64,000 bases of DNA from Orobanche coerulescens. Its lineage: Eukaryota; Streptophyta; Magnoliopsida; Lamiales; Orobanchaceae. A model generated the notes under the pieces. That model was not told where the DNA came from. It saw only the letters and a program-made list of their open reading frames with translations, and did not search any database. Positions within the stretch are counted from its first letter, which is position 1. Every line of letters begins with the position of its first letter. The DNA is taken from the NCBI GenBank assembly GCA_033398695.1, contig CM065812.1, positions 137,026,858-137,090,857 of the forward strand, given 5' to 3'. The position numbers were made by a program, and so were the translations under genes. Below are positions 1 through 64,000 of this stretch, piece after piece.

Positions 1-791
1 ATTCCGCTAAATCCAAAGTTAAGAATGAAAGGATCTTGGGACACTTGATGATGCGTATTCATCAATCGGTTTAAGGCAATCTAAGGGACGGTTTCCCTAA
101 GAGACGATAAAGTAATGCCTATATGATTCCCAATGACTAGTCGAAGTCATCATAAGACTTGGCTCACTTAAGTGATGATGCAGTCTTAAGAGAAAACTAC
201 GGTATTATGTACTCATGTTTGACTCGATGTACTCATTCGTAATAATCCGGTAAAGCCACTGTGATGATGGCCTAGGATGCGCTCACGCAATGTCTGTGAT
301 TGACAAGAAGCTTGAAGCTCGCTCTATCTCGATAAAAAGGACACTTGAAAACTGATACCCGAATCTGCCCAGAATGTGTTGGTCTATCTCCCATATGACC
401 TACAGGGCAGCTCACTTGATGGAAAATGGTGAAATTGGTGCCATTGGAAAGGTTTGTGTCTACTTTCCAAGGAAACCAACCATTTGATCACATCCATCAT
501 GTTGAGTGACATATGACTATTGTTGCAAAGTAGGACAGGATATGTCCGGTAATTTGCTGAGTCAACTTCGATAGAGCTTTGTGATCTGCTCAGGTCGATC
601 TAGGTTACGTACTGTATGTGAATGAAAAGCTATGGGTGTCTAGTTTTCATAAGTTCTTACAGTTTCGTTGATACCTATTGAATCGAAGAAGTTATGACTG
701 ATTTAGTGCATGGAGGTCAAGACTTTGGAAAACTTGATAAGTCTTTAGCGACTCTGCACTTTGGATGTGTCGCGCTCTTTTTGTCCTTAGA

Positions 792-1100
792 CCAAGGTTT
801 GTTTTTCCCATTGGGTTTTCACTTGGTAAGGTTTTTAACGAGGCGACCTATGAGAACATCCATACAATGATGCGTTGTACTTCTGTTCAACTTAGACCAA
901 GAGGTATTTTTCCCACTGGGTTTTTCCTTGGTATAGTTGTGAGGGCAACTTGGCATCCGACTCCTATGATTTGAGGTACTCATCAGGGGGAGTCGTTATG
1001 TATACATCAGGGGGAGTATACATGACATGTTATGTTGGTGCGTTGCAATCTTTTCCTCATCAAGCCTTTGTTTTTCCCATGGGGTTTTGTTTTGGCTTGG
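792..1100 (+). repeat. Three copies of a CCAAG..CCCAnnGGG..CTTGG hairpin
   Basis: Hairpins at 792-826, 897-931 and 1061-1100. Each has an outer arm pair (CCAAG/CTTGG in the first two; CAAGCC/GGCTTG in the third), T-rich inner arms and a central CCCAYTGGG or CCCATGGGG. The third copy keeps pairing although its arm sequence has changed. They lie between the purine tracts in the 3' non-coding part of Co1. Confidence 0.7.
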
Positions 1101-1157
1101 AATATGTTTTTTACGAAGGCAACATCTTCTGCACCATTGTTGTATTAGTGCTCGACA

Positions 1158-1166
1158 CAGGGGGAG
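1158..1166 (+). promoter_or_regulatory. Polypurine tract of Co1
   Basis: CAGGGGGAG directly abuts the TG of the LTR, as expected for the plus-strand primer. The same 9-mer occurs at 984-992 and 1008-1016 without an LTR behind it. Confidence 0.7.
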
Positions 1167-1392
1167 TGTTCCGGGAATTATTATTCCCGTGATGTGTCTT
1201 ACCTAATACTGATTGTAGATACATAGATGGAAGGTTCTAGATCCTTCTAGAGGTAGTAGGATCCTATTAGATGTCTTACCTTATCTAGGAATCCTATGTA
1301 TGGAAGGACTCTCATTGTAATGCCTATATAAAGGCCCCTCTATCAGTGTTATGAATGAATTGATTTGCTGTCTTTTACTTTCTCCTCAAACA
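1167..1392 (+). repeat. LTR of Co1 (226 bp)
   Basis: Begins TGTT and ends AACA, a perfect short terminal inverted repeat. It contains a TATATAAAG box near 1325-1333 about 65 bp from its end. It is preceded by a polypurine tract, so it is a 3' LTR rather than a solo LTR. Confidence 0.7.
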
Positions 1393-1566
1393 ACTTGGGA
1401 TTTATAACACAATTCAAAAAAATATATATATCTATCGGTTTAATTACACACCATCTCTAATCTAGGTTGCCAACCTCTCTTTATGATTCTAACTAGCTAC
1501 TAGATAATAAATTCCACACTTGAAAAAAAATAAAAAAGCTACGCGATGAACTTGAAAATTTACCTC

Positions 1567-1573
1567 TATATAA
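1567..1573 (+). promoter_or_regulatory. TATA box of the small secreted-protein gene
   Basis: TATATAA in the context CTCTATATAAGG. It lies 79 bases before the ATG at 1646, leaving a short leader. The upstream ATG at 1577 is too close to the TATA box to be in the transcript, which decides the start in favour of 1646. The same box is conserved in copy B (26292-26298). Confidence 0.65.
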
Positions 1574-1645
1574 GGCATGCACCATTATAGTACATGGAAA
1601 GCAAATACAACTATAAAACTCTATTTTGTGCACATATCAAAAAAA

Positions 1646-1885
1646 ATGTCTACTACACGCTTTGTCTCGATGATGGTCATGGCAATGGCCTTGATTGTCG
1701 CAATGACATGTACTTACAATTGTGAGGCAAGTGTATTTAATGGAGGCTGCCCTTCCGGCACTGTTAGAGTTGGAACTCAGTGTGTGGCTATAGATCTTGC
1801 TGCTAAATATTATCCTACCGATACTGATTATGATGGGGAGGCTAGTGCAGATCTTTCTGCTAAATATCATCGTACACAAGACTGA
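1646..1885 (+). CDS. Small secreted Cys-containing protein, unknown family (79 aa)
   Basis: I do not recognise the family. The product starts MSTTRFVSMMVMAMALIVAM, a hydrophobic signal peptide that likely ends near NCEA (residues about 25-28). The mature part is about 50 residues, begins SVFNGGCPSGTVRVGTQC, and holds only two cysteines 11 residues apart. The tail has two related segments, DLAAKYYPTDTDYDG and DLSAKYHRTQD. At DNA level the second is a copy of the first with one extra base, so it ends at TGA where the first reads DYDG. The start is chosen from the TATA spacing and from conservation in copy B. AATAAA follows at 1958. An apoplastic peptide or peptide-hormone precursor is possible (the DY pair could be sulfated), but that is inference. 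It is the only apparently intact non-transposon gene here. Confidence 0.65.
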   Translation: MSTTRFVSMMVMAMALIVAMTCTYNCEASVFNGGCPSGTVRVGTQCVAIDLAAKYYPTDTDYDGEASADLSAKYHRTQD

Positions 1886-1957
1886 TTATGATTTGGTCTT
1901 TAAGAGCAGTTTGTACGTCTAAATAAATGGTGTTGTCTTGTATTAATGCCTTAATTA

Positions 1958-1963
1958 AATAAA
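1958..1963 (+). terminator. Polyadenylation signal-like AATAAA
   Basis: AATAAA 73 bases after the stop codon of the small gene, in an AT-rich 3' flank. It is also present in copy B. Confidence 0.45.
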
Positions 1964-2324
1964 ACCATGAAGTTTATATAAATAAATATATGATGTTTTC
2001 GATAATTTTCATTGTTTAAAGCATTAATTTCCACTAAGATTTTGTTTTGAATCAAGTGTATGTGAGCGCGTATGAAATATTATTGTCACATTCCTATTCA
2101 TAATCCACATGCCTCTTTTACAATTCGTATACATAGAAATGAAGTCATAAAGGTTGATCATGTATAATGCAAAGCTTAGGGCATTGTTAAACGATGACGA
2201 ATAATCAGTATGTAAATACTGAGTAAACAAACTAACCCACGTAAAATATTGTAATAAAAGAGGTTTCAACGAAGATGCCACATGAAGAAGAAAGAGGGAA
2301 GAGTATTTTTGGATACATTAAAAC

Positions 2325-2612
2325 TGAAATAAAAAAACATCCAAAGTTGCAATGAAAAGCAACAAGCGGAATAAAACATCAAGTTGTGTAGAATTAAACA
2401 TCAACTTAGAATTATAATATTTTACACATGATATCAAGTTTGATATAAGAAAACATAGACTACTAAACAAGAAAACATCAATTCATGTAGAAGAAGACAT
2501 CAACTAATTGATGTAACCTAAGTTCTACTTTAGAAAACATCAAGTACGTGAGAAATAAACATTAAAACTGGTAGAGTTAAACATCAAAAGTGGTAGAATT
2601 AAACATCAACTC
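2325..2612. repeat. Degenerate AAACATCAA direct repeats, block A
   Basis: The word AAACATCAA and one-base variants recur roughly every 20-40 bases, often as GTAGAATTAAACATCAA. The tract is cut off by truncated Ch1 gag. The fuller copy is at 46600-47420. Confidence 0.6.
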
Positions 2613-2613
2613 A

Positions 2614-3409
2614 AACTTATCCATTGCTCCTTCCTTGATTTCATACGCCAACGCCTTATCTTGGTATTGGCGGAGAGTGGTACATTCAAAACCGGACATG
2701 TACCTCTGGATTTCTAGTTCATCCTCATTTCAAAGTGAATCATCATCTCTGCATCTGTTCTGACCAGATATTGAATAAATGCTAACTGTTGATTAAACGT
2801 CTTAATGGTCTGGGATACGGGTTCGTCTGATGGCTGAGCAGAGAAAAACTCCCGAACTTTGGCTTCCCTCACAGGACGAGGGCAGTACTGAGCTTCCATC
2901 ATCATTTTAAATTCTGTCTAATCAGCATCATGTTCTGCATGTCGGATAGCTTCCCACCACTCGGATGCCTCCCCAATCAGAAAGTACTGGGCAATAGGAG
3001 CTCTCCTGTCGTCTGGGCAATTAATTCCAGCAAAAAATTTCTCCAATTCCTTCAACCAATGATCCCAAGTGGGAGTCTCGAAAAAGCCGTCAAATTTGGG
3101 TGGTTGCATTTTCGCTACCTCTTGCAACCATCGGTCACCTCGATTTCCCATTTCTGGGAACCTTTGTTGTCCATCTCCCTGCTGAAGTCCCACTGCCATC
3201 TGCATTCGGTCCACGACATGGGCGAACTGAGTCATTTGATTCACCACTTGACGAAGGAGTTCTGGTACAGCAGGTTCCGATTCGTTATTGATGGATTGTT
3301 GCGGCTCGCCTGAGCTATGACTAGCCTGATTAGAAGGCGACGCCTCCCTTTCAACATTCCTTCGTCCGCGTCGACGACCGTGACCACGTCCACGTCCGCC
3401 TCTCAACAT
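2614..3409 (-). pseudogene. gag: Ch1 truncated second gag
   Basis: Nucleocapsid-shell precursor of the retrotransposon, N-terminal part only. It starts MLRGGRGRGHGRRRG at 3409, with AG-t directly before the ATG, as in the other copy. Its retrotransposon-gag core (WDHWLKELEKFFAG, ASEWWEAI, CPRPVREAKVREFF) matches the gag at 22694-21543. A TAG stop at 2918-2920 replaces a glycine codon of the sister copy, and the frame is cut at about 2614 before the zinc knuckles. It cannot give a functional capsid. Confidence 0.85.
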
Positions 3410-3410
3410 A

Positions 3411-3513
3411 CTGTAAGAACAAATACTTAATATACAGGAAACAATCATCGTTCTAATGTTCAAGTATAAAAAGGTACAACATGTAAAGAACGAGATAGAG
3501 TTTAGGAACTTAC
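3411..3513 (-). other. Predicted leader intron 2 of Ch1, left copy (103 nt)
   Basis: On the minus strand GTT|GTAAGTTCC starts at 3513 and TTGTTCTTACAG ends at 3411, leaving one T before the gag ATG. The same unit is present in the right copy (22798-22696) and in Ch2 and Ch7. Inferred from splice-site consensus only. Confidence 0.5.
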
Positions 3514-3628
3514 AACCACCATTCGCATGAAGACGTAGGCAGTACAGTGATGTCATTCACGGCCGGTTACCTCAAAAGACGTAAATGACCCCTATTTTAA
3601 CCCAATGGCCAAGATATCCATAATATTA

Positions 3629-3640
3629 GCTCCGATACCA
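3629..3640 (-). promoter_or_regulatory. Primer binding site, left Ch1 LTR
   Basis: Minus strand TGGTATCGGAGC, 5 bases after the LTR end. It matches the initiator-Met tRNA 3' end except for G in place of A, a G:U wobble with the tRNA. Confidence 0.8.
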
Positions 3641-3859
3641 TAATCTGTAACACCCCCGATATATTCAGGAATATTACAGCGCCGTAAATCCTTTACATAA
3701 AAATTTACAAGGCTGAAGAAATGAAATGACAATAATAGATACCAAATTACGAAAACACTGAAATAAAATACAACAGTCTGGTTCAAAACCGAGAAGACAA
3801 ATATCCAATGAAGGGTTATTAATACATCACCAAAAATCCAAACATCATAAACTGTTGAC

Positions 3860-3871
3860 GTACTCGAGTAC
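3860..3871. repeat. U5 palindrome GTACTCGAGTAC
   Basis: Perfect 12-bp palindrome between the predicted splice acceptor and the LTR end. It is repeated in the right LTR (23145-23156) and, extended to 16 bp, in Ch2 and Ch5. Confidence 0.8.
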
Positions 3872-3977
3872 TTACTGAAATGACCAACAAACAACAGATA
3901 ATAAACCCGGCCGGAACATCACTTTGCACCCTCGTCGTCATGCATCTCCAGTGGTTGTTTCCCCGCTCTCCTGGATC

Positions 3978-4368
3978 CTGAACATACACAAATGTTCACC
4001 CCCGAAGGGGTTAGCACAACGATGCTAGTACAAGTACAATAATCATACAACAGTGATATAATCAACAATTATATCATAACAAGTTTCTCCAACGAGAAAT
4101 ATCCACAACACATATCATATCATAACAGTTTCAACATACTGATGGTATTCCAACGATCCAGCGCACACAGCTATAGATTCCCATGATGATCCCGTCGGAC
4201 CAACACATGGTGGAACTACCTGTCCAACGATCCAGCGCACACAGCTATAGATTCCCATGATGATACCCGTCGGATCAACGCATGGTGGACATATAATCAC
4301 AACACATTTACACAATACAATCACATCATAACTGTCATAATATAAACAATTCTAATTAGAGTACTTGC
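3978..4368 (-). other. Predicted LTR leader intron 1 of Ch1 (GC-AG, 391 nt)
   Basis: Minus strand: exon ...CCGAG, intron GCAAGTAC..., branch-like CTAAC with its A at 4011 (33 nt before the end), acceptor GTTCAG|GATCC. The same unit in the right LTR spans 23653-23263 with identical length. Based on consensus and cross-family conservation, not on transcripts. Confidence 0.5.
4150..4291 (-). repeat. Tandem repeat inside predicted intron 1, Ch1 left LTR
   Basis: Two 74-bp units beginning CCAACGATCCAGCG on the plus strand, near identical. The same pair is at about 23435-23577 in the right LTR. Confidence 0.8.
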
Positions 4369-4562
4369 CTCGGTTCGTTGACAAGAATAGAACTTCCACA
4401 AATATCAAAATACTCGAAGGTCGTCCCCTTCGATCAATCACGTGTCAAGCTCGAACCTTAACAAAAGAAATAGCATAGAATTCATCTCATTCCGTATGAA
4501 CGTTTAACAATTCAAAAAAATTACGGTAGGAAGTCCTTAATATGCAATCTGTCTGGATCGCT

Positions 4563-4776
4563 TAACGCACGCTACGAATCTTATGTAGCGTACATTAATG
4601 CTACTCGTTAGCGCGCGCAGTACACACAGTCTAGCATACGCTAACCAGGCATGGTCAGTGCCTCACTGATCAGCCGACTGACTCGCCTGATGACTTAACG
4701 CACGCTAAGTTCCAACGTGGCGTACGTTAAACGTACTCGATAGCGCACGCTAATTCACGTAGCTTAGCGCACGCTA
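4563..4776. repeat. Distal TAGCGC palindrome cluster, Ch1 left LTR
   Basis: About eight variants of TAGCGCRCGCTA, including 4563-4574, 4632-4643, 4696-4707, 4741-4752 and 4765-4776. In LTR orientation it lies downstream of the TATA box, unlike the proximal cluster. Confidence 0.8.
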
Positions 4777-5607
4777 AGCGTGCATGGCAGTTCACTGGAG
4801 GGCAGCAGATTATACAAATGGTGATGAAGTAAGCGAATTCCTCATTGATTAATGTTTGTATCCGGCTTCATGTTATGTTCATAACCTTTATGAATGATCT
4901 CATGGATAATAACCACTTCGAGGTGCAAGTATACGTATGATCATCATAACACCATAATCCGTCTTGATTACAATTCTCATGCGAAGTTGGTGATCTCCGG
5001 TTGATGTATTAGATTCTACTATCATTATACATATTCAGACTTCATCTTGAGGTGAACTAACAATTCCAACTTATACGAAAGAATATTTCTTAAGATGATT
5101 CTTCCTTTAAGTTCTTATAACCAAAATAATATCACCTCCAATTCATGATCACAAAGATAACATAAATCATACGGATTGCTAACTTCAGAATGTTTCTCTC
5201 ATCATTTGAAGTACTAGGATTCCAACTTCAAGGTTCCAACAATAATATCGTAATCGTAGATATTCCGATCTTCTAAACATGATGTTGTTGAATAATTCAC
5301 TAATGAAATTCAATATCTCATTAACATGATCATCTTATTCTCCATAACATGAATCTAGAATTGAAGATAGAATCAACATACCTTAATATGACGAAATCAC
5401 TGAACCACAAGGTAGAATCCGACTCCGGTTGGTTATGTGCCACTCCAAGGTGTTACTTCTCTTCAATGATCACTCACAAGTGATAACCAATATTCAAGGA
5501 TCAATAAGATGTGTTCTAAGTGTGTTAGAAGGATGATTATAGCTCTCTGGCCTTTCAAGAATGAAGAGTGGACGAAGGAAATGTAAGCCAAAACGGGTTG
5601 TTGTCTC

Positions 5608-5614
5608 ATTTATA
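5608..5614 (-). promoter_or_regulatory. TATA box of Ch1 LTR
   Basis: Minus strand TATAAAT directly downstream of the proximal palindrome cluster. Confidence 0.6.
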
Positions 5615-5635
5615 ATATTTTGCACTTTAGCTAAT

Positions 5636-5858
5636 TAGCGCACGCTACAATACATACTTAGCGCGCGCTAATAAGCGTTGACTCCAAATCTGTCCAGGTT
5701 CGTCTGTGGGAATCTTATCCGGACCCATGTCCCGGCTGGCGCATGTGCTAGCCGCCTACCTCAATAATTCAGTGTCTAGCGCACGCAACTCTTACATACG
5801 TAGCGTGCGCTAATAATAGCCGATAGCGCGCGTTAAGCTACATTCTTAGCGTGCACTA
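5636..5858. repeat. Proximal TAGCGC palindrome cluster, Ch1 left LTR
   Basis: Six sites: 5636-5647, 5659-5670 (perfect TAGCGCGCGCTA), 5777-5788, 5801-5812, 5824-5835 and 5847-5858. On the minus strand the cluster ends about 20 bases before a TATAAAT box at 5614-5608. Confidence 0.85.
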
Positions 5859-6013
5859 TCATGAGTTTGCATGAGAAAATTTGCATGTTGTTATACTTAA
5901 GTATAAGGATGCCAATGCAAGAAATATCATATTCCAATAATCAAGACCACAAATCCGAATAATGCAGGGTTTGAATACACATGAAATACACAGTAATAAA
6001 TCCGGATATTACA

Positions 6014-6050
6014 TACTCTCCTACTAAAAAGGAGTTTCGTCCTGAAACTC
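6014..6050 (-). promoter_or_regulatory. Ch1 polypurine tract and conserved hairpin over the pol stop
   Basis: Minus strand: hairpin GAGTTTC-AGGAC-GAAACTC (6050-6032) overlaps the pol stop codon, followed by a purine-rich run ending at the LTR start at 6013. The same arrangement is seen in Ch2 and Ch3. Confidence 0.75.
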
Positions 6051-7551
6051 AAGACGAAAATAACTCGGGATATCTAGACTTCATGCCATCTTCCGTTTCC
6101 CATGTGGCTTCTTCCATTCCGTGACGTGACCATTGAACTTTGACTAAAATGATTGGTTTGTTTCTCAACTGCTTAACTCGACTCTCGAGTATCTTGACCG
6201 GTCTTTCTTCAAACGTCCCATCCTGAGCGACTTCGATCTCCTTGAAATCAATGACATGACTAGAGTCCGGTATATATCTCTGTAACTGGGATACGTGGAA
6301 TACGTTATGAACATGGCTCAACGACGGTGGCAATGCCAATCTGTATGCCAACTCTCTAACTCTCTCAAGGATCTCGAATGGTCCGATATATCTCGGACTC
6401 ATCTTTCCTTTTCTTCCAAAACGAAGTATTCCCCGATTAGGAGAAACCTTTAAAAGTACATGGTCTCCCGTATTGAACTCCAAAGGGCGACGGCGTACGT
6501 CTGCGTAAGATTTCTGGCGACGTTGGGCGGTCAACAGCCTTTCACGAATCAGGGCTATTTTCTCTTGAGTTAGTACGATCAATTCTGGTTCTGTCCCGAT
6601 TAAGTCTGATGAATCATCCCAACATAGGGGCGATCTACATCTTCTCCCATATAATGCTTTGAATGGTGCCATCTTAATGGAAGCATGCCAACTATTGTTA
6701 TATGTAAATTCAATCAACGGTAGATGAACTTCCCAATCAGTTGACCAATCTAAGGCACAAGCCCTCAGCATATCTTCCACCGTTTGAATAGTCCTCTCGG
6801 ATTGTCCATCATTCTGTGGGTGATAAGCTGTGCTGAAGTTTAATTCGGTTCCCAAGGCCTTATGAACTGCTTTCCTAAAGTGAGACACAAAACGGCTGTC
6901 TCTATCAGAAATAATGGTCTTCGGCGCATGCAATCGAACTATCTCCGAAATAAATACTCGTGCCAACCTCTCTGGTCCCCACATGTCCTTAATGCCTAGA
7001 AAATGAGCTGATTTGGTTAAACGATCAACTATCACCCAAATCATGTTCATTCCTGTCTTGGTTCTCGTCATACTAATGATAAAGTCCATTGATATATCCT
7101 CCCATTTCCATTCAGGAATCGGGAGCGGCTTCAACATTTCGGCAGGTCGTTGATGTTCGATCTTAACCTGCTGACAAGTCAAGCATTTTGAAACATAGTC
7201 CGCTACATCTTTCTTCATGTTGCCCCACCAGAAATTCTGTTTCAAGTCCTTATACATCTTACTGGTGCCCGGGTGGATAGAGTAGGGCGAACTGTGAGCT
7301 TCCTTCATAATTGTCTGTTTCAGAACATCGACATCGGGAACGCAGAGTCGGTTCTGAAATCTCAAAACTCCATCATCATGAATTATGAATCCGGGGGCCT
7401 TCCCCTTGATCACTTCATCACGTAACCGAATCATCAGAGGATCATCTGTCTGTCTAGATTTTATTTCTTCGGCTAATGATGAAGTTATTTCCATCACGCA
7501 CAGTTTTCCTTGGACTCTTTGTAACCACACTTCAATTCCTTCTCGAATCAT
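6049..7551 (-). pseudogene. pol: Ch1 pol, C-terminal half: integrase and chromodomain
   Basis: Integrase inserts the cDNA; the chromodomain would steer it to marked chromatin. Visible in order: HHCC zinc module (HSSPYSIH ... CLTCQQ, residues about 85-130), the DDE core with Asp in EDISMDFI, Asp in IISDRDSRF and Glu in DGQSERTIQ, a GPFEILERV region, and a chromodomain-like tail (LVKVQWSRHGMEEATWE) ending YPELFSS. The reading frame is open for 500 codons and the catalytic residues are present. It is in frame with the upstream part at 9198-7555, separated only by one TAA stop (7557-7555), so it would otherwise be a single polyprotein. Classed as pseudogene because of that stop and the Co2 insertion upstream. 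Confidence 0.92.
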
Positions 7552-7554
7552 GTC

Positions 7555-9198
7555 TTATTGAAGGCTAAGTTGGGAGGTCAGCATCTCCAGCATCTGAAGA
7601 GAAACAGGCTTGCGGCTGAGTGCATCGGCTACTACATTCGCTTTGCCTGGATGATACAAAATCTCTAAGTCATAGTCCTTAATCAGTTCTAACCATCTTC
7701 TTTGCCGCATGTTCAACTCTTTCTGACTGAAGATGTATTTGAGACTCTTGTGATCCGTAAAGATCTGACAGTGAGTCCCGTACAGATAATGCCTCCAGAT
7801 CTTCAAAGCAAAAACTACTGCCGCTAGCTCCAAATCATGTGTTGGGTAATTCACTTCATAAGGTTTCAGTTGTCGTGAAGCATAAGCAATCACCTTATCA
7901 TTCTGCATCAATACGCACCCGAGTCCTTGGTTCGAAGCATCAATGTAAACTATAAATCTTCCAGTTCCCTGTGGAAGTGATAGAATCGGTGTCGTCGTCA
8001 ATCTCTTCTTCAATTCATCAAAACTAGTCTGACACGACTCGTTCCACTCAAACTTTTGAGTTTTCTGCAAGAGTTGAGTAAGTGGGCGGGAAATTTTGGA
8101 AAATCCTTCCACGAACCGACGATAATAACCAGCAAGTCCTAAGAAACTTCGGACTTTCTTCACATTCTTTGGAGGCTTCCAATCCAAAACCGCTTGGATC
8201 TTCTGAGGATCTACTCGGACTCCTTCAGCTGATACCACATGACCGAGGAACATTACTTCCTTTATCCAGAATTCACACTTAGAGAGTTTGGCGTACAGTT
8301 GCTCTCTTCTCAAAAGTCCTAATACAATCCGCAAATGCTGTGCATGCTCTTCCGGGCTCTTAGAATACACCAGAATGCCATCAATGAACACGACCACAAA
8401 TTTATCCAAATATTCGATGAACACTCGGTTCATCAACTGCATGAATACAGCAGGTGCATTAGTGAGACCAAACGGCATCACTATAAACTCATAGTGTCCG
8501 TAGCGAGTTCTGAACGCTGATTTCGGAACATCAGATTCTTTAATCCTCACCTGATGATACCCTGATCTCAGATCGATTTTAGAAAATACTGTTGCCCCTT
8601 GCAACAGGTCAAACAGATCATTAATCCGTGGCAACGGATACTTGTTCTTAATCGTCATCTTGTTCAGCTCTTGATAGTCAATACACAGTCGAAGCGTTCC
8701 ATCCTTCTTTCGGACAAAAAGAACTGGCGCTCCCCAAGGCGAAACGCTTGGCTGGATATAGCCTTTGTCCAGTAACTCCTCCAGCTGCTTCTTCAGTTCA
8801 TACATTTCAGTAGGTGCCATACGATACGGCGCCTTAGAAATTGGTGTAGCTCTGGGTTCCAGCTCAATGGTGAATTCTACATCCCGTCGTGAAGGTAGTC
8901 CAGGTAATTCGTCAGGAAATACATCTGGAAATTCATTAATAACACGAATCGATGAAAGTTCCACAATTTCGTCTTCTCTCCTCATTGCATAGCACCAATA
9001 TCCGGTACAGCCCTGTTTCAGTAATTTGACAGCTTTCATTGCTTTGATCAACTTTCCTAAACTTCCTGGTTTCCATCCCTCAAACAGTACTTCGGAGCCA
9101 TCATCAGCGATCAGCGAAATGTTCCTCCTTCGGTAGTTTACAATAGCTCCATAACGATTAAGCCAATCATCTCCGAGTATTAGGTCGTCTCCTTGCAT
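7555..9198 (-). pseudogene. pol: Ch1 pol, middle: protease end, reverse transcriptase, RNase H
   Basis: The first residues ([11 protein letters not shown]) are the end of the aspartic protease; its start lies across Co2 at about 21540-21182. The reverse transcriptase runs from [14 protein letters not shown] through [30 protein letters not shown] and [11 protein letters not shown]. RNase H follows ([33 protein letters not shown]). The catalytic FIDD box reads FIDG: codon 8379-8377 is GGC where Ch2 and Ch3 keep an Asp codon, a single-base change that should abolish polymerase activity. The frame ends at a TAA four codons into what is normally continuous polyprotein. Otherwise the frame is open for 547 codons, so the damage is recent or slight. 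Confidence 0.92.
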
Positions 9199-9202
9199 TT
9201 CT
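9198..9202. repeat. Co2 target-site duplication, left (TTTCT)
   Basis: TTTCT precedes the TG of the Co2 LTR and recurs at 21177-21181 after its CA. It lies in the Ch1 protease coding region. Confidence 0.9.
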
Positions 9203-10600
9203 TGTTAGGAATACTTGTTAGATTTTGATGATGTCATTAATTTAAAATCAAATGTTTATTAATTGGCAAAATGTAAGGAAGAACCAAATGAGTATCTTCC
9301 ATAGGCCAAAATATGTTAAGTATAACTTGGCAAAATGTAAAGAAGAACCAAATGAGTGTCTTCTGTAGGCCAAAGTTAGTTAGGCTGAAAATCGGCTAAG
9401 TACTAAAGTACAGCCTAGTCCATCGAGAAGTACAATGACTCAGTCGGAGTAGCTCGTCAACTAAAATTTATCGAGAGAAGTTTGACCAGATCACACTGAG
9501 GTACCTCAGGGAAGTCACCCGACTGGACAAGTCACAAACAGTGAACAGCCGAGAGGACCTACTGTAGAGATGTAAGCCGCACATCACCCTACTCAACTAA
9601 ATTCTAGTACTCCAAGTCCACGTCAACATGCTTTGAAAAGTCAAATATTACGGAAAGCTCACATGCAACGTGAAGAGACAAATTGGAGTGATTCCCGCAA
9701 GAGATATGATTTAATTAAATCATCCTGACCCACCGTGAAGACTTTTTATCCTTTTATATTCAAAAGATTCGGCGCTCACATGCGTAAGTCCTCACAACGG
9801 TCGGAAGATAAAATTAAATAATGGGAATCCAACCTTGCAACGCTCGAAAAGATTAAACAATGAAGTCTCCCTCCAACGGACGGATTTGTTCAAAGATTTG
9901 CAACGGCTACAAGGAAGAAGCTCAAGATCGACCTATATATATCCGAGATTTGAATCGAGCAACTACCGTGCGAACATATACTCTAGCGATCAAAGCAAAC
10001 AAAGCAATCTCAAGCAATCAAATAGCATCGTGAAAAGAGCAGATCTAGAAGTTCATTCTTAAAGAAGCTCTTAAGTTGGAGAAGACAAACACTCTTGTCT
10101 ATAAATCTTGAGTACGGGGTACTTCACTGGTTGAAGTAAGAGACTGTAAGGGCATCCGAGGATCGAGGATCAAGAGGTGCAAGGCAGTCAAGTGTGTATA
10201 CAACGGCATGGAATTCCACTGGTTGGAAGCTGTTGTAGTGTGTTGTGAATCACTGTAATATTTATCACTGGTTGAAAATTATAGTGAATTCATCTCCAAC
10301 TGGTTTGGAGAAAAGTGGATTAGTAGAGGATTACCCCACCTCTGAGACCACTATAGATCGCTCGTGTCATTTAATGTTTTATCGCATCATACTCTAACCG
10401 CCTGCATACATTGTTAAGTGTTTCATTAAGTTAATTTATATTCGTCATCACCGACTTCCGCACATATCCAAGAACAAACGACTCCAAGTCATTTGTTTGA
10501 CCATCACCGAAGAAACTCACTCTTCGAGAAAAAGAGTTCAAGAGTTTCAACAAGTCTATTCACCCCCTCTAGACTTGTTCTGGACGACTTGTGACCTACA
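9203..10600 (+). repeat. Co2 5' LTR (1398 bp)
   Basis: TGTTAGGAATAC ... GACCTACA. It contains a TATATATA box at about 9931-9938 and lacks the CpG palindromes seen in the chromovirus and Co3 LTRs. It differs from the 3' copy mainly by small indels at CAG/CTG sites. Confidence 0.92.
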
Positions 10601-10602
10601 AG

Positions 10603-10614
10603 TGGTATCGGAGC
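10603..10614 (+). promoter_or_regulatory. Co2 primer binding site
   Basis: TGGTATCGGAGC two bases after the LTR, initiator-Met type with A to G at the eighth base, the same variant as in Ch1. Confidence 0.8.
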
Positions 10615-10672
10615 GGTTGGTTCATTTTTTCCACGAACTGATCTATACTAGATATATATCTCTCACTTTATA

Positions 10673-12717
10673 ATGGAACACATGCACTCTAGACTACTGT
10701 CTTTTCGGTTGACGAGTATGATCTCTGGAAGATAAGAATGCAGCACACTTATCTTCAATCCATGACGACATGTGGTGCATCATTGAAGACGGTCCATTCA
10801 TTTTCGAGAAGGACAACACAAATGAGGAGATCGCACTGGGAGGCCCGAAAAGATCCCTAAGAAGAGAACGGATCGACCCCGAAGAGAGAAAGCGCCAATC
10901 TTGACAACAGGGCCGAGATGTGCTATACCAAACTCTTGACAAATCCACAATGGTCAAGATCAAAAATTGTAAGAATGCCAAAGAGATTTGGGACACATTA
11001 GCTCTAATGTGTGAAGGAACGGAGCTGATCAAGGAAAACAAGTTGTCAATAGCTATCCAAAAGTTTGACAACTTTAAAATGAAGAATGGAGAATCTATAG
11101 ACCAAGTGGACACAAGGTTCACTGAAATTATCAATGAAATCAACTCCTGGGCAAAATCTATGGCAACAGGGAAATGGCACTAAAGGTCCACAGATCTCTA
11201 AATCCCGAATGGAGCATGAAGGCAGTAGCTAAGAGAGAGTCCAAAGACCTGAATAAGATAAAAAATCAGGAGCTGTTCTCTGATCTAAAGGCTTATTAGT
11301 TCGAGCTTCCAAGCTCATCCTCAATCGAGCTCGAGAGAAGGGAATCGCATTTGCGGCTGAGTCCCTGCTAAGAGCCTATTCGATGTGAAACCTCCAAATC
11401 CACTAGATTTTGAGGAAGAAATGGCTTTCATAATGCAAAGGTTCAGCAATTTCAGAAAGAACTACTCCAAGTATAAGAAAAACTACAAGGAGAATCCTAG
11501 AAGGAACCAGAAGGCCGGAAGCTGGAAAGTTGAATGCTACAACTGTCACAAAATAGGACACATCCAAATGGATTGTCCCGAGCTCAATAAGGACGAAACC
11601 AAGAAGGAGGTGGGCAGAAAGGAAGACAGAAGAAAAGCTCTCATCGGAGAAGACCAGGAGCATGTCGAATCAAGCGGCGGTTTCTTTTCTGATGAAGACG
11701 AGGAGTATGATTGCCTGATGGCAAACTTAGCTGATGAAGAGGTAACTTCTAAACCTACCGGTTCAAATAATAGCTCAGCCATGTCACAAGATATGGATTT
11801 ACATGAATCGGTAAATCAGTTATTCAAAGATTTTGAAACACTTAAATCTGCACACCAAGCTGTATCAGCAGAGAAGACTCAACTGCAAGATGAGAATAGG
11901 CAGCTGAAAAATGATTTCGAAAAACTCAGCCTAGATTTAAATAAGGTTGAGATAACTGACTTTAAAAACCAGGCAAGTGTCAATACAGCTGAGATAGACC
12001 GGCTAAATATTTTACTTAAAGAAAAGTCAGCTGCACTTGCTCATGCCAAAGCTGAGTTTACTAAGCTGGCACAGATAAATAAAACTCAGGCGCAGGAAAT
12101 AACCTCCCTGAAGGCGTATTCAACTCTGGGTGAATTGTGTACCTATAAAAGGTCATTATATACCAAATCAGGCCTTGGATATGATTCTCACACTCCCTCT
12201 AGTTCTAAAACCAAGTTTATCAAGGGAGAAACAATAGTCTCGACTGCTGAGCCTGTGTATAAATCGATATTCAAAAACAGGCAACAGCCAAGTCAAACGT
12301 CTAGGCTGCAGTCAGGTTACACCAGACAGCCACCTAGACAGACTAAGCGATGGCCTGTGCAAAAGCAAGATCTGCATAACATGCCCACTATTACCAACAA
12401 CTCCCCAAAAATAGATTTCATAATGGGAGGGGCGATGGAATTCTCAAGGTTATCCAAATTACCAAAATGAACAAGTGTGGAGACCACAAAGATTTAATAA
12501 ATGGTCTCAGCCTAGATTTAGAAATGGCCCACACTATTTTGAGGAATATCCGGTATACAATCCAACCAGAAGATTTAGACCTCGACCACAGGCACCTTAT
12601 AAGGGTTATAATAATAATAACAATTTCCATAATCCAAGGAGAAATCAATTCTCCAGGAAACCAACTAACCCCAAAGGACCCACACAAATTTGGGTACCTA
12701 AATCTCTGCTTGTTTAA
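10673..12717 (+). pseudogene. gag: Co2 gag (frameshifted)
   Basis: Capsid/nucleocapsid precursor. Fragments in different frames: an N-terminal piece near 10698-10735, the copia gag-polypeptide (UBN2-like) core at 10920-11183 (LYQTLDKSTMVKIKNCKNAK), and the C-terminal half at 11385-12470 with a CCHC zinc knuckle (CYNCHKIGHIQMDC), an acidic stretch, a long coiled coil rich in K, E, Q and L, and the motif YTKSGLGYD also found in Co3 gag. It closes with TQIWVPKSLLV and TAA at 12715-12717; protease follows in the same frame after that stop. At least three frameshifts are needed to connect the parts. Confidence 0.85.
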
Positions 12718-14290
12718 TTGCAGAAAAGATGGAAGGACTACAACCACATCTCCTCAAGCTCAAATTTTGGAGGAGAAGAATGGTTTGTAGACTCTGGATG
12801 CTCGAGGCATATGACCGGGAACAAGAAGATGCTGACCAAATATATCAAAGAAAGAGGTCCCGATGTAACCTTTGGAGATAGCTCTAGAGGACAGACAAAA
12901 GGCTTTGGAGAGCTGCACCGAGGAAACATTGTAATATCCAAAGTTCATTATGTCAAAGGGCTCAAGTACAACCTCCTGAGCATCAGCCAGTTCTGTGACG
13001 AGAAGAATCTAGTAGTCTTCACCATTTTGAAGTGTATGGTGATAGACATCTTATCTGGAGAAATAAAGCTACAAGGTTTCCGAAGAAGAGATGTATACAT
13101 GATTGATTGGAACACAGGAACACCTAACTCCTGCTTTCTATCCAAGACAGTAGCTGAGAATGGATGGCTGTGGCACAAAAGACTATGTCACCTGAACTTC
13201 AAAGCCATCAACAAGATTAGCTCTCAGAAGCTGGTCAGAGGACTTCCAAATGAAGTATTCAAAAAGGAAGCACTCGTGATGCATGTCGAAGGGAAAGCAG
13301 ACTAAGGCATCATTCAAGCCTGCTCACCTACAACGCTCACAACAAGGATCTTAGATCTACTCCACATGGATCTATTTGGTCCTATCAAACCAAGGACTTT
13401 GAGCGGGAGAAAGCATGCTCTTGTGATTGTAGATGATTATTCAAGGTACACTTGGATCATTTTTCTATTCAAGAAAAGTGAAACCCTGACCAAGTTACCT
13501 GAGCTGAGAAGGATCCAGAATGAGAAATCCCTCTCTATAATCAAGATCAGATCAGATAGAGGAGGAGAGTTTCTCAACAAGGCGATAACTGATTTCAGCG
13601 ATCAGAATGGGATCCATCATGAGCTCTCTGCAGCCAGGACGCCCCAGCAGAATGGTGTTGCTGAAAGAAGGAACAGAACCCTGAAGGAAGCAGCAAGGTC
13701 CATGATTGCAGAAGCGGACCTACCCAAGAGGTTCTGGGCTGAAATGCAACACACCGCCACACCTGCATCAGAGTATGATAGTAGGGAGACATGGCAAAAC
13801 TCCCTATGAGGTTTGGAATAATAGAACTCCTACTGTTGCTTACTTTCATGTTTTTGGTTGTAAGTGTTTCATCCACAACAACGGTAAAACACAGCTAAAT
13901 GCCTTTGATGCTAAAACTGATGATGGTCTATTTATGGGATATTCCCAAAGAAGCAAGGCATATAGAGTTTTTAACAAAAGAACCTTAGTTGTGGAAGAAA
14001 CACCCCATGTTGTTTTTGATGAATCTACTGTTGAGTACAGGAAACAACTTGAGCAAATTGAGAACAAGCTCAAGTCAGCAACCCTTGAAGAAGTCATTAT
14101 TCATGACACTGGAATGGTGGACTCACCTGCAGATCAGCCTGATGACCCAACTGCAGCTGATGAAGACCCAACTGCAGATCAGACAGGATCACCAAACCTA
14201 TCTGATCCAGTTGCTGCTGAAGAAGACCCAAATGAGTCGACAAAGACTCATCTGCGATTCGTAACCAAGCCGCAGATGACAAGGCGGTAG
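12718..14290 (+). pseudogene. pol: Co2 pol, first half: protease and integrase
   Basis: Protease active site FVDSGCSRHMTG near codon 23 (about 12783), the DSG-type centre of copia elements. Next comes the GAG-pre-integrase region (WHKRLCHLNFKAIN), whose CxxC half is lost to a frameshift near 13280. The integrase core at 13366-13809 has Asp in MDLFGPI, Asp in IRSDRGGEF and Glu in NGVAERRNRTL, so the DDE triad is present. It then shifts frame near 13750 into 13706-14290 (YEVWNNRTPTVAYFHVFGCK), the integrase C-terminal part. Protease before integrase before reverse transcriptase is the copia order. Confidence 0.88.
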
Positions 14291-14514
14291 CCGATCGATT
14301 GCAGACGAGAATCCAGTGATGCAGATAACCACCGAGCAATCCATCGGGGAACAAACCCGAAGAGGACGATATCCCCAAATGGCTTAAGGATCTTCCAATT
14401 CAAGAAATCATCGGAAAGTTGGTGATGGAGTCAAGACAAGATACCAACTCTACGGCGAGGAATGGCGATGTTCTCATGTTTCATGTCTGATATTGATCAC
14501 AAGACGACAGATCA

Positions 14515-16020
14515 AGCCTTGGAAGATTATTCATGGATTAATGCCATGCAAGAGGAATTGGAGCAGATGGAAAGAAACAAAGTTTGGGAACTAATGCAGA
14601 CACGATCACAAGAAAGTTATTGGCACCAAATGGGTGTATAAAAACAAGAGTGATGAAGACGGAGCTGTTGTTAGGAATAAAGCCAGACTCGTAGCAAAAG
14701 GTTATGCACAGTGTGAGGGAATAGATTTTGATGAAACTTATGCACCTGTTTCAAGATTAGAAGCCATCAGACTATTCCTCGCATATGCTGCATTCAAGGA
14801 CTTTGAAGTCTACCAGATGGATGTGAAAAGTGCGTTTCTGAATGGAATCCTAGAAGAAGAAGTCTATGTAGAGCAACCCCCAGGTTTTGTCAAAGGAGAC
14901 AAATTCTATAAGCTGTTGAAGGCTCTGTATGGACTCAAGCGAGCACCAAGAGCGTGGTATGAAACACTGTCTGTGTTTCTTGAGAAAAATGGATTTTGCA
15001 AGGGAAAAGTGGACAAGACCCTATTCAGAGTGGAACACGAAGGCCACATTTTAATAGTTCAGATTTATGTGGATGACATCATATTCGGGTCAACCAATCC
15101 TGAACTATGCGAGAAATTCTCCAACCTCATGCAAGGAGAATTCGAGATGAGTATGATGGGAAAGCTTAACTTCTTTCTCGGATTACAAGTTAAGCAGATG
15201 GAAAAAGAAATTTTCATCAACCAAGCAAAGTATACTAGAGATCTTATCAAGAGATATGGAATGGAATCAGCCAAGCCCGCAAGAATACCAAAGAGCACAA
15301 GCACTCACCTGGATGCAGACGAGGCAGGCATATCAGTGGACTCAACCCACTACAGAGGACTCATCGGATCTCTTTTGTACCTAACTGCAAGCAGGCCAGA
15401 CATATCATATGCAGTTGGAGTGTGTGCAAGATTCCAGTCCAAGCCGAAGCAATCACACCTAGATGCAGCCAAGAGAATAATTAAGTACCTAAAGTCTACA
15501 ATTAATGTTGGACTGTGGTACCCCAAGGATGACAACTTCGAGCTGTCAGGATACTCAGATGCGGATTTCGCCGGATGCAAAATCAATAGGAAGAGCACTA
15601 GTGGAACGTGTCAATTCCTAGGAACCAGATCGATATCTGGTTTAGCAAGAAGCGGTGTTTCTAACTCTATCTCCACTACAGTCGAATACCTAGTTGCAGT
15701 AGTGTTGCAGCATGCATTCTATGGATCGGACAACAGTTAAGGGACTATAATATTATTGCCAATGAAGTTCCAATATGGTGTGACAACAATAGTGCTATTG
15801 CAATAACCAACAATCCGGTTTGCACTCAAGGACGAAGCACATTGACGTTAAGCACCATTTCATTCGAGACCATGTGCTTAACAAAAGGGTTAGAGTTGAA
15901 AGAGTCGACAGACTTCCAAATAGCTGACATCTTCACCAAACCATTGCCAGAAGAAAGATTCCTAGAGCTTAGCAGAGACCTTGGATTACTAGATTGGGAA
16001 TCTAGTTCTGAAGCAAGTTG
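14515..16020 (+). pseudogene. pol: Co2 pol, second half: reverse transcriptase and RNase H
   Basis: The copia-type reverse transcriptase begins near 14515 (SWINAMQEELEQMERNKVW), shifts frame near 14610, then runs open at 14634-15740. Visible: [24 protein letters not shown], the catalytic YVDD box intact in [29 protein letters not shown], and the RNase H start [20 protein letters not shown]. Another frameshift near 15640 puts the rest of RNase H in other frames up to a stop near 16020, where ADIFTKPLPEERF is readable. Sequence style matches Sirevirus pol. Confidence 0.88.
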
Positions 16021-16312
16021 AAGGAAGGACGGACCTCGATTCACCTAAGGCGATGCAAAGCGAAGACGAAGGCCGAATAAGCAACTTAGGCATACGAGAA
16101 TACCAGCAGAAGTCAACTAACTGTTGCGAGTGGTCAACAATAACGAAATCAGACTACTAAGTTCTCTAAACCGATCTCTAATTTTTAATTAATATACATA
16201 CATTTATAAATATTATTTTGGCTAAAATGGCATTTAAAATATACATCTTTATAAGCCAAGTGACAATTTTAAATACACGCGTCACACGCCTATTTAATTA
16301 ACCTCTACGGTG

Positions 16313-16448
16313 GCCAATCAGAATCAACCGTCAAATTTTAAATGGGGCCACCGATTCAAATTTGAAATTCAAAAGAATATCAAAAGGCGTACCACCGTTT
16401 AAATTTATAATAAACTAATCCAAACGTCTTTTCATCTTCTTTATAAGG
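16313..16448 (+). promoter_or_regulatory. CCAAT and TATA-like elements before the envelope-like ORF
   Basis: CCAAT at 16313-16317 and TTATAAGG at 16441-16448, about 100 bases before the ATG at 16545, in the 520-bp non-coding gap between pol and the third ORF. They could be an internal promoter; equally, CTACAG and TTTACAG near 16480-16500 could be splice acceptors. Confidence 0.3.
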
Positions 16449-16544
16449 AAGAAAACCTTTCACTTTACCCTTTACGCCTACAGGAACCCTAGAATTTACA
16501 GAGCAAAATATACACTAAAAATCCAAAAAATCCTTTTTGCAGAA

Positions 16545-19455
16545 ATGGCATCTTTTGAAGGCGTAAACTTGAAGGCAGTGAAGGATCAAGTCATCTTCTC
16601 CATGGTCGTCGATTTTGAAGGTTTATTGGAAGCAAATCTAGATGACTTCGATATGCTCAATCTGATCCGGGCGATGAAGCTGAACGGAATCTACCCGTTT
16701 CTCGACATCAACCCGCAACATTTGTTCAAGGAAGATGTCGTCGAATTTTATCGTAATGCCTCTCTGATTCAAAGACGGGATTAACGGCTCGATCGGCGGA
16801 ACCCCTATCACCATAGATCGAGAGAAGATCCGTTCCGTATTCGGGATGAAACATCGCGGCTTGGCGGCCAAGCTCTTAAACAATCACCCGCCGAAACACG
16901 GAAGACGATCAAAATCGAAAACATCCCAGAGAAATTGAAGTTTACAAAGAAAGAGGAATGAGTTGAAAAGGATTTATCGAGTTGCCTTGTACATCACTAA
17001 CAAGATAGTGATGGGGATGGCGGTACTATGACCCTGTCATCATCCAAATTCATGGTATTGGGTGCGTTGATCCAAGAAGAAGAAGTTGATTGGGCGGACT
17101 ATATTTTCAGGCAACTTGTTCGCGAGGTGAACAAAGTCGAATGGCTTGAAGGTGAGAAGAAATTCAAAACTAAGTTGGCGTTCGGAACGCATCTTAGTTG
17201 GCTTTTGGAGAAAATCGGAGTGGCCAAGGGAAACATTGACCCTTTCCACCCGAACAAGAGGCTAGGTCACATGGACCATGACAAGAAAAAGTTGAGTCAC
17301 CGGGAGAGCAGCCCGATTGTTGAAGGATTTGCCAGACTCAAGCTATTGCCCAAGATACGATTTATCAGACTCGGACCAACCTGCAGCTGAGATCGGAACT
17401 GCAGTCGAGTCCGGGAATGAGTCTGACGATACACCAATCGCCATCCGATTCAAGAGACGGGGACTAGCCCCAGCAGGACCCTCTAACCTGCAGTCATCAC
17501 CTGAACCCTCACCAAAGAGGCCAAGGAAGGCTGCGATTCGGCGAGGGAGAGCAACTGAGCACCATACTGGCCATCATCCAGTCACCAATCCATCCAGACT
17601 TGCCTCGCACTGAATCCGAAACTCGGATTGTACCCGTTATTACACCTCCTGTGTACATAACCGAAGAAGAGGAAGCAGGTCTTGTTATCTCTATTCCTGA
17701 AGCAGATTACACTTTCAATCTTTTAGAAAATAATACTTTTAATCTCTCTATTGAGCAACTTCAGCTTGTCAAACCGCAAGCAGAAAAACACTCCTTTGTA
17801 AATATTTTTAAAGAGTGGAAAACTCTCAAAACCATGTCTTTTACAAATTTTCAAATCTTTATTGAAACTAGTGGTTGGGAATATCCCCAAGCCACTGAGG
17901 ATGTTCTGACTAATTTTTGCAAAGAGTCAGATTTAGCTTTACTTCTCCAGGATAACTGGTTCATGTCACATTTTGAGACAAACATGGACCAATTTATCCA
18001 CTCTATAATGCTCAGTATTTTTAATGGCACTTTTGGAGAAGAGGAGGAAGAGGAAGTAGAGAAGGAGATTAGGATTGAAGAAGTTGATGGTGAGAATGAA
18101 ATTAGCAATTTGGAGGCTGAAGAAGAAGAAGAAGAGAAAGAATCTGAAGAAAATATACCAGTTGAAAAACAAACAGAGGAGATTGAGAAAACAGAAGAAG
18201 TGATGGATGAAGGAGATGAAGAAGAAGGAGAAGAAGTAGAGCAGGAAAAAGATGAAGAAGAGAAAGAGGATGAGGATGATGAAGGAGAAGAGAAGGAGAA
18301 AGATGATAATGATGATGATGATGATAATGATGATGGAGGTGAAGGAGGAGCAGAAAAAGAAAAAGAAAAAGATGAGGAAAAAGAGAAAGAAAAATCTGGA
18401 GAAGAAGAGAAAGAAAAATCTGGAGAAGCAGAGAAAGAAAAATCTGGAGAAGAAGAAGGAAAAGAAGGAGAGAGAGAAGGAGCCAAAGAGCCAGAGCCAG
18501 AGCCAGAGGCAACTCATGAAGCTGCAGATAGGATTGTTGTACCTGCCCGGTACACCAGCCTAGACGCAGAGCTGGCAGAGGACTCCAAGTCAAAACCCAA
18601 TCTGACCTACCTGCTGCAGCCAGGAGCCTGCAGTCTAGTGGTTCTCTTGCAGAAGGTTCAGGAGAGCACTCCCCATCAGCTCAGTTATCACCTACCATGA
18701 CTGAGCCGATCAAGCAAATTCTCAGAGACACTATTGGGGAGCTGCTCTCAACTCAGGTCACTCCTGACCTTCAAACCATAAATGCCAAGATTGACACCCT
18801 ACTTCAGCGAGAAATCCCTCAGCCTCCTCCTCCTACAAACAACAGAATGCCTTTTGGCATGTCATCGGATGAGCCGCATGGAACAAAGATTGACAACCCT
18901 TATTGATCTGGCAAAAAGGGGAAGTGAGGATTCAGGGAAGAAAGAGAAATCGAAGCAAGAGGAAGCAGATGTCCTCAGTTGAAGGACCCTCCACTGAAAG
19001 AAAGGAAGTCAAGACCTGTAAGACCAGTCATGCGGCTGTAGGAAAAGAAGAAGGACCAGAGGCACTTTGAACCTACTCTTGAATGGGAAGGGATGGAGCT
19101 ATGGTATGTTGAGGATTTCATCCCATTTGAAGCTCTTGAAATGTGGGGAGCCGCTAAGAAGAGGTTCATCAAAGACTATTATGTCCTGGGAACTACTTCA
19201 AGATGACAAACTCTCCCCACAGAAATCTTCATAAACTTCATGGAAGTAGTTCATCCGAATCTTTGGGTTGTTCTGAAGAAGCACGCTAAGGAGCAAAATG
19301 CCTTTCCTATGATTCCCTTATTCAGAGCTGAAGAAGCACCAATCCGCATGGATGGTGAACTTGATGAGTTACAACTTCAAAAGGAAATCAAGCTAGTGTG
19401 CCTTGAGAATGATTCAGATCTCACAGGAGCAGGATTTCGCAAAGACTTGTGGTGA
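16545..19455 (+). pseudogene. Co2 third ORF: Sirevirus envelope-like / acidic coiled-coil protein (broken)
   Basis: This is the extra ORF that marks one branch of Sireviruses; its function is unknown, and the term envelope-like is historical. Pieces: 16545-16784 (starts MASFEGVNLKAVKDQ), then in other frames around GGTPITIDREKIRSVFGM, 17028-17390, and 17317-17613 (basic, PSPKRPRKA, nuclear-signal-like). The longest piece is 17600-18700, 366 codons with a run of about 170 residues made almost only of E, K and D (17990-18530, GAA/GAG-rich DNA with KEKEKSGEEE repeats). The C-terminal pieces are 18697-18906 and 19240-19455. I see no clear transmembrane segment or signal peptide in what is readable, which argues against a true envelope role here. 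Confidence 0.65.
18030..18480 (+). repeat. GAA/GAG-rich purine tract coding for the acidic run
   Basis: Plus strand almost all purine. It produces long spurious serine- or leucine-rich frames on the other strand. Internal units AAAGAAAAATCTGGAGAA repeat three times near 18390-18450. Confidence 0.8.
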
Positions 19456-19760
19456 AAAGAAAATATGGCCTTGCTCCAGTCAAGGTAAGACCCATCGAGC
19501 CAAACCATTCAAGCTCGCCAAGCACCTATTCAAGAGGCAGAGGAAGAGGCAGATGAATTTAATTATTTTTCTTACTTGTAATTTTATTTTCTCGTACTTA
19601 AAACATTCTTGCAAAATTTCAATGATAAGTCGAGAAAATTTTATGAATAAATTGAATGACAATTTTCCAGTTGTCTCAATATTAGATCAATTGTGTTTTG
19701 TCTCGCACCTAAGTGCAGACTTGGTTATTTGATTTCTTACTTAGTTTTGCCATCATCAAA

Positions 19761-19772
19761 ATAGGGGGAATT
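19761..19772 (+). promoter_or_regulatory. Co2 polypurine tract
   Basis: ATAGGGGGAATT immediately before the 3' LTR. Confidence 0.8.
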
Positions 19773-21176
19773 TGTTAGGAATACTTGTTAGATTTTGATG
19801 ATGTCATTAATTTAAAATCAAATGTTTATTAATTGGCAAAATGTAAGGAAGAACCAAATGAGTATCTTCCATAGGCCAAAATATGTTAAGTATAACTTGG
19901 CAAAATGTAAAGAAGAACCAAATGAGAGTATTATTTAGGCCAAAGTAATTTAGGATGAAAATCGGCTAAGTACTAAAGTACACCTAGTCCATCGAGAAGT
20001 ACAAATGACTCGGTCAGAGTAGCTCGTCAACTAAAATTTATCGAGAGAAGTTTGACTGCGGCAATGAGGTACCTCGGGAAGTCACCGACTGCACAAGTCA
20101 CAAACAAGGAATGAGAGGACCTACCTGCAGAGATGTAAGCTGCACATCAGCCTACTCAACTACAGCCTAGTACTCCAAGTCCACGTCAGCATGCTTTGAA
20201 AAGTCAAATATTACGGAAAGCTCACATGCAACGTGAAGAGACAAATTGGAGTGATTCCCGCAAGAGATATGATTTAATTAAATCATCCTGACCCACCGTG
20301 AAGACTTTTTATCCTTTTATATTCAAAAGATTCGGCGCTCACATGCAGAAGTCCTCACAACGGTCGGAAGATAAAATTAAATAATGGGAATCCAGCCTTG
20401 CAACGTTCAGAAAAGATTAAACAATGAAGTCTCCCTCCAACGGACGGATTTGTTCAAAGATTTGCAACGGCTACAAGGAAGAAGCTCAGAAGATCTGACC
20501 TATATATATATCCAGAGATTTGAATCTGAGCAACTACCGGTGCGAACATATACTCTAGCGATCAAAGCAAACAAAGCAATCTCAAGCAATCAAATAGCAT
20601 CGTGAAAAGAGCAGATCTAGAAGTTCATTCTTAAAGAATCTCTTAAGTTGGAGAAGACAAACACTCTTGTCTATAAATCTTGAGTACGGGGTACTTCACT
20701 GGTTGAAGTAAGAGACTATAAGGGCATCCGAGGATCGAGGATCAAGAGGTGCAAGGCAGTCAAGTGTGTATACAACGGCACGGAATTCCACTGGTTGGAA
20801 GCTGTTGTAGTGTGTTGTGAATCACTGTAATATTTATCACTGGTTGAAAATTATAGTGAATTCATCTCCAATCGGTTTGGAGAAAAGTGGATTAGTAGAG
20901 GATTACCCCACCTCCGAGACCACTATAATCGCTGTGTCATTTCTTGCTTTATCGCATCATACTCTAATCACGCATACATTGTTAAGTGTTTCATTAAGTT
21001 AATTTATATTCGTCATCAGCTGACTTCCGCACATATCCAAGAACAAACGACTCCAAGTCATTTGTTTGACCATCAGCTGAAGAAACTCACTCTTTGAGAA
21101 AAAGAGTTCAAGAGTTTCAACAAGTCTATTCACCCCCCCCCCTCTAGACTTGTTCCTGGACGACTTGTGACCTACA
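19773..21176 (+). repeat. Co2 3' LTR (1404 bp)
   Basis: TGTTAGGAATAC ... GACCTACA, followed by target duplication TTTCT (21177-21181). It carries intact CAGCTGA and CTGAG words where the 5' LTR shows CACCGA and CGAG. Confidence 0.92.
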
Positions 21177-21181
21177 TTTCT

Positions 21182-21542
21182 ATCACAGTTAGATTTGAGA
21201 GCCACTCCCTACCCCCAAATGATACATGGAAATCTCTAGTCTCTAAGTTCCCAACAATCCTCTCTCCACTCGGTAAACCAACAACATAAGGTTCACAAGT
21301 ATGAAAACCAGAAATATTCAAACGATTTACACAAGAAAAGGATATAAAAGAATGCGTAGCTCCTGTATCGAATAAAACGCTAACTGGCTGGGAAATGATC
21401 TGGACAGTACCTGATGCGACAGCATCATCCTAATCGTCTGTCCTCCTCATCTCGTACAGACGTGGGGGAGCAGATCCGGCACTCGATGTCCCCTTTCGGT
21501 CCCATTGTCCTCTGCCTAGTCCGCGGCCAAAATTATAGGCAT
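21182..21542 (-). pseudogene. pol: Ch1 gag-pol linker and protease start, right of Co2
   Basis: Reading right to left: a linker with two stops, then the aspartic protease with LFDTGATHSFIS near 21370-21405 and a downstream GLPSGERIVG block. The frame reaches the Co2 target duplication and resumes at 9198, so Co2 split the protease domain between its active-site half and its ILGDDWL half. Confidence 0.85.
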
Positions 21543-22694
21543 CTAAACACTTTCCTGCGTCTGTTGGATACTAGCTTCCTTCTGAACTGGCTGCGATGAA
21601 CGGTTTCCATTGTACTTGGTGGCATCCTTGCAAAACGTCGCACGGTGCCCTTCCTGTCCGCAATCAAAACATGTAACTGGAGTGTGCAAACAATCACGCC
21701 AAAGGTGGCCTGGGCGAGTACAGTTAAAGCACTTCCTAGCTGTATCCGTCGTAGCTGACATTGTTCCGAAATTCTTTCCGCTCTTAGATGGGTGCGGAGG
21801 TTTCTTGAAAGAATGAAAAGAAGACTGGGCCTTGCGGGGCCCACTGCTCTTGTGCTCTGTAAAAGTACCTGAGACTTTCGGCTTCTTTGTCTCCATAAAC
21901 TTCTCCATTGCTACTTCCTTGATTTCATACGCCAACGCCTTATCTTGGTATTGGCGGAGAGTGGTACATTCAAAACTGGACATGTACCTCTGGATTTCTG
22001 GTTTCATCCTCATTTCAAAGTGAATCATCATCTCTGCATCTGTTCTGACCAAATATCGAACAAATGCTAACTGTTGATTAAACGTCTTAATGGTCTGGGA
22101 TACGGGTTCGTCTGATGGCTGAGCGGAGAAAAACTCCCGAACTTTGGCTTCCCTCACAGGACGAGGGCAGTACTGAGCTTCCATCATCATTTTAAATTCT
22201 CTCCCATCAGCATCATGATCTGCAGGTCGGATAGCTTCCCACCACTCGGATGCCTCCCCAATCAGAAAGTACTGGGCAATATGAGCTCTCCTGTCGTCTG
22301 GGCAATTAATTCCAGCAAAAAATTTCTCCAATTCCTTCAACCAATGATCCCAAGTGGGAGTCTCGGAAAAGCCGTCAAATTTGGGTGGTTGCATTTTCGC
22401 TACCTCTTGCAACCATCGGTCACCTCGATTTCCCATTTATGGGATCCTTTGCTGTCCATCTCCCTGCTGAAGTCCCACTGCCATCTGCATTCGGTCCACG
22501 ACATGGGCGAACTGAGTCATTTGATTCACCACTTGACGAAGTATTTCTGGTACAGCAGGTTCCGGTTCATTATTGATGGATTGTTGCGGCTCGCCTGAGC
22601 TATGACTAGCCTGATTAGAAGGCGACGCCTCCCTTTCAGCATTCCTCTGTCCGCGTCGACGACCGTGACCACGTCCACGTCCTCCTCTCAACAT
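21543..22694 (-). pseudogene. gag: Ch1 gag, main copy
   Basis: Starts MLRGGRGRGHGRRRG at 22694, one T after a predicted splice acceptor. A TAA stop at 22439-22437 interrupts it after 85 codons, where the left copy has a Glu codon; the frame then stays open to 21543. The core gag domain (WDHWLKELEKFFAG, CPRPVREAKVREFF) is followed by a basic stretch and two CCHC knuckles (CFNCTRPGHLWRDC and CFDCGQEGHRATFC). Two knuckles are usual in this lineage. The stop differs from that of the truncated left copy, so the two gags decayed separately. Confidence 0.9.
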
Positions 22695-22695
22695 A

Positions 22696-22798
22696 CTGTA
22701 AGCCCAAATACTTAATATACAGGAAACAATCATCGTTCTAAGGTTCAAGTATAAAAAGGTACAACATGTAAAGAACGAGATAGAGTTTAGGAACTTAC
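22696..22798 (-). other. Predicted leader intron 2 of Ch1, right copy (103 nt)
   Basis: Minus strand donor GTAAGTTCC at 22798. The acceptor end reads GGGCTTACAG here, against GTTCTTACAG in the left copy, and stops one base before the gag ATG. Confidence 0.5.
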
Positions 22799-22913
22799 AA
22801 CCACCGTTCGCATGAAGACGTAGGCAGTACAGTGATGTCATTCACGGCCGGTTACCTCAAAAGACGTAAATGACCCCTATTTTAACCCAATGGCCAAGAT
22901 ATCCATAATCTTA

Positions 22914-22925
22914 GCTCCGATACCA
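22914..22925 (-). promoter_or_regulatory. Primer binding site, right Ch1 LTR
   Basis: Minus strand TGGTATCGGAGC, identical to the site at 3629-3640. Confidence 0.8.
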
Positions 22926-22930
22926 TAATC

Positions 22931-25299
22931 TGTAACACCCCCGATATATTCAGGAATATTACAGCGCCGTAAATCCTTTACATAAAAATTTACAAGGCTG
23001 AAGAAATGAAATGACAATAACATATACCAAATTACGAAAACACTGAAATAAAATACAACAGTCTGGTTCAAAACCGAGAAGACAAATATCCAATGAAGGG
23101 TTATTAATACATCACCAAAAATCCAAACATCATAAACTGATGATGTACTCGAGTACTTATTGAAATGACCAACAAACAACAGATAATAAACCCGGCCGGA
23201 ACATCACTTTGCACCCTCGTCGTCATGCATCTCCAGTGGTTGTTTCCCCGCTCTCCTGGATCCTGAATATACACAAATGTTCACCCCCGAAGGGGTTAGC
23301 ACAACGATGCTAGTACAAGTACAATAATCATACAACAGTGATATAATCAACAATTATATCATAACAAGTTTCTCCAACGAGAAATATCCACAACACATAT
23401 CATATCATAACAGTTTCAACATACTGATGGTATTCCAACGATACAGCGCACACAGCTATAGATTCCCATGATGATCCCGTCGGACCAACACATGGTGGAA
23501 CTACCTGTCCAACGATCCAGCGCACACAGCTATAGATTCCCATGATGATTCCCGTCGGATCAACGCATGGTGGACATATAATCACAACACATTTACACAA
23601 TACAATCACATCATAACTGTCATAATATAAACAATTCTAATTAGAGTACTTGCCTCGGTTCGTTGACAAGAATAAAACTTCCACAAATATCAAAATACTC
23701 GAAGGTCGTCCCCTTCGATCAATCACGTGTCAAGCTCGAACCTTAACAAAAGAAATAGCATAGAATTCATCTCATGCCGTACGAACGTCTAACAATTCAA
23801 AAAAATTACGGTAGGAAGTCCTTAATATGCAATCTGTCTGGATCGCTTACCGCACGCTACGAATCTTATGTAGCGTACGTTAATGCTACTCGTTAGCGCA
23901 TGCAGTACACACAGTCTAGCGTACGCTAACCAGGCATGGTCAGTGCCTCACTGATCAGCCGACTGACTCGCCTGATGACTTAACGCATGCTAAGTTCCAA
24001 CGTGGCGTACGTTAAATGTACTCGATAGCGCACGCTAATTCACATAGCTTAGCGCACGCTAAGCGTGCATGGCAGTTCACTGGAGGGCAGCAGATTATAT
24101 AAATGGTGATGAAGTAAGCGAATTCCTCATTGATTAATGTTTGTTATCCGGCTTCATGTTATGTTTATAACCTATAAAAATGATCTCATGGATAATAACC
24201 ACTTCGAGGTGCAAGTATACGTATGATCATCATAACACCATAATCCGTCTTGATTACAATTCTCATGCGAAGTTGGTGATCTCCGGTTGATGTATTAGAT
24301 TCTACTATCATTATACATATTCAGACTTCATCTTGAGGTGAACTAACAATTCCAACTTATAGGAAAGAATATTTCTTAAGATGATTCTTCCTTTAAGTTC
24401 TTATAACCGAAATAATATCACCTCCAATTCATGATCACAAAGATAACATAAATCATACGGATTTCTAACTTCGGAATGTTTCTCTCATCATTTGAAGTAC
24501 TAGGATTCCAACTTCAAGGTTCCAACAATAATATCGTAATCATAGACATTCCGATCTTCTAAACATGATGTTGTTGAATAATTCACTAATGAAATTCAAT
24601 ATCTCATTAACATGATCATCTTATTCTCCATAACATGAATCTAGAGTTGAAGATAGAATCAACATACCTTAATATGACGAAATCACTGAACCACAAGGTA
24701 GAATCCAACTCCGGTTGGTTATGTGCCACTCCAAGGTGTTATTTCTCTTCAATGATCACTCACAAGTGATAACCAATATTCAAGGATCAATAAGATGTGT
24801 TCTAAGTATGTTAGAAGGATGATTATAGCTCTCTGGCCTTTCAAGAATGAAGAGTGGACGAAGGAAATGTAAGCCAAAACGGGTTGTTGTCTCATTTATA
24901 ATATTCTGCACGTTAGCTAATTAGCGCACGCTACAATACATACTTAGCGCGCGCTAATAAGCGTTGACTCCAAATCTGTCCAGGTTCGTCCGCGGGAATC
25001 TTATCCGGACCCATGTCCCGGCTGGCGCATGTGCTAGCCGCCTACCTCAATAATTCAGTATCTAGCGCACGCAACTCCTACATTCGTAGCATGCGCTAAT
25101 AATAGCCGATAGCGCGCGTTAAGCTACATTCTTAGCGTGCGCTATCACGAGTTTGCATGAGAAAATTTGCATGTTGTTATACTTAAGTATAAGGATGCCA
25201 ATGCAAGAAATATCATATTCCAATAATCAAGACCACAAATCCGAATAATACAGGGTTTGAATACAGATGAAATACACAGTAATAAATCCGGATATTACA
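22931..25299 (-). repeat. Ch1 right LTR (2369 bp), the 5' LTR
   Basis: Same termini and modules as the left LTR: palindrome clusters at about 24920-25145 and 23847-24065, predicted intron 23653-23263, tandem repeat about 23435-23577, palindrome 23145-23156. A few palindrome sites carry extra CG to TG or CA changes. Confidence 0.9.
23263..23653 (-). other. Predicted LTR leader intron 1, Ch1 right LTR (391 nt)
   Basis: GAG|GCAAGTAC donor at 23653 and TTCAG acceptor at 23263 on the minus strand, same as the left LTR. Confidence 0.5.
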
Positions 25300-26112
25300 A
25301 TATAGACATGGTTTCATCATAAACCCGGTAAAAAAAATGTACTCACTCATAATAACAACACAGATAAATAAATATTTCATATTATTAGTTCTCAAATATA
25401 ATTTTATTAAATAATATTTTTTTCTTTTTCTCTACAATATAATCTCTCTACACTTGCTTCTCTCCTTCCTTTTCAACACTACATATTCCTCACCTATTTA
25501 TAATACTTCAAAATTAATAAAATAATAATTTTTAAAATATTTAATTGCCACTAATCAATAATTCATGCCAGGGGTGTTGACGTCATAGATGACGTCGGCT
25601 GTTAGTTGACTTGACTGTCCAATCCGGCGTTGACATGTGGCTCGATATGGTCCGTCTATTTAGTTCTCCTTCAAATGGCCATAACTTCTTCATACGAACT
25701 CGGATTCAGATGATATTTTTTTAAACCTATCATCTCGATGAGACGAATAAAATGAGACCATTCGTGACTATATTTAAATTCTGAAAAATAAAACATTGAA
25801 CCAATTGATATGTCTTATACCAGTTGGTTTACCTGCAAATACAATTTAATTCTAATTAATTAACCAAAAATGACATAAAATTATAGAAAAATTTTTAAAA
25901 GTGAAATAATATAAATATACAGTAAAAATCTAAATTATCACACAAAACACACATTAATCGATTCTAAATTCCTCTTCTAACAATATTAACACCATTCAAT
26001 TACTAGTTAAGAACTTCAACATAAATGAATAAAAGCAGGAATTGTTTAATAAGTTAAAAATAATAATAACCTGTGCAAAATTGAATAAATTAAAAAAAAA
26101 AGCAGAACAAGA
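25300..26112. other. Spacer with no recognisable gene
   Basis: AT-rich, stop-dense in all frames. It holds a near-perfect inverted pair of TGACGTC words at 25578-25597 and several TTGAC words up to about 25635. GTTGACTTGACTG there resembles a GTTGACTTGGCTG phrase in the Ch3 LTR, so the stretch may be an old LTR remnant. Confidence 0.5.
25577..25635. promoter_or_regulatory. TGACGTCA pair and TTGAC cluster
   Basis: GACGTCAT-AG-ATGACGTC inverted repeat (bZIP/TGA-factor type words) followed by at least three TTGAC (W-box core) words. About 740 bases upstream of copy B of the small gene. Function inferred from motif type only. Confidence 0.25.
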
Positions 26113-26291
26113 ATTAAACTTGGGATTTGTAACACAATTCAAACAAAATATATATCTATCGGTTTAATTACACACCATCTCTAATCTAGGTTGCCAACCT
26201 TTCTTTATGATTCTAACTAGCTAGTAGATAATAAATTGCACACTTGAAAAAAAAATAAAAAAGCAACCCAATGAACTTGAAAATTTACCTC

Positions 26292-26298
26292 TATATAA
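26292..26298 (+). promoter_or_regulatory. TATA box of gene copy B
   Basis: TATATAA, same context and spacing to the ATG (26371) as in copy A. Confidence 0.6.
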
Positions 26299-26500
26299 GG
26301 CATGCACCATTATAGTGCATGGAAAGCAAATACAACTATAAAACTCTATATCGTGCACATATCAAAAACAATGTCTACTACACGCTTTGTCTCGATGATG
26401 GTCATGGCAATGGCCTTGATTGTCGCAATGACATGTACTTACAATTGTGAGGCAAGTGTATTTAATGCAGGCTGCCCTTCCGGCACTGTTAGAGTTGGAA

Positions 26501-26505
26501 CTCAG
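26501..26505. repeat. Ch2 target-site duplication, left (CTCAG)
   Basis: Matches 35142-35146. Confidence 0.92.
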
Positions 26506-26758
26506 TGTAATATCCGTATTTTTTTCTTTCCCTTGTATTTTCGTTTTTGGTGTATTTCTCGATCGTAGTGACCCTCGTGTACTTTTCAGCGTGTCCTTCC
26601 TGTCAAACGGTTGAACTGTATTCTCGTTATTGTTGTGCGGAACCGCCGTTCGGGGTTGTCGTGGATCCATTTCGTGTTGTTGGTTCCCAAATATTGATTC
26701 CTATCGTTTTATTCTCTTTCCGGATCATTTTTATCATTTTGGGACCCAAAAGGGGGTG

Positions 26759-27042
26759 TGGGCCGCGGCACAAGATGTGCGTGCCGCGGCACACAAATTC
26801 CTTCAGTTGTGGGTCGAACAAACTGTACTGTGTGCCGCGGCACACCCATCCGGTGCCGCGGCACAGTGCCAGGCCAGTGCCACGGCACACCTGTCCGGTG
26901 CCGCGGCACACTCGTGTGTCTTCTGCGACCAAAACCGCTCAGACGGGTGCCGCGGCTGCGCAGCCGTGCCGCGGCATACTGCCGAAACCTGGGAGTAAAT
27001 TTTTGGCCTGTGCCTCGGCACACTTCGGCTATGCCGCGGCAC
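26759..27042. repeat. GTGCCGCGGCAC palindrome cluster, Ch2 5' LTR
   Basis: About ten sites. Perfect 12-mers are at 26781, 26832, 26853 and 26898; variants are at 26759, 26877 (CACG), 26947, 26966, 27010 and 27031. The cluster ends 18 bases before the TATA-like TATATTG. The degenerate copy in the 3' LTR is at about 33533-33785. Confidence 0.9.
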
Positions 27043-27629
27043 ACAATGCGGTCAACCCCCTATATTGTGTCGTTTTGAGCGTCCGCTGCTCATTTCTTCT
27101 TTCTTGTTCCTGCATCGCGAGAGAGAGTGAGAGAGAGGGGGAGAGTTCTTCATCAATATTCATTGGGGGGGTTGATTTTCATCATTTTTCTTCGGTAGTG
27201 AAGCCCGGACGATCAATCCAACGCGTGTTCTACGGATCTTAGTACTTGAATCTCCTAAGGTAATATTTCTAGAACCCTATTTTCGATTAATTTGGGGGTT
27301 TTGGGATTTTCTTCCGATTAGTTCCGTTTTGTTGGTGGATTCATGATGTATATGATTAATATTGTTAGTATCTTTAGTTTTCCTACGGATTCATGGGTAT
27401 TTGGTGGATTTTTACGGAATCGAGAGGGTTTGGTTGTGGTCCGCCCTCGTTGTTATTTTTGGTACGAATATACATGAATCGTAGGCGGGTTTCCGGGTGT
27501 ATTCCATTTCCGTAATCGTCTAGAGTTGGTTGTGATTGTGTTATTCAAATCGTTAGGTTCATTTACGCCGGTTCCTTGTGGTCGTGTTCAACTCTTCCTT
27601 TCCGTTCGTATCACCGTCTATTAACCGAG

Positions 27630-28027
27630 GCAAGTATCCTTATGAACTTACAATCTTGACATAGTAGTTTTGTATGAGAAATTGTGTGTGTGTGTATGCT
27701 CACTACGGGTTAGACTCGACGGGGTCTCGGTAGGGCTCCACGAAGCTGTGGAACCGCGAGCTTGCTTTTAACCACTGTGGGTTAGATCCGACGGGGTCTC
27801 GGCAGGGATCCACGAAGTTGTGGGTCCGCGGTTAATTGTGGTGCATTTTTACAAATGTGGTTTGATTATTGGCATTTCCGGAAATGAGTGTTTTGAAACT
27901 ATGATTTCTTGATTGCATGCATTACTATATGTGTAAGATTTAAGTCGTTCATCTGGTTACTTGTACTAGCGTAATTGCTAACCCCTCTGGGGACCCATTT
28001 TGGGGAAATTCGTTTTATGAATTTCAG
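27630..28027 (+). other. Predicted LTR leader intron 1 of Ch2 (GC-AG, 398 nt)
   Basis: Exon ACCGAG, donor GCAAGTATCC, branch-like CTAAC with its A at 27981 (46 nt upstream), acceptor GAATTTCAG|GTCAGG. The 3' LTR copy spans 34374-34773. Confidence 0.5.
27701..27836 (+). repeat. Two 72-bp tandem repeats in the Ch2 LTR
   Basis: Units share GACGGGGTCTCGG and CCACGAAG and lie inside predicted intron 1. Copy in the 3' LTR at about 34447-34580. Confidence 0.8.
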
Positions 28028-28151
28028 GTCAGGTTCATCGAGACGAGCGGGCGCTGGACCAGTATGCGGATGATGGCCGTGCGTGATGATTGTGCACGAG
28101 TGGTGTCTTGTTGTTTTCTATCTTTTACATTTGTGGTCTTTAAACTAATAG

Positions 28152-28167
28152 AAGTACTCGAGTACTT
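28152..28167. repeat. U5 palindrome AAGTACTCGAGTACTT
   Basis: 16-bp perfect palindrome, also at 34898-34913 in the 3' LTR. Related to GTACTCGAGTAC in Ch1 and TAGTACTCGAGTACTA in Ch5. Confidence 0.85.
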
Positions 28168-28400
28168 AAGAACTTTTACTTGTCGGGATTGGATTGTTGT
28201 TTATTATGTTGTGATGGATATGGTGTCATGTTTGACAAGTTAAACCGGGTGAATTATTTTTTTGGGCGTCTTTATGACGAGGTATTTTTCTGTTGTCTCT
28301 GTGAGTCGATGAGTATGATGCTTGTTCAGCCTGGTGGGTCCCATGTAGGGATTCACGGCGCTGTAATATACCTCGGATATCCTGGGGGTGTTACAGAAAA

Positions 28401-28412
28401 TGGTATCAGAGC
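28401..28412 (+). promoter_or_regulatory. Ch2 primer binding site
   Basis: TGGTATCAGAGC, exact initiator-Met tRNA complement, 5 bases after the LTR. Confidence 0.92.
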
Positions 28413-28515
28413 ACTAGGTTTATGGATACCTAGGCTTGTCGGTTTATTGGGTCTTGTGGTGTTTTGTTTTGCACATCATCGTCACGCTGCCATGATTCCG
28501 GTACTACCAGTGTCC

Positions 28516-28631
28516 GTAAGTTTTCCTTCCTCTGTTCATTATTTCCTTGTATCGTACCTTGATTCTCGACTTGTGATTGTTCTTTTCTCGTACTTACCCT
28601 CGTATAGCTTTTGCTACTTATTTAACTCCAG
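28516..28631 (+). other. Predicted leader intron 2 of Ch2 (116 nt)
   Basis: GTCC|GTAAGTTTTCC donor, T-rich body, TTAACTCCAG acceptor, then T and the gag ATG at 28633. Same AG-t-ATG geometry as Ch1 and Ch7. Confidence 0.5.
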
Positions 28632-28632
28632 T

Positions 28633-29900
28633 ATGGATGCTGGAAGAGGTCGTGGTCGCGGTCGTGGTCGTGGACGCGGCCGGGGACGTGGGGCAGCCGG
28701 TGGGGCGGCCATGTCGCAGTCTTTGGGAGCCGGCAGTACCGGCGACCGCCACAGCCATGCTTCTTCTCAGGAGCGCGCTGACCTTGGTATTGCGGCTGTT
28801 ATGCAACAAATGGTGAACCAAATGGCGGCAATAGCTCAGGCGGTTCGTACCCGGATCGTGCCCACGCTAATCGGGGTGGAGCGGATCGATGGCTCCAAGA
28901 TGTTATCAAGATGCATCCTCCTCAGTTTTCGGGAGCTTCAGACCCGATTGGCTGGGAGGGGTGGATCAAGGAGATATCTAAGGTCTTCGTTGCCACTAAC
29001 TGTCCCGAGGACCGTAAAGTCCCTATTGCTCAATACTTTCTCACAGGGGACGCTACGGACTGGTGGGAGGCCGTTGGGCCCAAAGATCATGCTGCTTCGT
29101 GGGCTGAGTTTCAAGAACTGATGGAGACTGAATATTGCCCGTGGCCGGTCAGACACGCTCGGGTACATGCTTTTTATGATGCTCAACCGCGGGATATCCC
29201 CGTATCCCAAGCTATTGCTGATTTTAACAAGGAGTTGGGTTATGTGAAGACCCAAGTTGTCGAGGAGAGCGACAAAATTTTCCATTTCTCCAGACGGATG
29301 AAGTTGCCGATTCGGGACTATATGTCGGGGCTTGTATGGACTACCTTGAAAGATTACCAGAGCAGGGCCCTTGCTTATGATATGTCTGTGACGGCGAGTG
29401 AGGCGGCCCGCGAGAGTAAGAAACAGAAGTCCGCCGGGAATTTTTCGGGCCACAAAGGTGGGGGTCAGCAGAAATTTCAGTCTGCTAACTTTTCCGCTGG
29501 TGGTGGCCCAGCTCGATCTACTGGGTTTCCCCGTAGGGATGCCAGTGCCCCTTCTCGAGAGGTGAAATGCTTTAACTGTGGCCAGCAGGGCCACATCAGT
29601 CGTATTTGTCCGAACCCTTTGGCCGACGTGTCAGTGTGGCGGTCGGGTCACAAGGCGCTTCAGTCCGAGAGGGAGAAAATCCTTGGTGCCCGGGCTTCCA
29701 TTCCAGCGCCTATGGAACCAAGTGTGAATCAGGGGTCGTTTACTCCTCAATCTCCGCCGAGTGCTAGTCGGGGGAGAGGTCGGGGTCAGCCCTCAAGAGG
29801 GGGAGCTTCCAGTGTCGGCTCCGCCCACCCGCGTGTCTATGAGATGCGGAGAGCCGATGACCCAGCGGCTACCGTGGCGACAGGTACCGTTTATATTCTT
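28633..29900 (+). pseudogene. gag: Ch2 gag (frameshift near 28850)
   Basis: Starts MDAGRGRGRGRG, a Gly-Arg run typical of this lineage's gag. It shifts frame between about 28847 and 28880 and continues as WLQDVIKMHPPQFSGA. Core gag motifs follow (EDRKVPIAQYFLTGDATDWW, CPWPVRHARVHAFYD, LKDYQSRALAYD), then one zinc knuckle CFNCGQQGHISRIC near 29568-29610. The second knuckle is degraded. After that gag runs in frame into protease. Confidence 0.9.
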
Positions 29901-31208
29901 TCTCACCCTATCAGTGTGCTTTTCGATTCCGGTGCTACGCATTCGTTCATATCTCTGGATTGTGTGCGCCGTTTGAGTCTCGACCGTTTGACGCCTTGTG
30001 AGCCCTTCATCGTTAAGCTTCCTAGCGGTGATAGGATCGTTGGTGATCAGGAGGTTCGAGACTGTTCTGTGTTTATTTGCGAGAGGGCTTGGCCCTCTAA
30101 TCTTATTGTTGTGGGTATTGAGGGTGAGGACTTAATTCCCGGGGACGATTGGCTCGAGCGGCATGGTGCAATCATGAACTACCGCACGAGAATCATCACC
30201 ATGTTAGCCGATGATGGCACCGAGCACTCTTTCGCCGGGCGAAAGAGGGGGAACCAGAAACTCGTTATTAACGCCTTGAAGGCGATGAGACTCCTGCGAA
30301 AGGGGTGTACCGGCTATTGGTGCCACGCCTTGAAGGCGGAGAGTGGTGGAGTCGAGCTTTCGTCGATTCCAATCGTTAATGAATTTCCTGATGTTTTTCC
30401 TGACGAGTTACCGGGATTGCCACCGGAACGCGAGGTCGAGTTCGCTATAGAGTTAGAGCCGGGTGCGGCTCCTATTTCAAAGGCGCCCTATCGCATGGCA
30501 CCTTCAGAGATGTCCGAGTTGAAGAAGCAGTTGAGTGAGCTTCTTGAGTCGGGGTATGTTCGACCGAGCGCCTAGCCTTGGGGCGCACCGGTCCTGTTTG
30601 TGCGGAAGAAGGATGGTTCACTACGTTTATGTATCGACTATCGCGAACTAAACAAGGTGACCATCAAGAACAAGTATCCTTTGCCGAGAATTGACGACTT
30701 ATTCGACCAGTTGCAGGGAGCTGCGGTATTCTCGAAAATTGATTTGAAATCGGGGTACTATCAGCTCCGGGTGAGAGAGTCCGATGTGCCGAAAACAGCT
30801 TTTCGGACGAGGTACGGACATTATGAGTTTGTAGTTATGCCTTTCGGGTTAACTAATGCGCCGGCGGTGTTCATGCAGTTGATGAACAAAGTGTTTATCG
30901 AGTATTTGGATAAGTGTGTCGTCGTCTTCATTGACGATATTCTTATTTATTCGAGGAACGAGGAAGAGCATGCCCATCATTTTCGGATAGTGTTAGACAT
31001 CTTGAGGGCCGAGCAACTCAATGCGAAGTTCTCGAAATGTGAGTTCTGGCTGACGGAAGTGATGTTTTTGGGTCACGTGATTTCAGCCGAGGGGGTTCGT
31101 GTAGATCCGCAGAAGATCGAGGCGGTATTGGATTGGGCACCGCCCAAAAACGTGAGAGAGCTCCGAAGTTTCTTGGGTTTGGCTGGCTACTACCGTAGGT
31201 TCGCCGAG
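29900..31208 (+). pseudogene. pol: Ch2 protease and reverse transcriptase
   Basis: Protease FDSGATHSFIS near 29923-29955 and DDWLERHGAI near 30145. The reverse transcriptase starts at [14 protein letters not shown]; a TAG stop at 30573-30575 falls in the PSxSPWGAPV box where Ch1 and Ch3 have a Ser codon. The frame then stays open from 30576 with [17 protein letters not shown], the intact catalytic FIDD (30927-30938) and [10 protein letters not shown] before a frameshift near 31208. Polymerase residues are preserved, so only the stop and shifts disable it. Confidence 0.92.
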
Positions 31209-32530
31209 GTTTCTCGAAACCGGCTCGACCACTAACACGCTTGCTCCGAAATCCGAGAAGTTAAATGCGGAATGACGAGGCAGTTGATTTTTGAGGAACT
31301 GAAGAAGCGTTTGACTTCAGCCCCGGTTTTGGCGTTGCCATGTGGCAACGAGGGTTTTGCCGTTTATAGCGATGCTTCGGGTCAGGGTCTTGGGTGTGTA
31401 TTAATGCAGCACGGCAAGACCATTGCCTTTGCGTCGAGACAGTTGAGGCCGTATGAGCTTAACTACCCTACCCATGATTTGGAGTTAGCGGCAGTCGTAT
31501 TCGCGCTCAAGATTTGGCGTCACTATCTTTTCGTCTCTGCATGTCAGATTTTTACCGATCATAAGAGTCTGAAATACATATTTACTCAGCGGGAGTTGAA
31601 TATGAGGCAGAGGAGGTGGTTAGAGCTGATTAAGGATTATGACCTCAAAATCCTTTATCATCCGGGCAAGGCGAACGTCGTGGCCGACGCCTTGAGTCGG
31701 AAACCGATTGCATTGCGATCGCTTGAGATCCTTACGTCTCAGTCCGAGCTTCGGCGAGCCTTGATCGAGTTATATGTTGAGGTTCTGTTGCCGGGAACTG
31801 TCGAACAATTTCGTGCTTTGGAAATTTCGTCGTCTTTGATCGACGAGATTAAGCTGAAGCAGTCAGAGGACCCGATGATTACTCAAATCCGAGAGAACGT
31901 TCTTAAAGGAAAGTCTCCTGGATTTGTGATTCACGAAGATGGTGTTTTGAGGTTTCGGGGTTGGCTTTGTGTGCCGAACGACTCAGAGCTGAGACAGAGT
32001 ATTTTGCGGGAGGCCCATGCTACACCTTACTCCGTTCATCCTGGTTCGAGTAAGATGTACAAGGACTTGAGAAGGAACTTCTGGTGGAATGACATGAAGG
32101 AGGAGGTCGCGCAGTTTGTAGCAAGGTGTTTGACTTGCCGAAGTCAAAATCGAGCATCGCCGACCGGTCGGGCTTTTGCGTCACTTCGCTCCGAATGGAA
32201 ATGGGAAGATATATCGATGGATTTCATTACGAGTCTACCGAGATCGAGGTCGGGCATGAATATGGTATGGGTGATTGTCGATCGTCGACCAAGTCGGCAC
32301 ATTTTCCGGGGCATCAAGGACACTTGGGGCCCGGAGAAGTTAGCTCGTGTGTTTATCGCGCAGATCGTGAGACTTCATGGTACCCAAGTCTATTGTTTCG
32401 GATCGTGATGGCCGCTTTGTATCGCACTTCGGCAAAGCGGTGCATAAGGCGTTGGGTACCGTTGCGTTTGAGTACCTCTTTTCATCCCTGCATGGATGGA
32501 TAGCAACGCACTATCCGACGCTCGAGGACT
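31209..32530 (+). pseudogene. pol: Ch2 RNase H and integrase
   Basis: RNase H from about 31350 ([38 protein letters not shown]). The integrase zinc module [17 protein letters not shown] and CLTCR lie near 32020-32140. First catalytic Asp is in [11 protein letters not shown]; then a frameshift in the RLTKSAHF region near 32285 and another before [12 protein letters not shown] (second Asp, about 32395). The region that should hold the catalytic Glu is deleted near 32495-32525, so the integrase is dead. Confidence 0.88.
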
Positions 32531-33247
32531 TGTTGCGTGCGTGCTCTCGATTGAGTAGTGACCGGGAGGAACATTTGCCGCTGATCGAATTCACGTATAA
32601 CAATAGTTGGCACGCGTCGATTCGGATGGCACCGCATTTACGCACTTTATGGGCGGCGGCGTCGATCACCGATTTGTTGGAATGAGGCGTCCGATTTGGT
32701 CGACCGAGCCGGATGTCGCTTTTAGAGACGAGGCGGAAGATAGAAGTAATTCTGGAACGGATGTTGATCGCCGTGAGTCGGTAAGTCGTATGCCGACGTC
32801 CGTCGTCGACCCTTGGAATTCGAGGTGGGAGACCACGTTTTGCTAAAGGTGTCGCCGATGAAGGGAGTTTTTCGTTTCGGGAAGAAAGGGAAGCTGAGTC
32901 CGAGATTTATTGGACCCTTTGAGATTCTCGAGCGAGTCGGTGAATTGGCGTACCGTTTGGCGTTACCTCCAGCCTTGAGTCATGTTCATAGCGTTTTTCA
33001 TGTTTCCCAGTTGAGGAAATATGTCCCGGATCCTAGTCACGTCATCGATTATGGTGAGATTGATGTCGCCGAGGATATTACTTTCGAAGAACGTCCTTTG
33101 AAGATTTTGGAGCATCGTGAGAAACGATTGAGGCATAAAACCATCCCTTTGGTCAAAGTGCAGTGGTCGAGACACGGTGTCGAGGAGGCAACTTGGGAAA
33201 CCGAGGATAGCATGCGTGCTAGATACCCGGAGTTGTTTGTTTCTTAA
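32531..33247 (+). pseudogene. pol: Ch2 integrase tail and chromodomain
   Basis: Integrase tail pieces (LPLIEFTYNNSWHASI near 32580) in other frames, then an open frame 32813-33247 with VGDHVLLKVSP, GPFEILERVGELAYRLALPP, SHVHSVFHVSQLRKYVPD and the chromodomain LVKVQWSRHGVEEATWE, ending YPELFVS. The chromodomain places the element with Tekay/Del chromoviruses. Confidence 0.88.
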
Positions 33248-33282
33248 GTTTCGGGACGAAACTTATTTTTAGAGGGGTAGAA
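33246..33282 (+). promoter_or_regulatory. Ch2 stop-codon hairpin and polypurine tract
   Basis: AAGTTTCG-GGA-CGAAACTT (33246-33264) overlaps the pol TAA; AGAGGGGTAGAA (33271-33282) abuts the 3' LTR. Confidence 0.8.
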
Positions 33283-35141
33283 TGTAATATCCGTATTTTT
33301 TCTTTCCCTTGTATTTTCGTTTTTGGTGTATTTCGATCGTAGTGACCTCGTGTACTTTTCAGCGTGTCCTTCTGTCAAACCGTTGAACCGTATTCTCGTT
33401 ATTGTTGTGCGGAACCGCCGTTCGGTGTTGCCGTTGATCCATGTCGTGTTGTTGGTTCACAAATATTGAGTCCTATCGTTTTATTCTCTGTCCGGATCAT
33501 TTTTATCATTTTGGGACCCAAAAGGGTGTGTGGGCCGCGGCACAATATGTGCGTGCCGCGGCACACAAATTCCTTGATTGTGGGTCGAACAAATCGCATC
33601 TGTGCCGCGGCACACCCATCCTGCCGTGGCACGGTGCCAAAGTGCCGCGGCACACTCGTGTGTCTTCGCGACCAAAACCCGCTCAGACGGGTGCCGCGCA
33701 CACGCAGCCGTGCCGCGCACACCGCCGAAACACAGGGAGTAAATTTTTGGCTGCATACGCGGCACACTTGGCCGTGGCTGCGGCACACAATGCGGTCAAC
33801 CCCCTATATTGTGTCGTTTTGAGCGTCCGCTGCTCATTTCTTCTTTCTTCTTCCTGCATCGCGAGAGAGAGTGAGAGAGAGGGGGAGAGTTCTTCATCAA
33901 TATTCATTGGGGGGGTTGATTTTCATCATTTTTCTTCGGTAGTGAAGCCCGGACGATCAATCCAACGCGTGTTCTACGGATCTTAGTACTTGAATCTCCT
34001 AAGGTAATATTTCTAGAACCCTATTTTCGATTAATTTGGGGGTTTTGGAATTTTCTTCCGATTAGTTCCGTTTTGTTGGTGGATTCATGATGTATACGAT
34101 TAATATTGTTAGTATCCTTAGTTTTCCTACGGATTCATGGATATTTGGTGGATTTTTACAGAATCGAGAGGGTTTGGTTGTGGTCCGCCCTCGTTGTTAT
34201 TTTTGGTACGAATATACATGAATCGTAGGCGGGTTTCCGGGTGTATTCCATTTCCGTAATCGTCTAGAGTTGGTTGTGATTGTGTTATTCAAATCGTTAG
34301 GTTCATTTCTGCCGGTTCCTTGCGGTCGTGTTCAACTCTTCCTTTCCGTTCGTATCACCGTCTATTAACCGAGGCAAGTATCCTTATGAACTTACAATCT
34401 TGACATAGTAGTTTTGTATGAGAAATTGTGTGTGTGTGTGTATGCTCACTACGGGTTCGACTCGACGGGGTCTCGGTAGGGCTCCACGAAGCTGTGGAAC
34501 TACGAGCTTGCTTTTAACCACTGTGGGTTAGATCCGACGGGGTCTCGGCAGGGATCCACGAAGCTGTGGGTCCGCGGTTAATTGTGGTGCATTTTTACAA
34601 ATGTGGTTTGATTATTGGCATTTCCGGAAATGAGTGTTTTGAAACTATGATTTCTTGATTGCATGCATTACTATATGTGTAAGATGTAAGTCGTTCATCT
34701 GGTTACTTGTACTAGCGTAATTGCTAACCCCTCTGGGGACCCGTTTTGGGGAAATTCGTTTTATGAATTTCAGGTCAGGTTCATCGAGACGAGCGGGCGC
34801 TGGACCAGTATGCGGATGATGGCCGTGCGTGATGATTGTGCACGAGTGGTGTCTTGTTTTTTTCTATCTTTTACCTTTGTGGTCTTTAAACTAATAGAAG
34901 TACTCGAGTACTTAAGAACTTTTACTTGTCGGGATTGGATTGTTGTTTATTATGTTGTGATGGATATGGTGTCATGTTTGACCGGTTAAACCGGGTGAAT
35001 TATTTTGTTGGGCGTCTTTATGACGAGGTATTTTTCTGTTGTCTCTGTGAGTCGATGAGTATGATGCTTGTTCAGCCTGGTGGGTCCCATGTAGGGATTC
35101 ACGGCGCTGTAATATACCTCGGATATCCTGGGGGTGTTACA
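33283..35141 (+). repeat. Ch2 3' LTR (1859 bp)
   Basis: Same modules as the 5' LTR. The palindrome cluster is shorter, and several sites have lost bases at CCGCGG, CAG or CTG words. Target duplication CTCAG follows. Confidence 0.93.
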
Positions 35142-35471
35142 CTCAGTGTGTGGCTATAGATCTTACTGCTAAATATTATCCTACCGATACTGATTATGAT
35201 GGGGAGGCCAGTGCAGATCTTTCTACTAAATATCATCGTACACAAGACTGATTATGATTTGGTCTTTAAGAGCAGTTTGTACGTCTAAATAAATGGTGTT
35301 CTCTTGTATTAATGCCTTAATTAAATAAAACCATGAAGTTTATATAAATAAATATATGATGTTTTCGATAATTTTCATTGTTTAAAGCATTAATTTCCAC
35401 TAAGATTTTATTTTGAATCAAGTGTATGTGAGCGCGTATGAAATATTGTTGTCACATGCCTGTTCATAATC
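35142..35471 (+). repeat. Host block B, part 2 (3' half of gene copy B and its flank)
   Basis: Matches 1777-2103 of block A, including AATAAA. Ends with TAATC, the Ch3 target duplication (35467-35471, repeated at 46290-46294). Confidence 0.85.
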
Positions 35472-35846
35472 TGTAACAGCCCAAAAACAGTGGCTATTAC
35501 AGTGCCGTGGATCCCTCCTGGGACCCACCAGGCAATATCACAATATACACTTAAAATCTGACAACGTGGCACCGTACCACAATATTTATCAAAACCCCGG
35601 TGTGGAGTATGAGTTATTCATATTTTTAGATACAAGCAAACATACACAGGATCCAAACACGGTACAGACCATATGACGATGGGCAGTACCTAACAAGTTT
35701 TAGTACATTCATCCGACACAAAAATAAAACGAAAGTCACGCTTAAAACATAACCGAACAACCAAAAGACTCGGGGCCCCCGAAATAGCATACATCAGAAT
35801 CCTCCGTCGCCATTGTGCTCCTCCTGTGCCTTGCCCTTTCCTCGCC

Positions 35847-36516
35847 CTGAAATACAAGTATTTCGCCCCAAACCACAGGGTCAGCTATACATGATAATAA
35901 TTCTCATGACATTATACAATTCATATATACTGATTTCAAAGAAATTCACCGACTACCGAATATACCCCGAAGGCGTATACACAATCAGTCCCAACTGTCG
36001 AAGATAACCAAATATACGAACGACCACATACTATGGCTCAAGACGGACGTCACAGTACGCCCGATCCGGAAATGTGTCCGTGCACATGTCCACCCCGTAT
36101 ACGGAATCCAGAATATACGTGGGACAATGTACCTAATTAGCCTCACGAACTACGTCTCGTGTGCACGATCTAAATGCGGAAAAACCTCCACGCATGATCA
36201 TCAAGTGCCCGGCTAAAAATCATACACATAACCAATCGGCGCGCAGATATGACTCCAGAGATGTCACGATACAACATGACAACGAAACTCAACGAATTAC
36301 ACTTTTTCCAAGAAATCGAACAACTCACCGAAGTGTCAACAAAGCTCAACGATATCAAGGGTCCAAAAGTACGAATTTGGGTATACAATCCCATGATGAA
36401 AACGGGACATCATCAAGAACAACCTCAAGTCACAAGACACAAGTTTATAGGTGTTTACGAAATGCATAATCATCATAAGAATCCACACATCATTATAACC
36501 AAGCAAGATAACTTGC
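35847..36516 (-). other. Predicted LTR leader intron 1 of Ch3, left LTR (670 nt)
   Basis: Minus strand GAG|GCAAGTTA donor, CTGAC 34 nt before the end, TTTCAG|GGCG acceptor. The right LTR copy spans 44452-43789 (664 nt). Confidence 0.45.
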
Positions 36517-37849
36517 CTCAATTCCGTAGACGAATAATCCTTCCTCGAATGGTCAAACGAACGGTATCCTCGTCTAACAATACTCACGTGAACAAGCAAC
36601 CTTGAATGAAATATAATTCATTCAACAACACATTCGTACGATAATGGTATTATCGCATAAACAATATTCACAAATCGATCATCCTATCGATCATTTTAAT
36701 GTTCTTATTACAAATCATCGTATGTTTATCATGATCATTACATATTCTAACCTTAATGTCAAATTCTTGATGTCTAGTTTATTATTTATGCAATATCGTG
36801 AAAATATATTTTTCAAATCATCGACACTTCCAATTACGATATAATTTGTGTTTAATTACATTCTTCATTATTTACCGACGATTTCATTCAAAACTTGATT
36901 ACTATATGAAACATAAGTTTAAGTTTCTAGTGAATTAAGAACATCATCTTAATTTACGCCTCTTGACATGCATGGATTAATGAAATGGAATTCGGCTATT
37001 CATCTACCGCATTTGTATCATCACAATTCTCTAAAGAACATTATCAACCTATCAATGTAGCGATTAACGCCCTTTAACGAAATCGATAGATTCGAACATA
37101 TGAAGATTACAACTTCCTTCTATCAACATTGTTTTATTTTGAAGAATTTATTAAAAGCCTAGTTATATCATTGAATACTTGAGATTTTTGAAGTAACTTC
37201 ATTCATCTAACAAAGATCATCTACGAAGGATTAATATCATCTTTCCAACAATTTTATTACAAAGGTTTTAGAGGCCAAAAATCATGGTTTCATACTACCT
37301 TCAAGAATCAATAGAATGTTCAAGACCAATTTAACATTTCTTACTTTTAATCATTAAGGATATCATCCCTAACATGTTCCTAGTGTTGAGACTAAAATCA
37401 ACTTCCGATTATCATGCTATACCTCAAGTTTTATGTATATCATTATCAACATAATCACATTATGAAGTTATTTACATCAAGAAGTAACACTAATACCTTC
37501 AAAATTAATCTTCACTTGGTTTGAGTATGATTCAATTAACTTATCATGTTTACACTAGTTTAAACTAACATTATGTGAAGTATTTATCTACTAACATCAT
37601 CATAAGCATGGAATTGATATGAGTTAAAGAAAGACCAACCTTAAAATGAAGAACAACACCAACACTCCAAGGAATACACTTCAATCTCTAGCTCTCCAAG
37701 TCACCAATCAAGTGTTGAAGCTCCAACACAAGTTAGGAAGGCTTAGAAATGAAGTTGGAAGGGAAAGGAATCGTTCCTAAGTTGGGAGATTGAAAGAGGT
37801 CGAGTAGGAAGTAAATGGCAAGTCATACATTTATAATCTGAACTTGACA

Positions 37850-38175
37850 TTACGTACGTTAACGAACGTGGTTAACGTACGTTATATCCTTTACGTACGT
37901 AATCTCATGATCATTACGTACGTAACCAATTTCATCAAACTCTCTGTCTAAAAACACGCAGTTCGTTACGTACGTAACCAGGCAGCTATTACGTACGTAA
38001 TAGCCGTTGACTTGGCTGTCGCGATCGACTCCCGACCACCTACCCTTGCTCGACCCCACCCGCCGAAAGGCGGATTGCTGGAGGATCTTCCGCATTACGT
38101 ACGTTAACGTACTGATATTACGTACGTAAGGCGGCCTACATAGCGTACGTTAAGAATACATGTTAACGTACGTTA
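37850..38175. repeat. TTACGTACGTAA palindrome cluster, Ch3 left LTR
   Basis: Perfect or near-perfect sites include 37850-37861, 37891-37902 and 37914-37925, then more near 37967, 37990, 38095, 38118, 38140 and 38164. In LTR orientation the cluster ends just before the ATTATAAAT box. The right LTR copy is at about 45788-46112. Confidence 0.9.
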
Positions 38176-38352
38176 AGTACTATAACAATCATAAATGGAA
38201 TTCTCGCAATATCACCCAACAACTAATATAGTATGAATGACCATGAATCCAATTTAACATAATTCGTCGGTACTTGCTACAACATCACAGATATGGTGCG
38301 AAAATACTTAACTTAAATCATGGAATACAATATTAAAGGCGAGGGTATTACA

Positions 38353-38388
38353 TACTCCCCCCCTTAAAAGGAGTTTCGTCCCGAAACT
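38353..38388 (-). promoter_or_regulatory. Ch3 polypurine tract and stop hairpin
   Basis: Minus strand hairpin AGTTTCG-GGA-CGAAACT (38388-38372), then TTTTAAGGGGGGGAGTA up to the LTR. Confidence 0.75.
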
Positions 38389-40031
38389 AAGGGGTAAACA
38401 GTTCGGGGTATCTCTCTCGCATGCTATCTTGATCTCCCACGTAGCTTCCTCGACTCCATGTCTTGACCACCGAATTTTTAATAAGGGAATCGTCTTGTTC
38501 CTCACTGTTTAATTCTTCTCTCGAGTATCCGCACAGTGTTCCTCATACGAATGGTCGCCGGCTATTTCGACCTCGTCGAATTGAATAACGTGTCTTGGAT
38601 CGCCAACATACTTCCTTAATCGAGACACATGGAATACGTTGTGAATCCGACTCAAAGTCGGTGGTAATGCTAAACGATAGGCTAGGTCACCTACTCGTTC
38701 CAGATCTCAAACGACCAATATACCTTGGGCTCAATTTGCCTCTCTTCCCGAATCGGAAAACACCTCTAGTAGGAGATACTTTGACCAAGACATGGTCACC
38801 AACTTCAAACTCGAGTGGTCGTCGACGATTATCTCGCATATGATTGGCGGCTTTGGGCCGTTAATAGACGGCTCTTGATCGGGAAATCTTCTCGGGCCGC
38901 CAAGAACATATCAGTTCCGTACCAATGGATTCAGATATTTCGTCCCAACACAAAGTGGACCTACAACGACGACCATATAATGCCTCATAGGGTGCCATCA
39001 TGATCGAGGCGTGCAGTGTTATTGTATGTGAATTCTACCAACGGCGGTTGGGCTTCCCAAATAAGCTTCCAATCGAGAGCACATGCCCTCAACATATCCT
39101 CTAGAGTTTGAATTGTCCTCTCGCATCGACCGTTGGTCTGAGGATGAAAAGCCGATCTTGAAGTTCAACTGTGTACCCATAGCACGATGAACCGCCTTCC
39201 GAAGTGCGACACGAACCGTCCGTCCCGATCTCGATACAATATTCTTAGGGGTGCCATGCGCCTCACAATCTCTTTGATGAATAATTAGGCCAATTTCTCG
39301 GCCCCAAGTATCCTTGATCTCCAAAAGTGGGATGATTTAGTCAATCGATCCACAACCACCCAAATCGTATTCATGCCTCGACGGCTCGTGAAAACTAGTA
39401 ATAAAGTCCATCGATATGTCTTCCCACTTCCACTCGGGAATCGGAAGCGGTTTCATCATGCCACCGGTCGTTGATGCTCAATCTTGACTTCCGACAGTCG
39501 ACATTTCAAACGAATTCGGCAACTTCCCGTTTCATGTTACCCCACCAATAATACTTTCAAATCCTTATACATTTTGTTTGATCCGGTGTATGGAATACGG
39601 GGTAGCATGAGCCTCCTTGAGAATAGTATTCCTCAATTCTTCGTCACGGTACACACACTCGGTTTTTAAAGCGTAATCCATCCTCGTGAACCACAAATCC
39701 AGGGGCCTTCCCCGATCGATTTCTCCTCGAATTACGGATAAGAATGGGTCCGACATTTGTTTCGTCCCCGATCGTCTCATCAATGGATGGTGAAATCTCA
39801 AGCATGCCAGCTTGTCCCCGAATGCATTGTATCCAGGACCTCAATCTCTCGGTCTCATGAACTCTAATTGCAACTCCTGCGGGCGGTCAAACGAGCTAGC
39901 ATCTGCTCCTGCACCGTCTTGCGGCTCAAGGCATCGGCAACCACGTTTGCCTTGCCTGGATGATAAAGGATCTCGATATCATAGTCTTTGATTAGCTCTA
40001 ACCACCTCCTTTGTCTCATATTCAACTCCTT
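38389..40031 (-). pseudogene. pol: Ch3 integrase and chromodomain remnants
   Basis: Readable in short pieces only: [14 protein letters not shown] end of RNase H near 39930, FVVHEDGLRFKNRVCVP and [10 protein letters not shown] (39844-39565), fragments around DISMDFI near 39410, a truncated core at 39324-39019, and chromodomain words (LLKIRWSRHGVEEATWE) at 38505-38420. Indels every 50-150 bases. Not functional. Confidence 0.8.
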
Positions 40032-41730
40032 CTAGGTAAAAATATACTTCAGGCTCTTGTGGTCCGTAAAAATCTGGCAGGTAACTCCATACAGATAGTG
40101 GCGCCATATTTTTAAAGCAAACACTACTGCTGCTAACTCCAAGTCATGAGTCGGGTAGTTGACCTCGTAAGGACGCAACTGTCTGGACGCATAGGCGATC
40201 ACTTTGTCGTCCTGCATTAACACGCAGCCAAGGCCCTGCCTCGATGCATCGCTGTATACCGCGAATCCTTCCGTTCCTCTAGGTAGTACCAAAACAGGTG
40301 CTGAAATTAATCGACCTTTGAGTTCATCAAAACTTTGCTGACATGCTTCCGACCACAAGTACTTCTTATCTTTTCTCAGCATTAGTCATCGGTTGAGCAA
40401 TTTTGGAAAATCCTTCCACGATAAATGTCTGTAATAGCTGCTAGACCTTAAAACTACGAACTTCCTTCACGTTCTTCTGGGGTAGCCAGTCTCGGATAGC
40501 TTTCGTCTTCTGTGGGTCTACTCTTATTCCTTCTGCTGATATCAAATGACCCAGAAAAATAACTTCAGACATCCAGAATTCACACTTAGAAAATTTTCCA
40601 TAGAGTTGTTCTCGCCTTAACGCATCGAGAACCTGGCGGAGGTGACACTCATGCTCCTCATGATCACGAGAGTAGACCAAGATATCGTCAATAAAAACGA
40701 CTACAAAGCGATCCAGATAATTAATAAAACCCGATTCATCAATTCCATGAATCTGCAGTGCATTAGTCGGTCAATGGCATGACAACGAACTCATAATGCC
40801 CATAGTGCGAAAAGTGTCTTGGACGTCGGACTCTCGAATCCGCAATGGTGGTGGTACCCGGACCTCAAGTCGATCTTGGAAAATACAATGCTCTCGGAGC
40901 TGATCCAATAGATCATCGATGCGAGGTAAAGGATACTTGTTCTTAATTGTTACTTTGTTCAGCTCCCGGTAATCGATACACAAACGCAGCGATCCGTCCT
41001 TCTTCCGTACGAATAACACCGGCGCCCCCCAAGGGGATGCACTGGGCCGAACATATCCTTTCTCAGTTAATTCTTCGAGTTGTCTTTTCAATTCCTGCAT
41101 CTCAGTCGGGGCCATATGGTACGGTGCTTTCGAAAGCGGGGACGTCCCTGGCTCCAACTCAATGGTGAATTCCACCTCTCGCTGTGGGGGTATTCCTGGA
41201 AGCTCGTCTGGGAATACATCCGGATATTCTCGGACTACTGGAATATCAATCAATTTGACTGGCCGGTCAGCTGTCTTAGTCATGTAACACCAATAACCAA
41301 TGCATCCCTGGTTCAGTAACCTCATAGCCTTCATAGCGCTGATGACTCTCCCAGAATGATTGGGATTATCACCCCGAAAAATACACTCGACGCCATCATC
41401 CGATGTGACGGTCACCATTCGCTTACGGACGCTAAGGACGGCATCGTGACGATCCATCCAGTCAATACCCAAGATTACATCATCTTTAGGTAAATCCACC
41501 ACAATCAAGTCAGACAACCACTCACGGTTGTTCATGCTAATCGGACAGTTATGTACTTCACGACTCCCAATAATTCTTCTACCATCGGGTAGACCAATTA
41601 CATAAGGTTCACAATTGATAACACGATTCAAATGCAAACGACTCAAACAAGAACTAGATAAAAAGGAGTGTGAAGCACCAGTATCAAAAAGAACACAAGC
41701 GGCCGAGAGTGGATCTCGAGAGTACTGCAA
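40032..41730 (-). pseudogene. pol: Ch3 protease, reverse transcriptase and RNase H
   Basis: 41730-40771 is open: protease [30 protein letters not shown], then [34 protein letters not shown] and [14 protein letters not shown] before indels. The FIDD box survives near 40700-40690 but in a different piece; 40680-40441 gives [18 protein letters not shown] and [17 protein letters not shown]. RNase H at 40382-40032 ([31 protein letters not shown]). Motifs are conserved but spread over at least four frames. Confidence 0.88.
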
Positions 41731-43001
41731 TCATGCCGGCTTCGGGATCATCGGCTTTCTTCATCTCGTAAACTCCGGGTTTTGCAACCCCGGAGCAGTG
41801 TACCAACTTGATTCCCACGCCCATCCCTTTGTTCGCCTTAGTCCGGTAAGAAGCGGATGGAGGAGCACGTTCTCGAGCAAGACTGCATCGAGCAAGAGAT
41901 CTCTGGGGCACGCCCGAGTCCACCCGGCAATAACGAGCGCGATGACCGTTCTTCCCGCAATCGTGACAGTAACGGCCGGCCGGACACTTGGAGCTGATAT
42001 GCCCTCGGTCCCCAGGTTATAACACACGATGTGAGCCGATTGCCCGAGAGTGCGTTCTGCCGGTTTCGGTGCCATAGGTGGCCGCTCGGAAGGATTTAGT
42101 ACAGCCGGGTTTCTTGAATACCCCCCGGTTGCTGTCTCCTTGGGTCTGGTTCCTGGATCTCTTGTTGGAAAACTGAGGCTGCTTCTTAAAAATCTCCTTC
42201 GCGGTAAGTTCATACTCCAAAGCCTTCTCAATAAACTCCGGTAAAGTCGTACAGTGGTGATTGAGTAATTGCATCCTCATTCGGGGTTTAAGCCTCTTGA
42301 GGAAATATTTGATTTTATCAGCTTCCGAACGGACAACTGACGTAGCAAAAGGGAGAAGTGCTTGGAATTTTTCAGCAATTACTAACACATCCTCGTCTTC
42401 CGATGGGTCGGGATTTAGTAATTCGGACAGTTTAGCTTCACGGAGGGGTGCAGGATAGTAACGATCTAGCATAAGATTCTTGAATTCCTCCCAAGTACTC
42501 GCGCCTTGGCGAGCCTCACGTAAAGCCACCAAGTATGGGCACTCTTGCCGAGGTAGTAGGCGACCACAAGAACTCGATTTTCCTCTGGGCACTCCACCAT
42601 CTCGAGCAGTTTCTCGAAATGCTCTATCCAAAGTGTACAATGTCGGCAGCTCGGATGAGCCTTCAAAAGTCGGAGGTCGCCGACGTGATATGTCGCTAAT
42701 AATCCGGCTTACGATCCCGCCAGCACCAAAGGCGGAGGCCGTTGTCCTTCCGCCGACAGCAGTATTCCTTTGCATAGTTTCCATCGGCCCGACCCATTTG
42801 GGTCATCCGGCCATCATGCCCGCATCACGGTGTAAGGATCGGCACGTGCATTCTCTCCGGTGTGGTGCGATTGGTCCCGAGAAGGCGAATCCACCGTCGG
42901 GAACTCGTTCCACATTCGCGCGTCTGTTAGCTCGTGGTATCGGAATTCGGCCTCTTCCGCGGCCTCGTCCCCTCGCCACGGCCTCTAAGGTTCCTTTCCA
43001 T
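41731..43001 (-). pseudogene. gag: Ch3 gag remnants
   Basis: Start codon near 43001 followed by a Gly-Arg-rich run; the AG expected before t-ATG reads GG. The core gag (ASTWEEFKNLMLDRYYPAPL, EADKIKYFLKRLKPRMRMQL, LEYELTAKEIFKKQPQF) is at 42520-42150. Zinc-knuckle words near 42030-41930 are scrambled by indels. Its core differs clearly from Ch1 and Ch2 gag, so it is a separate family. Confidence 0.8.
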
Positions 43002-43002
43002 A

Positions 43003-43300
43003 CCGAAAGAACCAAGTCACAAGTCTGATTTGATTTATCAATCATAATTCATGCTAAGTTAATAACAACAGGAATTTCCTATCCAACAAAGCGATTGTAA
43101 AGAATCACTGCACTACAAGTGTTACACACTCAATATCATATCAACATTAAGTCGAAATAATTCCAATCACATAATTAATTTAGGTTCTCTTTAAATGATG
43201 AATTTTGCCTCATGGTAGCAAGATGCCAAGATAAGTAAGGAGACCAATACATCGTCAATATCATGCCAGTAATCAAATTATGGTTCATGAGAACATACCG
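43003..43300 (-). other. Possible leader intron 2 of Ch3
   Basis: Minus strand donor-like GTATGTTC near 43300 and a T-rich end reading CTTTCGG immediately before t-ATG. The acceptor AG is changed to GG, so this copy would not splice there. Confidence 0.25.
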
Positions 43301-43396
43301 TATTCGACGGGTCAGGCGCTTGCACAGGTTACACGTGGCACGAAGTTTTCTTGATGCTATTTCGATTCTACAATGACTCAAAATAAAAACACACGC

Positions 43397-43408
43397 GCTC
43401 TGATACCA
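43397..43408 (-). promoter_or_regulatory. Ch3 primer binding site
   Basis: Minus strand TGGTATCAGAGC, exact initiator-Met type, 5 bases after the LTR. Confidence 0.9.
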
Positions 43409-43413
43409 TCTTC

Positions 43414-46289
43414 TGTAACAGCCCAAAAACAGTGGCTATTACAGTGCCGTGGATCCCTCCTGGGACCCACCAGGCAATATCACAATATACACTTAAAATC
43501 TGACAACGTGGCACCGTACCACAATATTTATCAAAACCCCGGTGTGGAGTATGAGTTATTCATATTTTTAGATACAAGCAAACATACACAGGATCCAAAC
43601 ACGGTACAGACCATATGACGATGGGCAGTACCTAACAAGTTTTAGTACATTCATCCGACACAAAAATAAAACGAAAGTCACGCTTAAAACATAACCGAAC
43701 AACCAAAAGACTCGGGCCCCCCGAAATAGCATACATCAGAATCCTCCGTCGCCATTGTGCTCCTCCTGTGCCTTGCCCTTTCCTCGCCCTGAAATACAAG
43801 TATTTCGCCCCAAACAACAGTGGTCACTATACATGATAATAATTCTCATGACATTATACAATTCATATATCGATTTCAAAGAAATTCACCGACTCACCGA
43901 ATATACCCCAAGGCGTATACACAATCGATCCCAATCGTCGAAGATAACCAAATATACGAACGACCACATACTATGGCTCAAGACGGACGTCACAAGACGC
44001 CCGATCCTTGTGTCCGTGCACATGTCCACCCCGTATACGGAATCCAGAATATACGTGGGACAATGTACCTAATTAGCCTCACGAACTACGTCTCGTGTGC
44101 ACGATCTAAATGCGGAAAAACCTCCACGCATGATCATCAAGTGCCCGGCTAAAAATCCTACACATAACCAATCGGCGCGCAGATATGACTCCAGAGATGT
44201 CACGATACAACATGACAACGAAACTCAACGAATTACACTTTTTCCAAGAAATCGAACAACTCACCGAAGTGTCAACAAAGCTCAACGATATCAAGGGTCC
44301 AAAAGTACGAATTTGGGTATACAATCCCATGATGAAAACGGGACATCATCAAGAACAACCTCAAGTCACAAGACACAAGTTTATAGGTGTTTACGAAATG
44401 CATAATCATCATAAGAATCCACACATCATTATAACCAAGCAAGATAACTTGCCTCAATTCCGTAGACGAATAATCCTTCCTCGAATGGTCAAACGAACGG
44501 TATCCTCGTCTAACAATACTCACGTGAACAAGCAACCTTGAATGAAATATAATTCATTCAACAACACATTAAATGCGATAATGGTATTATCGCATAAACA
44601 ATATTCACAAATCGATCATCCTATCGATCATTTTAATGTTCTTATTACAAATCATCGTATGTTTATCATGATCATTACATATTCTAACCTTAATGTCAAA
44701 TTCTTGATGTCTAGTTTATTATTTATGCAATATCGTGAAAATATCTTTTTCAAATCATCGACACTTCCAATTACGATATAATTTGTGTTTAATTACATTC
44801 TTCATTATTTACCGACGATTTCATTCAAAACTTGATTACTATATGAAACATAAGTTTAAGTTTCTAGTGAATTAAGAACATCATCTTAATTTACGCCTCT
44901 TGACATGCATGGATTAATGAAATGGAATTCGGCTATTCATCTACCGCATTTGTATCATCACAATTCTCTAAAGAACATTATCAACCTATCAATGTAGCGA
45001 TTAACGCCCTTTAACGAAATCGATAGATTCGAACATATGAAGATTACAACTTCCTTCTATCAACATTGTTTTATTTTGAAGAATTTATTAAAAGCCTAGT
45101 TATATCATTGAATACTTGAGATTTTTGAAGTAACTTTATTCATCTAACAAAGATCATCTACGAAGGATTAATATCATCTTTCCAACAATTTTATTACAAA
45201 GGTTTTAGAGGCCAAAAATCATGGTTTCATACTACCTTCAAGAATCAATAGAATGTTCAAGACCAATTTAACATTTCTTACTTTTAATCATTAAGGATAT
45301 CATCCCTAACATGTTCCTAGTGTTGAGACTAAAATCAACTTCCGATTATCATGCTATACCTCAGGTTTTATGTATATCATTATCAACATAATCACATTAT
45401 GAAGTTATTTACATCAAGAAGTAACACTAATACCTTCAAAATTAATCTTCACTTGGTTTGAGTATGATTCAATTAACTTATCATGTTTACACTAGTTTAA
45501 ACTAACATTATGTGAAGTATTTATCTACTAACATCATCATAAGTATGGAATTGATATGAGTTAAAGAAAGACCAACCTTAAAATGAAGAACAACACCAAC
45601 ACTCCAAGGAATACACTTCAATCTCTAGCTCTCCAAGTCACCAATCAAGTGTTGAAGCTCCAACACAAGTTAGGAAGGCTTAGAAATGAAGTTGGAAGGG
45701 AAAGGAATCGTTCCTAAGTTGGGAGATTGAAAGAGGTCGAGTAGGAAGTAAATGGCAAGTCATACATTTATAATCTGAACTTGACATTACGTACGTTAAC
45801 GAACGTGGTTAACGTACGTTATATCCTTTACGTACGTAATCTCATGATCATTACGTACCTAACCAATTTCATCAAACTCTCTGTCTAAAAACACGCAGTT
45901 CGTTACGTACGTAACCAGGCAGCTATTACGTACGTAATAGCCGTTGACTTGGCTGTCGCGATCGACTCCCGACCACCTACCCTTGCTCGACCCCACCCGC
46001 CGAAAGGCGGATTGCTGGAGGATCTTCCGCATTACGTACGTTAACGTACTGATATTACGTACGTAAGGTGGCCTACATAGCGTACGTTAAGAATACATGT
46101 TAACGTACGTTAAGTACTATAACAATCATAAATGGAATTCTCGCAATATCACCCAACAACTAATATAGTATGAATGACCATGAATCCAATTTAACATAAT
46201 TCGTCGGTACTTGCTACAACATCACAGATATGGTGCGAAAATACTTAACTTAAATCATGGAATACAATATTAAAGGCGAGTGTATTACA
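43414..46289 (-). repeat. Ch3 right LTR (2876 bp), the 5' LTR
   Basis: Same structure as the left LTR. Differences cluster at CAG/CTG words around 43820-44010. Confidence 0.92.
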
Positions 46290-47420
46290 TAATCCACGTG
46301 CCTCTTTTGCTTAATTATATTGGGTTTCTTCATCATTATTAACGAAGTTATATAAGATATACTTTTTTGGTTTGTCCGACCTCCGTTCATCTATATTACA
46401 ATTCGTATACATAAAAATGAAGTCATAAAGGTTGATCATGTATAATGCAAAGCTTAGGGCATTGTTAAACGACGATGAATAATCAGTATGTAAATACTGA
46501 GTAAACAAACTAACCCACATAAAATATTGTAATAAAGGAGGTTTCAACGAAGATGCCACATGAAAAAGAAAGAGGGAAGTGTATTTTTGGATACATTAAA
46601 ACTAAAAGAAAAAAACATCAAAAGTCGCAATGAAAAGCAACAAGTGGAAGAAAACATCAAGTTGTGTAGAATTAAAACATCAACTTAGAATTATAATATT
46701 TTACACATGATATCAAGTTTGATATAAGAAAACATCGACTACTAAACAAGAAAACACCTATTCATGTAGAAGAAAACATCAACTAATTGATGTAACCTAA
46801 GTTCTACTTTAGAAAATATCAAGTATGTAAGAAATAAACATTAAAATGGTAGAGTTAAACATCAAAAGTGGTAGAATTAAACATCAACTCAAATATATCG
46901 TTTTAACGTATAACACCAAATATGACTTATTTAAACAATAAATGTAGTAGAACTATTCATCATTTTACATAGTACTAAACATCATGTCCTATAGATATAA
47001 ACATCAACTTTGATAAATTAAAACATCAACTCAGGTCGTCTTAAACTATAACATCAATGTAATCCAATTAAATATCAAATATTGTATAAATAAACATCAT
47101 TCTAAAACATAATATTAACATGTCCATATATATTTCATAAAACAAACTATCGTCAAGTGAAATTTTACGCAAGTTCTGCTTCAGAAAACATCAAATATAG
47201 AAGTAAACATCAAAAGTTGTAGAATTAAACATCAATACTTGTAGAATTAAACATCAACTCAAGTATATCATTTTAACATTCAACATCAAATAGGACTTCT
47301 TTAAATAACAAATGTAGTAGAAGTAAACATCCAGTCTATCATGACCCGTCTATATTTATGGTATGACGTCATTAAAAAACAACAAGTCTTTAAGAACAAA
47401 ACATCAAGATGCACGAATCC
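46290..47420. repeat. Host block B, part 3, with a long AAACATCAA repeat tract
   Basis: 46290-46890 matches 2099-2612. The AAACATCAA tract runs from about 46600 to 47420 with several dozen degenerate units in one orientation, many preceded by GTAGAATTA. No coding potential. Confidence 0.75.
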
Positions 47421-47883
47421 TTCCTTGTAGTTGATTTTACCATCTTACCCATGTTGTATTATATTTGTTGGATAATGGATGATGCTGGTCCAACGGCCAT
47501 GGTTTAATCAGCATGGTGCTGAATTTGTAAATTTAGTACCGTAACGGTGTTTTTTTTTAATTTGGAAAGGGTAATAAATTCCACAATTAATTCCACTTTT
47601 TTAACATTAAATGCCCCTTATACTTATCCTTTCCTTTTTCCCTCAAAATATATTCCTGCCCAAATATACAAATATATATACATAAACATATGCATAAATT
47701 AAAATATTTACCATGTGTCCTATTATGTATTATAAGACAAATATGAATCGTTACACCTAATAATACTCATTAGTTATAATAATCAAATAGATAACTACAT
47801 GATAATAAAATTCTCATATAAATAAATAAATACAATAATAATTTTAACTGGGTTCAAAAATAATACCAGGTCGGGATATTACA
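47421..47883. other. AT-rich spacer, no gene seen
   Basis: Ends with GGTCGGGATATTACA (47869-47883), which looks like one end of an LTR of the chromovirus type, but no partner end is visible. Confidence 0.4.
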
Positions 47884-48030
47884 ACGGCGATCCGGAATAT
47901 CCAAGCCAGGATTCGAGCTGCACTGGACCACTAGAAAGCTTACGCCAATCAAGCATGCTTAGACTTCAACTTTAAAATTGGAGATCTCTAATGAAAGGAG
48001 TTCGGCGGTTCGGGCATCGATTTGGCTATC
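47884..48030 (+). other. Segment with weak 5S-like (Pol III) resemblance
   Basis: TCAAGCATGCTTAGACT near 47948 and GGAGATCTCTAATGAAAGG near 47980 loosely resemble the internal control region of plant 5S RNA in the right order. A decayed Cassandra-type element is one explanation. Identity is too low to call a gene. Confidence 0.2.
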
Positions 48031-48032
48031 AA

Positions 48033-48055
48033 GATATATATATATATATATATAT
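48033..48055. repeat. (TA)n microsatellite
   Basis: About 11 TA units. Confidence 0.9.
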
Positions 48056-48436
48056 GGAAAAAAAATTCAGATTTTATTTTTAAGAAAATAGAAATTACAA
48101 AATTTTTATTCTATTTAAGTAAAAAATAAGGAAAAAAATAGTTTATCTTTTTTAACAATTTTATTTTTTGATTTTTCTTATTTTTTATAAATTTTAGGTT
48201 TTTAAATATTAGTTCCTAGGATTTGCCCTTTTTATTAAAATTTTCCAATTTATTTTAAATAAAAATAAGTTTCTGATTTTATATAAAAAAATAAATTTTA
48301 AAAATAGAAATAACAATTTATTATATATATTTGAGATTGCTTAACTAACTAATATTTAATCTATTTTTTCGATTTTTCTATTTTTTTAAGAAAATAATTT
48401 GTATTTATTTATAGAAAATAATATTTTATTTTTTTT
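48056..48436. other. A/T homopolymer-rich spacer, no gene seen
   Basis: Very low complexity; may include eroded Co3 gag upstream of the readable part. Confidence 0.5.
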
Positions 48437-48859
48437 CAAAATGCTTTAAGTGAAACAAAATCCCTTCAATCGAAAAATAAATTATTGAGAACCGAAATTT
48501 CCAAAATTCTTAAAAAAGGTAAAATTATCGAGACCAATCATTCAAAATGTCTTGAAAATAAAAATAATTTAAAGAATGATCTTTTAAAAGTTCAAGACGA
48601 ACTTAAAGTTTTGACAAAGAAATTTTCAATGGGTAATGATAAATTTGAACAAATGCTATCGGTTCAAAAATACACTTTGAATAAACAGGGGTTAGGATTC
48701 AAACTAAATTTTAAAACCGAATCCGTAAATTTGAAAATGCCCCATTGTAACAAATGTTTAAAAATTGGGCATCATATTTCAAATTGTAAAAGCCCACGTC
48801 GGACGATTAAAATTAAAAAGATTTGGATTCCTCCACTATTCCAAGCATCGTCTATGTAA
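48437..48859 (+). pseudogene. gag: Co3 gag C-terminal fragment
   Basis: Open from about 48437 (ALSETKSLQSKNKLL) without an ATG. It has a coiled coil rich in K, E and L, then SVQKYTLNKQGLGFK, a CCHC knuckle CNKCLKIGHHISNC near 48750-48791, and KKIWIPPL, the counterpart of QIWVPK in Co2. It ends at TAA 48857-48859 with no protease after it. N-terminal capsid core and all of pol are lost. Confidence 0.75.
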
Positions 48860-49265
48860 ATGAAAAACGACCGACTTTCGGCTGGATCCCCAAAAATTAA
48901 TTTTCACGAATTGGTATTTTACTCAGGGGGAGAATTATTTTTAATGGGGAGATATTTTTGTCAGGGAGAGCTTACTCTTTATGCATATTTATCATGATGT
49001 TATTCTATTATTATTTATACACTTTTTGCTGATAACAAAAGGGGGGGAGAAAATAGTAGAATGGGATAAAAGAAGAATGATATAAGAGGAGAAAAACGAG
49101 AAAAGCATCATGGAAGAATGACGAGAAAAATAAAAATATATACGAATGATGAAAGAAGGAGAAAAGACGAAGAAGTTGAAAAATGATAAGAAGTAGTTGA
49201 AAAAGAGAGAGAAAAGATGGGAGAAGAAACTAATGAAACGGACAAAGTCGAAAACTTTGATCTGT

Positions 49266-49268
<3 letters not shown>

Positions 49269-49335
<67 letters not shown>
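49269..49335. repeat. (TA)n microsatellite, about 67 bp
   Basis: Uninterrupted TA run in the Co3 3' non-coding part, 55 bases before the LTR. It yields spurious Tyr-Ile frames on both strands. Confidence 0.95.
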
Positions 49336-49337
<2 letters not shown>

Positions 49338-49377
49338 CAGGTTTTATCCCATTCAAGGTGTTGTTTTGTAATCATAA

Positions 49378-49390
49378 AAAAAGGGGAGAT
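49378..49390 (+). promoter_or_regulatory. Co3 polypurine tract
   Basis: AAAAAGGGGAGAT abuts the LTR. Further purine boxes lie at about 48935 and 49039. Confidence 0.75.
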
Positions 49391-49513
49391 TGTTGGAATA
49401 TTTTATTCCAAATATTCATTATCGAGTTTTGATGATTAGTTGTTAAACAAAGGAAAACAACAAGGAAGCAAAACAAAACAACGAAGAAGTCGAAGATGCT
49501 CGGAACGGGAAAA

Positions 49514-49670
49514 GTTACCTGATCAGATCATAGAGCAAAGTTTCCTGATCAGTCAAGAAGGAAAGTTACCTGATGAAAGTTACCTAATCAGTCAAGAAGG
49601 AAAGTTACCTGATGAAAGTTACCTGATCAGACAAGAAGGAAAGTCACCTGACCTGAACTTACCTGATGAA
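49514..49670 (+). repeat. Tandem repeats with CCTGATCAG, Co3 LTR
   Basis: Roughly 40-bp units (AGTTACCTGATCAG... AAGAAGGAAAGTTACC), three clear copies. They create a short repetitive open frame (KLPDESYLISQEG) that is not convincing as a gene. Confidence 0.8.
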
Positions 49671-50179
49671 TAACGCACGCTAGCAGGAAACACTATCGCA
49701 CGCTAAGAAAGCTATCTGCAGATCAGATGAGCTACAAAGTTACCTGAAGACAAAGTTATCTGATGAAGATAGCGCACGCTACAGTTGAAGCATAACGCAC
49801 GCTATCGAAGGAATATGACCGTTGTTAAGACTTTGAACACAGAATGACGCACGCACTGACATAAGACATAGCGCACGCTATGAATAATATTTAGCGCGCG
49901 CTAAATAGCATTTGAATTCAAACATATGAACGTTGGAAGATTCGGTGGTAAGTCAAGATTCGAGAAGTCAAAAAGCAGGCAACGGATATGTGGTTAACGC
50001 ACGCTATAATACATTATTAACGTACGCTAATATGTGTACTTAACATACATAATGGATAAGATAATGCACGCTAAAGGATGGGCCGTGAGCTACTGGACTC
50101 ATCAGATCAACATGTAGCGCACACTACACCTACGCTAATACGAATAGCGCACGCTAAAAAGAAGATCTAGCGCATGCTA
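49671..50179. repeat. TAGCGCACGCTA palindrome cluster, Co3 LTR
   Basis: About twelve sites: 49671, 49694, 49770, 49793, 49869, 49892 (perfect TAGCGCGCGCTA), 49995, 50018, 50115, 50145, 50168 and more degenerate ones. The cluster ends 42 bases before TATAAATA. The word is the same as in the Ch1 LTR. Confidence 0.9.
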
Positions 50180-50220
50180 ATAAGTCAGCTGACAGTAACG
50201 ACTAGTTGAAGGAAAATGGC

Positions 50221-50228
50221 TATAAATA
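50221..50228 (+). promoter_or_regulatory. TATA box of Co3 LTR
   Basis: TATAAATA directly downstream of the palindrome cluster. Confidence 0.7.
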
Positions 50229-50982
50229 CCAAACCATTTGGTATCAAATCAAACAACAACCTTGAGCAAATTATCTATACTTGTGATATCATTGTAAACA
50301 TTCTTGTTGTTGTATTTGAGCTTATATTGATAAGTGGTTGAGTGTTATAAACGAAAACATACACAAGAGGAAAAAGAAAGGACAATATTGGATTCGGTGT
50401 TATTAGGATTCGGTATTGTTAGAATCACAATCTATATCCGAGTGAGGTTTGTCTAGTACCCATAGAAAGCTAGATAGGTTGATTCCTTGTCCGATAGAAA
50501 AGAAAAACGGTTTAACTTGGACCGACAAAAGACAAGTGATTGTACGGTTTATCTCGGACCGATAGAAGACGAGATTGTAACGGCTATCCCTCGAACGATA
50601 GAAGAGAGGTGCAGAGGTTGATCTTTAGCCTATAGAAAAAAAATACGTAGAGAGGTCGTAGGCATGTTTGGCCGAACCTCTATAAATCCTGTGTCGATTT
50701 ATTTTCCGCACCTTCAAATACGCTTCCGCACAATAGTGTATATACCAAATATTGCTCCAACAACCACAACACAAAATCACACAAGCTCGTATAACCCGAG
50801 ACACAACATAGTAGGGAGACTTACATCCACAGATCGCACGAAGATGATGGTTGCGCCTTGATACTAATCACGACCGACATCCCAGACGACGCGTCGTGAC
50901 ACGACTCAGTCAGAAGAAATCTGACAAGACAAGACTCGACAACACACAAATCGACCCGACAATCAAGGTTTCCTCAACCTAA

Positions 50983-50994
50983 GCTCTGATACTA
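50983..50994 (-). promoter_or_regulatory. Ch4 primer binding site (one mismatch)
   Basis: Minus strand TAGTATCAGAGC; one base off the initiator-Met complement. Confidence 0.7.
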
Positions 50995-51360
50995 TATTCT
51001 ATAACACCCCCAAACCACTCGGGAATATTACAGCGCCGCAGACCCTCTCCGTGAGGATCTACCAGGCTAAATACAGAAATCACAACAACACAACACATGC
51101 TGACATGGCTAAATAAAGGACTGTTAGACCGATTTGGTCTTTTACCACAACATACACATCACTTATACATAACTATTTCTCACAACTCATACCCACACAG
51201 GGGTCATAATACATCAACACTCCCATAAGACGGGAAAACATCACAGCAGAAAGACAAAACAACAAGACGGTACCAAAATACTCAACACTGGTCTTCATGT
51301 GATTAGTATCATCGTTATTCCATCATCCCTCGTACCGATCCTGTGATTTGCTCCCCAAAC

Positions 51361-52650
51361 CTGCAAGTACCTGGACGCAATACAAACATCCACCCCACGA
51401 ATGCTTGGGGGTTAGCAAAACTCCACTGTTTTGCTAGTGCAAGTATAAAATACAAATACAAGCCATACACATCATACTCCAGGAACATAATGATCGAGAA
51501 TAGTCATCCAGATAAAAATAATAACAGACTTCCCGAGATAATTTGCTTGAATAAAACAGTTCGAAACACGAAAGTTGGGAACGTAGCTCGATATACATTC
51601 TGAGAAAACATTTTGAGATCTCGGGAGTTTTGAAAAACATTTGAGAGTTCTCACTAATCGAACCCATTTAGGGACACAACCCAAAGATCATTTTCCAAAA
51701 TACCAATCCGATGACAAACACGGGGTCCACAACCCAATCATACCATTCCGGTCACAGAACACAGGGTCCACGACCCAATTGAACATTTCAACATATTCCA
51801 TAGATTATTCGTGTCCCGTGCTAACAAGCCACGAACCTCAGATGCTCCCACAGAACATACCCGAGTGAATAACCCGATGGAAACCGTACAATATCATATA
51901 TCACAGTGACAACAGTCACACAATCAAAACCATACATACATTCATAGTTATTCTGTATCAGGATAGCAAGCAATGAACCTCGGAGCCTCCATGAGACATA
52001 CCCGATCGTACAACCCATGACATGTACGTCACACAACCAAACCGCAACCACAAGTTATCCCGGCATCGCGCTAACAAGCTACGAACCTCGGAGTCCCCGC
52101 AAGATATACCCGGATTGGATAACCCCACAATTTATCCCGGCATCGGGCTAGCAATCCACGAACCTCAGAGTCCCTGCAAGACATACTCGATTGGACAACC
52201 CCATGGTCACGCCCGATCCGTACTAGCAAGGATGGATCCCGGAGATTCAATAATCTTACCCGATGGCACATCACTTACAACAATCGCACAACAACAAGCA
52301 AATACCATTACCAAACAACACTAAGTATCATAACCTCCTTACAAAGGAGTAACAACTAATATCACACAACACCACATATTCACCAAACCAGTACATGCAT
52401 CAATACACAATCTTCAACCAGTGGAAAAGGTCTACCATAATCGCATAATATAATCACAACCACGCAATACTACTACACATATACAAGAAAGCACATTTAA
52501 TCCCAAACATACGAATTATCTTTTGAAAAACAACATTTATCGAGAATGTACCGATCCTTTTGAAATTTCATTAAAACATTTGGATTGCACATATAATAAA
52601 TTACCACTATTACATCTACGAAACATGAAACGTATGGGCAAGATACTTGC
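51361..52650 (-). other. Predicted LTR leader intron 1 of Ch4 (about 1290 nt)
   Basis: Minus strand TCGAG|GCAAGTATC donor, CTAAC with its A 51 nt from CTTGCAG|G, or 40 nt from an alternative CCAG|G at 51371. Confidence 0.45.
51709..52210 (-). repeat. Tandem repeats inside the predicted Ch4 intron
   Basis: Two repeat types: GGGTCCACRACCCAA phrases (51719-51790) and about four longer units with ACGAACCTCRGAG and CATACCCGA (51825-52205). Confidence 0.7.
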
Positions 52651-53209
52651 CTCGATACTACGAGCAACGGAACAACGAACGGACACGATTGGGTAGCCCT
52701 TGAACTTCCAAGAATGGCCAAGAACTCGACAACCCCACGAATACTACGAAAATAACACCACCACGAATCAATAACACTAATCGGAATCCGAATCAGCCCT
52801 AAAACAGCAAGGATCCGAGGGTTTCTTCAATGAAATCGAGAATCATGTTACGGGTGATAAAAATCGATAAACGAGTTACAAAATCCGAAGACTATGACCA
52901 AGACAACAAGAATTTCATAATCAATTTATCAACCTCGGCTTATATCGAAGAATCACGAAGAAACCTCCAAAAATTACACAACTGGGGTTCTAAGGAAGAA
53001 ATATCAAGATCCGACGAAGAACAAGGATCTGATGTTGATATAATCGACAAAAAACTTCCAAAAACGCCCAGAAATTGAGTAGAATCGACCAAGAATTCGA
53101 TTTCCCATCTCTCCCGTCCATCAGCCGCAACAAGAAGTGAAGAAATGGGTGAAATGAGGTCTGCCCGTCGCCCAGGCCTATTTATGGCCAATCACGTTAT
53201 GGCCGTAAC

Positions 53210-53525
53210 TGGCTACCCCTAACGGCCGTAACTCGGTCAATTTTGCTTACGTACGTACCGGCCCCTGCCTTACGTACGTACCTGGCACCCCTTACAGCCG
53301 TACTCGGCACCCCCTTACGGTCGTAACCCAGCTCTCGGGGCTACTGCCCAAAACCTGCTGGTGCGTTACGGCCGTAACCGGCCCATGCCTTGCGGCCGTA
53401 ACGCAACATTACGACCATAACCGTACACTCCTTACGGCCGTAACCGAGTTCCCCCAGGCCGCTGCCCAAAATGTGTGTATCCCTTACGACCGTAATCGGC
53501 CACGCGTTACGGCCGTAACTCGACC
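53210..53525. repeat. TTACGGCCGTAA cluster with two TTACGTACGTA sites, Ch4 LTR
   Basis: About ten TTACGGCCGTAA variants plus two TTACGTACGTAC at about 53248 and 53270, the word that defines the Ch3 cluster. Many variants differ by C to T or G to A at CpG. Confidence 0.88.
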
Positions 53526-53731
53526 CAGGTCACCATTCGGCAGTCCGGTTAGATGCTCGACGACGTCTCGATCACACTAACGCACCGTCTAAGATTCAAA
53601 GTAATAACGAGCAGGCTATGAAACCTAACGTACCACAACATAAGCGCACGTTTACAAAGACGTGGACGACAAAAATCTGCTCGACCGAAGAAAAGTTCAA
53701 CAAAACCGGAACGAAGATCTCGGGTATTACA

Positions 53732-54711
53732 CCTGCGGGCCAGGATTGAAGAAAAAAGTAAAAAAAAATAAAAAAAAAAAAAAAGAAAGAAAAAAATAAG
53801 ACACCATCTTGAGCACTGCACTAACTTGCTCCTTCAAGCCCAAGTTCTCGGAGCTACCCAACAGGGAGCGGAGCCTACTTACTATATTTTACATATATAT
53901 AATAATATATATTGTTAATCTTAACTTATATTAATACTATATATAATATATATTAATATTATATATAATATCTATTAATATTATATATTGATACTGTATT
54001 TGTTAATATTATATATATATATACATAATATATTGTTACTGTTTTTTGGGTATGACTCATAAAAAAGTAAAAAAATAGATTTTTTAAATATTTAGCCTGT
54101 TTAACCCGAAGCCCGTCAGGATTATGGTTAGGGCCGATATTTCCTAGCCCGTTTAAATTTGGGCTTTTTTTGCCCGTGCCGTTTAGCCCAAAACTGCTAG
54201 GGCTAGCCGTTTAACATCTCTAACATTAAGGGTACTGATTTCGGCAAACATCTCTAACAAAAAATATCTACTAACATTAGTTTCACAAGTTTTAGATTTT
54301 TCAAGGAAAAAAGTCATCATTTTGCATCTGAAAACTCTAATTCCGGCCTCCATAAACTCCACTTTGTAAAAATTGTAAACATCCAAAATAGTTTTTACAC
54401 AAAAATAACCCCAAATCGATATCAAAACTAAACAACCAACCTTTACTCATATTAGGAATGAAAGCGACTAAATTCTGAACACAAAAACCCGTTCTGACGA
54501 AGCCGATTAATGGGAATGAATAGCGACCAAATTCTGAACACCCAAACCCATAGTGATAAGCCGAAGGATGGGAACGAACAGCATAAACATTCAAGTGCCT
54601 TAATTTGTAAGGTCGATTTGCACTTACTCTCCTAATCTAATTACGGTTTACGAGAATAGAGATGGAACTCTCTAAAAAGCGGGTTTCACCGAATAGAAAG
54701 GGTGGTGAAAC
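53732..54711. other. AT-rich spacer with possible hAT-type element end
   Basis: An A-rich run (53757-53810), a long TA/AAT stretch (53885-54030), then GCCCG-rich words and CCGTTTAACATCTCTA ending at 54222, which reads TAGAGATGTTAAACGG on the other strand, like a plant hAT terminal repeat. The other terminus is not visible. 54454-54550 has two copies of a phrase containing ACYAAATTCTGAACAC. No gene seen. Confidence 0.4.
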
Positions 54712-54940
54712 TGTAACGCCCCCAACATATTCAAAGTATGATATAGCGCTGTAATCCCCTCCATGGGACCCACAAAGCTATACGAACACATAACCATGAA
54801 CTTTGACCGACAAGGTCTACACATAACCAAACAGAAGGCAATAAAAACCAACGTCCAAAGTAATACTCAAGATCGATGGACGAAAGTCAACGGGGGTTAG
54901 ACCTAGAACAAGAAAATAAAACAACAAGGAAAACATCCCG

Positions 54941-54956
54941 TAGTACTCGAGTACTA
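54941..54956. repeat. U5 palindrome TAGTACTCGAGTACTA
   Basis: 16-bp perfect palindrome. Outer pair T:A where Ch2 has A:T. Confidence 0.85.
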
Positions 54957-55077
54957 GAAATCATTCAAGGTACTCGGATGGAGAACATAATTAGTACAGA
55001 AAAGGAAATGTCACAGCATCACTCTTGCCCATCGTCTGCATGCCGACCTGGTATCCACTCGTCTGCTCGCCTGGGAC

Positions 55078-55475
55078 CTGAAATACATGAAACGTACTTC
55101 CCCAAGTGGGATTAGTCATGGAATAGCTAGTGCAAATATATCGATTATGAAATAATATTTCTCGAATGATATAGTAAGCATAACATCAATTTCATCAAAC
55201 TCGAGACTAGTATTCCGGAATAACTAAAATCTCATATCATTTCATATTTCAAACATATACGTAATTAAACATGGATCGTACCAGAAGCAGCAACCCCTCA
55301 TAGGACACGCCGGCCCATCCCGGAGTGGTTAACCCAAAGATATTCATGGATCCCACCAGAAGCGATGACCCCTCAGACGACCCGTCAGCCTGTCCTGGAG
55401 TGAACATATACTCACACACAACATATATAGTTCACTTTCAAAGTCAAGAACATATAATCATAAATAAATACTTGC
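55078..55475 (-). other. Predicted LTR leader intron 1 of Ch5 (398 nt)
   Basis: Minus strand AAG|GCAAGTA donor, CTAAT with its A 34 nt from the end, TATTTCAG|GTCCC acceptor. Confidence 0.45.
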
Positions 55476-55750
55476 CTTCGAGACATATTTAAATCTAAAG
55501 AAAATGGTATTCAAGCTCGGTTGGTCAAAGAACGCACTTCTGGCCCTAAACGATTCGTAAGAAGTATGATAATCAACAATCAATACTCAATTCACAATAA
55601 GGAACTACCGAAACTCCACACACGATTCGTATAAAACAATATTCAATAAGATGGAGGGTGGACCACTTGCTCATATTGTAATATCCGTGATTTTCGATTT
55701 TCGGTAATTTTTTTTTGGCGGAAGTCTATCTTGGTAATTCTATTTTGACT

Positions 55751-56285
55751 GTTTCTTCATTTCGAGAGTGATTAATTCTACACTTTTTGTCATCTGAGTT
55801 CGTTTTCGTGTCGTTTTATTGAGTTCCGTGTTCTTAAGCGACTTTTCCGCACTTGACTTTGATTCTTGCGAATCTCGTCTGAAACTGTTGTTTCAAGTTT
55901 CTCGTAAGTTCATGTAACGTTGTTATATGTGTTGCGAGCTTTGGCTTAGTGTGTCGATCGTATATCGGGTATTTCGGACGTTTTGAGCCGTTTTTGTAAT
56001 TTCCCAAAGTTTGGGGACCGTTTCTTCATTTCGAGAGTGATTAATTCTACATTTTTTGTCATCCGAGTTCGTTTTCGTGTCGTTTTATTGAGTTCCGTGT
56101 TCTTAAGCGACTTTTCCGCACTTGACTTTGATTCTTGCGAATCTCGTCTGAAACTATTGTTTCAAGTTTCTCGTAAGTTCATGTAACATTGTTATACGTG
56201 TTGCGAGATTTGGCTTAGTGTGTCGATCGTGTATCGAGTATTTCGGACGTTTTGAGCCATTTTTGTAATTTCCCAAAGTTTGGGG
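55751..56285 (+). repeat. 269-bp tandem duplication in the Ch6 LTR
   Basis: Units 55751-56019 and 56020-56285, both starting GTTTCTTCATTTCGAGAG and ending CCCAAAGTTTGGGG, with only a few differences. Confidence 0.92.
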
Positions 56286-56489
56286 TAATTACTTTCCGTT
56301 GTCGAATCTTGAGCCTTCGGGTGGTTGGAATCGTGTGTTCTCTTAGCGCTTAGATTCGTCTTTGCGAGTAATTCCTAACTGTATCTTCTATTCATATTCA
56401 GGTTTGGGTTCAGGGTTGTCCGGGCCGTCAGAAGTGGCCACGGCCGAGTCACGGCCGCACCTTGTGGAGCAGGTACTGGCCTGGCCGAG

Positions 56490-56795
56490 TTACGACCGTA
56501 AGGTGCCGGTTACGGCCGTAAGTGATCGGCAGTCACAAGCTGGATGAAGGCCGGTTACGGCCGTAAGGCGTGATGGTTACGGCCATACGATGCTGGTTAC
56601 GGCCGTAAGAGGGTTCCGGTTACGGCCGTAGTGACTCGACAAATTTCATTTAGTGGCCTGGGACATTCGGTTACGGACATAAGGCTATGCTGATTACAGC
56701 CGTAAGGATCGACATTTGCGTACGCAAGGCTTCGGCCATTGCGTGCGCTATCGGCAGTTGACCGAGTTATGGCCGTAAGGCACTGCCGGTTATGG
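56490..56795. repeat. TTACGGCCGTAA palindrome cluster, Ch6 LTR
   Basis: Sites at 56490, 56510, 56555, 56577, 56597, 56620 and several decayed ones to about 56793, ending about 20 bases before TATATA. Confidence 0.88.
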
Positions 56796-57739
56796 TCGTA
56801 ACTCTGCCGGCCATATATAGGCCTGGGCTCAGTCAGACCTTATTTTTCACCCTCCTTCCTTATTTTGCGGCGGCTGGCGATGGGAGACTCGGGAACTTGA
56901 GTTTTTTGTCTGGCTCTAACGAATTCCAAGGCATTTTGGAAGATTCTTGTTGATTATATCATCATCCAATCCGTGTTCTTCATCGAATCAAGGTATTTTT
57001 CTTGAATCCCTAGAATTGACTTTTTGGGGAGTTTTGTTCTTGATCTTGTTTTCATCCGATTTTTGATGAACCGATTATTGTTTAATGATGTTGTTAAACA
57101 TATCCTATGGATTGTATATCCATATTTCGGTTTGGAATTCCATTTTCATGTTTTGGTCGGTCGATTCGTGTTCTTGGCCGTTTTGTGGGAAACCCTTGAA
57201 CTTTCGTCGTTTGTTCCTTGAATTCAACGACTTTAGGTCATGCTATGGAATTCATTTTAATTGTTGTTATTGTTGTTCGTAGTTTATTGTCGTGGGTTAG
57301 CGTTTGGTGGAGTCGGCGGGTTCGTAGTCGGTTCGTGCCAACCTACTTCGGTCGATTCTTCGCGTTGTGGTTATTCGAGGCAAGTACCTTGTCCAAACAT
57401 TTCTTGTTTTATGGACATGATGATCGGTGATCGTCTAAATGTGTTTGTTTGGTTGTTTGAAATGAACTTTCAAAATATTCAGTTAGCCTCGTCAAAGGCT
57501 CTCTTTCAAAACCATGTGTATTTTGTGATTGATATGATTCGTAAAGATTATGTGAACCCTATGAATATGCTTGGTGTTGTTGTTGCACTTTGATAATATA
57601 TATGCATATATTATCTCATTTTGGTACGTTGTGATTTGACAATGGTGTCGTGATTTGTGTTTGTTGCCTTTGGGTGAATTGTTTGGATATCCTTGGTGTG
57701 ATATATTATTTGTGTGAATGTGTGGATATGGTTGAAGGT

Positions 57740-58175
57740 CTACGGTGACACATGGCATGTGATCATGTGGTCAGGATGCAATAAGTGATTGATCCAACCG
57801 TGAGAGCCTAAGACAATCTACGGCGACACATGGCTTGTGATCATGTGGTCAGGATGCAACAAGTAATTGATCCAACCGTGAGATGATAAGACCTGTGGTG
57901 ACATATGGCATGCAATCATATGGTCAGGAGACAAAAAGTGATTGATCCAACCGTGATATGACGTGACATGTGTTCACGGTGTTATGTGTATGATTGTGAA
58001 TATGTTTTGCTCACCTCGAGAGGGTCTTGCGAGGCCTCAAGGGAATCCAATGGTATAGCCCTGGATTCACCAGTTGGTGTGTATATGATTTGTGAATGTA
58101 TTTTGCTCACCTCGGGAGGGTCCTGCGAGGCCTCGAGGGAATCCAATGGTATAGCCCAGGATTCACGAGTTGGTG
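57740..58175 (+). repeat. Two sets of tandem repeats downstream of the Ch6 donor
   Basis: Three units of about 75 bp (57740-57960, containing GATTGATCCAACCGTGA) and two of about 90 bp (58009-58175, containing GGAATCCAATGGTATAGCCC). Confidence 0.85.
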
Positions 58176-59102
58176 TTGTATTTGTGTGAACAATATTTGC
58201 GTATCTTGGGTGATTATGTTGTGTTGATTTTATGTCCGTCGAGTGCACGTGACGTGGATTTTAACCATATGTATTGTTGTTGGTTTTCTATTTGCGAAAA
58301 CAAAATATTTTGGCTGTGACCCCTGTTAATTTTTGGAAAGAGAAGGATTCGATAATCCTAAATTGTTTTCTATTAAAACTCCTGATGGCTTATTAAACCA
58401 TTTTGTAAATTGTTTCTCTTGAATTGTGAACTTTCGGTTTTGGAATGTTTTACCTAAACTCTCGCTTCGGGAAGTATTTTTCGTTGTGTTCGAATCTTGG
58501 AGGATTTCCTGGTTATTATTATTCTTGGATCTTGAATTGTATGACTCGTATTTGCACTTTGTGCTTGCACTAGCAAAATAATGGAATTTTTCTAACCCCC
58601 AAGTAATCGGTGTAATATCCGCAAATTCGATTTCCGGTAATTTTCATTTTCCGGCGGAGGTCCGCTTCGACAACTCGCTTGTCGCTGTTTTGGAATTCTG
58701 AACCTATTTTGTTCTTGGAGTTTCTCCGCTTAGACGGGTCTCGATGATGTTTTTACGTAATTCCATCTTGTGTTATATTTTGTCTCATGTGAATTTGTCT
58801 CTCGTTAAACTCGTTCGATTTTGTCATTTTCTTACTTCCATGAGTTCGTATGATTGAGTAGAGCATGTTGTGAGTTTCGTATTGTTAATCCGACGTTGTG
58901 TCGTGATTTTCAGATGTTTGGGCCGTTTTTGTAACTTCCTAGAAATTTAGGGAATTTGTTCCTTGTTCGACCTTGGTTGTGTACCTCAGATCGTTTTGGG
59001 GTTCCGTACTTCCATTTCGTGTTATTGTTGCCCAAATATCGATTCCTATTGCTTTTATTCTCTTTAGGATCTTTTTCGTCATTTTGGGACCCGAGGGGGT
59101 GT

Positions 59103-59425
59103 GAGCCGCGGCACAAGGATTGTGCGCGCGGCACACATACTACCCGATTGTTGGCCGAGGCATGCCGTGTGCCGCGGCACAAGGATTGTGCGCCGCGGCA
59201 CACAACAGTCGAGTGCCGCGCACACTTGTCCGGCCGCGGCACACCCGTGTGGCACTGCCGGCTAAAACCTCTGCACCGCGTGCCCGCACGATCCCGGCAG
59301 CTGCGGCACATGCCGAGTCCGAGCCGCGGCACACTCCGAATGAGCCGCGACACATCGAGCGGTCAACCGACCACCGGCGCAACTTGCCCCGTGCCGCGCC
59401 TGATTAGCTGAGCCGCGGCACACAA
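59103..59425. repeat. GTGCCGCGGCAC-type palindrome cluster, Ch7 LTR
   Basis: About ten GCCGCGGCAC words, several missing one or two bases (GCGCGGCAC). Ends just before CTATAACT. Same word as Ch2. Confidence 0.85.
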
Positions 59426-59990
59426 TGCGGTCAGCGCTATAACTGGGTGTTTTCAGCGAAGTTTCGCTCATTTCCTCCTTTTCTTCCACCGTGCGCGAGA
59501 GAGAGAGGGTTGTGAGGGGGATTTCTTCTCCATCCACCCTTTTGATTGTGTGTTTTTCTTCATCTTCCTTCGATCGTGTAGCTCGGATTGTGGATCTAGC
59601 ACGTGTTCTCCGGATTATAGGGTTTGTATCTTCTAGAGGTAAGATCTCTTATACCCTAGTACGATTTTTTGGGGAGGGTTTGGTGGTGATCTTGTGTTTT
59701 AATCCGAATTAACCGATATTGTTGTTAGATTTTGATAGTACTCTCGTGACCCTTGGCTTTCTTGTTTTTGGTTGGGATGAAATCCCGTTAGTTCACCGTT
59801 AACCGATTTCAATTCCCTACGCACTCTTGGTGTTCGATAAATTGTCCCAACGGGTAGAACTAGGAGGGATTTCTTCGTATTCTTGATGTGAGATTGATTG
59901 TATATCATTATTGTGTTAGGGTCGGATTTGAGAGGATTGTTCGGACCGGAACCTATTCCTTCGTCGTCTCCTTCGCGTCGTATTACCAAG

Positions 59991-60241
59991 GCAAGTACCT
60001 CGATATACGAATTGTAACTGCGTGAAATCATTGTTGTCGAAGTGTATGAGTTTATATGGAGGTATATATATATATGTGTTTATATATATAGTCACATGTT
60101 AAATATATGTATGTATATACATATATTAATATATATGTTTATGTCGGTAATCGACGAGTGTTGAATTCTACCATTAGTTGACGTACTCAACTTGGATTGA
60201 TGGGCGAACTATAGTTATTCATATAATATAGTGAGGTTATA

Positions 60242-60278
<37 letters not shown>

Positions 60279-61554
60279 ATATATATAAATGTGTATATAT
60301 TCGGTTGAGTCGCAACATAGAGATATATGTGCGGTGTTGATTGGGTTTGATTGATAACGTGTGTGTTATTGTTTATTTGTGTGGATATGGACTGGCGGAG
60401 AAATTGTGTGACTTGATGTACCGAGTTGAAAATTTTTGGTGACAATTGTCCGTGTGCTTGATGTTTGAACAATGTGGATACTTGTTGTGAGAAACGTCAT
60501 ATCCGGGAACCTCTGAGGGCGGGGCGGTGTACTCCGGCCTGGTGTACGCTGCAATGTGCGGCTCCATATGGGTGGTGAACGCCGGTGTCACCTAATGCGC
60601 GTGCAAGGGGCGGCTCTTGCGGGAGTGACGCCGGTGCGGTGACATGTTCAAGGAGCGGCCGACATAGTGGAGTGAACGCCGGTGCAGTGTGTGTGGAGGC
60701 GCTGGCGAGCTTATTGGTTACGGGTATTTGAGTGATAGCTAAGACCCCGATACCGAACGATGTTCGTATCTCAAATTCTTTCAACTCACTTTTAATGTTT
60801 GTCTTGATTCAGACCGCAATCCGTGTTTTTGAAAGCTTGTTTCAAATTGTTTTTAAAGCGTTGGTATCAGGGTTAGTTAACCACGGAGGTTTGTGAAATC
60901 TCAGGGTTAATTAATCGGGGTCTTGAGCGGGATATGTCGAATGAGAGTTACGTACCTTTGATTGTATTGTGGTGCTATTCTCGTGTATTGGGTCGAGGAC
61001 CACGTGGGATGTTGAGATGATTGGTTTCGTGATGATGTTATTTGGAATGGGTTGAGAACCCCGTGAGATGTTGTAATGATTTCGTTGTGACGGTGTTCTA
61101 TAAATTGGGTCGAGAACCCCAAATAAGTTGACTTGGTTTTTGTGTAATCGTTTTCCATACGTTGGGTCAAGGACCCGAGAGTTTTGAAATTATTTCCAAA
61201 AGTATTCCCATTCGATTTTAAAAACCCCTAAACGGCCCGAATAATAATGTTTGCAAACTATCTTATCAAAATACTTTTCCTTTTTACAAAAGGGATCTTC
61301 CTGACTCCTTGGGCTCGTTTAAAGTTTCTTGAATGTTATTTTCCGTAAGGAGAATGCGACTATGTGATTACCTTTCACCTTGTGTATGCGAGTGTCATTC
61401 TGTCCGTTGTGGGAATGTATGGTTTGTGTTAAGGCTTCACGGCGGTTGAATTTTGTGTTATTCTTGTTTGTATATCTTGTATATTATGTACTTGCACTAG
61501 CAAAATTCCGGTTGCTAACCCCGAGTTTCGGGGTGGGTGCTGTTATGCGCTCAG
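59991..61554 (+). other. Predicted LTR leader intron 1 of Ch7 (1564 nt)
   Basis: Exon CCAAG, donor GCAAGTACC, CTAAC with its A 36 nt from the acceptor GCTCAG|TTTTGG. Confidence 0.45.
60247..60288. repeat. TA-rich microsatellite
   Basis: Slightly interrupted TA run inside the predicted Ch7 intron. Confidence 0.85.
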
Positions 61555-61941
61555 TTTTGGCGGCTCGGGAGCGATCACGGGATTAGCTTGGAAGGAGATG
61601 GAAGACGACGATGCTAATCACACCAGTCGAGTCTTTTCTTTTGTTTCATTTTGGTCGGTATTTTCTTTGTCGTTTGAGTATTCACCCTTGCATGGGTGTA
61701 GTTATCGATTTTTAAATTGAGTTGTCATTCTTTTCTGTGTTCAAGTTTATTGTTGTCATTGTTGTATGAATGTCGTTAGTTTATGAATTGGTTTAAGACC
61801 TTGTCGGTCTACTTTGTATTAAATTTCGACCCCAGTCGGTCAATCTTTGAGTAGTCTTTTGGAGTTTAGCTTGGTGGATCCTTGTGATAAGGGTCTACGG
61901 CGTGTGACATTCCCGGTCGTATTCTGGGGGTGTTACATTTA

Positions 61942-61953
61942 TGGTATCAGAGC
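61942..61953 (+). promoter_or_regulatory. Ch7 primer binding site
   Basis: TGGTATCAGAGC, exact, 4 bases after the LTR. Confidence 0.92.
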
Positions 61954-62069
61954 TTAGGTTTGCGAAAAACCTAGGCCGTTGGGTCAAGTCCATGTCTTGT
62001 GTAAGTCGCGCGCATCAGAGTCGTGATTAGTATCGTGGTTCCAACATCATCTTCCGGCAATCCGTGATG

Positions 62070-63035
62070 GTAAGCCTCCCGATCGTAAGTCCCCTTATAT
62101 ACGTATTTGATTACATTGTGCTAATATGCTTAATGTGAACTAGGAATTGGAACTTATTGGTGATATTATCGTTTTAGGATATAACATGCGCAAGCGGTCC
62201 GAGCATAAATAGTTACGTAGTATGCTTCGGAAGTCGAGCATGTTTATCTGTTTCAGTACTTTATTAGAATGAATTTACGAATGATAACGTTATCCACCGC
62301 ATGAGTATTTTAAGATGGTTTTTGTTATCTTGCAAACCGAGTTTTGATATTTTGGTCTTGCATATTTTGATAGTATTCTTATGACGGTATTTGATATTTC
62401 ATAAATGACTTTTGTGAGTATTTGAGAATGTTACCGACTTCGGCCTTTTTGGCATTTAGATCATTTTTTAAGGAATTTTTGCACAGTGGGTTCGGCACGG
62501 CCCACGGCTATAGTATCTCGAATATTTTAAAGCAATGCTTTGAAATTTTCTATCATTGTGTAAAGCAATGATTTAATACCGTCATGTTTTATTGTCACGT
62601 ACCTCTTTGTAAATGTATTCTAATATTAATTTTTTAATAAGATGAAATATTTTCAAAATTTTGATATTTGTGACTCAACATTTTGAAATATTTCAAATTA
62701 GTTACGAATTAATTTTCGATTTCCTTTTTTTTCTTTTATTCATCACTCGTAAATAATTTTTAGAGTCATTATGTAAACTTCCTCTTCCGAAATAAAAGAC
62801 AATGTTTACAAGTCTTGGGCGCAACGTGACTAGCCCCTTTTTCAAAAATTTATTTTCATTAAGTGCATACATATAATGATCGTCCTCGTCGAGGAACTCG
62901 AACTTGACTTCATAAAACTTTATGCTTTACGATAGTACCGTTATTCTCAGGATGCTAACTAAAACTCGGGTTGATAATTGTGGTATATTGTACGTCTGAT
63001 AAACTAATACTGTTGATCGGTGTTATCCGTATTAG
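62070..63035 (+). other. Predicted leader intron 2 of Ch7 (966 nt)
   Basis: Donor GATG|GTAAGCC at 62070 (or GTAAGT at 62085), acceptor CCGTATTAG, then t-ATG of gag at 63037. It accounts for the roughly 1-kb stretch between primer site and gag, in which I see no gene. Confidence 0.4.
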
Positions 63036-63036
63036 T

Positions 63037-63489
63037 ATGTCAAGCCACGGCGGACGTGGACGTGATGATGGAAATGGAAGCGGCAAGGTGGTTCGTACAA
63101 CCACGATCCACGCTACGGTGAAGGAGTATCTAGATCAAACGATATCCTATGAAATCTCCTCAGTGGTCGAGCCCTCGAGCGAAGCAAAGAGACCGAGGGT
63201 ATCGGGAAAATTTCTGGGCGGTGAGGAGACTAAGGCTCCCAAGCCCTTACGTTGTTCGAAAGCGTCATCTTCGCGGTCGGGAGTGAACGCTGGAAATCCC
63301 AAACCAGCATCGGTGACTCGCGGTAAGAAGAGGAGATGTTTCAACTGTAACTGTCAGGGACATGTTCGCGCAAATTGTCCCTCTCCACTCTTGACTTGTT
63401 ACCGGTGTGGGTGTGAAGGTCATCGGGAGAAACACTGTGAGACAGTTTCCGAATTGGCAAAGAATGCCGCCCTGAGAGAGCAGAGCTAG
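63037..63489 (+). CDS. gag: Ch7 internally deleted gag: GR-rich start fused to zinc-knuckle end (150 aa)
   Basis: Starts MSSHGGRGRDDGNGSG, like the gag start of its relatives, then jumps to the C-terminal part of gag (TVKEYLDQTISYEISSV aligns with LKDYQSRALAYDMSVT of Ch2). It continues with a basic stretch and two intact CCHC knuckles (CFNCNCQGHVRANC, CYRCGCEGHREKHC). The capsid core, normally about 200 codons, is missing, yet the frame is open to a TAG at 63487-63489. It could make an RNA-binding nucleocapsid-like peptide; whether it is expressed is unknown. The acceptor-like AG one base before the ATG supports this start. Confidence 0.6.
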   Translation: MSSHGGRGRDDGNGSGKVVRTTTIHATVKEYLDQTISYEISSVVEPSSEAKRPRVSGKFLGGEETKAPKPLRCSKASSSRSGVNAGNPKPASVTRGKKRRCFNCNCQGHVRANCPSPLLTCYRCGCEGHREKHCETVSELAKNAALREQS

Positions 63490-63682
63490 TGACTGGAGAA
63501 TGTCCCGAAACCCTATGTTTCCTTCTGAAGAGCCTAACATGGGAGGATGAATATTTTGCTCTATGTCCTAATTGTTGCTGTTTTGAACAATCGTGACTTT
63601 GATCGTTCTTCATTTCATTGCTCTATATTTCCAACTCTTGTGTTCTAAGTTTGGGATCGAAATACCTTTTAGTATGGGGAAG
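63490..63682 (+). promoter_or_regulatory. Ch7 pol-end remnant and polypurine tract
   Basis: TAAGTTTGGGATCGAAAT near 63647 is the decayed stop-codon hairpin of Ch1-Ch3; AGTATGGGGAAG (63671-63682) abuts the LTR start. Confidence 0.65.
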
Positions 63683-64000
63683 TGTATTACCCGTACTTTC
63701 CTTGGTATTTTCGGCATTGTATGATTTTTCATTGTTGGTAACTCAATTTTGATCCTCTCGACGATTTTAAACTATCTTGTTCTCCTTAGCCTGCCGTCCT
63801 CCGAACGAATTTCGGAGCTGTTTTGTTAAAACCCGTGAATTATTGTGGTCTTTCCATATCTGAACCTAATTCTTGCAAATTTTGTTCGGAACTATTATTC
63901 CCACGCGTGCATTTGACACTTCCGAATGTGTTATGAACTTGGATTGTGGTTGGTTGAGCTCGAAACATGATTTTCAGGACGTCTGAATTATTTTGTGAAT
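63683..64000 (+). repeat. Start of an LTR at the right edge
   Basis: TGTATTACCCG start directly after a purine tract. Not clearly alignable with the Ch7 5' LTR apart from a GATTTTCAGG phrase. Continues beyond the window. Confidence 0.6.

Follow-up and report, generated by a model that had tools for sequence, protein, structure and literature searches.

To our knowledge, what activates the large LTR retrotransposons of plants is an open question, and so is the persistence in their promoters of CpG-rich sites that decay under methylation. The stretch of DNA analysed here, 64 kb in length and referred to below as the window, is a nest of LTR elements, inferred from the element types to be of plant type, with a CpG observed/expected ratio of 0.99. 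Clusters of short CpG-containing palindromes stand ahead of TATA-like boxes in these elements, and the question raised by the locus is what such clusters do.

The LTR elements of the window

The LTR families carrying clusters were designated Ch1 to Ch7 (Table 1). The two Ch1 LTRs share 98.0% identity across 2369 aligned bases, with an LTR length of approximately 2.37 kb if the two PBS sites mark the LTR ends. Coding matches in Pfam for both Ch1 and Ch2 comprised RT, RNase H, integrase zinc-binding and C-terminal SH3/chromodomain, the Ch2 ORFs encoding gag/PR, RT, RH/INT and chromodomain. In each of the two elements SH3_Tf2-1 was followed by Chromo, the latter at E 0.0016 and 0.00028 and in both cases under Pfam's score cut-off. 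Ch3 is frame-broken, with a protease match and a sub-threshold Ty3 capsid match in Pfam; its DNA is 71-78% identical to pol stretches of Ch1 or Ch2, and its C-terminus, read from a frame-broken stretch, resembles that of Ch2 (E 3e-37). Judged by coding sequence, Ch1, Ch2 and Ch3 are assigned to the chromoviruses. The internal sequence of Ch2 and Ch3 measures about 5 kb each. Ch7 may be a further chromovirus, judging by a match to gag at 63106-63432 (26% identity, E 1e-8), and has a Met-type PBS at 61942. No coding sequence was found for Ch4 or Ch6 in the window by tblastn, and both are represented here by their LTRs only.

Ten LTRs of the window are of the TGTAAT type: two each of Ch1, Ch2 and Ch3, one each of Ch4, Ch6 and Ch7, and an AT-rich one. 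The start pattern TGTAATAYC was present at nine of the ten, the one lacking it being the second LTR of Ch3, which was placed by alignment; an additional TGTAATAYC at 12930, within the nested copia element, was left out of the count. Parts of the AT-rich LTR recur in 1392-2615 as three stretches of 95.6-97.6% identity. Behind the left Ch1 LTR (region 2613-6013) come a PBS and the beginning of an internal region, and the repeat that it forms with 21897-25299 extends into gag; two Ch1 copies seem to share one LTR, or else there seems to be a second partial element at 2613-6013. The copia element nested inside Ch1 is 12 kb in length and has a 410-aa ORF (17468-18700) after pol that yielded no Pfam match even at E 10; its position suits an envelope-like ORF. 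No palindrome clusters occur in the LTR of this element.

Table 1. Positions of LTRs, palindrome clusters and TATA-like words in the window.
Feature	Position	Strand	Basis or content
Ch1 LTR	3645-6013	-	Self-alignment; PBS at 3640, then gag start
Ch1 upstream cluster	5636-5858	-	TAGCGYRCGCTA-type (class A), 6 sites
Ch1 TATAAA	5609-5614	-	21 bp past last site
Ch1 downstream cluster	4563-4776	-	Same word as upstream cluster; 12-14 sites per LTR over both clusters
Ch1 other LTR	22930-25299	-	Self-alignment; PBS at 22925
Ch1 other LTR upstream cluster	24922-25144	-	6 sites
Ch1 other LTR TATAAA	24895-24900	-	
Ch1 other LTR downstream cluster	23848-24061	-	
Nested copia element inside Ch1, LTRs	9202-10600 and 19772-21176		RVT_2 match
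Ch2 left LTR	26506-28395	+	Self-alignment; Met-type PBS at 28401 (pattern)
Ch2 left cluster	26760-27042	+	10 GTGCCGCGGCAC-type sites (class B) within 2 mismatches, 4 perfect
Ch2 TATA-like box CTATAT	27060-27065	+	17 bp past last site
Ch2 right LTR	33283-35141	+	Self-alignment
Ch2 right LTR cluster	33532-33653	+	5 sites within 2 mismatches; degenerate remnants downstream to CTATAT 33804
Ch3 LTRs	35470-38352 and 43412-46289	-	Self-alignment; right ends placed via TGTAAT start and alignment
Ch3 cluster	37850-38175	-	TTACGTACGTAA-type (class A), 10 sites
Ch3 TATAAA	37830-37835	-	
Ch3 other LTR cluster	45787-46112	-	Same cluster as 37850-38175
Ch3 other LTR TATAAA	45767-45772	-	
AT-rich LTR	46396-47883	-	Chromovirus-LTR start TGTAATATCC; without CpG palindrome cluster
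Ch5 LTR	49391-50762	+	Starts TGTTGG, ends CCAACA; PPT directly before
Ch5 cluster	49671-50179	+	12 TAGCGCACGCTA-type sites (class A)
Ch5 TATA-like word TATAAATA	50221-50228	+	
Ch4 single LTR	starts 53731	-	
Ch4 cluster	53197-53518	-	TTACGGCCGTAA-type (class A), 12 sites
Ch4 TATA-like word CATAAATA	53179-53186	-	
Ch6 single LTR	starts 55677		
Ch6 cluster	56490-56801	+	TTACGGCCGTAA-type, 12 sites including deviant pair TTGCGTACGCAA, TTGCGTGCGCTA
Ch6 TATATA	56814-56819	+	
Ch7 single LTR	starts 58611		
Ch7 cluster	59103-59421	+	GTGCCGCGGCAC-type (class B), 7 sites within 2 mismatches, 9 within 3
Ch7 CTATAA	59437-59442	+	

Palindrome clusters

When 12-bp palindromes were counted in 600-bp intervals, with low-complexity words excluded, the best interval of each cluster contained between 10 and 23, compared with a mean of 2.3 and a maximum of 5 in 120 dinucleotide shuffles. 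The Ch2 cluster at 26760-27042 scored 23. The other words named in the first-pass annotation likewise form clusters at the LTRs to which it assigned them, and the remaining intervals scoring above 5 were AT microsatellites. A second scan admitted centre gaps of 0-7 with at least two C/G per half and listed intervals of at least 7, the null maximum being 4 in 60 mononucleotide shuffles. It left the places found by the first scan together with one tandem-repeat artefact at 49201. Apart from this artefact only gap 0 was found, discounting gapped palindromes, and the shuffles rule out chance or base composition as the source of the clusters.

In total, 12 clusters were located across ten LTRs. Both Ch1 LTRs have two clusters, whereas the two Ch2 LTRs, the two Ch3 LTRs and the single LTRs of Ch4, Ch5, Ch6 and Ch7 have one apiece. 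A cluster had been claimed for all chromovirus LTRs, which is too broad: nine of the ten TGTAAT-type LTRs in the window carry one, and the tenth, the AT-rich LTR starting at 47883, has none. No external relatives were found in viral contigs or prokaryote genomes, collections that are uninformative for plant-type sequence.

A deviant pair occupies the same place in the related LTRs of Ch6 (56716-56750) and Ch4 (53247-53281), as TTGCGTACGCAA and TTGCGTGCGCTA in the former and as two copies of GTACGTACGTAA (Ch4 strand) in the latter, indicating that words can mix inside one cluster. Another 12-bp palindrome, GTACTCGAGTAC, was observed once in the 3' part of each Ch1 and Ch2 LTR (3860, 23145, 28154 and 34900) and once near 54943; it is perhaps a conserved single-copy site. 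In the Ch5 LTR, tandem AAAGTTACCTGATCAG-like units (49520-49660) lie immediately upstream of the palindrome cluster.

Placement before the TATA-like box

The first site of a cluster lies approximately 155-813 bp from the LTR start. The last good site precedes the TATA-like word by 21 bp in Ch1, 17 bp in Ch2, 14 bp in Ch3, 10 bp in Ch4, 12 bp in Ch6 and 15 bp in Ch7, using a list of TATA words that was composed after viewing the sequence and to which one word was added for Ch4. Clusters thus end shortly before a TATA-like box, as had been proposed, at 10-21 bp in the six clustered TGTAAT-type families; the corresponding distance in Ch5 is 41 bp. In four of these six families (Ch2, Ch4, Ch6 and Ch7) no second TATA-like word occurs within 1300 bp of the LTR start. 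The Ch2 cluster as originally described holds for the left LTR, with its ten sites, but only in part for the right LTR, which retains five of the ten within two mismatches. In this second LTR the CTATAT is kept and is again the sole one in 1300 bp, with degenerate sites adjoining it. In each Ch1 LTR the second cluster stands approximately 830 bp beyond the TATA box, where it may act as an enhancer or a second promoter.

Site anatomy and CpG decay

In class A (59 sites) the information content falls to near zero beyond 12 bp. What the class has in common is an outer T followed by a CpG in positions 4-5 (1.72, 1.61 and 1.79 bits), with positions 2, 3 and the centre varying between families. The 18 sites of class B have a two-base extension (0.39 and 0.63 bits), and weak flanking preferences of up to 0.49 bits were seen in Ch3 alone and in Ch4/Ch6 alone. 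Each site is near-palindromic by itself, at 9.92 of 12 bases, paired sites agree at approximately 10 of 12, and every word has at least two CpGs. The Ch5 sites are mostly imperfect palindromes with the centre CA in one orientation in 10 of 12 and TG in none, which makes the Ch5 array directional.

Among the 228 CpG cells of class A (57 sites) there were 13 deviations, and all 13 were transitions, as CpG decay would give. Between the two LTRs of one element, 18.3% of CpGs had changed in Ch1, 17.7% in Ch2 and 5.6% in Ch3, compared with 4.0%, 7.4% and 1.8% of all dinucleotides, a rate 2.4 to 4.6 times the dinucleotide average. Among these CpG changes, CG had become TG or CA in 18 of 20 cases for Ch1, 11 of 22 for Ch2 and 4 of 7 for Ch3. 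Fast change of CpGs is expected if inserted copies are methylated.

Between related LTRs (Ch2/Ch7 and Ch4/Ch6) the sites are 81-86% identical, compared with 54-64% for the sequence between sites and 60-61% downstream, in alignments that are partly anchored by the sites themselves; this lends support, and not proof, to the sites being better conserved than their surroundings. Symmetric double changes within sites were not commoner than in shuffles (5 against 3.95 expected, P 0.34, 83 sites). Compensatory symmetric change was accordingly discarded as proof of dimer binding, and selection for symmetry as such is unsupported. A coordinated change of word at homologous Ch1 and Ch3 sites was likewise set aside as undecidable, since the alignment is held together mainly by the sites.

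Fixed spacing of paired sites

The sites are paired at a fixed distance, a feature overlooked in the first-pass annotation. For T--CG--CG--A words the arrangement is 12-N11-12, or 23 bp from start to start, and for GTGCCGCGGCAC it is 12-N9-12, or 21 bp. Successive start gaps were 23, 23, 24, 118 and 23 in the upstream cluster of Ch1; 23, 23, 23, 106, 23, 52, 23, 18 and 23 in Ch3; and 23, 76, 23, 76, 23, 103, 23, 44, 53, 30 and 23 in Ch5, where five pairs are counted at exactly 23 bp. Those of Ch2 were 21, 51, 21, 24, 21, 49, 19, 44 and 21, representing four pairs at 21 bp and one at 19 bp. Gaps of 20-24 bp were enriched in 11 of 12 clusters (p < 0.02) relative to random placement in the same span, the bin having been picked post hoc, the p values being uncorrected and the two LTRs of one element not being independent. 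The exception was the degraded second Ch2 LTR (p 0.27). A distance of 23 bp is approximately 2.2 helical turns and therefore no whole number.

Stronger evidence for this spacing comes from the word-independent core TnnCGnnCGnnA, which occurs 69 times in the window, all LTR copies included, where 10.1 occurrences are expected from base composition; 62 of the 69 lie inside class A clusters. With one LTR taken per family, 16 of the 34 TnnCGnnCGnnA distances of 60 bp or less were exactly 23, and in 5000 random placements no single distance arose more than 7 times. The remaining 18 of these distances take other values, and some sites stand without a partner. In class B, the core GCCnnGGC was found 32 times in the window against 5.1 expected, with 23 occurrences in three clusters and 9 outside; in Ch2 and Ch7 the commonest distance was 21 bp (5 of 16), a count made without a random control.

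Spacer identity within exact pairs was near random, at 0.18-0.33, in Ch1, Ch2, Ch3, Ch5 and Ch7, the values for Ch7 and for the downstream clusters of Ch1 each being drawn from two spacers. The description of the sequence between sites as unrelated suits these five families, but not Ch4 and Ch6, with identities of 0.52 and 0.45, where some duplication history is visible.

A copia-type LTR with the word of a chromovirus

The ends of the Ch5 LTR and its junction, the features from which it was classed, suggest that it is of Ty1/copia type. It is preceded by aaggggag-AT, which is one base off the Sirevirus junction octamer with its AT/TG as given in PMC2829016. Around the PPT/LTR junction lies an inverted repeat of 12 bp (92%), one among 20 listed pairs that are mostly AT microsatellite. 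Its left arm borders the polypurine tract directly, a position given for Pseudoviridae in the same source (PMC2829016). No copia coding sequence was found beside this LTR in the window.

Ch5 carries the word of Ch1 and its 23-bp spacing, and the LTRs of Ch1 and Ch5 otherwise align only in three short site-centred matches of 39-55 bp. The Ch5 cluster refutes a confinement of clustering to chromoviruses. It had been held that the word depends on the family and that there is one specificity per family; the first statement fails and the second is unsupported, as chromovirus Ch1 and copia-type Ch5 use one word, and Ch4 and Ch6 each include a deviant pair. A host factor is the best explanation for one word and one spacing being present in both a copia-type LTR and a chromovirus.

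Proposed mechanism and alternative explanations

The observations on which a mechanism can be built are the palindromes, their clustering, their fixed spacing, their placement and the higher conservation of the sites. The clusters would serve as the activating part of the LTR promoter, upstream of its TATA box, and each 12-bp palindrome there may be the site for a two-fold symmetric DNA-binding protein, presumably a dimer. Two sites placed 23 bp (T--CG--CG--A) or 21 bp (GTGCCGCGGCAC) apart would form a composite element bound cooperatively by two dimers, and a stack of several composite elements just before the TATA box would bring transcription to the LTR. A transcription factor of the host is the most likely candidate for the protein. 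Classes A and B would call for at least two factors or paralogues, and within class A paralogues or variants would differ in the bases they prefer at positions 2, 3 and the centre. We know of no NAC, SBP, CAMTA, LBD or MYB site that fits all of the words. The original suggestion of sites for a dimeric regulator remains compatible with the two-fold symmetry, the fixed spacing, the conserved sites and a class A information content that ends at 12 bp. Against the simple model, the Ch1 cluster downstream of the TATA box is not explained by upstream activation, and the LTRs of the nested copia element and of the AT-rich kind (47883) lack such a cluster. Further points against it are the directional array of mostly imperfect palindromes in Ch5, symmetric double changes that are no commoner than in shuffles, the approximately half of short TnnCGnnCGnnA distances that differ from 23, a spacing of 2.2 helical turns, and the class B core matches that fall outside the clusters. 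On balance, LTR transcription is probably driven by a host transcription factor of two-fold symmetry that occupies the paired sites cooperatively; binding, dimers, cooperativity, activation and host origin are what we infer.

The pairs may alternatively be a leftover of tandem duplication, whereby a site-spacer-site unit was copied and the spacing was inherited and not selected. The spacer identities of Ch4 and Ch6 are what this would leave behind, as are the chains of 23-bp period in Ch1 and Ch3 and the single orientation of the Ch5 sites, but it sits poorly with spacers that are near random in Ch1, Ch2, Ch3, Ch5 and Ch7 while the sites agree, and with the recurrence of 23 bp both across families whose words differ and in an LTR of copia type. 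Duplication may have been a route by which sites spread; as the origin of the spacing it is improbable. An explanation in which CpG-dense islands act as methylation sensors or platforms for methyl-readers, with the exact words secondary, draws on the CpGs present in every word, on their fast loss from inserted LTRs and on the report that Sirevirus repeated motifs form CpG islands (PMC2829016). It leaves unexplained the 12-bp words, the conserved outer T/A, the family-specific positions 2-3 and the 23- or 21-bp spacing, and we consider it very unlikely.

A role at the level of RNA, with palindrome hairpins feeding small-RNA silencing or serving as packaging or dimer signals, would be compatible with placement before the TATA box, since the transcribed genomic RNA still includes U3 at its 3' end. 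In principle, a 12-bp stem with a 9-11 nt loop could form between neighbouring sites, and the palindromes of Sireviruses in maize have been reported to draw small RNAs (Bousios 2016, as presented in PMC10760457). Folding, which covered three of the 12 clusters (Ch2, Ch3 and Ch5), was far better than in dinucleotide shuffles for Ch2 and Ch3 (z -6.3 and -6.0), yet the Ch5 cluster, with 12 sites at the same spacing, gave z -0.93 and was equalled or exceeded by 16 of 100 shuffles. Moreover, a hairpin between two sites needs no palindromy in each site, yet the sites are palindromic at 9.92 of 12, and the complementarity of adjacent sites, only slightly above that of non-adjacent ones (9.95 against 9.62 of 12), is paralleled by their direct identity (10.31 against 10.02). 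RNA structure is thus no feature that the arrays have in common, though it may play a part in silencing some families, and as a general explanation its chances are small. An element-encoded anti-silencing protein comparable to VANC, binding the arrays of its own family and co-evolving with them to give one word per family, would account for the words that differ among chromovirus families and for the same-oriented array of Ch5; VANC proteins bind dense, same-oriented short motifs in non-coding TE DNA, with targets that differ between related families (PMC5735166). Among the 52 stop-to-stop ORFs of at least 120 aa, however, no element-encoded regulator was found, Pfam at E ≤ 0.001 returning only gag, protease, RT, RNase H, integrase and related retroelement domains in a search that would miss an undescribed, broken or short regulator. 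The internal sequence of Ch2 and Ch3 would fit little besides gag-pol, chromovirus Ch1 and a copia-type LTR have one word and spacing in common, and VANC targets expanded as tandem repeats, in contrast to the mostly unrelated spacers here. The chance of such a protein being responsible is accordingly very slight.

The favoured reading, cooperative paired sites for a host factor, can be extended. In the extended form, unrelated LTR retrotransposons of one genome, Ty3 chromoviruses and a Ty1/copia-type element, would have independently built their promoters on a shared grammar of T--CG--CG--A pairs at 23 bp, read by paralogous host factors, and families would switch the variable bases to follow different paralogues. 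The near-obligatory CpGs would then point to factors that tolerate or prefer methylated CpG. We regard this as unlikely; if true, the elements would be transcribable from methylated chromatin. A fixed-spacing grammar of two classes in Ty3 and Ty1 elements makes the 35-bp pair a direct probe for the factor, and TnnCGnnCGnnA occurring twice at a distance of 23 bp provides a simple survey pattern for plant LTRs.

Comparison with known systems

The first-pass annotation knew of no description of such an arrangement. Palindromic, CpG-rich motifs upstream of the TATA box were in fact published for Sireviruses in 2010 as repeated motif (RM) boxes (Bousios et al. 2010; PMC2829016). According to that text, each element has at least eight copies of a palindrome specific to it, which are grouped within the LTR half lying upstream, the word varies by element, the flanks are diverged and a conserved TATA box follows shortly after, at an average of 37 bp from the CpG island. 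Within the set of Ty1/copia elements compared there, RM boxes were reported as specific to Sireviruses, 12 of 13 having a CGG-CCG core (PMC2829016). Among the open-licence papers listed, no title or opening of an abstract described the chromovirus case, the exact words or the paired palindromes, and searches for the exact words in print matched only papers unrelated by title and abstract. The kind of feature is therefore already known; the chromovirus carriers, the fixed pairing and the word that crosses superfamilies look new. Retand elements have been surveyed in PMC11963269.

Other systems share parts of the design. VANC target motifs belong to VANDAL DNA transposons, are bound by an element-encoded protein and spread as tandem repeats (PMC5735166). 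Like them, the arrays described here are dense short motifs in non-coding TE DNA whose words differ between related families, and sites have the same orientation within an array, as in Ch5; unlike them, no cognate protein was seen in the window, and the string 'palindrom' is absent from the text of PMC5735166. The cis-regions of maize Sirevirus LTRs are described as palindrome arrays with strong predicted RNA structure (Bousios 2016, as presented in PMC10760457). Those are copia elements with a gapped palindrome, whereas the copia-type array here folds no better than shuffles.

The closest likeness is to RM boxes. Eight or more sites were found in Ch2 (10), Ch3 (10), Ch4, Ch5 and Ch6 (12 each) and Ch1 (12-14), with fewer in Ch7 (7), and the cluster similarly ends near the TATA box, here at 10-21 bp in six families and at 41 bp in Ch5. 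The CGG-CCG core occurs in only one of the four main words, TTACGGCCGTAA (Ch4 and Ch6); it is absent from TAGCGCGCGCTA and TTACGTACGTAA, and GTGCCGCGGCAC has the reverse order CCG-CGG. Unlike RM boxes, the sites here form pairs at 23 or 21 bp, RM pair spacing going unmentioned where the text of PMC2829016 deals with spacing, and the carriers are the chromoviruses Ch1, Ch2 and Ch3, with only Ch5 of copia type. A fixed-spacing grammar common to Ty3 and Ty1 elements would shift Sirevirus repeated motifs from the oddity of one genus towards a general promoter design.
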